Below, piece after piece: positions 1 through 36,758 of a stretch of 36,758 nt of DNA. Positions within the stretch are counted from its first letter, which is position 1; every line of letters starts with the position of its first letter. This stretch comes from Pseudomonadota bacterium (GTDB lineage Bacteria > Pseudomonadota > Alphaproteobacteria > Rhizobiales > Beijerinckiaceae). The notes below the pieces were generated by a model, which was not told the DNA's origin, did no database searches, and worked only from the letters and a program-made list of their open reading frames with translations. Both the position numbers and the translations under genes were made by a program. The stretch is taken from contig JAKAJL010000035.1 of assembly GCA_021813805.1 (NCBI GenBank), positions 1 through 36,758 on the forward strand, given 5' to 3'.

Positions 1-1212
1 CCCCGGCTGAAGCCAGCACGCGATCTGGTCGAAGACTTCGCGCCCGCCGAGCAAATCGAAATGGTTCATTTCCGTGGCGATCCATTGCCGGTTCGGGGCG
101 AAAGCCAGCCTGCGCGCGGGCTCGGCGTGTTCGCCGAGCGCGCTCGCCACGGGCACGAGTCCGTCGCCAATGAGTCTGTCATGGAGCCTGTTCGCCGCGG
201 CGGCTTTGGTCGCGGCAATCGTGAAACAGGATACTCCTTCGGGCAAGGGGATAGGACGGCGGCAGTCGCCGGAAAGTTCGAAGGGATCGCGATCGCGCCA
301 GTCATCATCGATCAGCGAGCCGAAACGCAGATCGGTGACGCCGGCGCTGCGAGCCTTGCCGATTTGGCCAAAAGCCGCCGCATAGGGAATTTTGCCAATG
401 AAATGGTCGACCCAGGCACCAAGTTGTTCCAGCGGGGCGCCATGATGCGGCGTTCCGAGAAAAACCAACTTGCTTAAATGGCGTCGCCAGGAATGTCCCG
501 CCGCCTCGCCATAGAAGCAGGCGCTTCTCGCGACCAGTCCGCCCATGCTATGGCCGATAATGACCAATTCTTCAATCCGCGTCGGCCATTGCCGGGTCAG
601 GGCTTCGAGCGTCTGCGCAAAGGCGCGCCCATTGACCGAAATGTGCAAGCCCGAGTTATAGCGCAGGTAGATCGGCGTATAGCCCAGCACGCGAGCGAGT
701 TCCGCGCCATGATCGTGGTCGCCGCGCTTCCAGGCTCGGTCGCTCATGCAAAGGCCATGCGCCAGAACCGCCATGCGCCCGCCCATCGAGGGAATCGCCG
801 CCGAGATGGCGGCGGTCTCAGGAGGCAAGGGCCGCCCGTCGCTGAACAACTGCATCGCAATCGCCAGGGGATTCGCGTTCGCGGCGAGACGATCGCCACA
901 GACTCCGTTCAGCACGGCCAGCGCGACGTCGCGATTTGGCGACGATTCTGGCGCGATTCCATCGTCGAAGATCGACAGAAGCCAGTCGACTCCGGCACCG
1001 CCCATGTGCAGGCCGCTGCGGACGCCGCGATAAACGAGACTGATGATCCCGCCGGTCAACGCACGCCCGGGCGCGCCATACGGCCCCTGCGTATCCAACA
1101 CCGTCTGGTGGATTTGCTGGGTCAGATTCGCAACGCCGATCGCCGCGTCGACAGAAATTTGCACATATCCGCGGAGATCGGAGACGGAAATCGTCGTTGT
1201 CTTCGCCGCCAT
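1..1212 (-). CDS. alpha/beta hydrolase (lipase/esterase-like), 3' end cut off
   Basis: The frame is open from ATG at 1212 to the left edge, giving 404 visible residues and no stop. An N-terminal part of about 160 residues, which I do not recognise, precedes an alpha/beta-hydrolase core. The core shows the nucleophile elbow GHSMGG with Ser222, then a FLGTPHHGAPLE segment typical of PGAP1/DUF676-type lipases. A probable acidic residue is Asp350 (IGDGLVP) and a probable catalytic His is His384 (EMNHFDLL). After His384 only about 20 residues remain in view, so little is likely missing. A GGGGAC stretch lies just upstream of the start. No signal peptide is evident, so it is probably cytoplasmic or membrane-associated. 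The substrate is unknown. It stands alone beside the mobile region, and whether it belongs to the element or to the chromosome cannot be decided. Confidence 0.85.
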   Translation of the reverse strand, partial: MAAKTTTISVSDLRGYVQISVDAAIGVANLTQQIHQTVLDTQGPYGAPGRALTGGIISLVYRGVRSGLHMGGAGVDWLLSIFDDGIAPESSPNRDVALAVLNGVCGDRLAANANPLAIAMQLFSDGRPLPPETAAISAAIPSMGGRMAVLAHGLCMSDRAWKRGDHDHGAELARVLGYTPIYLRYNSGLHISVNGRAFAQTLEALTRQWPTRIEELVIIGHSMGGLVARSACFYGEAAGHSWRRHLSKLVFLGTPHHGAPLEQLGAWVDHFIGKIPYAAAFGQIGKARSAGVTDLRFGSLIDDDWRDRDPFELSGDCRRPIPLPEGVSCFTIAATKAAAANRLHDRLIGDGLVPVASALGEHAEPARRLAFAPNRQWIATEMNHFDLLGGREVFDQIACWLQPG

Positions 1213-1440
1213 GTCCGTCCCCTATCGACAGCCTTGAATACCTAAGATCAGCGCGGACGCCCTGCAAGCGAGCCGCTCAGCCCGCGGCTTGTCGGCGACG
1301 GACTCATGCGGCGCGTCGTCGTTCGAATGGGACAAGTTTGGTCGGTCGTGTCTCAGTTCGAAATAAGTGGCCGTTGACTTTCGATACCCCGGCGCCGATC
1401 TCCCATGCTATCCTTATCATAATGCACGGGGAGAGCTAAA

Positions 1441-1680
1441 TTGTCAGACAGGCGAGAATTATACCGGAGTCCGAACGGGGACACCTGGTTCTTGGCGCGC
1501 GAACCAGCCGATGGACGCGCTTTCATCATTCATCAACCGAATGCTCCCTCGGGCGGTCGGCGGTCGCATATCGAACTCGTAGAATTTCTCGGCAACAAGG
1601 CGAATGGGCCTGAACATCAAGCCTTGCTTCGCTTGATCGGAACCTTGGTGGAGATTCCTCCCTACGCCCAGCGGACCTGA
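1441..1680 (+). CDS. small conserved hypothetical protein
   Basis: A 79-residue protein starting at TTG, with GGGGAG about 8 bases upstream. The start MSDRRELYRSPNGDTWFLAR and the later NAPSGG and PEHQALLRLIGTL segments match a small soluble protein that I recall as common in Rhizobiales, often encoded on accessory DNA. The function is unknown. It has no membrane segment and no cysteine. It is followed directly by apparent remnants of other genes, so this part of the element has been rearranged. The identification rests on recalled sequence pattern only. Confidence 0.7.
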   Translation: MSDRRELYRSPNGDTWFLAREPADGRAFIIHQPNAPSGGRRSHIELVEFLGNKANGPEHQALLRLIGTLVEIPPYAQRT

Positions 1681-1687
1681 GGGCGAG

Positions 1688-1801
1688 AAGCGCTCCGCCG
1701 CCGCGGTCGGCAACGCCGTCACGGTCATACGGATCGCCACCGGCGAGGAACGAGAGGATTATGACGCGGCGGCGGCGAAGAAGACCGCGCAGGAACGCTG
1801 A
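1688..1801 (+). pseudogene. remnant of a small hypothetical protein
   Basis: A frame ending in TGA at 1799-1801 reads KRSAAAVGNAVTVIRIATGEE and then an Asp/Ala/Lys-rich tail. The GNAV-V-RIATGE pattern resembles a small Rhizobiales protein that normally has further residues on both sides and a Lys/Arg/Ala-rich C terminus. No start codon with a ribosome site fits, so I read it as a truncated relic. The identification is tentative. Confidence 0.3.
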
Positions 1802-1911
1802 AGATCACGTCGTCCGGCGGCAATCTGCCGATCACCCGAGGCAGCGACCACCTCACGTTGGTCGGCGTCACTTCGAGCCAGCTAACGGCGAGCAACGTCA
1901 AATTCGTCTGA
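1768..1911 (+). pseudogene. C-terminal relic of an RTX/beta-roll type secreted protein
   Basis: In a second frame, ending with TGA at 1909-1911, the translation from about 1792 reads AGTLKITSSGGNLPITRG and then SDHLTLVGVTSSQLTASNVKFV. The phrase LTLVGVTSSQLTASNV-F is like the last beta-strand of repeat-rich secreted calcium-binding proteins, which commonly end in an I-L-GV-A--L---F pattern. An in-frame stop lies at 1762-1764, so only the tail is left. It overlaps the preceding relic in a different frame, which suggests a deletion junction near 1790. From 1912 to 2084 I see nothing convincing. Confidence 0.3.
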
Positions 1912-2084
1912 GCGTAAACCGACGCAGCCCAAGGGTGGCGACAGGTCTTCTCTGGAGCGGGCGATCTTTCGGCGTCTTGGTAGGACGCGCGGTTGGTCAT
2001 GCCGCTGAAAGCTGAGTTTTCGCCTTTTGGCGGGCAATTGGGCGACGGGAAAGCCTGCTTTCGAGAAAACTCCTGCCCTTCGGC

Positions 2085-2192
2085 CTACGTCAGGAATCCG
2101 CCCATCAGAGCCAGTGACGACGCGCCGAAGCCTAGGCGCATCAATTTATGCGCCGTACGCTCGGCGGGTCGTAGATTTTGGATTGGCGGCAT
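2085..2192 (-). CDS. possible 35-residue membrane peptide or relic
   Basis: A short frame (MPPIQNLRPAERTAHKLM, then RLGFGASSLALMGGFLT) ends in one hydrophobic stretch that could be a membrane anchor. It lies about 100 bases downstream of traD on the same strand, where a coupling-protein gene (traG) might be expected in Ti-type transfer regions. No good ribosome site is seen and it does not resemble TraG. It may be a relic or chance. Confidence 0.25.
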   Translation of the reverse strand: MPPIQNLRPAERTAHKLMRLGFGASSLALMGGFLT

Positions 2193-2295
2193 AGGCTTCG
2201 GGGGCTTTCCGCCGTTCTTGTCTTACGAAAGCCGCAAGCCACGCGATGGCGGGCGGCGCGGAGAACTCAATTATCGCAGCGCCGCCCACTATCGG

Positions 2296-2562
2296 TCACG
2301 CCCGATCTTGCCGCTCCTGCGCGCCGGCGAGCGCTTCTTCTTTCTGTTCCGTCTCGAACGCCATCTTCCCCAGTCTTGTCCAGACGCCGCGCGCATGTTC
2401 CCCTTGCTCGCTTCTGAGCTTGTCGGCCATCCAGAGCAGCGCGCCGAAGATCATGGCGCGGTCGTCGCCGGTCAGGTCCACGATGCCGGCCTTGACGACG
2501 AGGCCGCCGAGTTCGATCAGACGCCGCGTGCGCTTGCGGCGCTCGACCTGCCAGGCGCGCAT
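2296..2562 (-). CDS. traD: conjugal transfer protein TraD (Ti type)
   Basis: An 88-residue basic protein from the Met in MRAWQVERRKRTR. I chose this start because it lies one base after the traC stop and gives the usual family N terminus. An upstream in-frame ATG at 2628 would overlap traC by 65 bases. The LIELGGLVVKAGIVDL segment followed by a GALLWMADKL helix is characteristic of the small TraD proteins of Agrobacterium-type DNA-processing operons. Their role is as accessory proteins in relaxosome assembly at oriT. It is the second gene of a traC-traD pair transcribed away from oriT and the relaxase gene. No traG coupling-protein gene follows. Confidence 0.8.
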   Translation of the reverse strand: MRAWQVERRKRTRRLIELGGLVVKAGIVDLTGDDRAMIFGALLWMADKLRSEQGEHARGVWTRLGKMAFETEQKEEALAGAQERQDRA

Positions 2563-2563
2563 G

Positions 2564-2893
2564 TCATGCCGCGCCCGCGCCGCCTGATGGCGGTTGCGCG
2601 CTGCTTGATCGCGCCGGAGCGCTGCCAATGTCGCGGTCAGGCGCCGATGCAGTTCGCCGCGCCCGGCCCTGAAAGAACGCGGCGCCGCGTTTGGCCCATG
2701 CCTCCTTCTTTCCGGCGTCTTTGGTTTCGGCCAGCACGATCAACGCGCCAGCCAACTCTTCGGCGCTGAGGGCGTCGGCTCCGGTCAAGATGACCAACTC
2801 GCCTAACTGTTGCACCTTACGGTTTTTCAGGTCTCGCGCCTTGTCCTCCAGCGCCTTCAGTTCCGCATCGAAGTCCCGTGGCTTCCGCATCAT
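2564..2893 (-). CDS. traC: conjugal transfer protein TraC (Ti type)
   Basis: A 109-residue protein beginning MMRKPRDFDAELKALEDKAR. A predicted coiled-coil at residues 5-30 is followed by a QLGELVILTGADAL segment and a Gly/Ser/Ala-rich tail ending GGAGAA. This layout is that of the TraC accessory protein of Ti-type transfer regions, which helps the relaxase at oriT. The gene is divergent from the relaxase gene with about 170 bases between them, and that gap holds the candidate oriT. Translation of traD probably couples to it through the one-base gap. The ATG at 2890 is an equally possible start. Confidence 0.82.
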   Translation of the reverse strand: MMRKPRDFDAELKALEDKARDLKNRKVQQLGELVILTGADALSAEELAGALIVLAETKDAGKKEAWAKRGAAFFQGRARRTASAPDRDIGSAPARSSSAQPPSGGAGAA

Positions 2894-2981
2894 GTCCTCC
2901 CTAAGCTGTCGATGCGACGATGATAGTTGAGCGCTTTGCGGAATGCTGTACGGTTGCCGGGATGCTGCGAGACCGGGTGGT

Positions 2982-3032
2982 CCCTCCCGAGATTTTTTCG
3001 AGGGAGGGCGCGCTTATACGTCGTTCCGACGT
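2982..3032. other. oriT: candidate origin of transfer (oriT) with nic core
   Basis: The gap between divergent traC and traA holds three ordered elements. The first is a 7-bp inverted repeat, CCCTCCC at 2982-2988 and GGGAGGG at 3002-3008, with a T-rich loop. The second is GGGCGCGCTTATA at 3006-3018, whose complement TATAAGCGCGCCC resembles the nic core of RSF1010 and Ti-type (MOBQ) origins. The third is a perfect inverted repeat, ACGTCG at 3018-3023 and CGACGT at 3027-3032. Position and arrangement match Ti-type oriT regions as I recall them. The exact nick is inferred, not shown. Confidence 0.7.
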
Positions 3033-3062
3033 GCGCTTCGCCGTGGTGATGTTCGGATCGCG

Positions 3063-5996
3063 ATGGCGATCTATCATCTTCACGTCAAGGTCATCGGCCG
3101 CAAATCCGGCTCCAGCGCGGTGGCGTCCGCCGCCTACCGCTCGGCCTCGCGGCTGCGCGACGAGCGGCTTGAGCGCAGCCACGATTTCTCCGCCAAGCGC
3201 GGCGTCATCCATTCCGAGGTGCTGCTGCCGGAAGAAGCGCCCGAGGCGTGGAGCGACCGCGAACGGCTGTGGAACGATGTCGAGGCGTTCGAGGTCAGAA
3301 GAGATGCCCAGCTTGCCCGCGAGGTCGAATTCGCCCTTCCGCGCGAGATGACGCAAGCGCAGGGCATCGAACTCGCCCGCGACTTTGTGCAGGCGGAGTT
3401 TGTCGATCAGGGCATGATCGCCGACCTCAATGTGCATCGGGACATGGCCGAGGACGGGACGCCCAAGCCCCACGCCCATGTCATGCTGACCATGCGGGCG
3501 GTGAACGAGAACGGCTTCGGCCCGAAGATGCGGGACTGGAACCGCACCGAGATGGTCGAGCGCTGGCGCGAACGCTGGGCGGAACTGGCCAACGAGCGGC
3601 TGGCCGAACTCGACATCGACGCGCGCATCGACCATCGCAGCCTGGAGGCGCAGGGCATCGCGCTGGAGCCGCAAAGCCAGATCGGCGCCCCCGCGCATCG
3701 CATCGAGGGCGAAGGGATCGAGCCCGCCGACCGCGCCGAGATGCACCGTGAGATTGCGCGTGGCAATGGCGCGCGCATCATCGCCGATCCCTCCATTGCA
3801 TTGGATGCGATCACGCATCAGCAATCCACCTTCACCCGCCGCGACATGGCCAGGTTCGCGCACCGGCACAGCGACGGGGTCGACCAGTTCAACGCCGTGA
3901 TGAGCGCGATGCGCGACGCGCCCGATCTGGTCGAACTCGGCAAGGACGGACGCAGCGAGGACCGCTTCACCACCCGGCAGATGGTCGAGACCGAACAGCG
4001 CCTGCACCGCGCCGCCGAACTCATGGCCGAGAGGGGACGTCACGAGGTCAGCGACAGGGACCGCGAAGTGGCATTGGCTCGCGCCGAGCAGCGCGGCCTT
4101 GTCCTTTCGGGAGAGCAGGCCGAGTCGCTGGCCCATGTCACGGAGGGGCGGGATCTCGGCGTCGTGGTCGGCTATGCCGGAACGGGGAAGAGCGCGATGC
4201 TGGGCGTGGCGCGCGAAGCCTGGGAGGCGGCGGGTTACGAGGTCCGGGGCGTGGCGCTTTCCGGCATCGCCGCCGAAAATCTCGAAAGCGGATCGGGCAT
4301 CGCCTCGCGCACCATCGCGAGCATGGAACACGGCTGGGGACAGGGCCGCGACCCGCTCACCGCGCGCGATGTTCTGGTGATCGACGAGGCGGGCATGGTG
4401 GGCACGCGGCAGTTGGAGCGCGTGCTGTCCCATGCGGCGCAAGCCGGCGCCAAGGTGGTGCTGGTCGGCGATCCGCAGCAGTTGCAATCCATAGAGGCCG
4501 GCGCGGCGTTCCGCTCGATTTTTCAGCGCCATGGCGGGGCGGAGATCGGCGAAGTGCGCCGCCAGCGCGAGGACTGGCAGCGCGACGCCACGCGCGATCT
4601 GGCGACCGGCCGGACCGGCGAGGCGATCCACGCCTATGACAGTCACGGCATGGTGCATGAGGCGGCGACCCGTGAAGAGGCGCGCAAAAATCTGATCGAC
4701 CGCTGGGACCGCGACCGGCTGGCGTCGCCCGACCGCAGCCGCATCATCCTCACCCACACCAATGACGAGGTGCGTTCCCTCAACGAGGCCGCGCGCGATA
4801 AAATGCGGGACGCCGGCGATCTCGGCGATGACGTGCGCCTGGCTGTCGAACGCGGCGAACGCAGTTTTGCCGCCGGAGACCGCGTGATGTTCCTGCAAAA
4901 CGAGCGTGGCCTCGGGGTGAAGAACGGCACGCTCGGGACCATCGTTGAGGTAAGCGAACGATCCATGTCTGTGCGCATCGACGACGGGCGGAGCGTCTCG
5001 TTCGACCTCAAGGATTACGACCGCATCGACCACGGCTACGCCGCGACCATCCACAAGGCTCAAGGCTTGACCGTGGACCGCGCCCATGTCCTGGCGACGC
5101 CGGGCCTGGACGCGCATGCGAGCTATGTCGCCCTGTCGCGCCACCGTGACGGCATGGACCTGCATTATGGCCGTGACGACTTGGCCAGCCAGGACCGGCT
5201 TGTCGGCGCCCTGTCGCGCGACCGGGCCAAGGATATGGCGTCGGACTACGAGCGCGCCGATCCGGCTCAGGGTTATGCCGAGCGGCGCGGGATCGCCTTC
5301 CGCGCCCGTGTCGCCGAGATGGTGCGGAAAATCGTGCCGGAGAAGGCGCGCGGCATGTTCGACGGCTTGCGCCTGCCCGCCGATGGCGGACAGGGGCCGG
5401 AAAGGGAAGGGCCGGAAAGGAAGGCGGCGGCAGACCCGGAGGAAGCGTTGCGCCGCGCGCGCACCAGGGCGCTCGTCCGCCACGCCCGCGCGTCCGATGC
5501 AATCCTTGAGATCAAGCGTCAGGGTTTCACGCCTTCCGATGAACAGAGGCGTGAACTCGGCGCGGCACGGCGCGCCTTCAACGAGGTCCGACCCCACGGC
5601 TGGGAGGATGCGGAAGCCGCCTACAGCAAAGACAACAGCCTCGCCCATGAGGCTGGATCGGGCCGCGTTGCCAGGGCCATCCGCGCGCTCCAGCTCGAAA
5701 CCGAAATCCGCACCAATCCGCAGCGCCGCGCCGACCGCTTCGTGGAGCGTTGGCAGAGCCTCGACCGCGCCAGCCAGCAGCAGTACCAAGCGGGGGACAT
5801 GTCCGGTTACAAGTCCATGCGGTCGGCGATGGGCGATATGGCGAAGAGCCTCGAACGCGATCCCCAGCTTGAATCCATCCTCGAAGGCCGCAAGCGCGAA
5901 CTCGGCATCTCGTTCGAATCAGGCCGGCGACTCGGACTGGAACTCGCCTTCAGTCACGGCATCGACCTCGGGCGAGGCCGGGGCATCGGACTTTAA
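3063..5996 (+). CDS. traA: Ti-type conjugative relaxase-helicase TraA
   Basis: A 977-residue MOBQ relaxase fused to a helicase, which would nick oriT and unwind the transferred strand. The start MAIYHLHVKVIGR at 3063 is chosen because the family begins there; the upstream in-frame ATG at 2943 would put oriT inside the gene. The relaxase part (about 1-220) has the candidate nucleophile Tyr25 in AAYRS and the metal-binding histidines in NVHRD and PKPHAHVML (near residues 123-138). The helicase part has a Walker A GYAGTGKS near residue 370, a Walker B VLVIDEAGM near 438, the motif VGDPQQLQ, and the C-terminal AATIHKAQGLTVDRAHV. The charged C-terminal 200 residues are typical of TraA. It appears intact. 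No VirB/Trb genes lie nearby, so transfer would need a helper system. Confidence 0.92.
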   Translation: MAIYHLHVKVIGRKSGSSAVASAAYRSASRLRDERLERSHDFSAKRGVIHSEVLLPEEAPEAWSDRERLWNDVEAFEVRRDAQLAREVEFALPREMTQAQGIELARDFVQAEFVDQGMIADLNVHRDMAEDGTPKPHAHVMLTMRAVNENGFGPKMRDWNRTEMVERWRERWAELANERLAELDIDARIDHRSLEAQGIALEPQSQIGAPAHRIEGEGIEPADRAEMHREIARGNGARIIADPSIALDAITHQQSTFTRRDMARFAHRHSDGVDQFNAVMSAMRDAPDLVELGKDGRSEDRFTTRQMVETEQRLHRAAELMAERGRHEVSDRDREVALARAEQRGLVLSGEQAESLAHVTEGRDLGVVVGYAGTGKSAMLGVAREAWEAAGYEVRGVALSGIAAENLESGSGIASRTIASMEHGWGQGRDPLTARDVLVIDEAGMVGTRQLERVLSHAAQAGAKVVLVGDPQQLQSIEAGAAFRSIFQRHGGAEIGEVRRQREDWQRDATRDLATGRTGEAIHAYDSHGMVHEAATREEARKNLIDRWDRDRLASPDRSRIILTHTNDEVRSLNEAARDKMRDAGDLGDDVRLAVERGERSFAAGDRVMFLQNERGLGVKNGTLGTIVEVSERSMSVRIDDGRSVSFDLKDYDRIDHGYAATIHKAQGLTVDRAHVLATPGLDAHASYVALSRHRDGMDLHYGRDDLASQDRLVGALSRDRAKDMASDYERADPAQGYAERRGIAFRARVAEMVRKIVPEKARGMFDGLRLPADGGQGPEREGPERKAAADPEEALRRARTRALVRHARASDAILEIKRQGFTPSDEQRRELGAARRAFNEVRPHGWEDAEAAYSKDNSLAHEAGSGRVARAIRALQLETEIRTNPQRRADRFVERWQSLDRASQQQYQAGDMSGYKSMRSAMGDMAKSLERDPQLESILEGRKRELGISFESGRRLGLELAFSHGIDLGRGRGIGL

Positions 5997-6125
5997 CCCC
6001 GCCTATTTTTTGCCGCCTGTACGCCACGCTACGACGACGCTTAAATCCCTCTTGCACAATAAGAAATCTTTGTTCTGTCTGGTCCCAGAAGCCGTCAGCA
6101 AAAACCGGCAGGAGGCAGCGCAGCC

Positions 6126-6356
6126 ATGTCGGCGCCAGACCGTATCGTCCGCCTGAAGACGGTTCTCGCCCGGACCGGTCTGTCCCGGTCGACCATTTAC
6201 CGCAAGATCGCCGAGGGCACGTTCCCGCCCCAGATCAGGATCAGCGTCAACGGCGCCGGCTGGAGAGAATCCGACATCAATCGCTGGATCGCCGATCCCG
6301 TGGCGTGGCGTCCGAGAGCCAAGGTCGACTTCGATGACCGATCGCGAGACGGATAA
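6126..6356 (+). CDS. AlpA-family DNA-binding regulator (excisionase-like)
   Basis: A 76-residue protein with an AGGAGG ribosome site 10 bases before its ATG. The helix-turn-helix RTGLSRSTIYRKIAEGTFP followed by GWRESDINRWI is the AlpA/MerR-like fold found in small regulators of P4-type elements. Such proteins activate the integrase or act as directionality factors for excision. The gene lies 129 bases after traA and converges on the integrase gene, which fits that role. The partner DNA site is not known; the 13-mer repeats upstream of the integrase are candidates. The 164 bases between the two genes hold no convincing gene. Confidence 0.85.
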   Translation: MSAPDRIVRLKTVLARTGLSRSTIYRKIAEGTFPPQIRISVNGAGWRESDINRWIADPVAWRPRAKVDFDDRSRDG

Positions 6357-6520
6357 GTAGCAAGGTGGGCGTCATGTCCCGTTCCCGGCGTGTGAGGCCA
6401 CCCACGGCATCAAAGCAGCTGCGGGCGCGCAAAGGACTTCGAGAGACGTCGATATCGTCATGGGGTAAGCAATCGGATGAGCGGAAACTGCCCACTGAAC
6501 ATCATTCGCTCTCGCATCGA

Positions 6521-7738
6521 TCACGCCCGCCGCAGTGGCACGACCTCAGCGCCCCGCCGGAGCTCGTCGACGTGATGGGCCCACCACTTCATCATCTCGA
6601 TACGCTCGGGCCAGAAATCGGCGCGGGCATAAGCCCGGCGCACTTCGTCAGGGTCGGCATGGGCGAGCTGGCGCTCGATAGCGTCGCCGCTCCATTTTCG
6701 GCTTTCATTCAATAGAGACGATGCAGCAGCTCGGAAGCCGTGGGCAGTCATCTGGTCTTGGGAATATCCGAGCCGGCGCAGCGCGCCATTCAGCGTGTTT
6801 TCCGAAATCGGACGCTCGACCGAGCGCAGTCCGGGAAACAGAAGGCGGCGGTGGCCGGACATGGCGTGCAATTGCCGCAACAGACTGACCGCTTGCGGGG
6901 CGAGGGGTACGCGATGTGGACGCCGCATTTTCATCCGGCCAGCGGGGATCGACCAAACTGCGGCGTTTAGATCGAACTCGGACCATTCAGCATTCCGCAG
7001 CTCTCCCGGCCTGACGAACGTGAGCGTGAGCAATTGCAGGGCGAGGCGCGTCGTCGGATCGCCGGCGTATCCGTCGATGGAGCGCAGCAGGGCGCCGAAG
7101 GGAGCCGGCTCGACGATGGCGGGACGGTGCTTGACCACTGGCGTGGTCAAAGCGCCGCGTAAGGCAAAGGTCGGGTCGCTGTCGCATCGGCCAGTCGCGA
7201 TGGCGTAGCGAAACACCTGCCCAACGAGGGCGCGCAAGCGAACGGCGGTTTCGTGTCGTCCCCGTTGCTCCACCGTGCGCAGTCCGGCAAGGATTTCGGA
7301 CGCCTTGACCTCGGCGATCGGCCGATCACCCAGCATGGGCATGACGAAGGACAGCGCCCACTCATTCTTATGGAGCGTGCCCTCGGACTTGCCCTCGCGG
7401 CGCTTCTTGTCGATCAGTTCCGAGGCAACGGCGGAAAAAGTGTTGGCTCGCGACACCGCCGTGTTGGCCTTTTCCACCTTCTTCTGTTGGCCCGGATCAA
7501 CGCCGGAGGCCAACAGCGTCTTCGCCTCATCGCGCAACCGGCGAGCCTCTTTCAGGCTGACGGCAGGCCACGCGCCGAAGGAAGCTTTCTTCTGTTTCCC
7601 GTCGAAGCGATAGGCCAGACGCCAAAGCTTTCCGCCTGAAGGCGCGATCCATAGTTGCAGCCCGCCGCCGTCCGTGAGCTTTAAGGTCTTGTTAGCCTGC
7701 GGTTTCGCGGCGCGAATGGCGGCGTCAGTCAGCGGCAT
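6521..7738 (-). CDS. int: tyrosine recombinase, P4-type integrase
   Basis: A 405-residue integrase that would insert the element into, and with a directionality factor excise it from, its tRNA target. The ATG at 7738 (MPLTDAAIRAAKPQ) has GGAG nine bases upstream; a GTG three codons earlier is less likely. The N-terminal part has the usual P4-int opening KLTDGGGLQLWIAPSGGKLWRLAYRFDGK. The SAM-like core domain spans about 95-185. Catalytic residues visible are Arg in FVRPGELRNAEW, His and Arg in TAHGFRAAAS, the second His in LAHADPDEV, and the nucleophile Tyr in RRAYARADF. All are present and the gene looks intact. It is transcribed away from the tRNA-Leu gene, with about 200 bases between them. 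Confidence 0.93.
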   Translation of the reverse strand: MPLTDAAIRAAKPQANKTLKLTDGGGLQLWIAPSGGKLWRLAYRFDGKQKKASFGAWPAVSLKEARRLRDEAKTLLASGVDPGQQKKVEKANTAVSRANTFSAVASELIDKKRREGKSEGTLHKNEWALSFVMPMLGDRPIAEVKASEILAGLRTVEQRGRHETAVRLRALVGQVFRYAIATGRCDSDPTFALRGALTTPVVKHRPAIVEPAPFGALLRSIDGYAGDPTTRLALQLLTLTFVRPGELRNAEWSEFDLNAAVWSIPAGRMKMRRPHRVPLAPQAVSLLRQLHAMSGHRRLLFPGLRSVERPISENTLNGALRRLGYSQDQMTAHGFRAAASSLLNESRKWSGDAIERQLAHADPDEVRRAYARADFWPERIEMMKWWAHHVDELRRGAEVVPLRRA

Positions 7739-7751
7739 GTCGAGCACTCCT

Positions 7752-7813
7752 TGTTGGCCTTTTTCAAAAAGGCCAACAGGCTCAGCTTACACGAGCCAAC
7801 AAAAAGGCCAACA
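7752..7813. repeat. 13-base repeats in inverted and direct order upstream of int
   Basis: A perfect palindrome of two 13-base arms (TGTTGGCCTTTTT at 7752-7764 and AAAAAGGCCAACA at 7766-7778, separated by one C) sits just upstream of the integrase start. A third exact copy of the right arm lies at 7801-7813. A 12-base match in the inverted orientation occurs inside the integrase gene at 7463-7474. Such repeats between int and the attachment site are candidates for integrase arm-binding or AlpA-binding sites. The palindrome could also form a hairpin in the int leader and control its expression. Function is inferred. Confidence 0.7.
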
Positions 7814-7936
7814 AAATTCGGAGATGCGGGGGTGCGGCCTGAGACAATCGGACACAGCCCCGCTGAGCTTATTTATTGTTTTTCAATAACTTAATAGATG
7901 GCCTGAGATGGCCTGAAATAAATTGAGATGAGAAAT

Positions 7937-7960
7937 TGGTGCCCCTGGCCGGGATCGAAC
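7937..7960. other. attR: probable attachment-site end (3' part of tRNA-Leu)
   Basis: P4-type integrases usually recombine within the 3' end of a tRNA gene and rebuild it. The integrase here is immediately next to the 3' end of tRNA-Leu, so this segment is the likely right-hand attachment core. I looked for a second copy of the tRNA 3' end between 1 and 3000 and found none. The left end of the element must lie outside the window or be lost. The boundaries given are approximate. Confidence 0.45.
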
Positions 7961-8021
7961 CAGCACTCCTTGCGGAACTCGATTTTGAGTCGAGCGCGTC
8001 TACCAATTCCGCCACAGGGGC
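7937..8021 (-). tRNA. tRNA-Leu (anticodon CAA)
   Basis: An 85-base gene. The 7-bp acceptor stem pairs GCCCCTG (8021-8015) with CAGGGGC (7947-7941). The anticodon stem CTCGA/TCGAG encloses the loop CTCAAAA, which gives anticodon CAA. There is a long variable arm (a class II tRNA) and a T arm with GGTTCGATCCC. The discriminator A and CCA are encoded at 7940-7937. It would read the UUG leucine codon. It appears to be the insertion target of the mobile element to its left. Confidence 0.95.
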
Positions 8022-8191
8022 TAAGCCGGGGGAGGCCCCGGAAGCGGCGCGAAATATAGCGTGCGGCGCCGGCCCGTCAATCGTCCAACGATGCGTGTTG
8101 GTCATTTTTAGCATTCGCGGACGAAACACGGCGCCTTGGCCGTGGTCGCGCGAAGGTGTACCAAGGCCGCGCTGGAAAAGATCGGATCACG

Positions 8192-8773
8192 ATGTTCAAA
8201 AGGCTTTACGACTGGACACTGTCGCTCGCGGAAAGCCGCCATTCGACGCTGGCGCTCGCCGGGATCGCCTTCGCCGAGAGCTCCTTTTTCCCGTTGCCGC
8301 CGGACCTGATCCTGCTGCCGATGTCGCTCGCCAGGCCGAACAAGGCCTGGTTTTATGCGGCCGTCTGCACGCTCGCTTCCGTCACGGGCGGCGTGCTCGG
8401 CTATTACATCGGGGCGGCGCTCTATGACACGCTCGGGCAATATATCATCCGTTTTTACGGCTATGGATCGCGCATAGACTCCCTGCGCGAATTCTACGCC
8501 CATTGGGGCTGGGCCTTCATTCTGGTGAAGGGCCTGACGCCGATTCCCTTCAAGCTCGTCACCATCGTCAGCGGTCTGCTCGGCTATAATCTGCCGCTTT
8601 TCGTGCTGTTGGCGCTGATCACCCGTGGCGCGCGTTTTTTCCTCCTGGCGGCGGCGATGACTCATTTCGGCGACCCTATCCGGATCTGGCTGGAAAGGCA
8701 TTTCGCCTGGTTCGTCATGACCCTGCTCGCCATCGTCGTCGGCGGCTTCTGGGCCGCGGCGCATCTGGTGTGA
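8192..8773 (+). CDS. YqaA/DedA-type inner-membrane protein
   Basis: A 193-residue polytopic membrane protein, counted from the ATG at 8192 (MFKRLYDWTLSLAES). The PLPPDLILLPMSLARP loop and the later LVKGLTPIPFKLVTIVSGLLGY motif are characteristic of the SNARE-associated (DedA/VTT) family. About four to five hydrophobic segments are visible. Related proteins take part in membrane lipid flipping and envelope homeostasis, but the substrate here is not known. Its stop is 4 bases from the dsbB start, so the two are probably co-transcribed. The upstream ATG at 8156 has a less likely N terminus. Confidence 0.85.
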   Translation: MFKRLYDWTLSLAESRHSTLALAGIAFAESSFFPLPPDLILLPMSLARPNKAWFYAAVCTLASVTGGVLGYYIGAALYDTLGQYIIRFYGYGSRIDSLREFYAHWGWAFILVKGLTPIPFKLVTIVSGLLGYNLPLFVLLALITRGARFFLLAAAMTHFGDPIRIWLERHFAWFVMTLLAIVVGGFWAAAHLV

Positions 8774-8777
8774 CGCC

Positions 8778-9293
8778 ATGGGCCTTTTCGCGCGCCTTCG
8801 CGCCGCCCTTTCGCCCGAAAAGGCGGCGCTGCTCGTGCTGGCGGCGGCGGCGGCGACGCTCGCCGGCGCCTGGACCTTTCAGGCTCTGGGCTTCCTGCCC
8901 TGCGAATTGTGTCTGATCGAACGCTATCCCTATTACGGATCGCTTCCGCTGGCGGCGGTGGCCTTTTTTCTCGCCCGCAACGCGCCGCCCCTTTTTGCCC
9001 GCGCGGTTCTCGGCCTGTTGGCGGCAATATTCGCGGCCGGCGCGGCGCTCGCGGCCTATCACGCGGGGGTGGAATGGAAATTCTGGCCGGGACCGGCGGG
9101 CTGCACCGGCAAGTTCGTCGCCCCGACCTCGATGGAGGCCTTCCGCGCGCAATTGGAGCATGTCCATGTCGTGCGCTGCGACGCGCCGGCCCTGCGCATA
9201 TTGGGCCTGTCGCTGGCGGGATGGAACGTCCCGATCTCGCTCGCCATCGGTTTTGCTGCGTTGTTGGGGGCGACGGCGCCGAAAAAGGCCTAA
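8778..9293 (+). CDS. dsbB: disulfide bond formation protein B
   Basis: A 171-residue inner-membrane protein with four hydrophobic segments. It should re-oxidise DsbA and pass electrons to quinone. The first periplasmic loop has the pair Cys42-Glu-Leu-Cys45 (FLPCELCLIER). The second loop holds Cys109 (AGCTGKF) and Cys134 (VVRCDAP), the usual second redox pair. It follows the DedA-type gene by 4 bases. Its last four bases overlap the 3' end of the convergent methyltransferase gene. A DsbA-like protein is encoded 4 kb further on (13129). Confidence 0.9.
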   Translation: MGLFARLRAALSPEKAALLVLAAAAATLAGAWTFQALGFLPCELCLIERYPYYGSLPLAAVAFFLARNAPPLFARAVLGLLAAIFAAGAALAAYHAGVEWKFWPGPAGCTGKFVAPTSMEAFRAQLEHVHVVRCDAPALRILGLSLAGWNVPISLAIGFAALLGATAPKKA

Positions 9294-10165
9294 TCGTCCC
9301 GGCTCTTGTCGCCCAGAATCGCGCTCAGCGGCATGTGCGCCGATCCCGGCCGCAGCGGCTTCTGCTGGCTTTCGTGCGGAGCCCAGCCCGAGGTCCAGAT
9401 GATTTCGAAGGTGGCGCGGACGCGCCCGTCGGGATCGGAGAATTTTTCCGCGTAAAGCGCGGCGGCTCTGAACGCCACCTCCCGGCGCAGGGGGCGCCGG
9501 GCGCCGGCGGCGAGAAAATTGGTCGCGCCCATGGCGCGCAGGTCGCGCATCAGTTCGAAGGCGCCCTCATAACGAACGGTGAAGGCGTCGCAGTCCGTCA
9601 CCGGCAGGGCGAGGCCGGCGCGCTGCAGCAGACCCCCGAGGTCGCGTAGATCGGCGAAGGGCGCGACGCGCGGGCTGGCCCCGCCCTCGATCTCGTCCTG
9701 GGCCTGGGCGAGGCATAAGCGCAGTTCCGCGAGGGTCTGGCCGCCGATCACAGCGGCGAGGAACAGTCCGTCCGGCGCGAGCAAGCGGCGGACCTGGGCG
9801 AAAACGCCGGGCAGGTCGTTGGCGAATTGCAGACTGAGCGCGCTGACCACGAGATCGAAATTTTGCGCAGCGAAGGGCAGGGCCTCTTCGTCCGCGACCA
9901 AGGCCGGCGCCGAGCCTGAAACCTCGAAAACCGGCGCCGCGCGAAAAACCAGCCGCCCCGGCGCGGCCAAAGCCTGGGAAATCGCGGGATGCGGCGAGCC
10001 AAGATCGAGAGCGCGCGGAAAAGGCCGGCTGATCGGCGCGAGGCGGAAGGCGAGGTCTTCGGCCACGCGCGCGGCGAGAAAGTCGCAAGGGCCGTTGGCA
10101 CGCGCGGCGCGGGCGAGGCGCTTGCGCCATAGAGCGCGGTCGAAGATGAGCGGCGGCGTGGTCAC
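9290..10165 (-). CDS. SAM-dependent methyltransferase-fold protein, NDUFAF5 type
   Basis: A 291-residue protein starting at GTG. The N terminus FDRALWRKRLARA and a class I methyltransferase core (RALDLGSPHP as motif I, then ALPFAAQNFDLVVSALSLQFAND) match the alphaproteobacterial relatives of human NDUFAF5, which modifies an arginine of a respiratory complex I subunit. Some annotations call these BioC-like. Motif I has Ser-Pro-His-Pro where a Gly-rich sequence is typical, a variation I believe is common in this group. It is divergent from comF and convergent with dsbB. Confidence 0.8.
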   Translation of the reverse strand: MTTPPLIFDRALWRKRLARAARANGPCDFLAARVAEDLAFRLAPISRPFPRALDLGSPHPAISQALAAPGRLVFRAAPVFEVSGSAPALVADEEALPFAAQNFDLVVSALSLQFANDLPGVFAQVRRLLAPDGLFLAAVIGGQTLAELRLCLAQAQDEIEGGASPRVAPFADLRDLGGLLQRAGLALPVTDCDAFTVRYEGAFELMRDLRAMGATNFLAAGARRPLRREVAFRAAALYAEKFSDPDGRVRATFEIIWTSGWAPHESQQKPLRPGSAHMPLSAILGDKSRDD

Positions 10166-10239
10166 AGGACACTTATGCGCTTGCGCATCGGCGGCGTCAA
10201 AAGTCGCGCGCCGGCGGGGAAGGCGTTAGACTGACCTGC

Positions 10240-11040
10240 ATGTTCCGGATCACGCCTTCGCCTTTCGCGGCGCCGAACTGGCTGAAAGACGGCGCGCTCG
10301 TCCTGAAAAAGGCCGGGGGGGCGGCGCTCGACCTGATCTATCCGCCGACTTGTCTCGCTTGCCGCCGCGCGGTTTCCGAACATGGCGGCCTGTGTCCGCA
10401 CTGCTGGAGCGCCATGCGCTTCATCGAGCGCCCCTATTGCGAGCGCCTCGGCACGCCCTTCGAGACCGATCCGGCGGCAGAGCCGGGGGGGCGGACGATT
10501 TCCTCCGCCGCGCTCGCCGATCCGCCGGTTTTCGCGCGGGCGCGGGCGGTGGCGCGCTTCGAGGACGGGCCGGCGCGGCGCCTCGTCCATCGCCTGAAAT
10601 ATTCCGACCGCGACGAACTGGCCGGGCCGATGGGCTTGTGGATGGCGCGCGCCGGCGCCGAACTGCTCTCGGACGCCGACATGCTGGTCCCGATCCCGCT
10701 GCATCGGACGCGGTTGGCGCACCGGCGCTTCAACCAGGCGGCGGCTCTGGCGCGGGGCATCGAAAAGGTTTCGGCCGTGCCGGTCGAAACCGGACTGTTG
10801 TTGCGCGTAAAACCGACGCCGCCGCAGGTCGGGCTTACCCGCCGCCTGCGCGCGCAGAACATCCAGGGCGCCTTCGTCGTGCCGGAAACCCGCAAAATCG
10901 ACGCCGAAGGGCGCAGAATCGTCCTGGTGGACGACGTCATGACCTCGGGCGCGACATTGAACGCGGCGGCCCGCGTCCTGCTGCGCGCGGGGGCGGAAAG
11001 GGTGGACGCGCTGGTTTTCGCCCGGGTGATCACGATGTGA
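10240..11040 (+). CDS. comF: ComF family protein (zinc ribbon plus phosphoribosyltransferase)
   Basis: A 266-residue protein. The N-terminal double zinc ribbon has Cys38, Cys41, Cys52, Cys55 and Cys67 (CLAC, CPHCW, PYCERLG). The C-terminal phosphoribosyltransferase fold has the PRPP-binding loop IVLVDDVMTSGATLNAAA. In naturally competent bacteria ComF acts in DNA uptake in the cytoplasm; in most Alphaproteobacteria its role is undefined. The gene precedes glutaredoxin 3 by 47 bases, and a comF-grxC-DUF1178 order is one I recall as conserved in Rhizobiales. Confidence 0.9.
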   Translation: MFRITPSPFAAPNWLKDGALVLKKAGGAALDLIYPPTCLACRRAVSEHGGLCPHCWSAMRFIERPYCERLGTPFETDPAAEPGGRTISSAALADPPVFARARAVARFEDGPARRLVHRLKYSDRDELAGPMGLWMARAGAELLSDADMLVPIPLHRTRLAHRRFNQAAALARGIEKVSAVPVETGLLLRVKPTPPQVGLTRRLRAQNIQGAFVVPETRKIDAEGRRIVLVDDVMTSGATLNAAARVLLRAGAERVDALVFARVITM

Positions 11041-11087
11041 CGAATCTCCGTATTGCCCGCAAGCCTTGACCGAATTAAAAAAGCGTC

Positions 11088-11345
11088 ATGAAAAAGATCG
11101 AAATCTACACCACCGCGACCTGCCCCTATTGCATCCGCGCCAAGGCGCTGTTGAACAAGAAGGGCGCCGCTTTTGAGGAAATCAGGGTAGACCTCGATCC
11201 GTCCCTGCGCCCGAAAATGGTCGAGCGCGCCAAGGGGCGGACGACGGTGCCGCAGATTTTCATCGGCGGCCGCCATGTCGGCGGCTGCGACGATCTTCAC
11301 GACCTGGATTACGAAGGCCAACTCGATCCTCTTCTGGCGGATTGA
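11088..11345 (+). CDS. grxC: glutaredoxin 3
   Basis: An 85-residue cytoplasmic thiol oxidoreductase that uses glutathione to reduce disulfides. The active site is Cys12-Pro-Tyr-Cys15 (ATCPYCIRA). The glutathione-binding features TTVPQIFIGG (cis-Pro) and GGCDDLHDL are intact. Length and motifs match GrxC. The following DUF1178 gene starts 8 bases after its stop, so the two genes form an operon. Confidence 0.95.
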   Translation: MKKIEIYTTATCPYCIRAKALLNKKGAAFEEIRVDLDPSLRPKMVERAKGRTTVPQIFIGGRHVGGCDDLHDLDYEGQLDPLLAD

Positions 11346-11353
11346 GGCCAGCC

Positions 11354-11794
11354 ATGATCCGCTTCGCCCTCGTCTGCGCCAATGGCCATGAATTCGAAAG
11401 CTGGTTCGCCAGCAACGAATCCTACGATTTCCAGATCGCGAACAAGCTCGTCTCCTGCCCCTATTGCAACGGGACCGACATCGCCAAGGCGGTGATGGCG
11501 CCGGCGGTGGCGCGCGCGGTCGGCGTCCCGGCGAAGGCGCCGAAACAGAATGTCGCCCTGCTCGGCGCGGCCGACCGCGGCTTGCGCGATATGGCGCGCG
11601 AGCTGCACCAGAAGATCGTCGCGGCCACCGTGGATGTCGGCGCTGAATTCGCGCGTGAGGCCCGGCGCATTCACGACGGCGAGGCGCCCGAACGCCCGAT
11701 CCGCGGACAGACCTCGCCCGAAGAGGCCCGCGCCTTGCTCGACGACGGCGTCGAAATCATGCCCATGCCGGCGACCCCCGAGGATCTGGGCTGA
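11354..11794 (+). CDS. DUF1178 family protein
   Basis: A 146-residue protein taken from the ATG at 11354 (MIRFALVCANGHEFESWF). Cysteine pairs near residue 8 and in SCPYCNGTDI suggest a small zinc-binding N-terminal domain. The middle is a helical region (AADRGLRDMARELHQKIV), and the C terminus has the motif PIRGQTSPEEARALLDDGVEIMPMP. This is the DUF1178 family, widespread in Alphaproteobacteria and of unknown function. It is encoded directly after grxC. Confidence 0.9.
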   Translation: MIRFALVCANGHEFESWFASNESYDFQIANKLVSCPYCNGTDIAKAVMAPAVARAVGVPAKAPKQNVALLGAADRGLRDMARELHQKIVAATVDVGAEFAREARRIHDGEAPERPIRGQTSPEEARALLDDGVEIMPMPATPEDLG

Positions 11795-11830
11795 ACAGTC
11801 GCTTCCCCTGAACCAGGGCGGGAGTTTCCG

Positions 11831-13006
11831 ATGACCAGACAACCGCCCGCGCGGCCTGCCTCCTATGACAAGATGGTCGCCCTTGTGCTTCAGGGCGGGG
11901 GGGCGCTGGGCGCATATCAGGCTGGCGTCTATGAGGCGCTTTCGGCGAGCGAATATCTCCCGGACTGGATCGCCGGCATTTCGATTGGCGCGATCAACGC
12001 CGCGATCATCGCGGGCAACGCGCCGGAACAACGGGTGGAGCGGCTGCGCGCCTTCTGGAGCGAAGTGACGACCCCGGCCTTACCGGCATGGCCGTCCATG
12101 GGCTTGGTGGGCGCGGCTGTGGCGCAGGCGACCGCGATCATGTTCGGGCGGAGCGGCTTTTTCACCCCGCGGCTGCCGCTGGAGTTGTGGTTCGACCGGG
12201 ACGCGACGAGTTTTTACGACACGGGGGCGCTGCGTTCGACGCTCGAACGTCTGGTCGATTTCGACAGGATCAACAGCGGCGAACCCCGCTTCTCGGTCGG
12301 TGCGGTCGAAATCGAGACCGGAAATTTCGTCTACTTCGACAACGCCCGGATGAAGATCGCGCCCGAGCATGTGATGGCGAGCGGGGCCATGCCGCCGAGT
12401 TTTCCAGCGATCGAAATCGGCGGCGAAAGATTTTGGGACGGCGGGCTCGTCTCCAACACGCCGCTGCGATATGTCATCGAAAGCGTCCCGCGCCGCAGTC
12501 GGCTGGTCTTCCAGGTGGACCTGTTTTCCGCGCAGGGTCGCGCGCCCGAGAATCTCGCCGAGGTCGCGGAACGCGAAAAGGACATCCGTTATTCGAGCCG
12601 CACCCGCGCCGTGACCGACACAATCCGGCGCGAGCACGACGTGCGCCACAACATCAACGAGCTGTGGGAGCTGTTGCCGCTGGAATTGCGCGAGCTACCT
12701 TCGGCGAAATGGCTTTATGATTTCGGCTGCGTCACCACCATGGACATCGCGCATCTGATCTATCGTCCCGGCGCCCCGCAGGGGCCTGCCAAGGATTTCG
12801 ACTTCAGCCGGCAGGCGATGGAAGCGCGCTGGCGAGCGGGCCGGGCGGACGCCCAGGCCACGCTCGCCGCCTCGCCCTGGCTGGCGCCGATGGACCCGGC
12901 CCAGGGCGCCCGAACCTTCGACGTGCGCCGCCCGGCGGCAAAAGCCGAGCGCGACAGCCGGACGATGTGGGGGGGCGGACTCCCAGCCCCCATAGCCCGT
13001 TTTTAG
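11831..13006 (+). CDS. patatin-like phospholipase
   Basis: A 391-residue serine acyl hydrolase. The oxyanion hole VLQGGGALGAYQAG is at residues 19-32, the nucleophile motif is GISIG with Ser51, and the catalytic Asp203 lies in WDGGLVSNTP. The C-terminal 150 residues resemble the DUF3734-type extension found in bacterial patatins. No signal peptide is seen, so it is likely cytoplasmic or on the inner face of the membrane, acting on phospholipid or related esters. GGGAG precedes the ATG. The gene stands between DUF1178 and the DsbA-like gene. Confidence 0.9.
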   Translation: MTRQPPARPASYDKMVALVLQGGGALGAYQAGVYEALSASEYLPDWIAGISIGAINAAIIAGNAPEQRVERLRAFWSEVTTPALPAWPSMGLVGAAVAQATAIMFGRSGFFTPRLPLELWFDRDATSFYDTGALRSTLERLVDFDRINSGEPRFSVGAVEIETGNFVYFDNARMKIAPEHVMASGAMPPSFPAIEIGGERFWDGGLVSNTPLRYVIESVPRRSRLVFQVDLFSAQGRAPENLAEVAEREKDIRYSSRTRAVTDTIRREHDVRHNINELWELLPLELRELPSAKWLYDFGCVTTMDIAHLIYRPGAPQGPAKDFDFSRQAMEARWRAGRADAQATLAASPWLAPMDPAQGARTFDVRRPAAKAERDSRTMWGGGLPAPIARF

Positions 13007-13128
13007 GAGGGTTCTTCCGTACGCCGATCGGGCGCCGCCGCGCCGTGCGACATGGGCCATGGACTCCAAGCGTCTTATCGCCCACTTTGCGTCGCGAGTC
13101 ATCGCGCATCCAACCCCGGAGCTTGTTC

Positions 13129-13758
13129 ATGAACCGCCGCTTTCTTCTTCGTCTGGCCGCGCTCGGCGCGGGGCTGGCGCTTCACGCAGCCGCGCCCGCC
13201 CGCGCCGAGCAGCGCAAGATCGACGTCGAGGCGATCCTCAACGATCCCGCGGCGCCCGTCGGCGGCAACCCCAAGGGCGACGTTACCATTGTCGCCTTTT
13301 TCGACTATAACTGCCCCTTCTGCAAAAAGGCGACGCCGGAGCTGGAGAAACTGGTCAGGACCGATGGCCATATCCGGCTGGTCTACAAGGATTGGCCGAT
13401 CCTCACCGAAGCCTCGGTCTATGGCGCGCATCTGGCGCTGGCCGCGGAATATCAGGGCAAATACGAGCGGGTTCACGATGCGCTGATGGCCGTGCCCGGC
13501 CGCCGCAACGGCGAGGACGCGATGCTGGCGGCGGTAAAGGGTTCAGGCGTCGACATGGATCGGCTCAAGGCCGATCTCAAGACGCATGAGGCGGATATTT
13601 CCGCGCTGATCAAGCGCAACAACGACCAGGCGCAGGCCCTCGGGCTGGAGGGAACGCCGGTCTTTTTGATCGGACCGTTCAAGGTCGCGGCCGCGCTGAA
13701 TTACGACGAGTTCAAAAAGGTCGTCGCCCAGGTCAGGGCCGCGCAGAACGGACACTAA
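13129..13758 (+). CDS. periplasmic DsbA-family thiol-disulfide oxidoreductase
   Basis: A 209-residue protein from the ATG at 13129. The N terminus (MNRRFLLRLAALGAGLALHA, then AAPARAEQ) is a signal peptide with probable cleavage after ARA. The thioredoxin fold has the active site Cys62-Pro-Phe-Cys65 (YNCPFCKKATPELE) and the cis-Pro loop LEGTPVFLIG near the C terminus. It is of the DsbA/Com1 type, which introduces or shuffles disulfides in exported proteins. DsbB at 8778 is the likely partner. A long hairpin follows the stop codon. Confidence 0.9.
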   Translation: MNRRFLLRLAALGAGLALHAAAPARAEQRKIDVEAILNDPAAPVGGNPKGDVTIVAFFDYNCPFCKKATPELEKLVRTDGHIRLVYKDWPILTEASVYGAHLALAAEYQGKYERVHDALMAVPGRRNGEDAMLAAVKGSGVDMDRLKADLKTHEADISALIKRNNDQAQALGLEGTPVFLIGPFKVAAALNYDEFKKVVAQVRAAQNGH

Positions 13759-13759
13759 G

Positions 13760-13818
13760 TCCGGGCGCCGCGCCGCCCCGCGCGCGAGGGCGGCGGGGCG
13801 GCGGCGTCTCGGCCCGGA
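13760..13818. terminator. long GC-rich hairpin between convergent genes
   Basis: The gap between the dsbA-like gene (+) and the DUF2892 gene (-) is almost entirely a hairpin. Outer arms TCCGGGC (13760-13766) and GCCCGGA (13812-13818) and inner arms CGCCGCCCCG (13771-13780) and CGGGGCGGCG (13794-13803) are perfectly complementary. A T-rich run (TTTACTTTTT) follows on the plus strand. It probably ends transcription of the dsbA-like gene and may act in both directions. Confidence 0.65.
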
Positions 13819-13819
13819 T

Positions 13820-14011
13820 TTACTTTTTCGCTGGGCAGGTGCTGACGCCGAGAATGCTGTAAAGCGGGCAAACGCCGACCGCGCCGGTCACCAGAGGCAC
13901 GACGCCGATCCAGCCCCACATGCCGATCTTGTCGGTATAAACCAGGGCGATCAGGACCATGCCGACGATTATGCGCAAAGCGCGATCCGGAACTCCTTCA
14001 TTCACCGTCAT
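13820..14011 (-). CDS. DUF2892 (YgaP-like) small membrane protein
   Basis: A 63-residue protein from the ATG at 14011 (MTVNEGVPDRALRIIVG); an ATG five codons upstream is also possible. The N-terminal motif NEG--DRALRI and two hydrophobic helices ending CPLYSILGVSTCP are those of the DUF2892 family. Its members include the membrane tail of the rhodanese YgaP. Two cysteines near the C terminus are conserved in the family. The function is unknown; a link to sulfur handling has been proposed for YgaP relatives. Confidence 0.88.
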   Translation of the reverse strand: MTVNEGVPDRALRIIVGMVLIALVYTDKIGMWGWIGVVPLVTGAVGVCPLYSILGVSTCPAKK

Positions 14012-14173
14012 TTGGCGCCCCCACAATTTTTTTTCTTCGAGCGACTCGCCGGTCGCCCATGATTTAAGCTAGCCGAAATCGCCCGCCGCCGGAAGATGCG
14101 CCGGCGGGGCCGCATGACGACGCGGCCGGAGGCGCTTCGCGACCTTCGGTCGAGTTCTGACCGGCGCCATCGC

Positions 14174-14425
14174 TTATTGCTGATGGTTATAGCGATAGTG
14201 ATGGCGGTAGCGGACGTGATGGCGGCAGCCGCCGCGCAGGCCGCAATCGATCGTCGGGCCCGCGGTATAGCCGATCACGCCGCCCGCCACGGCGCCGACC
14301 GGGCCGCCGACGATCGCGCCCGCGCCCGCGCCGAGGGCGCCGTCGACCAGGCGACCAGCAAAAGCGGCCGTTCCGACCATCGACAGGCCGAGGCTCATCG
14401 CCAGGATCAAGAATTTCTTGCCCAT
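14174..14425 (-). CDS. small exported glycine-zipper protein
   Basis: An 83-residue protein from the ATG at 14425, which has an excellent AGGGAGGTCAGA ribosome site. A signal peptide (MGKKFLILAMSLGLSMVGTA, ending AFA) precedes a glycine-zipper segment (GALGAGAGAIVGGPVGAVAG) that can insert into membranes. The C-terminal tail is rich in His, Arg and Tyr (RHHVRYRHHYRYNHQQ). Two cysteines flank CGLRGGC. Such proteins are envelope or surface components of unknown role. No partner gene is evident. Confidence 0.75.
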   Translation of the reverse strand: MGKKFLILAMSLGLSMVGTAAFAGRLVDGALGAGAGAIVGGPVGAVAGGVIGYTAGPTIDCGLRGGCRHHVRYRHHYRYNHQQ

Positions 14426-14624
14426 TCTGACCTCCCTTTGAGCCGGTTCGGCGCGGTCATCGCGCTCGAAACGGCGCGCTTCATAAACCTTCCCTGTGGG
14501 AGGGGAGCGGTTCATATCGCATCAACCCGCGATTATCAGATTGGTTCCAACGAGATGAAAAGTAGTTTCAAGTTCAAATGGGTAGCTTAAGATCGCGGGA
14601 TTGCGCCCGAGACCGCCGGGCGGC

Positions 14625-14999
14625 TTACGCAACCAGACTGATCCTGATTCGCGTCCCCGGACGGACCTTGTTCAAGACCTTCACGTCCGATGTGGCCCGG
14701 GCGAAAATGTTGCAGGGGCTGGCGAGGCGGCATTCGCCGCCCTGACTGATCGGCGTGGGGCCGAAACCTATGGCGATGCCCGGTCCGTCGGGCCAAAAAG
14801 CGATTTCGCCCGGCGTGACCACATCGCGCGCGTTCGCCTCGCGTTTCAGGCGGGCGGGAACGTCGAAATAGACTTCCTCGCCCCAGGTCATCGCCCGCGC
14901 CTCATAGGGGAGTTTTTCCGCGATCGCCTTGGCCGTCGGCGTGTCGAGCAGTTCGGCCTCGAGCGCGAGCGATTCGAAATCGAAGCGAATGCGCGGCAT
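14625..14999 (-). CDS. cyclophilin-like fold protein (TM1367/DUF369 type)
   Basis: A 124-residue protein with AGGAG before its ATG. The pattern IRF-FES--LEAELLDTPTAKAI, WGEEVYFDVP, PGEIAFWPDGPGIAIGFGPTPIS and the closing VRPGTRIRIS match the Cyclophil_like family (PF04126, formerly DUF369). The family has a cyclophilin-like barrel without proven isomerase activity. The gene lies 31 bases downstream of the iclR-type regulator on the same strand, so the two are probably co-transcribed. It may bind a small metabolite of the adjacent pathway, but that is speculation. Confidence 0.82.
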   Translation of the reverse strand: MPRIRFDFESLALEAELLDTPTAKAIAEKLPYEARAMTWGEEVYFDVPARLKREANARDVVTPGEIAFWPDGPGIAIGFGPTPISQGGECRLASPCNIFARATSDVKVLNKVRPGTRIRISLVA

Positions 15000-15030
15000 G
15001 GTGGTCCTTCTCCTGTTTTTTCAGACGTGG

Positions 15031-15888
15031 TCAGGCCTTTCGCGCCTTGCTGAATTGCGAGGCCGAGGCGCCCATCTCGAACGAGATGGCGCGCGCGCTC
15101 TCGGCGACCATCCGGCCGAGCGGCGCGATACGGTCCTCTTCGATGCGCGCCATCGGGCCGGAGGCCGAGACGGCGGCGATCACGTCGCCGGTTTCGTCGA
15201 AAATCGGCGCGGCGATGCAGCGCAGTCCCACCGCATGTTCCTCGTCGTCGAGCGCATAGCCCTGGGCGCGGATCTTTTCGAGTTCGGCGCGCAGGGCCGA
15301 GGGCGTCGTGATGGTCTTCGGCGTGATCCGGGGCATGCCGTGGCGGTGGAGGATTTTGGCGATGGCCTTGTCGGAGGTCGCGGAAAAAATCGCCTTGCCC
15401 ACCGCCGAGCAATGCATGGGCACGCGCGAGCCGGGCCGAGCGAAAACCCGCATCATCTGCCGGCATTCGACCTGTGCGAGATAGACCGCCTCGCCCTGGT
15501 CCTCGATGGCGAGATTGACCGTCTCGCCGCAGTCCTCCATCAGCCGGCGCAGGTGCGGCCGGGCGAGCGCCGCAAGGCTGCGGGTCTTGATGAAGCCGCA
15601 ACCGGTGACAAAAGCCTGGACGCCGATGGTCCAGATACGCCGGTCGTGGTTGAAGCGGACATAACGTTCCTGTTCCAGCGTGAGAAGGAGCCGGTGTGCG
15701 GTCGAAGGCGGCAGGCCGACCTGCTGGGCCAGTTCGGTGAGCGTCGCCCCGTCATCCGGAGCCTCGGCGATCCGGTTGATCAGCGACAGGGCGCGCGCCA
15801 GCGACTGCACCTGATCGGAGCCGCTTTTCGCCTCGCCCGCGCCGTGTTTCACCTTGCGCCGGCCTTTCACCGCGGGTTGTCGCGCCAT
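15031..15888 (-). CDS. IclR-family transcriptional regulator of the glyoxylate operon
   Basis: A 285-residue regulator taken from the ATG at 15888 (MARQPAVKGRRKVK); a TTG six codons upstream is an alternative. The N-terminal winged helix-turn-helix is visible as SLARALSLINRIAE, then LTELAQQVGLPPSTAHRLLLTLEQERYVRF. The C-terminal effector domain has the typical HCSAVGKAIFSATSD and DDEEHAVGLRCIAAPIFDETGDVIAAVSASGP. It is divergent from gcl, the classic layout for an IclR protein that controls glyoxylate or allantoin use (AllR in E. coli). The likely effector is glyoxylate or a related acid, by analogy. Palindromes in the shared promoter region are candidate binding sites. Confidence 0.9.
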   Translation of the reverse strand: MARQPAVKGRRKVKHGAGEAKSGSDQVQSLARALSLINRIAEAPDDGATLTELAQQVGLPPSTAHRLLLTLEQERYVRFNHDRRIWTIGVQAFVTGCGFIKTRSLAALARPHLRRLMEDCGETVNLAIEDQGEAVYLAQVECRQMMRVFARPGSRVPMHCSAVGKAIFSATSDKAIAKILHRHGMPRITPKTITTPSALRAELEKIRAQGYALDDEEHAVGLRCIAAPIFDETGDVIAAVSASGPMARIEEDRIAPLGRMVAESARAISFEMGASASQFSKARKA

Positions 15889-15913
15889 TTCCTGTCTTGT
15901 CTCCAACGACTCT

Positions 15914-15927
15914 GGAAAATATTTTCC
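15914..15927. promoter_or_regulatory. 14-bp perfect palindrome before the iclR-type gene
   Basis: GGAAAATATTTTCC is a perfect palindrome 25 bases upstream of the regulator's start codon. IclR-family proteins bind short palindromes of this size, so it may mediate autoregulation. Overlap with the TTG alternative start region is a caveat. No binding data are available. Confidence 0.45.
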
Positions 15928-15956
15928 TCATGATCTTCAAGCGACTCGCGCTATTT

Positions 15957-15972
15957 TTCCACGATACGGGAA
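15957..15972. promoter_or_regulatory. candidate IclR operator 1
   Basis: TTCCACGATACGGGAA is an imperfect inverted repeat (TTCC/GGAA ends). Read on the minus strand it contains TATCGTGGAA, the same ten bases as in the site at 16059-16075. Two related palindromes in inverted orientation about 100 bases apart in the iclR-gcl gap suggest a shared operator. Confidence 0.5.
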
Positions 15973-16058
15973 TTCTTGTGCCCTGTCGCCGGAAATCGCC
16001 GGAAAGCAGCGTGTTGAAAATGCACAACAATTTGTTTTGACGAAATGATTTGCCTGCA

Positions 16059-16075
16059 CTTCCATATCGTGGAAG
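16059..16075. promoter_or_regulatory. candidate IclR operator 2 upstream of gcl
   Basis: CTTCCATATCGTGGAAG is a palindrome with perfect 6-bp arms (CTTCCA, TGGAAG) around TATCG, 66 bases before the gcl start. It shares TATCGTGGAA with the site at 15957-15972. Its position near the expected gcl promoter fits repression or activation of the glycolate operon. Confidence 0.55.
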
Positions 16076-16141
16076 CCATCTCGAAATCTTGCCCAGTCGT
16101 GCGATAGAACATCCACGACCATTTCGTGCCGGGAGAACGCC

Positions 16142-17983
16142 ATGCCGAAGATGAATGCGATGGACGCCGCCGTGGCGGTGCTGGAGCGCGAAGGCGTGAA
16201 GGTCGCCTTCGGCGTGCCCGGCGCCGCGATCAATCCCCTTTACGCTGCGCTGCGCCGGCGCGGCTCGATCCGTCACGTTCTCGCCCGCCATGTCGAGGGC
16301 GCTTCGCACATGGCCGATGGCTATACCCGGGCCAGACCGGGCAATATCGGCGTCTGCATCGGCACCTCCGGCCCGGCCGGAACCGACATGATCACCGGCC
16401 TCTACGCCGCGGCGGCGGATTCGGTTCCGATCCTGTGCATTACCGGCCAGGCGCCGCGCGCGCGGCTCTACAAGGAGGATTTCCAGGCCGTCGACATCGA
16501 GGCCATTGCCAAGCCGGTCGCCAAATGGGCGGTGACCGTGCGCGAGCCGGCGCTGGTTCCCCGCGTCTTCCAGCAGGCCTTTCATCTGATGCGGTCGGGC
16601 CGCCCGGGCCCGGTGCTGATCGACCTGCCGCTCGACGTGCAGATGTCCGAGATCGAATTCGACATCGACACCTATGAGCCCCTGCCGGTCTATAAGCCCG
16701 CCGCGACCTTGCAGCAGGCGCGCAAGGCGCTAGACATGCTCAACGAGTCGGAGCGGCCCCTGATCGTCGCCGGCGGCGGCGTCATCAACGCCGACGCCAG
16801 TGATCTCCTGGTCGAATTCGCCGAACTGACCGGCGTTCCGGTGATTCCCACCCTGATGGGCTGGGGCGCCATTCCCGATGACCATCCTCTGATGGCCGGC
16901 ATGGTCGGCTTGCAGACCAGCCATCGCTACGGCAACGCCACTTTCCTCGACTCCGATTTCGTCTTTGGCGTTGGAAACCGCTGGGCCAATCGTCATACGG
17001 GCTCGATCGAGGTCTATACCAAGGGCCGAAAATTCATCCATGTGGACATCGAGCCGACCCAGATCGGACGCGTGTTCGGGCCGGATTACGGCATCGTCTC
17101 CGACGCCCGCGCCGCGTTGAAACTGTTCATCGAGGCCGCGCGCGAACTGAAGGCGGCCGGCAGGCTGAAGGACCGCGGCGCCTGGGCGGCCTCCTGCCGG
17201 CATCGCAAGAACAACATGCTGCGCAAGAGCCATTACGATCAGGTTCCGCTCAAACCCCAGCGCGTCTATCAGGAAATGAACGAATGTCTCGACCGCGACA
17301 CCTGCTATGTCACCACCATCGGCCTGTCGCAGATCGCCGGCGCGCAATTCCTACATGTCTATGAGCCGCGCAACTGGATCAACTGCGGCCAGGCTGGGCC
17401 GCTGGGCTGGACCCTGCCGGCGGCGCTCGGCGTGCGCGCGGCCGATCCCGACAGGAAGATCGTGGCTTTGTCCGGCGATTACGATTTCCAGTTCATGATC
17501 GAGGAACTGGCGGTCGGGGCGCAGCACAAGCTGCCCTATCTCCATATCGTCGTGAACAATTCCTATCTCGGCCTGATCCGTCAGGCCCAGCGCGGCTTTT
17601 CGATGGATTTCGAAGTGAGCCTCGCCTTCGAGAACATCAACGCCACGGCGGAAGGCGACGCCGTTCCCGGCTATGGCGTCGATCATGTCGCGGTGGCGGA
17701 GGGGCTGGGGTGCAAGGCGATCCGCGTCAAGACGCCCAACGAGTTCAAGGAGGCCTTCGCCCGCGCCAAGGCGCTGATGGACGAGCATCAGGTTCCGGTG
17801 GTTCTGGAGTTCATCCTGGAGCGCGTCACCAATATTTCGATGGGAACCGAAATTCATAACGTCAACGAGTTCGAGGACATCCTGTGCCTCGACCCGAACC
17901 TGTCGCTCCGCAAAAGCGAGGATTTCGCGCCCGCCGCGCCGGCGCAAAGGCAAGAGGCCGACGCCTTCGCCGACAAACGCTGA
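16142..17983 (+). CDS. gcl: glyoxylate carboligase (tartronate-semialdehyde synthase)
   Basis: A 613-residue ThDP enzyme that joins two glyoxylates into tartronate semialdehyde with loss of CO2. Val51 in [17 protein letters not shown] replaces the glutamate that other ThDP enzymes use, a hallmark of Gcl. The ThDP/Mg segment is [14 protein letters not shown] with [13 protein letters not shown]. Strong overall resemblance to E. coli Gcl extends to the closing [17 protein letters not shown], followed by a C-terminal tail somewhat longer than in E. coli. GGGAGA precedes the ATG. It is the first gene of an eight-gene run on the plus strand and probably under the divergent IclR regulator. Confidence 0.96.
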
Positions 17984-18028
17984 TCCGATTCGAAACACGC
18001 CGCCGAGAAAGCTCCAAGGAAAGCCCCG

Positions 18029-18805
18029 ATGCCGAAATTCGCCGCCAATCTGACCATGCTGTACAATGAAACGCCGTTCCTGGAGCGGTTCAAGGCCGCG
18101 GCGGACGCCGGCTTCAAGGCCGTCGAATTCCTGTTTCCCTACGACTTCCCGAAAGAACAGGTCGCGGCGGCGCTCAAGGACAATGGCCTCGCCCTGGCGC
18201 TCCATAATCTGCCGGCAGGCGACTGGGCGGCGGGCGAGCGGGGCATCGCCTGCCATCCCGATCGCGTGCAGGAATTCCGCGACGGCGTCGAAAAGGCCAT
18301 CGACTACGCCAAGGCGTTGAACTGCCCGCAGGTCAACTGCCTGTCCGGCGTCCTGCCTAAGGGCGTGAGCGCGGACGCGGCGCGCGGCGTTCTGGTGGAA
18401 AACCTGCAATATGCGGCCGAAAAGCTCGCGGCGGAAAAAATCGGCCTGCTGCTGGAGCCGGTCAACAGTCACGACATTCCGGGTTTTTTCGTCGATCGCC
18501 CGAGCTTTGGCTTCGCCCTGCTCGACGCGGCCGCGGCGAGAAACCTGAAATTGCAATATGACATCTATCACGCCCAGGTCATGGAAGGCGATCTGGCGAA
18601 CACGATGACGCGCGAATTCGCGCGCATCGGCCATATCCAACTCGCCGACAATCCCGGCCGCAACGAGCCGGGAACCGGCGAGATCAACTATCCTTTTCTT
18701 TTCCGCCGCCTCGACGAACTCGGCTATTCCGGTTGGATCGGCTGCGAATACAAGCCGAAAACGACCACCACCGAAGGCTTGTCCTGGGTCAGGCCCTATC
18801 TCTGA
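18029..18805 (+). CDS. hyi: hydroxypyruvate isomerase
   Basis: A 258-residue TIM-barrel protein, the same length as E. coli Hyi. It interconverts hydroxypyruvate and tartronate semialdehyde. Two metal/catalytic glutamates fall at the expected positions, Glu143 (LLLEPVNSHDIPGF) and Glu240 (WIGCEYKP). The opening MPKFAANLTMLYNETPFLERF is typical. It lies 45 bases after gcl and 38 before glxR, the common gcl-hyi-glxR order. Confidence 0.95.
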   Translation: MPKFAANLTMLYNETPFLERFKAAADAGFKAVEFLFPYDFPKEQVAAALKDNGLALALHNLPAGDWAAGERGIACHPDRVQEFRDGVEKAIDYAKALNCPQVNCLSGVLPKGVSADAARGVLVENLQYAAEKLAAEKIGLLLEPVNSHDIPGFFVDRPSFGFALLDAAAARNLKLQYDIYHAQVMEGDLANTMTREFARIGHIQLADNPGRNEPGTGEINYPFLFRRLDELGYSGWIGCEYKPKTTTTEGLSWVRPYL

Positions 18806-18843
18806 CCAAGGCGCCAACGCAAACATCTGATCTGGAGACCACC

Positions 18844-19731
18844 ATGGCGAATATCGGTTTCATCGGTCTGGGCATCATGGGGCGGCCGATGGCTGGCCAT
18901 CTCATCGCCGGCGGCCACAAGCTCTTTGCCAATAGCCGCAGCGGGACGCCGCAGGAACTGCTCGATCAGGGCGCCATCGCCTGCGCCAATGGCCGCGAAG
19001 TCGCGCAAAAGGCCGAGATCATCGTCACCATGCTGCCGGACACGCCGGATGTCGAAGCGGTTCTGTTCGGAAGGGGCGGTGTCGCCGAAGGGCTGACGGC
19101 AGGAAAGATCGTGGTGGACATGAGCTCGATCTCGCCGATCGAGACCAAAGAATTTGCGAAGAAGATCAATGCGCTCGGCTGCGATTATCTCGACGCGCCG
19201 GTTTCCGGCGGCGATGTCGGCGCCAAGGCGGGGACGCTCACCATCATGGTCGGCGGGCCGGACGCGGCCTTCGAGAAAGTGAAGCCCATTTTCGAACTGA
19301 TGGGCAAGAACATCACGCTCGTCGGCGGCAATGGCGACGGGCAGACGACGAAAGTCGCCAATCAGATCATCGTCGCCTTGACCATCGAGGCGGTCGGCGA
19401 GGCGCTGGTCTTCGCGTCAAAGGCCGGCGCCGATCCGGCGCGCGTGCGTCAGGCCTTGATGGGCGGCTTCGCCAGTTCGCGCATTCTCGAAGTGCATGGC
19501 GAGCGCATGATCAAGCGCAATTTCGCGCCGGGCTTCCGCGTCGCCCTGCACCAGAAGGACCTGAATCTCGCCTTGCAGGGCGCCCGCAGCCTCGGCGTCA
19601 GCCTGCCGAACACCGCGACCTGTCAAGAGTTGTATAATGCGGCTGTCGCCGCCGGCGGCGCCGCCTGGGATCATTCCGCCATGGTGCGTGTTCTGGAAAA
19701 GCTGGCGAACTTCGAAATCGGCCAGAAATAG
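18844..19731 (+). CDS. glxR: tartronate semialdehyde reductase (2-hydroxy-3-oxopropionate reductase)
   Basis: A 295-residue beta-hydroxyacid dehydrogenase that reduces tartronate semialdehyde to D-glycerate with NAD(P)H. The start at 18844 gives MANIGFIGLGIMGRPMAGHL, the Rossmann dinucleotide loop. The substrate loop DAPVSGGDVGAKAGTL (118-131) and the catalytic Lys170 (GQTTKVANQI) are present. An in-frame upstream ATG at 18733 lies inside hyi and is rejected. It is the third gene of the operon. Confidence 0.95.
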   Translation: MANIGFIGLGIMGRPMAGHLIAGGHKLFANSRSGTPQELLDQGAIACANGREVAQKAEIIVTMLPDTPDVEAVLFGRGGVAEGLTAGKIVVDMSSISPIETKEFAKKINALGCDYLDAPVSGGDVGAKAGTLTIMVGGPDAAFEKVKPIFELMGKNITLVGGNGDGQTTKVANQIIVALTIEAVGEALVFASKAGADPARVRQALMGGFASSRILEVHGERMIKRNFAPGFRVALHQKDLNLALQGARSLGVSLPNTATCQELYNAAVAAGGAAWDHSAMVRVLEKLANFEIGQK

Positions 19732-19756
19732 GCGAACGCGGGGCGGGGGATCGGCG

Positions 19757-21082
19757 ATGGATGAGCGGGCGCTGTTGCGCAAAATGTTCGACGCGGCGGT
19801 GGCGGCCGCCGCGCCGGGCCTCGTCGTCCCGCCGCATCTGCCGCCGCCGCCGAAAGGGCGCACGATCGTCGTCGGCGCCGGCAAGGCCGCCGCTGCCATG
19901 GCCCGTGCGGTGGACGCCAACTGGCCCGCCGACAAGCCCCTCGGCGGCCTCGTCGTGACCCGCTATGGCTATGGCGTCGGCAAGCTCGGCCGCATCGAAG
20001 TGGTCGAGGCGAGCCATCCCGTGCCGGACCAGGCGGGACTGCGCGCCGCGGAAAAAATTCTCGACATGGCGCGCGGGCTCGGCCCCGACGATCTTTTTCT
20101 GTGTCTGATCTCGGGCGGCGGTTCGTCGCTTCTGTCGTTGCCGGCGCCGGGGATTACGCTCGCCGAGAAACAGGCGATCAATCGCGCGCTGCTGCGCAGC
20201 GGCGCCAATATCGCCGAGATGAACTGCGTGCGCAAACATCTCTCGGGGATCAAGGCGGGGCGTCTCGCGGCCGCCGCCGCTCCGGCGCAGGTCGTGTCGC
20301 TCATCATTTCCGACGTGCCGGGCGACGACCCTTCCGTCATCGCCTCAGGCCCGACCGTTCCCGATTCCACAACGCTGGCGCAGGCGCGCGAGGTGCTCCG
20401 GCGCTACAATATCGACGTCCCGCCCGCCGTCGCCGCGCTGCTCGACGATGCCGCCAACGAAACGCCCAAGCCCGGCGATCCCGTGTTCGCGCGCAATGCT
20501 CTGCGGATGATCGCCACGCCCCAGGCCTCGCTCGAAGCCGCCGCGAGCGTCGCCCGCGTGGCGAAGGTCGCGCCCCTGATTCTCGGCGACGCGATCGAGG
20601 GCGAAGCGCGCGAGGTCGGCCGGGTGATGAGCGGCATAGCGCGCCAGGTGGCGACTCACGCTCAGCCGGCGCCCGCGCCCTGTGTCCTCATCTCCGGCGG
20701 TGAAACCACGGTGACGGTGCGCGGAAAGGGCAGGGGAGGGCGCAATGTCGAATTCCTGCTGTCCCTCGCCGTCGATCTCGATGGCCTGCCGAATGTCTAT
20801 GCCATCGCTGGGGACACCGACGGCGTCGACGGCGCCGAGGAGGTCGCCGGGGCCATGGTTTCGCCCGACACTCTTGCGCGGGCGGCGAGACTGGGACTGA
20901 ACGCCAGGGAAAGCCTTGCCGATAATGACGGTCACGGCTTTTTCGAACGCCTGGGCGATCAGGTCGTCACCGGCCCGACCTTCACCAATGTCAACGATTT
21001 CAGGGCGATCCTGATTGCGGGCGGTCACGGCGGAGGCCAGCCGGGAGCGGAGCAAGCCGCCGTGGACAAAGAGACGGCTTGA
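19757..21082 (+). CDS. ttuD: glycerate 2-kinase (MOFRL family)
   Basis: A 441-residue kinase that would phosphorylate glycerate, giving 2-phosphoglycerate in this family. The start ATG at 19757 (MDERALLRKMFDAAVAAAAP) follows glxR by 25 bases. Visible features are GKAAAAMARAVD, the loop LCLISGGGSSLLSLPAPGITL and, in the C-terminal MOFRL domain, ISGGETTVTVRGKGRGGRNVEF. These fit the GckA/TtuD glycerate kinases of methylotrophs and Rhizobiales. It completes conversion of glyoxylate to a glycolytic intermediate. The gene name could also be given as gckA. Confidence 0.92.
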   Translation: MDERALLRKMFDAAVAAAAPGLVVPPHLPPPPKGRTIVVGAGKAAAAMARAVDANWPADKPLGGLVVTRYGYGVGKLGRIEVVEASHPVPDQAGLRAAEKILDMARGLGPDDLFLCLISGGGSSLLSLPAPGITLAEKQAINRALLRSGANIAEMNCVRKHLSGIKAGRLAAAAAPAQVVSLIISDVPGDDPSVIASGPTVPDSTTLAQAREVLRRYNIDVPPAVAALLDDAANETPKPGDPVFARNALRMIATPQASLEAAASVARVAKVAPLILGDAIEGEAREVGRVMSGIARQVATHAQPAPAPCVLISGGETTVTVRGKGRGGRNVEFLLSLAVDLDGLPNVYAIAGDTDGVDGAEEVAGAMVSPDTLARAARLGLNARESLADNDGHGFFERLGDQVVTGPTFTNVNDFRAILIAGGHGGGQPGAEQAAVDKETA

Positions 21083-21154
21083 ACGCAACTTCGGGCAATG
21101 ATCATCTGATGTTCGGGCGCGATTACAAGAAACGCCGCCATATCGGGGGGAAGA

Positions 21155-22777
21155 ATGTTCGCGCAGCTTTTGACGCCGGTCGGGAATAGCCTCGGCCTGT
21201 CTTTCCTCGCCGCGGCTTCGCCTGTGGCGATGGTGTTGCTTCTGCTCGGCGTCCTGCGGCGCCCGGCCTGGCAGGCGGCCTTGGCCGGGCTCGCGACCGG
21301 CCTCGCGGCGGCGGTTTTTCTGTGGCGCATGCCGCCCGCGCTCGCGATCAACGCCGTAGCCAATGGCGCCGTGTTCGCGCTCTGGCCGGTGATGTGGATC
21401 GTCGTCAACGCGCTGCTGCTCTATAATGTCGCGGTCAAGTCGGGCCGTTTCGAAGCCTTCCGCGTCTGGGTGCTCAACCATCTGCCAAACGACCGACGCA
21501 TCGTTCTGGTCGTCATCGGCTTCTGTTTCGGCGCCCTGCTCGAAGGCGTCTCGGGTTTCGGCACGCCGGTCGCCATCACCAGTTCGCTGCTGATCCTGGT
21601 CGGCTTTCCGCCGCTGGAGGCGATCGTCTTCGTCCTGATCTTCAACACGGCGCCGGTCGCCTTCGGCGCGCTGGGCGTTCCGGTCACCGTGCTCGGCGCG
21701 GTCACCGGTCTGCCGGCGACGGCGCTCGCCCAAATGGTGGGCCGCCAGCTCCCCTTCATCGCCCTCATCCTGCCGTTCTATGTCATGGCGCTTTACGGGG
21801 GTTGGCGGTCGATCCGCGCGCTGTGGCCCGTCCTGCTGGTCGCCGGCGCCAGTTTCGCGACGTCGCAGTTCGTGTCGTCGAATTATCTCGACTATGCCTT
21901 GACCGACGTTCTCTCGGCGCTCGGCTCTCTGGGCGGCACGCTCGCCTTCCTGGCGGTGTGGAAACCCAAGGCCTCGCCGGAATTCGCCATCGACCGGGAA
22001 GCCCTGAACGAGCGCGCCGTCGAAACCTATGTGCGGCCCTGGCAGGGCTGGCTGCCCTGGCTGATCGTCTCGGCGGTGGTCATCGCCTGGACCCACATGG
22101 GAATCGCCAAGATCGGCGAACAAGCGATCTCGTGGCCGGGATTGCACAAGGCGATCTCGATCACGCTCTACAACGCCAAGCCCTATCCCGCCATCTGGAC
22201 CTTCCAGCCGCTCGGCACCGGCACCGCGATCCTCCTGTCGGCCATCGGGACCGGTCTGATCGTTAAGCTCTCGATCAAGGATTTCATCGGCGCCGTTCGT
22301 CAAACCGCGGTCCAGTCGTTCATTCCGATCGTCACCGTGATGACGATCATTGGCCTCGCTTATCTGATGAACTATTCCGGCATGGCCTATACGCTGGGCT
22401 ACGGCGTCGCCTCGACCGGCAAGCTGTTCGTCCTGCTCTCGCCCTTCCTCGGATGGGTCGCGGTCATGCTCTCCGGCAGCGACACGTCGGGCAACGCGCT
22501 GTTCGGCAATCTGCAGGTGGTCGCGGCGCGGCAACTCGATCTCAATCCTGTTCTGTTCGCGGCGACCAACTCCTCGGGCGGGGTGCTGGGCAAGATGATT
22601 TCGCCGCAGAATATCGCCACCGGCGCGGCCGTGACCAATCTGCGCGGCCAGGAGGGCGCCATTTTCGCGGGAACCTTCGTCCACAGTATCGCGCTGACCT
22701 TCCTGCTCGGCCTGCTGGTCGTCGCGCAGCAATATCTGATCCCTTGGATCATTCCGGTTGTTGGAGCCATCAAATGA
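21155..22777 (+). CDS. glcA: L-lactate/glycolate permease family transporter
   Basis: A 540-residue inner-membrane carrier of the LctP family with about 12-14 hydrophobic segments. Signature stretches are GALLEGVSGFGTPVAITSSL, APVAFGALGVPVTVLG and LSGSDTSGNALFGNLQ with NSSGGVLGKMISPQNIA. The family carries L-lactate, D-lactate and glycolate by proton symport. Encoded just before glcDEF and after the glyoxylate genes, this one is probably a glycolate permease (GlcA). Its stop overlaps the start of glcD. Confidence 0.9.
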   Translation: MFAQLLTPVGNSLGLSFLAAASPVAMVLLLLGVLRRPAWQAALAGLATGLAAAVFLWRMPPALAINAVANGAVFALWPVMWIVVNALLLYNVAVKSGRFEAFRVWVLNHLPNDRRIVLVVIGFCFGALLEGVSGFGTPVAITSSLLILVGFPPLEAIVFVLIFNTAPVAFGALGVPVTVLGAVTGLPATALAQMVGRQLPFIALILPFYVMALYGGWRSIRALWPVLLVAGASFATSQFVSSNYLDYALTDVLSALGSLGGTLAFLAVWKPKASPEFAIDREALNERAVETYVRPWQGWLPWLIVSAVVIAWTHMGIAKIGEQAISWPGLHKAISITLYNAKPYPAIWTFQPLGTGTAILLSAIGTGLIVKLSIKDFIGAVRQTAVQSFIPIVTVMTIIGLAYLMNYSGMAYTLGYGVASTGKLFVLLSPFLGWVAVMLSGSDTSGNALFGNLQVVAARQLDLNPVLFAATNSSGGVLGKMISPQNIATGAAVTNLRGQEGAIFAGTFVHSIALTFLLGLLVVAQQYLIPWIIPVVGAIK

Positions 22778-24264
22778 TCAGAATGCCTGAACCCGACTCA
22801 GGCCTGCTCGCGCGGCGCGAGGAAATCGTCGCAGCGCTCGCAAGGATCGTGCCCGGCGAGGGCGTGATCGCCTCCGAGCGCGAGCGCCGCGCCTTCGAAT
22901 GCGACGCCTTGACAGCCTATCATCAGCTCCCGATGGCGGTGGTGCTGCCCGACAACACGCAGCAGATCGTCGAAATCCTGCGCTATTGCAAAGCGAACAG
23001 GATCAAGGTGGTCCCGCGCGGGGCGGGCACCTCGCTTTCCGGCGGTTCGCTGCCGCTCGCCGACGGGATCATTCTCGGGCTTGGAAAGTTCAACCGCATT
23101 CTCGAAATCGACGTCGCCAATCGCTGCGCCGTTGTGCAGCCCGGCGTGACCAATCTTGGCATCACCCACGCCGTCCAGGCGCACGGGCTCTATTACGCGC
23201 CAGACCCGTCGAGCCAGATCGCCTGCAGCATCGGCGGCAATGTCGCGGAGAACGCCGGAGGCGTGCACTGCCTCAAATATGGCCTCACCACCAATAATGT
23301 GATCGGGGTCGAATTCGTCACCATGGACGGCGAAATCATCCGCCTCGGCGGCAAGCATTTCGACGCCGGCGATTACGATCTGCTCGGCGTGATGGTCGGC
23401 TCGGAAGGTCTGCTCGGCGTCGTCACCGAAGTTACGGTGCGGGTGCTTCCCTCGCCCCCCGGCGCGCGCGCGCTTCTCATCGGCTTCCCCTCGATCGAAG
23501 GCGCCGGCGATTGCGTCGCCTCGGTGATCGGTTCGGGGATCATTCCCGGCGGCATGGAGATCATGGACAAGCTGGCGATCGAGGCGGCGGAAGCCTTCGT
23601 CCACGCCAATTATCCGCTCGACGCCGCGGCCCTGCTGATCGTCGAACTCGACGGCTGCGCGGCGGAGGTCGATCATCTGATCGCGGCGGTGGAATCCATC
23701 GCGATGGAGCATGGCGCGACGTCCTGCCGGGCCAGCCGGTCGGAGGAGGAGCGGCTGCTGTTCTGGGCGGGCCGCAAGGCTGCCTTTCCCGCCGTCGGCC
23801 GCATCTCGCCCGATTATTACTGCATGGACGGGACCATTCCGCGCAAGGAAATCGGCCGGGTTCTCTCGCGGCTGAAAGAGATGGAGCGGCGCTATGGCCT
23901 GCGCTGCGCCAATGTCTTCCATGCCGGCGACGGCAATCTCCATCCGCTCATCCTCTACGACGCCAACAAGCCGGGCGAACTGCAGCGCGCGGAAGATTTC
24001 GGCGCCGACATCTTGCGGCTCTGCGTCGAGGTCGGCGGGGTTCTGACCGGCGAACATGGCGTCGGCGTGGAAAAGCGCGATCTGATGGAGGCGATGTTCA
24101 ACGAGACCGATCTCGATCAGCAGCAGCGGTTGAAATGCGCCTTCGACGACGAGAGCTTGCTCAATCCGGGAAAAGTCTTTCCCCAGCTCTGCCGCTGCGC
24201 GGAGCTTGGCCGGATGCATGTCCGCGCGGGGCAGTTGCGCTTTCCCGACCTGCCCCGTTTCTAG
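22774..24264 (+). CDS. glcD: glycolate oxidase subunit GlcD (FAD subunit)
   Basis: A 496-residue FAD protein that oxidises glycolate to glyoxylate in complex with GlcE and GlcF. I place the start at 22774, where ATGA overlaps the permease stop; an ATG three codons on is equally possible. The FAD-binding part has PRGAGTSLSGGSLPLADGI and SIGGNVAENAGGVHCLKYG. The C-terminal part has FHAGDGNLHPLILYD and LTGEHGVGVEKRDLM, typical of GlcD. Length matches E. coli GlcD (499). Translational coupling with the permease is likely. Confidence 0.95.
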   Translation: MIRMPEPDSGLLARREEIVAALARIVPGEGVIASERERRAFECDALTAYHQLPMAVVLPDNTQQIVEILRYCKANRIKVVPRGAGTSLSGGSLPLADGIILGLGKFNRILEIDVANRCAVVQPGVTNLGITHAVQAHGLYYAPDPSSQIACSIGGNVAENAGGVHCLKYGLTTNNVIGVEFVTMDGEIIRLGGKHFDAGDYDLLGVMVGSEGLLGVVTEVTVRVLPSPPGARALLIGFPSIEGAGDCVASVIGSGIIPGGMEIMDKLAIEAAEAFVHANYPLDAAALLIVELDGCAAEVDHLIAAVESIAMEHGATSCRASRSEEERLLFWAGRKAAFPAVGRISPDYYCMDGTIPRKEIGRVLSRLKEMERRYGLRCANVFHAGDGNLHPLILYDANKPGELQRAEDFGADILRLCVEVGGVLTGEHGVGVEKRDLMEAMFNETDLDQQQRLKCAFDDESLLNPGKVFPQLCRCAELGRMHVRAGQLRFPDLPRF

Positions 24265-24275
24265 AGGCGAAAATC

Positions 24276-25496
24276 ATGACCGACTTCCGTCCCTCCGACG
24301 AGAAACAGATCGCCGAAATCGTCGCGGCGGCGGCGGCGCAGAAACAGAGCCTGGAGATCGTCGCCGGCGGCAGCAAGCGCGGCTATGGGCGGCCGGTGAA
24401 GGCCGATCATCTGCTCGATCTGTCGCGGATCGCCGGGATCGTCAATTACGAGGCGGCTGAACTGATCCTGACCGCGCGTCCGGGAACTTCGCTGGCCGCG
24501 GTCAAGGCGGAGCTTGCCGCCAAGGGTCAGATGCTGGCTTTCGAGCCGCCCGGCTGGCAAAGCCTGTTCGAGACCAACGCCGAGCCGACGCTTGGAGGGG
24601 TTCTCGCCTGCAATATCGGCGGACCGCGCCGCGCGCGCGCCGGCGCGCCGCGCGATTTCTTCCTCGGCTTTTCGGCGGTCAACGGAAGGGGCGAGATCTG
24701 GAAGGGCGGCGGCAAGGTGGTGAAAAACGTCACCGGCTTCGACGTCAGCAAATTGCTGGCGGGCTCGTTCGGCACGCTTTCTGTCCTTACCGAAATCACC
24801 CTGAAGGTCATGCCGCGCCCCGAAAGCCAATGCACGATCCTGCTTCCCGCCCTTGCGGATGAGATCGCGGTCGCGACCATGGCCAAGGCCTTGAATACGC
24901 CGTTCGAGGTCTCGGGTGTGGCCCATCTGCCGGCGGAGGCCGCGCGGCGCTCGTCGGTTGCCGCCGTCGCCCAAGGACGCTGCGCGGTCACCGCGCTGCG
25001 GATCGAAGGGCCGGCGCCTTCGGTCGCCTTCCGCGCCGAGGCGCTCGAAGAGCTTTTCGGACGCGGCGAAAGGCTTGACAATGCGGCTTCCACACAATTC
25101 TGGGAGGAAGTCGGCGAGGCTCGATCACTGCTGCCGGATGGCGCTCGCGTGATGTGGCGGCTTTGCCCGACGCCGAGCCGTGCGGCGGTCGCGGCGAGCG
25201 CGATCAAGGCGCGCCTGCCAGCGGCGGAAACCCTTTTCGACTGGGGCGGCGGTCTTGTCTGGCTGAGCCTCGACGCCGCCGAGGCCGGCGCCGACGCCGG
25301 GGCGGCCATTGTGCGCGGCGCGATGAAATCGTGCGGCGGCCACGCCACGTTGATCGTGGCGCCCGCCGCGACGCGTGAAAGGATCGCGGTCTTCGAGCCG
25401 GCGCCCGGCCCGCTCGCGGCTTTGAAGGCGCGGGTGAAAGCCGGCTTCGATCCGCTGGGCGTCTTCAATCCCGGCCGCATGCAAGAGGGCCTCTAG
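24276..25496 (+). CDS. glcE: glycolate oxidase subunit GlcE
   Basis: A 406-residue FAD-binding subunit starting at 24276 (MTDFRPSDEKQIAEIVAAAA). The FAD-binding fold is shown by EIVAGGSKRGYGRP, TLGGVLACNIGGPRRARAGA and KVVKNVTGFDVSKLLAGSFG. The short C-terminal domain ends VKAGFDPLGVFNPGRM, as in the family. It is somewhat longer than E. coli GlcE (350). The start lies 11 bases after glcD and the stop 5 bases before glcF, so all three are co-translated. Confidence 0.94.
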   Translation: MTDFRPSDEKQIAEIVAAAAAQKQSLEIVAGGSKRGYGRPVKADHLLDLSRIAGIVNYEAAELILTARPGTSLAAVKAELAAKGQMLAFEPPGWQSLFETNAEPTLGGVLACNIGGPRRARAGAPRDFFLGFSAVNGRGEIWKGGGKVVKNVTGFDVSKLLAGSFGTLSVLTEITLKVMPRPESQCTILLPALADEIAVATMAKALNTPFEVSGVAHLPAEAARRSSVAAVAQGRCAVTALRIEGPAPSVAFRAEALEELFGRGERLDNAASTQFWEEVGEARSLLPDGARVMWRLCPTPSRAAVAASAIKARLPAAETLFDWGGGLVWLSLDAAEAGADAGAAIVRGAMKSCGGHATLIVAPAATRERIAVFEPAPGPLAALKARVKAGFDPLGVFNPGRMQEGL

Positions 25497-25501
25497 AGAC
25501 C

Positions 25502-26788
25502 ATGCAGACCAATTTCACCCCGGCCCAGCTTGCCGATCCCGCCATCAGGACAGCGGACAAGATCCTGCGCGCCTGCGTCCATTGCGGCTTCTGCACCGCG
25601 ACCTGCCCGACCTTCGTCCTGCGCGGCGACGAACTCGATTCGCCGCGCGGGCGCATTTATCTCATCAAGGACATGCTGGAAAACGATCGCGCGGCCAGCG
25701 CCGAAGAGGTCAAACATATCGACCGCTGCCTGTCCTGCCTGTCCTGCATGACAACCTGTCCGTCGGGCGTCGATTACATGCATTTGGTCGATCACGCCCG
25801 CCACCATATCGAAAGGACTTTTCGCCGGCCCTTGCTCGACCGTGTGATCCGTCGCGCCTTCGGTTTCGTGCTGCCGCGGCCAGCCATTTTCCGCGCCGCC
25901 TTGAATGTGGCGAAACTTGGCAAGCCCTTCGCGGGGCTGCTTCCGGCCAGGCTGCGCGCCCCCTTCGCCATGGCGCCAAGCGCGATCCCCAAGGCCTCGG
26001 TCTGGGATAAGCCGCGGGTGATCTCGCGTCAGCAGCCGAATACGCGGCGCGTCGCGTTGATGACCGGCTGCGCCCAGAAGGTGCTTTCGCCGCAGATCAA
26101 TGAGGCCACGATCCGGCTCCTGACGCGGCATGGCTGCGAAGTGGTGATCGCCGAAGGCGCGGGCTGTTGCGGCGCGCTCAACCATCACCTCGGCCAGGAC
26201 GAGGGCCTGACGTTCGCGCGGAAGAATATTCTCGCCTGGAGCCACGCGATGGCGTCCGGCGGGCTCGACGCCGTCGTCATCAACGCCTCGGGCTGCGGCA
26301 CGACCGTCAAGGATTACGGTTTCATGTTCCGCGACGATCCCGACATCGCCGACAAGGCGGCCGAGATTTCTTCGCTCGCGCGCGACATCACCGAACTGAT
26401 GAGCGAGATCGGGCTCATGGCGCCCGCCAACGCCACCGGGCGGCGAGTCGCCTATCACAGCGCCTGCTCGCTCCAGCACGGCCAGAAGATCCGCAACGAA
26501 CCGAAACAACTGCTGAAGGATGCTGGCTTCACCGTCCTCGACCCGCCCGAAGGCCATCTCTGCTGCGGTTCGGCGGGGACCTACAATCTGCTTCAGCCGG
26601 AGATCGCAAACGAACTGCGCGACCGCAAGGTCGCCAATATCGAAAGCACCCGGCCGGAAATAGTCGCCGCGGGCAACATAGGCTGCATTGCGCAGATCGC
26701 CGGCGGCACGGATCTTCCGGTGGTCCATACGGTCGAACTACTCGACTGGGCGACAGGCGGCCCGCGCCCGCGAAATATCCCGGCGTGA
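25502..26788 (+). CDS. glcF: glycolate oxidase iron-sulfur subunit GlcF
   Basis: A 428-residue protein that takes electrons from GlcDE, presumably on to the quinone pool at the membrane. Two [4Fe-4S] ferredoxin-type motifs are CVHCGFCTATCPTF and CLSCLSCMTTCPSGVDY. Two cysteine-rich CCG domains follow (TGCAQKVLSPQINEAT with GAGCCGAL, and HSACSLQHG with LCCGSAGTYNLL). Length and motif order match GlcF. It is the last gene of the operon and is followed by a strong hairpin. Confidence 0.96.
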   Translation: MQTNFTPAQLADPAIRTADKILRACVHCGFCTATCPTFVLRGDELDSPRGRIYLIKDMLENDRAASAEEVKHIDRCLSCLSCMTTCPSGVDYMHLVDHARHHIERTFRRPLLDRVIRRAFGFVLPRPAIFRAALNVAKLGKPFAGLLPARLRAPFAMAPSAIPKASVWDKPRVISRQQPNTRRVALMTGCAQKVLSPQINEATIRLLTRHGCEVVIAEGAGCCGALNHHLGQDEGLTFARKNILAWSHAMASGGLDAVVINASGCGTTVKDYGFMFRDDPDIADKAAEISSLARDITELMSEIGLMAPANATGRRVAYHSACSLQHGQKIRNEPKQLLKDAGFTVLDPPEGHLCCGSAGTYNLLQPEIANELRDRKVANIESTRPEIVAAGNIGCIAQIAGGTDLPVVHTVELLDWATGGPRPRNIPA

Positions 26789-26833
26789 CATGACTTCCGA
26801 CGGGCGCCTCGGAAGGAGATAGTGAAAAAGCGA

Positions 26834-26863
26834 ACGGCCCGCCTCTCGGGAGAGGCGGGCCGT
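26834..26863. terminator. bidirectional hairpin terminator between glcF and tusA
   Basis: A perfect 14-bp stem, ACGGCCCGCCTCTC at 26834-26847 and its complement at 26850-26863, has a 2-base loop. On the minus strand it is followed by TTCGCTTTTTC, a fair T-run, so it suits termination of the sqr-dsrE2-tusA operon. The symmetric stem could also stop transcription coming from glcF. Confidence 0.8.
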
Positions 26864-26889
26864 AGGGCGAGAAGTCGTCTTTCCGCCGA

Positions 26890-27117
26890 TCAGGCGACGT
26901 GCTTGATCACGAAGCGATAGACGCCGGCGTTGGACGTCGATTCGACCAGTTCATTGCCGGTGGTGCGGCAGAAGGCGGCGAAATCGGCGACCGAGCCAGG
27001 GTCGGTCGCGAGGATTTCCAACGTGCCGCCAGCGGGCACTTCCTTGAGTGTCTTCTTTGCACGCAGAATCGGCAGGGGGCAGTTCAGACCCTTGGCGTCG
27101 AGAGTTTTATCAGCCAT
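26890..27117 (-). CDS. tusA: TusA-family sulfur carrier
   Basis: A 75-residue cytoplasmic sulfur carrier. The motif LDAKGLNCPLPILRAKKTL holds the persulfide-carrying Cys13 in the Cys-Pro-x-Pro signature. The second part (GGTLEILATDPGSVADFAAF) is typical. In sulfur oxidisers TusA passes sulfane sulfur to DsrEFH/DsrC or to the sHdr system. AGAGGAAACG precedes the ATG. It is the last gene of the sqr-dsrE2-tusA operon, and the hairpin at 26834 follows. Confidence 0.95.
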   Translation of the reverse strand: MADKTLDAKGLNCPLPILRAKKTLKEVPAGGTLEILATDPGSVADFAAFCRTTGNELVESTSNAGVYRFVIKHVA

Positions 27118-27154
27118 CGTTTCCTCTTGTTTGGTTTGCTTTGGGGGTGAAACT

Positions 27155-27661
27155 TCAGATGAAGAGATTGATATCGGACTTCAGCGCCCTTTCCATATAG
27201 GTCGCGGCGCCGCCGATTTCGACGCCGTCGATCAGATCGGTCGCCTTGTATTCGAAGAGGTCGAGCGTCATCTGGCAAGCAATGATTTTCACGTCGGACT
27301 CGATCGCAGCTTCGCGCAGATCCTCGATCGAGGCGACGCCCTTGCTCTTGATCAGGTTCTTCATCATGGTGGTCGCGCCGGCGTCGACGCCGGGCAGCAT
27401 GTTGACGATGTTCGGCATGGCCATGTGCATGCCCATCATGGGCATTTTCATGGCGGCGTTGCCGAGCGCCGTCACCTGCAGGTCCAGCTTCTTCTTGAGG
27501 ATTTCAAGACCATAAAAGGTGAAGAACAAGGTAACATCGACGCCCATGGCGGCTGCGGTGGTCGCCAGGATCAGCGGCGGATAGGCCCAGTCGAGCGATC
27601 CCTTCGTGACGATGATCGTCATGGATTTGGCGTTAGCGCCGTCGTCCGTGTTGTTAGTCAT
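27155..27661 (-). CDS. dsrE2: DsrE2-type sulfurtransferase (DsrE/DsrF/DsrH-like)
   Basis: A 168-residue protein of the DsrE2 group. The opening KSMTIIVTKGSLDWAYPPLI leads into an amphipathic, weakly hydrophobic stretch (LATTAAAMGVDVTLFFTFYG). A Met-rich segment follows (KMPMMGMHMAMPNIVNMLPG), then the probable active Cys129 in VKIIACQMTLDLF. DsrE2 proteins are usually encoded with TusA and a rhodanese and are thought to exchange sulfane sulfur with TusA. The tusA gene follows by 37 bases, but I see no rhodanese gene here. A good AGGAAAG ribosome site supports the start. Confidence 0.9.
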   Translation of the reverse strand: MTNNTDDGANAKSMTIIVTKGSLDWAYPPLILATTAAAMGVDVTLFFTFYGLEILKKKLDLQVTALGNAAMKMPMMGMHMAMPNIVNMLPGVDAGATTMMKNLIKSKGVASIEDLREAAIESDVKIIACQMTLDLFEYKATDLIDGVEIGGAATYMERALKSDINLFI

Positions 27662-27713
27662 TTTGCTTTCCTTGGGTCATTGGTGGCGTGCCGGCGAAGC
27701 CGGCGCGCCTGGT

Positions 27714-28997
27714 TCAGTCCGTCGTGACATTCTTGAGCTTGGCGATGCCCATCATGCTGAGGGCGGCGGATTCATAAAACGGCTCGCTTTCACCCTTGCG
27801 CATTTTTCGGATGAAATATTTCTCGAAGCCGATCTTGGCGGCGTGGACCCAGCGGCCATGGCCGGACCAGTTGACATTGCGCGGCGGGATTTGCGGCTGC
27901 GCGACAAAGGCGATGCCGCTGTCGCCGAAATCGGCGAGACAGATCGCGTTCCAGGTGCCGCGATAGATCGGCTGGCGTCCGCGCAGGAGTTCGCCGATGT
28001 TCTTGGCCGCCGCAGTGACCATGGACTCGATCATGAATCCGGTCTTCGGCACGCCGCAGGGAACCGGCGTCGGGCCCATGGGGGGGATGGCGACGCAGAC
28101 GCCGACGGAGAAGATGTTCTTGAATTTGGGATTTTGCTGGTGCTTGTCAACGAGAACGAAGCCGCGCGGATTGACCAGTCCGTCGATGCCGTGAAGCGGC
28201 TTGATGCCCCGGAACGCCGGCAGCATCATGGCCATGCCGAACGGCAGTTCCTTGGTCGCCTTGACCGAACCATCGTCGGCGATCTCTTCAACCGTCATCT
28301 TCCCGGCTTCGACCTTTTTGACCCGCGAGCTGGTCAGCCATTTGATGTGCTTTTCGCGCATCTCGCTTTCGAGCAGGCCCTTGGTGTCGCCGACGCCGTC
28401 GAGGCCGAGATGGCCGACATAGGGTTCGGACGTTACGAAGGTCATCGGCACCTGGTCGCGAATCTTGCGGCGGCGCAGCTCGGTCTCGAGGATGAAGGTG
28501 AATTCATAGGCGGGACCGTAACAGGAGGCGCCCTGCACGGCGCCGGTGATGACCGGACCGGGCTTCTTGCAGAATTCCTCGAAACTGATGGCCGCCTTTT
28601 CGGCGTGGTCGATATGGCAGATCGAGGTGGTGTGGCCCTGCGGCCCCAGGCCCTCGATCTCGTCGAAAGCCAGTTCCGGCCCCGTGGCGATGATCAAATA
28701 ATCATAGGAAATCTTCGAGCCATCCTCGAGCTCGAGGCTGTTGGCCCCGGGATCCATCTTGGCGACGGGGACCGGCTTGAAATTGATGCCGCGCTTGGCG
28801 AAGGTCGGCGCCAGATCGACCTCGATCGATTCGCGGGTGCGCCAACCGACCGGAACCCACGGATTGCTGGGAACGAAATGATAGACCGGATCCTTGGTGA
28901 CGACCGTCAGCCGATCCTCGGGACGCATATGGTCCTTCATTTCATAGGCCATGATGGTGCCGCCCAGACCGGCGCCCATGATGACGATTTCAGCCAT
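27714..28997 (-). CDS. sqr: sulfide:quinone oxidoreductase
   Basis: A 427-residue FAD protein that oxidises sulfide and reduces quinone at the membrane. The start at 28997 (MAEIVIMGAGLGGTIMAYEM) has GGGAGGAGAGC before it. The first FAD site is GAGLGG and the second region is YDYLIIATGPELAFDEIEGL. Three cysteines correspond to the redox/catalytic trio of the Acidithiobacillus ferrooxidans enzyme as I remember it: Cys127 (TSICHIDHAE), Cys159 (GASCYGPAYE) and Cys353 (NAICLADFGD). The C-terminal GRWVHAAKIGFEKYFIRKMRKG is the membrane-binding end of that type. The dsrE2 gene follows by 52 bases. Confidence 0.92.
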   Translation of the reverse strand: MAEIVIMGAGLGGTIMAYEMKDHMRPEDRLTVVTKDPVYHFVPSNPWVPVGWRTRESIEVDLAPTFAKRGINFKPVPVAKMDPGANSLELEDGSKISYDYLIIATGPELAFDEIEGLGPQGHTTSICHIDHAEKAAISFEEFCKKPGPVITGAVQGASCYGPAYEFTFILETELRRRKIRDQVPMTFVTSEPYVGHLGLDGVGDTKGLLESEMREKHIKWLTSSRVKKVEAGKMTVEEIADDGSVKATKELPFGMAMMLPAFRGIKPLHGIDGLVNPRGFVLVDKHQQNPKFKNIFSVGVCVAIPPMGPTPVPCGVPKTGFMIESMVTAAAKNIGELLRGRQPIYRGTWNAICLADFGDSGIAFVAQPQIPPRNVNWSGHGRWVHAAKIGFEKYFIRKMRKGESEPFYESAALSMMGIAKLKNVTTD

Positions 28998-29054
28998 GCT
29001 CTCCTCCCACATTGCAGGCGTTAGGACAACTCGCCCATCTTTGTCGGATCAGAT

Positions 29055-29069
29055 TATTCGTATTTGTTG
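29055..29069. promoter_or_regulatory. candidate sulfur-regulon motif upstream of sqr
   Basis: TATTCGTATTTGTTG lies about 58 bases before the sqr start and matches TATTCGCATTTTCTG (36016-36030, tauD-dsrA gap) at 12 of 15 positions. ArsR-type sulfide sensors (SqrR/BigR) bind AT-rich ATTC-containing sites, so this is a candidate. In a GC-rich genome it could simply be promoter sequence. Confidence 0.3.
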
Positions 29070-29134
29070 GATTGTCGAGCGGAATCCGCGCGGGGCGTCA
29101 GACCTTTTTCGTAGAAGCCGCGCGGCGGCGATGT

Positions 29135-31150
29135 TTAGTAGCGGGAGTCGAAAGGCTTATCCCCCTTCGGCCAGTCGTTAACCTTGGCGGGGAAATCGGA
29201 CCTCGGCTGATGGGTGAAGAATTCCGCGACGTCGAGCGCGTCCTGGTCCGATAATCCGCCCTGATCCTGCGGGAAATTGACCTGATGCGCGACCGGCATG
29301 TTGGCTTTGACGAAGCCGCCCGCCGTGAACGTGCGGGCCATGCCCGCGCCGATGTTGAAAGAATGGTCGCCCCACAGCGGCGGGAAAACCCAGTCGCCGG
29401 CCGCGCTTTTCATTCCTTCGCCGTTCTTGCCGTGGCAGACGGCGCATTTGTCGGCATAGACTTTCTGGCCATGCGCGGGGTCCGGCTTCATCGCATGATC
29501 CAGCTTGGGCAGGCCGCGGCCGATGATCTTGCCGTCCGGCCCCTTCTCGCCCTTCAGCCAGGCCATATAGGCGATCATCGCTTTCATTTCCGGCGAATCC
29601 GGAGGCAAAGGCGCGCCATTCATCGAGCGTTGGAAGCAGCCGTTCAAACGGTCCTCGATCGTGATTACACGGCCGGCGCGTTTGTTATAGACCGGGAACA
29701 GTGTGACGACGCCGAAATAGGGCGAGGCTTTGGCGATCGTGCCGCCATCAAGATGGCAGGAATTGCAGTCCAGCGCGTCACCGACATTGTTCGGCAGCAG
29801 CCTGTGGGTTTGCGCCATCAGGCGCAGGCCCTGGATCAACTGGACCGAATTGGGGTCGTTCAGCAGGTCGGCGAGGCGCGGCGTCAGGATCGTCCTCGGC
29901 TCGGGCGCCGGCAGGGCGAGTTCGGCGCGCATCGCCTTCACCTGACCCGCGGTGACCGCGCTTGCCTTGTTGCCCCAGGAAGTGCGGGCGAAGGTCAGGA
30001 TTTCCGCGAGCTCCTCATCGGTCAGGCGAGCAAAGCCGGGCATTTTGAACCGATGCGTGCTGGCTCTGGTCGAAGCGGTCGTTCCGCCGGCGAGGACGAT
30101 ATGGAGGACCGAGGCGGGATTGTCCGAGAGGAAGGCGCGATTGCCGGCAAGGGCAGGAAAAATGTTGGGCGCGCCAAGCCCGCTGCGCTGGTGGCAGGAG
30201 GCGCAGAACTGCTCGTAGCCAAGGCCGCCGCGGGTTCCGTAAAGCGCCTTTTCGTCGCCGGCCTCGATCACCGGCGGCCGGGTTCCGGCGGGCGCTAGCG
30301 AGACCAGGTAACGGGCCATCGCGCGCAGATCGTCGTCGGTGAAATATTGGGTGCTGTAGTGAATGACCTCGGTCATCGGACCAAACGCCATCGAATGTCT
30401 CGCGGCGCCGGTCTTCAGCAGTTGGACCAGGGCGTCCTCGGAGGTGAGATTGCGCAGGCCGATGGCGCGCCACGGGCCGATGGTCGAACCCGCGAGATAA
30501 GCGGAACTGTTGCTGCTGTAGGCCTTTTCCTGCAACGCCAGGCCGCGTGGCGTGTGGCAGGCTCCGCAATGTCCGAGCCCTTCGACGATATAGGCGCCGC
30601 GGTTCCATTGCGCGTCCCTGGCGGGATCGGGCGCGAAGGGCTTGTCGTCGAGGAACAGCAGGTTCCAGAACAACATGCTCGCCCTTATGTTGTACGGAAA
30701 ACGCATCTCCGCCGGCTTGTTGGTCTGTTCGACCGGCGCCACGCCCTTCATGAAGAAAGCATAGAGCGCCTCGACATCCTCGTCCGTCACCTTGGCGAAG
30801 GAGGGATAAGGCATCGCGGGATAAAGATGGCGGCCGTCGGCGGCGACGCCGCGCCGCAGCGCCCGGCTGAACTGGTCGAGAGTATAGGAGCCGATGCCGG
30901 TCTTGGGGTCGGGGGTGATATTGGTCGAATAGACGGTTCCGCCCGGCGTCTTGAAGGCGAGCCCGCCCGCCATCGGCTTGCCGCCCTCGACGGTGTGGCA
31001 GGCGGCGCAGTCGCCCAGACGCGCGAGATAGGCGCCGCGCGCGACCACGCCGTCGTCGCCAGCCGCAGCGGCCCACGCTGGGGCGCCGGAAATACCGAGC
31101 CCGACAAGAACCGCCGCGGCGAGACGCGCGCGCGCACCTTTTTCAAGCAT
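29135..31150 (-). CDS. pentahaem cytochrome c: trihaem AdhB-like part fused to TsdA-like thiosulfate dehydrogenase
   Basis: A 671-residue exported protein with a signal peptide (about 1-28, ending AWA). Five haem c sites are visible: CAACH 48-52, CGACH 195-199, CASCH 316-320, CNSCH 462-466 and CAVCH 569-573. Residues 30-400 have the layout of the triple cytochrome subunit of alcohol/gluconate dehydrogenases. Residues 420-671 resemble the dihaem thiosulfate dehydrogenase TsdA. They include SPYFGVVTLFPVYNKRAGRV and RLNGCFQRSMNG, where Cys505 is the likely counterpart of the cysteine that ligates the active-site haem in TsdA. Natural TsdB-TsdA fusions are known, but with a dihaem TsdB. It probably oxidises thiosulfate or a related sulfur compound in the periplasm. 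Confidence 0.85.
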   Translation of the reverse strand: MLEKGARARLAAAVLVGLGISGAPAWAAAAGDDGVVARGAYLARLGDCAACHTVEGGKPMAGGLAFKTPGGTVYSTNITPDPKTGIGSYTLDQFSRALRRGVAADGRHLYPAMPYPSFAKVTDEDVEALYAFFMKGVAPVEQTNKPAEMRFPYNIRASMLFWNLLFLDDKPFAPDPARDAQWNRGAYIVEGLGHCGACHTPRGLALQEKAYSSNSSAYLAGSTIGPWRAIGLRNLTSEDALVQLLKTGAARHSMAFGPMTEVIHYSTQYFTDDDLRAMARYLVSLAPAGTRPPVIEAGDEKALYGTRGGLGYEQFCASCHQRSGLGAPNIFPALAGNRAFLSDNPASVLHIVLAGGTTASTRASTHRFKMPGFARLTDEELAEILTFARTSWGNKASAVTAGQVKAMRAELALPAPEPRTILTPRLADLLNDPNSVQLIQGLRLMAQTHRLLPNNVGDALDCNSCHLDGGTIAKASPYFGVVTLFPVYNKRAGRVITIEDRLNGCFQRSMNGAPLPPDSPEMKAMIAYMAWLKGEKGPDGKIIGRGLPKLDHAMKPDPAHGQKVYADKCAVCHGKNGEGMKSAAGDWVFPPLWGDHSFNIGAGMARTFTAGGFVKANMPVAHQVNFPQDQGGLSDQDALDVAEFFTHQPRSDFPAKVNDWPKGDKPFDSRY

Positions 31151-31223
31151 TTTCCCCTCTCTTCGCGCACCCCTCGGCGGCGCGTCGTTCGTCGTTTGGC
31201 TCCGGCGCGCCGGCGCGGAAAAG

Positions 31224-31748
31224 TCAGGCGGAACGGCGTTCCAGCCAGAAGAAGAACGCCAGGCTGGCCGCGGCGAGACCCAACAGCCAGACGAGGTCCG
31301 GAACGCCCGTCAGTTGCGGCAACCGGACTTTTCCCAGGGCCCAGACATTGAGGATATGCGCCTTGATCCAGTTGAAACTGAATGCGTAAGCGATCGCGCC
31401 GGCGATCATCCCGAAGACGGCGGACAGAGCGTGCAGGCTGCCGGTGGCGGTCGCCGCCAGGGCGGTGCCCGGACAATAGCCGAGGATCGCCACCGCCAGG
31501 CCGAATATCGCGCCGCCGAGGATCACGGCGAGCACATTGGCGTCCTTGATGTAATAGAGCGTCTCGCCGAAACGCGCGAGAACGAGGACTCCTAGCCCGC
31601 CGACGACGATGGCGGGAAGCAGCATCTTCACCATGGTGAAGTCACGCAAACAGAATTGGCCCTCGATGACATTGCTGTCCGTCACCCGCGCGCGATGGAG
31701 CAGGAAGCCGAAAGCGAATCCGACGGCCAGTGCGAGCAGGATAGTCAT
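31224..31748 (-). CDS. YeeE/YedE half-transporter (second of pair)
   Basis: A 174-residue membrane protein with about four to five hydrophobic segments. The motif LGYCPGTALAATATGS is the conserved cysteine-containing signature of the YeeE/YedE (TsuA/PmpAB) family. Members import thiosulfate or move sulfur compounds across the inner membrane. Full-length TsuA-type proteins are about 350 residues with two such halves; here each half is its own gene. Its ATG overlaps the stop of the upstream half by 4 bases, so the two are made together. The ending FFFWLERRSA is cytoplasmic by charge. Confidence 0.9.
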   Translation of the reverse strand: MTILLALAVGFAFGFLLHRARVTDSNVIEGQFCLRDFTMVKMLLPAIVVGGLGVLVLARFGETLYYIKDANVLAVILGGAIFGLAVAILGYCPGTALAATATGSLHALSAVFGMIAGAIAYAFSFNWIKAHILNVWALGKVRLPQLTGVPDLVWLLGLAAASLAFFFWLERRSA

Positions 31749-32302
31749 GACGCCGCCTTCCGTCCGAAGATGATCCGCGAACTGATGATGGCGCTGATGA
31801 AAACGACGATGACGAAAATCCAGCTCGACAGAGCCAGCTGCAGGGTTCCCGACAGGCCATGGCCGCTGGTGCAGCCGCCGGCCATGCGCGCGCCGAACAT
31901 CAGCAGCGCGCCCGCGACAAAGGCGGCGACGAAGCGTTTGATGAGCGAGCCGCCAAAGCGCGCCCGCCAGAAATGCGGCACGGCTTCAAGCCGGAAGGTC
32001 CCCGACGCCAGCGAGGAAACCAGAGCGCCGGCCATCAGGCCGACCAGGAACAACATGCTGTAATCCCAGGAAAACGGCATGGGGGCCCAATAGGGATTAT
32101 GCGCGGCGGCTTGCGCGCCGAACATCAGCGCCGCGATCGGCTGGCCGACTCGCGACAAAGCCGTGGTGACGCCGATCGGCTCTCTCGCCACGGCGAAGGC
32201 GATCCAGCTAAGAACACCAAGCGCCGCGCCGATGAGATAGGGCGAACGATCAACCTTTCGCCTCTCCGCGCGTTGCGAAAGGCGATCCGTCCAAATGGTC
32301 AT
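31745..32302 (-). CDS. YeeE/YedE half-transporter (first of pair)
   Basis: A 185-residue membrane protein with GGGGAGGACC before its ATG. After a basic N terminus (TDRLSQRAERRKVDRSP) come about five hydrophobic segments. The family signature is ARMAGGCTSGHGLSG with its central Cys. It pairs with the overlapping downstream half (31224-31748). The encoded pair resembles PmpA/PmpB of biofilm-associated sulfide-detoxification operons. The gene follows the solute-binding protein gene by 39 bases, which suggests that the binding protein may feed it. Confidence 0.9.
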   Translation of the reverse strand: MTIWTDRLSQRAERRKVDRSPYLIGAALGVLSWIAFAVAREPIGVTTALSRVGQPIAALMFGAQAAAHNPYWAPMPFSWDYSMLFLVGLMAGALVSSLASGTFRLEAVPHFWRARFGGSLIKRFVAAFVAGALLMFGARMAGGCTSGHGLSGTLQLALSSWIFVIVVFISAIISSRIIFGRKAAS

Positions 32303-32341
32303 GGCGGTCCTCCCCTGTATCAGGCGCCCATCTTATGGCCG

Positions 32342-33334
32342 TCAGTTGGCGGCGCCCCTGTATGGCTTGAAGCCATATTTCTCGAAAATCGCCAGAGACT
32401 GCGGCGATTGCATGAATTCGAGCCACATTTTGGCCGCCTCCGGATGGGGCGCGCCTTTCACCACAGCGCCGCCATAGATCGCGGTCGTGTTCTGCGACTC
32501 GGGAATATCGACGTGGGCGATTCCGTGGCCCGCCTTCTCCTGGAAAATCGCCTCTGATTGCCAGGTGACTCCGGCCTGGGCCTTGCCCTGCATCAGATAG
32601 AGCGGCGACTGGCGATGATGGATATGGGTCAGGATGGTTTCGCCATTGGCGACCTTGGTTTCGTAAACCGCCTTGACCAGCGCGTCGCCGCCGGCCTTGG
32701 CGAGCGAGGCCTTGATCTGGCGGGCGATGCCCTCATAGGCGGGATTGGGCATGACGAGCTTGACGCCGGGCTTGCCCAGATCGGCGAGGCTCGCGATATG
32801 GGCCGGATTGCCCTTGGGGACCATGATCGTCAGCGTGTTGGTGGCATAAGGGACGCCCGGCGCGTCCAGCATGCCCTCGTCGATATATTGCGTGATTTTC
32901 TTGAAACCGGCGAAATAGACGTCCGGCTTCACCGTCCAGGTCATATTGCCGACGGTGATGGTTCCGCCCGCCTTGATCTGCTGCGCCAGGAGGCCCGGTG
33001 GAATCGTCTCCCAATAGATGCGCCCCGCGAATTCCGGATGCAGTTCTTCAAATGTGGCGACCAGTTCGGCGGTGGCGAAAAAATAATTGCCGCCGAAGAA
33101 CAGGGCCAGTTTCGGATCCTGCGGCGAGCCATGGAAATCCGCGAGATTGTCGGCGTCCGGCTCGGTGAAGTCGAGGCCGCGCTGGCTCACCGGGACGTCG
33201 TCATTGGCGCCGCCCTGCCACGGCGGGGCGAAATCGGGACGCAGTTTCGCGCTCTCCGCCCGCGCGCCTGAGGAGGCGCCAGCGAGCAGGAGCGCCGCAA
33301 CGGCAAACAGGGCGGCCCCCGAAAGAATTTTCAT
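32342..33334 (-). CDS. periplasmic solute-binding protein (type 2, ModA/sulfate-binding-like)
   Basis: A 330-residue exported protein with a signal peptide (MKILSGAALFAVAALLLAGA, ending ARA). The fold is that of type 2 periplasmic binding proteins. ALFFGGNYFFATAELVATFEE opens the first lobe, and NTLTIMVPKGNPAHIASLADL with PNPAYEGIARQI is at the hinge region, as in ModA-like proteins. The ligand is not deducible; an oxyanion such as thiosulfate or sulfite fits the context. No ABC permease or ATPase gene lies nearby. It sits 11 bases after the secreted DsrE-like gene and before the YeeE/YedE pair. Confidence 0.82.
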   Translation of the reverse strand: MKILSGAALFAVAALLLAGASSGARAESAKLRPDFAPPWQGGANDDVPVSQRGLDFTEPDADNLADFHGSPQDPKLALFFGGNYFFATAELVATFEELHPEFAGRIYWETIPPGLLAQQIKAGGTITVGNMTWTVKPDVYFAGFKKITQYIDEGMLDAPGVPYATNTLTIMVPKGNPAHIASLADLGKPGVKLVMPNPAYEGIARQIKASLAKAGGDALVKAVYETKVANGETILTHIHHRQSPLYLMQGKAQAGVTWQSEAIFQEKAGHGIAHVDIPESQNTTAIYGGAVVKGAPHPEAAKMWLEFMQSPQSLAIFEKYGFKPYRGAAN

Positions 33335-33345
33335 TTTCCCGTTCC

Positions 33346-34128
33346 TTATTTCACGTAGGAGAAGCCGGCCGCCGCCAGTTCGGGCAAGGTGCCGACGATG
33401 CCGGGCGTCAGGACGCAGCCGGGAATGATGTGGTTGGTCAGTTCAGCCGCCATGGCCTCGTGCGACAGCTTGTCGGGATTGACGCCGGCCTTGATCAGCT
33501 TCTCCGAAACTTCCCACATCGTGTTGTGGCAGGCGAGAAACACCACGCCGCGGCGCATCAGCGCCGGGATCGAGACGTTGTGCGAGGAATACACGCCGTC
33601 GCTCTGCTGGAAATCCTTGGGATCGGCGGAAGCGCCGGGCTGTTCGGCGATGAATGTGTTTTTCGCGAATTTGTCGCCGGTCAGCTTGGCGAGCTGATAT
33701 TTGTCCCACATCGCCTGATCGAGCAGAGCGAGATGGGCGACGCCATGGGTGGCCGAGACAAGAAAAAAGTTGGGATGCCGAAAACTGAACACCTGGGTGT
33801 TGAGCGCATTGCGCATGCCGTTGAGCCAGGGGCTCGCGATGTCGGTGTTGTCCCAGACCTGCCGCGGCGAACCGCGATAGGCGAGAATGGCGTCGAGCGC
33901 CTCGTGATCCCAATCGTTCCTGTCGGCGAGAATCATCGGGACGGTCTTGAAATCGCGGCGGCGCGGGGCCTTTTCGAGCATGGCGGCAAGCTCCGTTAGC
34001 GTGCCGGAACCCTCGGGAAGGACCATCTTTGGCGCCTCCGCCCTCGCGCCTTCGCTGGCGAGACTGGCGGCGAGGCCAAAGCCCATCGCCAAGATGGCGT
34101 CCCTGCGTCCGATAACACGGTCAGTCAT
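33346..34128 (-). CDS. secreted DsrE-like protein with twin-arginine-like signal
   Basis: A 260-residue protein with GGGAGGAATC before the ATG. The N terminus (MTDRVIGRRDAILAMGFGLA, then ASLASEGARA) has paired arginines and a cleavable hydrophobic segment, a weak Tat-type signal. The C-terminal part (GVVFLACHNTMWEVSEKLI, then AAELTNHIIPGCVLTPGIVG) resembles the DsrE/DsrF fold, with Cys200 in the position where DsrE proteins carry their active cysteine. Cys238 is the other visible cysteine. An exported sulfurtransferase or sulfur-binding protein is inferred. It is the first gene of a run with the solute-binding protein and the YeeE/YedE pair. Confidence 0.7.
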   Translation of the reverse strand: MTDRVIGRRDAILAMGFGLAASLASEGARAEAPKMVLPEGSGTLTELAAMLEKAPRRRDFKTVPMILADRNDWDHEALDAILAYRGSPRQVWDNTDIASPWLNGMRNALNTQVFSFRHPNFFLVSATHGVAHLALLDQAMWDKYQLAKLTGDKFAKNTFIAEQPGASADPKDFQQSDGVYSSHNVSIPALMRRGVVFLACHNTMWEVSEKLIKAGVNPDKLSHEAMAAELTNHIIPGCVLTPGIVGTLPELAAAGFSYVK

Positions 34129-34496
34129 GATTCCTCCCGTTGAGATTCGTGTCTGGATATTGGCCTTCGAGGCTTCGCCCTTCGATCTCCGTTCGAACGT
34201 CCTCGCCGCCAGACCGCGCCGGCTCTCGCGCCCGCGGGGCGCTAAATATCATCACATTCGCATATTTTCATTCGTTTAGCCGATGTCAAGACGACAAGCG
34301 CAAAGCCGAATCCGCCTCCGCTTCCTTGCGGACGCTTGGCCGCCTTGATCACCGCTGGCACGGCAAGCCGTCAAAAATGTCGGCCAGCGAGCCCGCGGTC
34401 TCGCGGCGGCCAGTTCTTCGACCCGCCGTTGCGCTTCTCAAGCCGCCGATGACGAGCCCATGGCATGACTGGCGGCCAGCCGTTGCAATGGAACGG
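34129..34496. other. 368-base gap with promoter for the secreted DsrE-like gene
   Basis: No gene is convincing here; plus-strand frames have high Arg/Ser/Pro content and no family likeness. The part nearest 34128 should hold the promoter of the minus-strand operon. An AT-rich island at about 34242-34280 stands out in the GC-rich surroundings and contains the motif listed at 34256-34274. The right-hand half (34290-34496) contains only weak GC inverted repeats. Confidence 0.5.
34256..34274. promoter_or_regulatory. candidate sulfur-regulon motif upstream of the secreted DsrE-like operon
   Basis: ATTCGCATATTTTCATTCG matches ATTCTCATATTCGCATTTT (36009-36027) at 15 of 19 positions. Both lie in AT-rich spots in front of sulfur genes. 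It could be an ArsR-family (SqrR/BigR-like) operator or a shared promoter element. No regulator gene of that type is in the window. Confidence 0.35.
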
Positions 34497-34715
34497 TCAT
34501 TTTCGGCCCTTTTGTCCCGCCGCCCAGTCGAGCATCATCTGTCCCCACTTTTCCGCGGTTTCATCGTCGATCTCGAGAATCGTGTAGCGCGCGCCCTCGC
34601 GGATCGTGAGGCGCAGCAGGGCCATGCCGCTTCCATAGTCGATTTCGTCGAGCTTGATCCGACGGCGATAGGGCGCCTCGATCTCGCCGATCTCCCTTTT
34701 CGGCGCCGTCGTCAT
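34497..34715 (-). CDS. small acidic/basic protein of unknown function
   Basis: A 72-residue soluble protein from the ATG at 34715 (MTTAPKREIGEIEAPYRRRI), which overlaps the stop of the upstream small gene by 4 bases (ATGA). The sequence EIEAPYRRRIKLDEIDYGSG followed by LLRLTIREGARYTILEIDDETA suggests a small beta-rich domain with a C-terminal helix. It has no cysteine and no signal. I do not recognise a function. Its place between the dioxygenase/dsrA region and the sulfur-transport genes suggests a role in sulfur metabolism. A 5' extension to 34766 is unlikely because it would overlap the neighbour. Confidence 0.7.
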   Translation of the reverse strand: MTTAPKREIGEIEAPYRRRIKLDEIDYGSGMALLRLTIREGARYTILEIDDETAEKWGQMMLDWAAGQKGRK

Positions 34716-34912
34716 CGGCGGGGGCTCTCGGCAGCGTAGAAAGCTTGCTCCAGCCTGAGCTCCCATTTGTTGGGCGTGTCAGGGTATTCCGGCTTGATGT
34801 CCATATAGAGATGGATTTCGCCGTCGCGCGCGGCCTCGACAACCTTCTGTTCAAGCTCGGTGAAACTGGTCATTTCTGGATGGGAGATAATGATTTCGCT
34901 GATTCGCGCCAT
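34712..34912 (-). CDS. small protein of unknown function, coupled to the next gene
   Basis: A 66-residue soluble protein with AGGAGGAAGCC before its ATG. MARISEIIISHPEMTSFTEL is followed by a helical stretch and IHLYMDIKPEYPDTPNKWELRL. It has no cysteine, signal or membrane segment. The 4-base overlap with the following gene indicates that the two products are made in equal amounts and may form a complex. Function unknown. The gene is on the minus strand between the TauD-like dioxygenase and the secreted DsrE-like gene. Confidence 0.7.
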   Translation of the reverse strand: MARISEIIISHPEMTSFTELEQKVVEAARDGEIHLYMDIKPEYPDTPNKWELRLEQAFYAAESPRR

Positions 34913-34921
34913 GGCTTCCTC

Positions 34922-34990
34922 CTAGAGCACAATCCCAAAAAGCCGCAGACTTTTTGGATAGGATTATGCGTTAAAAAACAAAATGTTATG
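34922..34990. repeat. palindromic intergenic repeat of Rhizobiales type
   Basis: Between the dioxygenase gene and the small genes lies TAGAGCACAATCC, then CCAAAAAG (34934-34941), a 7-base loop, CTTTTTGG (34949-34956), ATAGGATTATGCGTTAAA and an A-rich end. This architecture (AGAGCA-, a hairpin, a second GATTATGC-like arm, TTAAAA) matches the abundant short palindromic repeats scattered through Rhizobiales genomes. It could also act as a terminator for the dioxygenase gene. Confidence 0.6.
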
Positions 34991-35025
34991 GCGATATCTC
35001 CGATTCAACGTGAACGGACTTCCCT

Positions 35026-35991
35026 TTAGTTCCGGTTGATTCGGTTGTTGAACCTGATTCGGCACAGGCTCCGATGGCTGTCGCCATGATCTTCGAAGGC
35101 CGAACGGTCATGCAGGACATTATTGCACAAAAGTCCTTGCCCCGGTGCAAGTTTGAGCCGCCGCGTCAGCGGCTCCGCCTCGATCAGGGCGAGCAGTTTG
35201 TCGGCCGCCGCGCGGGTTTCCGCGTCGCGCCAGACGACATTTCTCTTCCGCGCGGTGTATCGCATGACGAGTGCGCCGGCGTCGTCGAGGAAAAAGACCG
35301 GTCCGGCGTTGGCGGCGCGAAAACGCCCGGAATCATCGGTCGCCTCGGGAATGGTCATCGCCTCGGGATGAATCAGCAGGCGAAGCGCCGACTCGTCCGC
35401 GTCCCGCAAACGAAGATAGGCCAGTTCGTGATCCAGGAGGCGATTCTCTCCGCCATCCGACGCGGCGGCCGCGCAATGGAGAATCATGCCGCGCACGCAA
35501 TTGTCCGGGCCATGATAGTTGTAATAGCCATCGGTGTGCCAGGCGATTCGCAGAGTGGTGTAAGGGATATAGCCAACGCGTCCGCCGCCATGCGCGACTT
35601 CGATCCGAACCACGCCATTGTCGTTCGCCGACCGGTGGTCTTCGCGCGCGTGCAAGCCGAAGGTCCCGGTGAAGGCCAGAAGCCATTGGTCGAGAGCATT
35701 GGCGTCAGACGGGGCGCTGCGCCATTCATAAAGCGCGTAATTGGTCGCGGCCACCTGGTCCAGAAGCGCTGCGCGCTCGGAATCGGAGATCTCGCGAGGG
35801 TCCTCGATGGGGGTCGGCGCGAAGGCCATGGCCGACTCAGCCCGAAAAAGCTTGACTTGTCGCCAGCGGCGCCAAGAATTCCCGTCTCCAAGGGAGAAAA
35901 CCGCTGGACTCCAGGCGCTCCGTCTCGCCTCTGCTCCCGCGTAAGCGTCTGATTCAATGCTTTTTTCATCCCACATTGGAAAATTTGCCAT
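35026..35991 (-). CDS. TauD/TfdA-type Fe(II)/2-oxoglutarate dioxygenase
   Basis: A 321-residue cytoplasmic protein. The iron-binding facial triad is visible as His152 and Asp154 (IAWHTDGYYNYH) and His294 (NVLHDRSAF). MRYTARKRNVVWRD near 245 may supply the arginine that binds the co-substrate. It resembles gamma-butyrobetaine hydroxylase/TauD-type enzymes. The family hydroxylates small acids, including sulfonates such as taurine to release sulfite. Its place divergent from dsrA hints at a sulfur substrate, but this is inference. No clear ribosome site is seen at 35991, so the start could be downstream (35976 or about 35829). Confidence 0.8.
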   Translation of the reverse strand: MANFPMWDEKSIESDAYAGAEARRSAWSPAVFSLGDGNSWRRWRQVKLFRAESAMAFAPTPIEDPREISDSERAALLDQVAATNYALYEWRSAPSDANALDQWLLAFTGTFGLHAREDHRSANDNGVVRIEVAHGGGRVGYIPYTTLRIAWHTDGYYNYHGPDNCVRGMILHCAAAASDGGENRLLDHELAYLRLRDADESALRLLIHPEAMTIPEATDDSGRFRAANAGPVFFLDDAGALVMRYTARKRNVVWRDAETRAAADKLLALIEAEPLTRRLKLAPGQGLLCNNVLHDRSAFEDHGDSHRSLCRIRFNNRINRN

Positions 35992-36008
35992 TTTGTTGCA
36001 GACAACCT

Positions 36009-36030
36009 ATTCTCATATTCGCATTTTCTG
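36009..36030. promoter_or_regulatory. candidate sulfur-regulon motif in the tauD-dsrA gap
   Basis: ATTCTCATATTCGCATTTTC lies 18 bases before the dioxygenase start and about 113 before dsrA. It resembles the motif at 34256-34274 (15 of 19) and the one at 29055-29069 (12 of 15, over the shared part). A shared operator for divergent sulfur genes is plausible but not shown. Confidence 0.35.
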
Positions 36031-36139
36031 TTATGATCGCAAGAACTAATGAAAACGAGCGGCCAAATTGGGCAAGCCCGGTTTGGCCACCTGTTAAATA
36101 ACCGTGACGGCGAAATTCGCCGATCCAGGGAGGTATGTA

Positions 36140-36758
36140 ATGTCGCAAGACGATTCCATTCGCACGGAAGGCAAGGGCGCGCCCGCGTCAATTCACCCCA
36201 CGCCGATGCTGGACCAGCTCGAGAGCGGGCCGTGGCCGAGCTTTGTCACGGGTTTGAAGCGTCTGCGCGACAACGCCGACGCGACTTATGCGCCGATGAT
36301 GAACGACCTTCTCGGTCAGCTCGAGCATTCCTATGAAGAGCGGATGGGCTTCTGGAAGGGCGGCACGATCTCGGTCGTCGGCTACGGCGGCGGCGTCATT
36401 CCCCGCTTCTCGGAAGTGGGCTCCAAGTACCCGGCCTCCAAGGAGTTCCACACCCTCCGTATCCAGCCGCCGGCCGGCATGCATTACGACACCGACGTGC
36501 TGCGCCAGATGTGCGACGTGTGGGAGAAATATGGTTCGGGCCTGATCGCTTTCCATGGCCAGTCCGGCGACATCATGTTCCAGGGCTGCTCGAGCGAGAA
36601 CGTCCAGCCGGCCTTCGACGAGCTGAACGAGATGGGCTTCGACCTCGGCGGCGCCGGCCCGGCGCTGCGCACCTCGATGTCCTGCGTCGGCCATGCGCGC
36701 TGCGAAATGTCCTGCTATGACGAGGTCAAGGCGCATCGCGAGGTGATCAACGAATTCC
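36140..36758 (+). CDS. dsrA: dissimilatory sulfite reductase alpha subunit, 5' part only
   Basis: The frame is open from ATG at 36140 (GGGAGG upstream) to the right edge, giving 206 of the usual 400 or so residues. The DsrA N terminus is clear: ESGPWPSFVTGLKRL, LEHSYEERMGFWKGGTISVV and GYGGGVIPRFSEVG. SGLIAFHGQSGDIMFQGCSS follows. The siroheme/[4Fe-4S] motif SMSCVGHARCEMSCYDE begins near residue 181. The enzyme interconverts sulfite and sulfide-level sulfur in the cytoplasm. Adjacent sqr, tusA and dsrE2 point to the oxidative (reverse) type used by sulfur oxidisers. Later parts, including the second cysteine motif and ferredoxin domain, are outside the window. Confidence 0.95.
   Translation, partial: MSQDDSIRTEGKGAPASIHPTPMLDQLESGPWPSFVTGLKRLRDNADATYAPMMNDLLGQLEHSYEERMGFWKGGTISVVGYGGGVIPRFSEVGSKYPASKEFHTLRIQPPAGMHYDTDVLRQMCDVWEKYGSGLIAFHGQSGDIMFQGCSSENVQPAFDELNEMGFDLGGAGPALRTSMSCVGHARCEMSCYDEVKAHREVINEF

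Follow-up and report, generated by a model that had tools for sequence, protein, structure and literature searches.

In Acidithiobacillus ferrooxidans, the gene of a Tat-exported thiosulfate dehydrogenase (tsd) is followed by that of a periplasmic binding protein (sbp) and then by doxDA, encoding a thiosulfate-oxidising partner; this cluster (AFE_0042-0044) has already been described in the extracts of PMC6335251 and PMC2754497 that we consulted. In the extract of PMC2754497, AFE_0043 (sbp) and AFE_0044 (doxDA) were higher on sulfur than on iron, and AFE_0042 (tsd) was at the threshold of that paper. In the extract of PMC6335251, AFE_0042 is reported to be itself a thiosulfate dehydrogenase, with a mechanism that in 2019 still had to be clarified. 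According to the same extract the purified enzyme reduced neither ubiquinone nor horse cytochrome c, which makes a dedicated partner plausible. The archaeal thiosulfate:quinone oxidoreductase is called cytoplasmically oriented in part of PMC4175335; if bacterial DoxDA is oriented in the same way, this would speak against DoxDA taking electrons from a periplasmic TSD. That part of the paper also documents a Cys-S-thiosulfonate on a DsrE-type protein, DsrE3A of Metallosphaera cuprina. DsrE3A is cytoplasmic, since it works with TusA as its partner. In 2024 the consulted section of PMC11582611 described cytoplasmic sulfur import by sulfur oxidisers as poorly understood; from the same paper we also took the definition of PmpA and PmpB: two short halves of about 130 residues and four helices each, with equivalents of TsuA Cys293 and Cys91. 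The so-called YTD clusters combine TusA with a channel of the YeeE type and a carrier of the DsrE type.

The window, a stretch of 36,758 nucleotides from a genome of the Beijerinckiaceae (G000), carries eight genes from TSD to TusA on the same strand, with no gap larger than 122 bases (Table 1). TSD is separated from the SBP gene directly downstream by 11 bases, and the reading frames of YA and YB share 4 bases. The original prediction had placed four genes here, for an exported DsrE-like protein, a binding protein and two half-transporters, and all of them were found on the minus strand in the order foreseen.

Table 1. Position and best supporting match of the genes discussed.
Feature	Position	Strand	Match
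TSD (heme-free thiosulfate dehydrogenase family)	33346-34128	-	NF052225
SBP (periplasmic solute-binding protein)	32342-33334	-	PF13531, 179 bits
YA (C-terminal half of YeeE/YedE channel; PmpA-like)	31745-32302	-	PF04143 positions 178-309
YB (N-terminal half of YeeE/YedE channel; PmpB-like)	31224-31748	-	PF04143 positions 4-149
AdhB-TsdA fusion cytochrome	29135-31150	-	8gy2_B and 4wqc_A; 5 CxxCH
SQR-like FAD oxidoreductase	27714-29012	-	PF07992; NF049943 (type III SQR) below cut-off
DsrE2 sulfur carrier	27155-27661	-	NF047629, 222.5 bits (cut-off 210)
TusA sulfur carrier, 75 aa	26890-27117	-	PF01206, 81.6 bits (cut-off 28.6)
dsrA, cut by contig end, divergent from operon	36104-36757	+	TIGR02064, 264.8 bits

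The first five genes, TSD-SBP-YA-YB-cytochrome, occur in the same order in three other genomes (G006, G010 and G026) of the same family as the source genome. Linkage elsewhere had been named beforehand as the check on the four-gene block, and with this recurrence, and with SBP next to TSD in 55 of the 80 loci described below, it is clear that the arrangement is not due to chance. The module could not be called new in all its parts: the TSD family is already characterised through AFE_0042, and tsd-sbp beside doxDA is described in the Acidithiobacillus literature that we saw in extract. The parts are mostly known singly and it is the combination of eight genes that is new. At the place of DoxDA the locus has the split YeeE, the AdhB-TsdA cytochrome, the SQR-like protein, DsrE2 and TusA, and it differs from YTD clusters in its split YeeE, in having DsrE2 and not a type II DsrEFH, and in the periplasmic thiosulfate enzymes of the same run. 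The operon unites these enzymes, a split YeeE channel, TusA and DsrE2 near dsr, and could supply the cell's internal sulfur-oxidising machinery. Our preferred reading, to which we give a probability of slightly under one half (about 0.47), is a Sox-independent operon for thiosulfate oxidation and sulfur uptake that would feed reverse Dsr; its chemistry, ligand and transport steps are deduced. Exported TSD and its partner SBP would handle thiosulfate in the periplasm, where Cys200 of TSD may hold it as a Cys-S-thiosulfonate before release as tetrathionate. Electrons would leave through the five-heme cytochrome to quinone, the split YeeE pair may import thiosulfate or sulfane sulfur, and TusA and DsrE2 in the cytoplasm would take up the sulfur and hand it on towards Dsr.

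TSD scored 383.8 bits against the NF052225 equivalog model (cut-off 300), with residues 8-260 covering profile positions 1-259, that is, its full length. It is by sequence a member of the heme-free thiosulfate dehydrogenase family of Acidithiobacillus (AFE_0042 type), with a predicted activity, and the score above the cut-off counts in favour of the operon reading. The twin-arginine signal is conserved (R8 in 85 and R9 in 87 of 88 aligned rows), and Cys200, present in all 88, is the sole invariant cysteine.

The relationship to DsrE was not visible to simple searches. No PF02635/DsrE match was obtained in a Pfam search up to E 10, which gave two chance-level matches to other families, and a PDB sequence search returned no DsrE relative; its only matches were BURRH protein repeats, which we took as chance. 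Comparison by hhalign with three very small profiles (DsrE, YchN-like and the secreted protein of locus L138 alone; 1-3 rows each) gave no useful match either. We then used a profile of a secreted PF02635-type family seeded by L138 (PF02635, 46.6 bits) and comprising 28 rows, L138 and 27 of 29 fetched relatives, two having been removed by a filter. In this one-pair comparison TSD was matched with a probability of 96.4 (E 1.1e-9), and Cys200 was aligned with a cysteine present in 28/28 rows of that family. An AlphaFold (AF2) model built from the 88 rows reached a pLDDT of 90.6; an earlier model from 7 rows was poor (36.3) and was set aside. Foldseek gave the 88-row model a probability of 1.00 for 2pd2 and 1l1s, 0.82 for 3pnx and 0.18 for 3mc3, with TM 0.62 by target vs 0.29 by query, an rmsd of 7-8 A and a best E of 1.6e-3, none being at or below 0.001. 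Profile comparison and predicted fold agree in placing TSD in the DsrE superfamily, and with the retained twin-arginine residues this upholds the claim of an exported DsrE-like protein.

The same data bear on a different role for TSD. By analogy with SoxYZ, which is loaded by SoxAX, TSD of this lineage might carry sulfur in the periplasm after being loaded by TsdA, and not act as a dehydrogenase, which we consider unlikely. A place in the DsrE superfamily and a single invariant cysteine would suit such a carrier, as would the match of the C-terminal part of the cytochrome to the SoxA/TsdA domain family; the thiosulfonate seen on DsrE3A would suit it as well and is likewise a precedent for the operon reading. 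On the other hand, AFE_0042 is reported as an enzyme in its own right, and the cut-off of its family model is exceeded here. We give similarly little credence to a wider form of this proposal, in which TsdA would oxidatively couple thiosulfate to Cys200, SBP-aided TSD would pass the sulfane sulfur to the split YeeE, and TusA and DsrE2 would feed reverse Dsr without SoxB, DoxDA and TsdA being two alternative means by which a single TSD-SBP carrier pair is loaded and passes on its electrons. DsrE3A shares with TSD the superfamily and the proposed cysteine chemistry, and differs in its location, TSD being exported.

Residues 10-409 of the cytochrome correspond to a triheme cytochrome of the alcohol- or quinone-dehydrogenase type (8gy2_B, E 1.6e-103) and residues 418-659 to diheme TsdA (4wqc_A, E 6.1e-54; also aligned with 4v2k), so that its five CxxCH motifs make it a five-heme protein. 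The TsdA part keeps the heme motifs CNSCH and CAVCH and the cysteine of NGCFQRS, which we take to be the TsdA heme ligand and which is present in 30/30 aligned rows. Of the predicted TsdBA-like cytochrome the TsdA part was borne out, and plain TsdBA has to be replaced by a fusion of TsdA with a triheme cytochrome of the alcohol-dehydrogenase type, beside a heme-free TSD. The joining of TsdA to a quinone-dehydrogenase subunit speaks for the operon reading; the presence of two thiosulfate dehydrogenases, TSD and TsdA, in one operon speaks against it.

To see how general the arrangement is, we examined the best 80 of 255 confirmed TSD relatives from a pattern search, within 5.5-6 kb; the rates hold for this selection and not for the population, several contigs stop inside the segment, and the genomes are related and partly incomplete. 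SBP lay directly downstream of TSD in 55 loci and not in the other 25, two of which are cut by a contig end. In a phylum sample with six TSD genomes SBP was present in four (G000, G026, G377 and G062) and absent within 1.5 kb of TSD in G340 and G388. TSD recurs together with the lone binding protein, which favours the operon reading, and the 25 loci without an adjacent SBP weigh against it. Among the 55 loci, TSD-SBP was followed by DoxDA in 19, by a TsdA/AdhB-type cytochrome in 24, by both in none and by neither in 12. Locus L029, of Methylorubrum thiocyanatum DSM 11490, has TSD-SBP-TsdA. After merging TSDs of at least 90% identity, DoxDA occurred in 18/47 groups and the cytochrome in 17/47, again with no overlap (chance 1.9e-5, computed without correction for relatedness); at 80% identity two groups contained both kinds. 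The DoxDA/TsdA label changed 8 times on a quick TSD tree in which 25/81 inner branches are open, L012 is labelled as having none despite a same-strand cytochrome match, L055 has its cytochrome label only from the AdhB part since its contig stops there, L057, L075 and L079 have TsdA upstream, and L042, L043, L046, L078, L083 and L084 lack SBP. Among the loci collected, three contigs appear under two labels (L013=L021, L015=L020, L016=L092). In these loci DoxDA and a TsdA-type cytochrome were never found together beside TSD-SBP, an alternation that supports the operon reading, in which the cytochrome would replace the DoxDA of Acidithiobacillus-type clusters. We put their mutual exclusion forward as one of three testable statements on TSD, the others being that it belongs to the DsrE superfamily and has a single invariant cysteine, and that the binding protein is its usual partner.

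SBP belongs by its PF13531 match to the sulfate/molybdate-binding class and is below the curated cut-offs for modA (38.2 vs 62.5 bits) and sulfate (33.6 vs 155.5 bits). When ORFs of at least 70 aa were searched for the ABC ATPase motif, none in the window had it, and in only 2/55 TSD-SBP loci was it present within 6 kb; the claim of a binding protein without ABC genes was supported, and molybdate or sulfate binding for an ABC system found no support. Its class would allow SBP to be a receptor for thiosulfate or tetrathionate that passes its cargo, for assimilation, to an ABC importer encoded elsewhere, with TSD as an accessory. This seems quite improbable given the missed cut-offs, the rarity of ABC motifs and the invariant Glu201 and His240 (53/53 rows), which align with the serine and alanine positions of the Sbp pocket. 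We see no sign of an ABC importer here; the most likely role of SBP is to present a sulfur anion or to dock TSD.

The split YeeE/YedE pair was found as predicted, as two PF04143 halves. YA carries the GGCTSGHG cysteine and aligns with TsuA residues 234-332, and YB carries the GQFC and GYCPGT cysteines and aligns with TsuA residues 4-127, so the equivalents of Cys293 and Cys91 that characterise PmpA and PmpB are both present. The proteins are larger than PmpA and PmpB as the consulted section of PMC11582611 gives them (185 and 174 aa), a hydropathy scan showed four hydrophobic stretches in YA and five in YB, and the GQFC cysteine and the setting in a thiosulfate operon are further differences. 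The same section reports no response of H. denitrificans pmpAB to thiosulfate, which tells against the operon reading.

Among the loci examined YA-YB adjoins TSD-SBP in four genomes of one family, and six pairs fetched elsewhere, with neighbours read by eye only, had no TSD or SBP nearby. The pair is not a constant companion of TSD, and its supposed place as a fixed part of the module was not sustained; its restriction to one family counts against the operon reading. These observations could mean that TSD, SBP and the cytochrome only oxidise thiosulfate to tetrathionate, with electrons passing to quinone, and that sulfur import belongs to a separate unit, made up of the YeeE pair, DsrE2 and TusA, which is a neighbour by accident. 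TSD-SBP with DoxDA or the cytochrome lacks YA in 41/43 such loci, and G026 keeps the five-gene block, with neither DsrE2 nor TusA in the 18 kb retrieved, a gap that also weighs against the operon reading. We nevertheless regard such a chance neighbourhood as somewhat unlikely, because the genes share one strand with small gaps and a conserved order in four genomes, YA-YB lies between SBP and the cytochrome and not at an end, and in locus L025 of another lineage DsrE2-TusA again adjoins TSD, preceding TSD-SBP.

For the operon reading, co-location of YeeE, DsrE2 and TusA is a further support; both YeeE halves, DsrE2 and TusA lie in one run also in G006. The SQR-like protein scored 109 bits against the type III SQR model (cut-off 525). 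The dsrA fragment matches TIGR02064 over profile positions 1-184 and is under the whole-protein cut-off because the gene is cut by the contig end. At genome level dsrA was over the cut-off in G000, G006 and G026, in G026 on a different contig from the block, and in G010 a dsrA start lies at the contig edge beside the block, together with a dsrB-type match. The expected co-occurrence with Dsr held in 4/4 block genomes. No SoxB was seen in three of the four, and with the dsr genes this favours the operon reading; SoxB is present in the source genome, G000, which does not. DsrE and DsrF were found near dsrB in G006 and G000, which fits a Dsr of the oxidative type.

In the order that the original prediction gave, TSD (a heme-free thiosulfate dehydrogenase), the lone solute-binding protein SBP, the channel halves YA and YB and a cytochrome lie consecutively on the minus strand, and three further genes follow. 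The spacings between successive genes from TSD to TusA are 11, 39, -4, 73, 122, 52 and 37 bases, and because of these gaps the eight-gene run is likely one operon. Between TSD and dsrA the minus strand encodes a TauD-family dioxygenase (35026-35991) and a small DUF6967 protein (34497-34766); both were also seen on the TSD side in two other loci, L014 and L015.

Genes of the run and the neighbouring dsrA
Feature	Position	Strand	Remark
TSD	34128-33346	minus	first of eight-gene run
SBP	33334-32342	minus	second
YA, YeeE C-terminal half	32302-31745	minus	third
YB, YeeE N-terminal half	31748-31224	minus	fourth
Cytochrome (AdhB-TsdA)	31150-29135	minus	fifth
SQR-like flavoprotein	29012-27714	minus	sixth
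DsrE2	27661-27155	minus	seventh
TusA	27117-26890	minus	eighth
dsrA	start 36104	divergent from run	cut by contig end

TSD matched the curated NCBIfam model NF052225 (thiosulfate dehydrogenase) with 383.8 bits at a cut-off of 300, and the Acidithiobacillus ferruginosus copy (L097) shares 54% identity with it. The characterised member of the family is AFE_0042 of A. ferrooxidans, as described in PMC6335251. The twin arginine was conserved (R8 in 85 and R9 in 87 of 88 rows), and Cys200-His201 was present in all 88. TSD is rare, being found in 6 of 60 relatives and in 6 of 398 genomes of the phylum, with the window's genome counted in both.

A Pfam search of TSD up to E 10 gave no DsrE match. We compared its profile with a 28-row family, mostly secreted-looking, seeded by the protein L138 (PF02635, 46.6 bits); the profile alignment had a probability of 96.4 (E 1.1e-9), and Cys200 aligned onto a cysteine found in 28/28 rows of that family. 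An AlphaFold model of TSD built from 88 rows had a mean pLDDT of 90.6, and its top Foldseek matches were 2pd2 and 1l1s, both of which we take to have the DsrE fold, and the designed cage 8uja. Lower matches included 3pnx (titled putative sulfurtransferase DsrE) and 3mc3 (DsrE/DsrF-like), amid low-probability unrelated folds. The TM score was 0.62 by target and only 0.29 by query, with an rmsd of 7-8 Å, and no match reached E 0.001. Taken together, the alignment and the Foldseek matches support the suggestion that this protein is DsrE-like. The placement, predicted from profile and model, is a new point; among literature titles and abstract starts, in a search with subscription journals mostly outside it, none joined the TSD enzyme with the DsrE superfamily. 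The L138 proteins themselves have signal-peptide-like starts and make up a DsrE-type family spread across the phylum, with matches in 25 of 200 genomes.

The cytochrome had been called TsdBA-like. Its residues 418-659 indeed resemble TsdA (4wqc, E 6.1e-54), but residues 10-409 correspond to the cytochrome c subunit of quinone-linked alcohol dehydrogenase (8gy2, E 1.6e-103). It carries five CxxCH motifs, and the TsdA cysteine was conserved in 30/30 rows (L039, a copy, and L055, cut by a contig end, were left out). The fused AdhB-TsdA form also adjoins TSD in L014, L020, L021, L042, L053 and L095; L035 and L037 encode the two parts in separate genes that lie side by side, and the remaining TSD-adjacent cytochrome loci have plain TsdA-type genes.

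To describe the partners of TSD, we scanned the genome_contigs collection and took the best 80 of 255 confirmed loci. In 55 of these 80 the gene immediately after TSD is SBP; in 2 more the contig ends before that position. Downstream of the 55 pairs we found DoxDA in 19, an AdhB/TsdA-kind cytochrome in 24, both in none and neither in 12; the 25 loci of the 80 without SBP had DoxDA downstream in 3 and a cytochrome in 3. When TSDs were merged at 90% identity, DoxDA accompanied 18 and the cytochrome 17 of 47 groups with no overlap (chance figure 1.9e-5, relatedness ignored). The DoxDA/TsdA label requires 8 changes on a quick maximum-likelihood TSD tree in which 25 of 81 inner branches are open and some labels are flawed. 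Four further TSD loci came from the phylum sample: L104 has SBP and DoxDA, L102 has SBP, and in L103 and L105 neither SBP nor DoxDA was found within 1.5 kb. Since DoxDA is described as a thiosulfate:quinone oxidoreductase (PMC2754497) and TsdA as forming tetrathionate (PMC4175335), this mutual exclusion beside TSD-SBP, a new point, is between thiosulfate oxidisers that are unrelated to one another. The archaeal quinone enzyme is described as cytoplasmically oriented (PMC4175335), which does not agree with electrons passing to it straight from TSD in the periplasm. Together with DoxDA, the core pair has already been described: the A. ferrooxidans genes tsd, sbp and doxDA lie side by side (PMC6335251), with log2 values for sulfur versus iron of 1.5 (at threshold), 2.2 and 2.3, respectively (PMC2754497).

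Four TSD loci without SBP (L031, L033, L041, L048) share a neighbour, cluster c20, a molybdopterin-binding protein; clusters c28, c30 or c35 are other neighbours around such loci, L060 and L077 included. In another lineage (L025:3524-6753), DsrE2 and TusA lie directly upstream of TSD-SBP.

SBP belongs to PF13531 and shares 55-82% identity with 52 relatives; its sequence matches to solved sulfate-binding proteins were weak (E 5e-11 to 7e-6). Aligned with Sbp, Ser130 and Ala173, which we take to be pocket positions, fall on Glu201 and His240, and Trp192 on Trp258. Glu201, His239, His240 and Trp258 are invariant (53/53), and a sulfate site of the usual type is doubtful because Glu201 and His240 hold the Ser130 and Ala173 positions. 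As proposed, the binding protein stands without ABC genes: an ABC ATPase motif occurred within 6 kb in 2 of the 55 TSD-SBP loci (from the best 80 of 255), none of the window's ORFs of at least 70 aa carries one, and Pfam gave no ABC-family match besides the binding protein itself in the ten ORFs scanned at 27155-36757.

The predicted split YeeE/YedE pair was confirmed, as YA covers PF04143 positions 178-309 (TsuA 234-332) and YB positions 4-149 (TsuA 4-127). The half-proteins PmpA and PmpB are described in the same way, although those have about 130 residues each and YA and YB are longer (PMC11582611). YA-YB beside TSD-SBP recurred in genomes G006, G010 and G026, all of the window's family, so the block is linked elsewhere, as anticipated. 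SQR-like, DsrE2 and TusA genes follow the cytochrome again in G006; the G010 contig stops after the cytochrome, and none of the three was seen in the 18 kb fetched from G026. With the window's genome included, the YA profile had matches at E 1e-15 in 29 of the 297 genomes from the order; six YA loci fetched elsewhere all had YB, and none had TSD or SBP.

Whether the block tracks with Dsr had been put forward as a check; dsr genes were present in 4/4 block genomes. dsrA was above cut-off in 12 of 60 relatives, including the window's genome, G006 and G026; G010 (93% complete) has a dsrA start at the edge of the block's contig and a dsrB-type match. In the window, G006 and G010, some 2-3 kb separate TSD from the divergent dsrA start, and G026 has dsrA on another contig. 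In G009 and G023, with TSD and no YeeE pair, no dsrA match was found. Among these six genomes, SoxB was above cut-off in the window's genome and G009, and absent above cut-off from G006, G010, G026 and G023. dsrA is multicopy: G006:C1 has three equal-score matches, and the window's genome (C14, C49, C54) has one full and two partial copies of 184 positions each.

Most parts of this probable operon are already known; a third new point is their combination, in which split YeeE halves, the AdhB-TsdA fusion, DsrE2 and TusA all lie in one run close to dsr. In the mechanism we propose, TSD would bind thiosulfate on Cys200, electrons would leave via AdhB-TsdA to quinone, YA-YB may admit thiosulfate or sulfane sulfur, and TusA and DsrE2 would hand sulfur on to Dsr. 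Described precedents are DsrE3A-Cys-S-thiosulfonate (PMC4175335), the sulfur importer SoxT1A (PMC11582611) and YeeE-TusA-DsrEFH clusters (PMC13293266). Against it, H. denitrificans pmpAB is reported without response to thiosulfate (PMC11582611), and the run would encode a thiosulfate dehydrogenase twice, as TSD and as TsdA, for which the mechanism gives no reason.

Elsewhere, positions 15700-26800 hold a photorespiration-type set. A glyoxylate carboligase (16142-17983) and an LctP-family lactate/glycolate permease (21155-22777) were above cut-off, a glycerate 2-kinase-like protein (19637-21082) was below it, and putative glycolate oxidase subunits were read from ORFs near 22453-26788. There may also be a mobile element near the contig start, because a conjugal transfer relaxase TraA (1787 bits) lies at 2943-5996.
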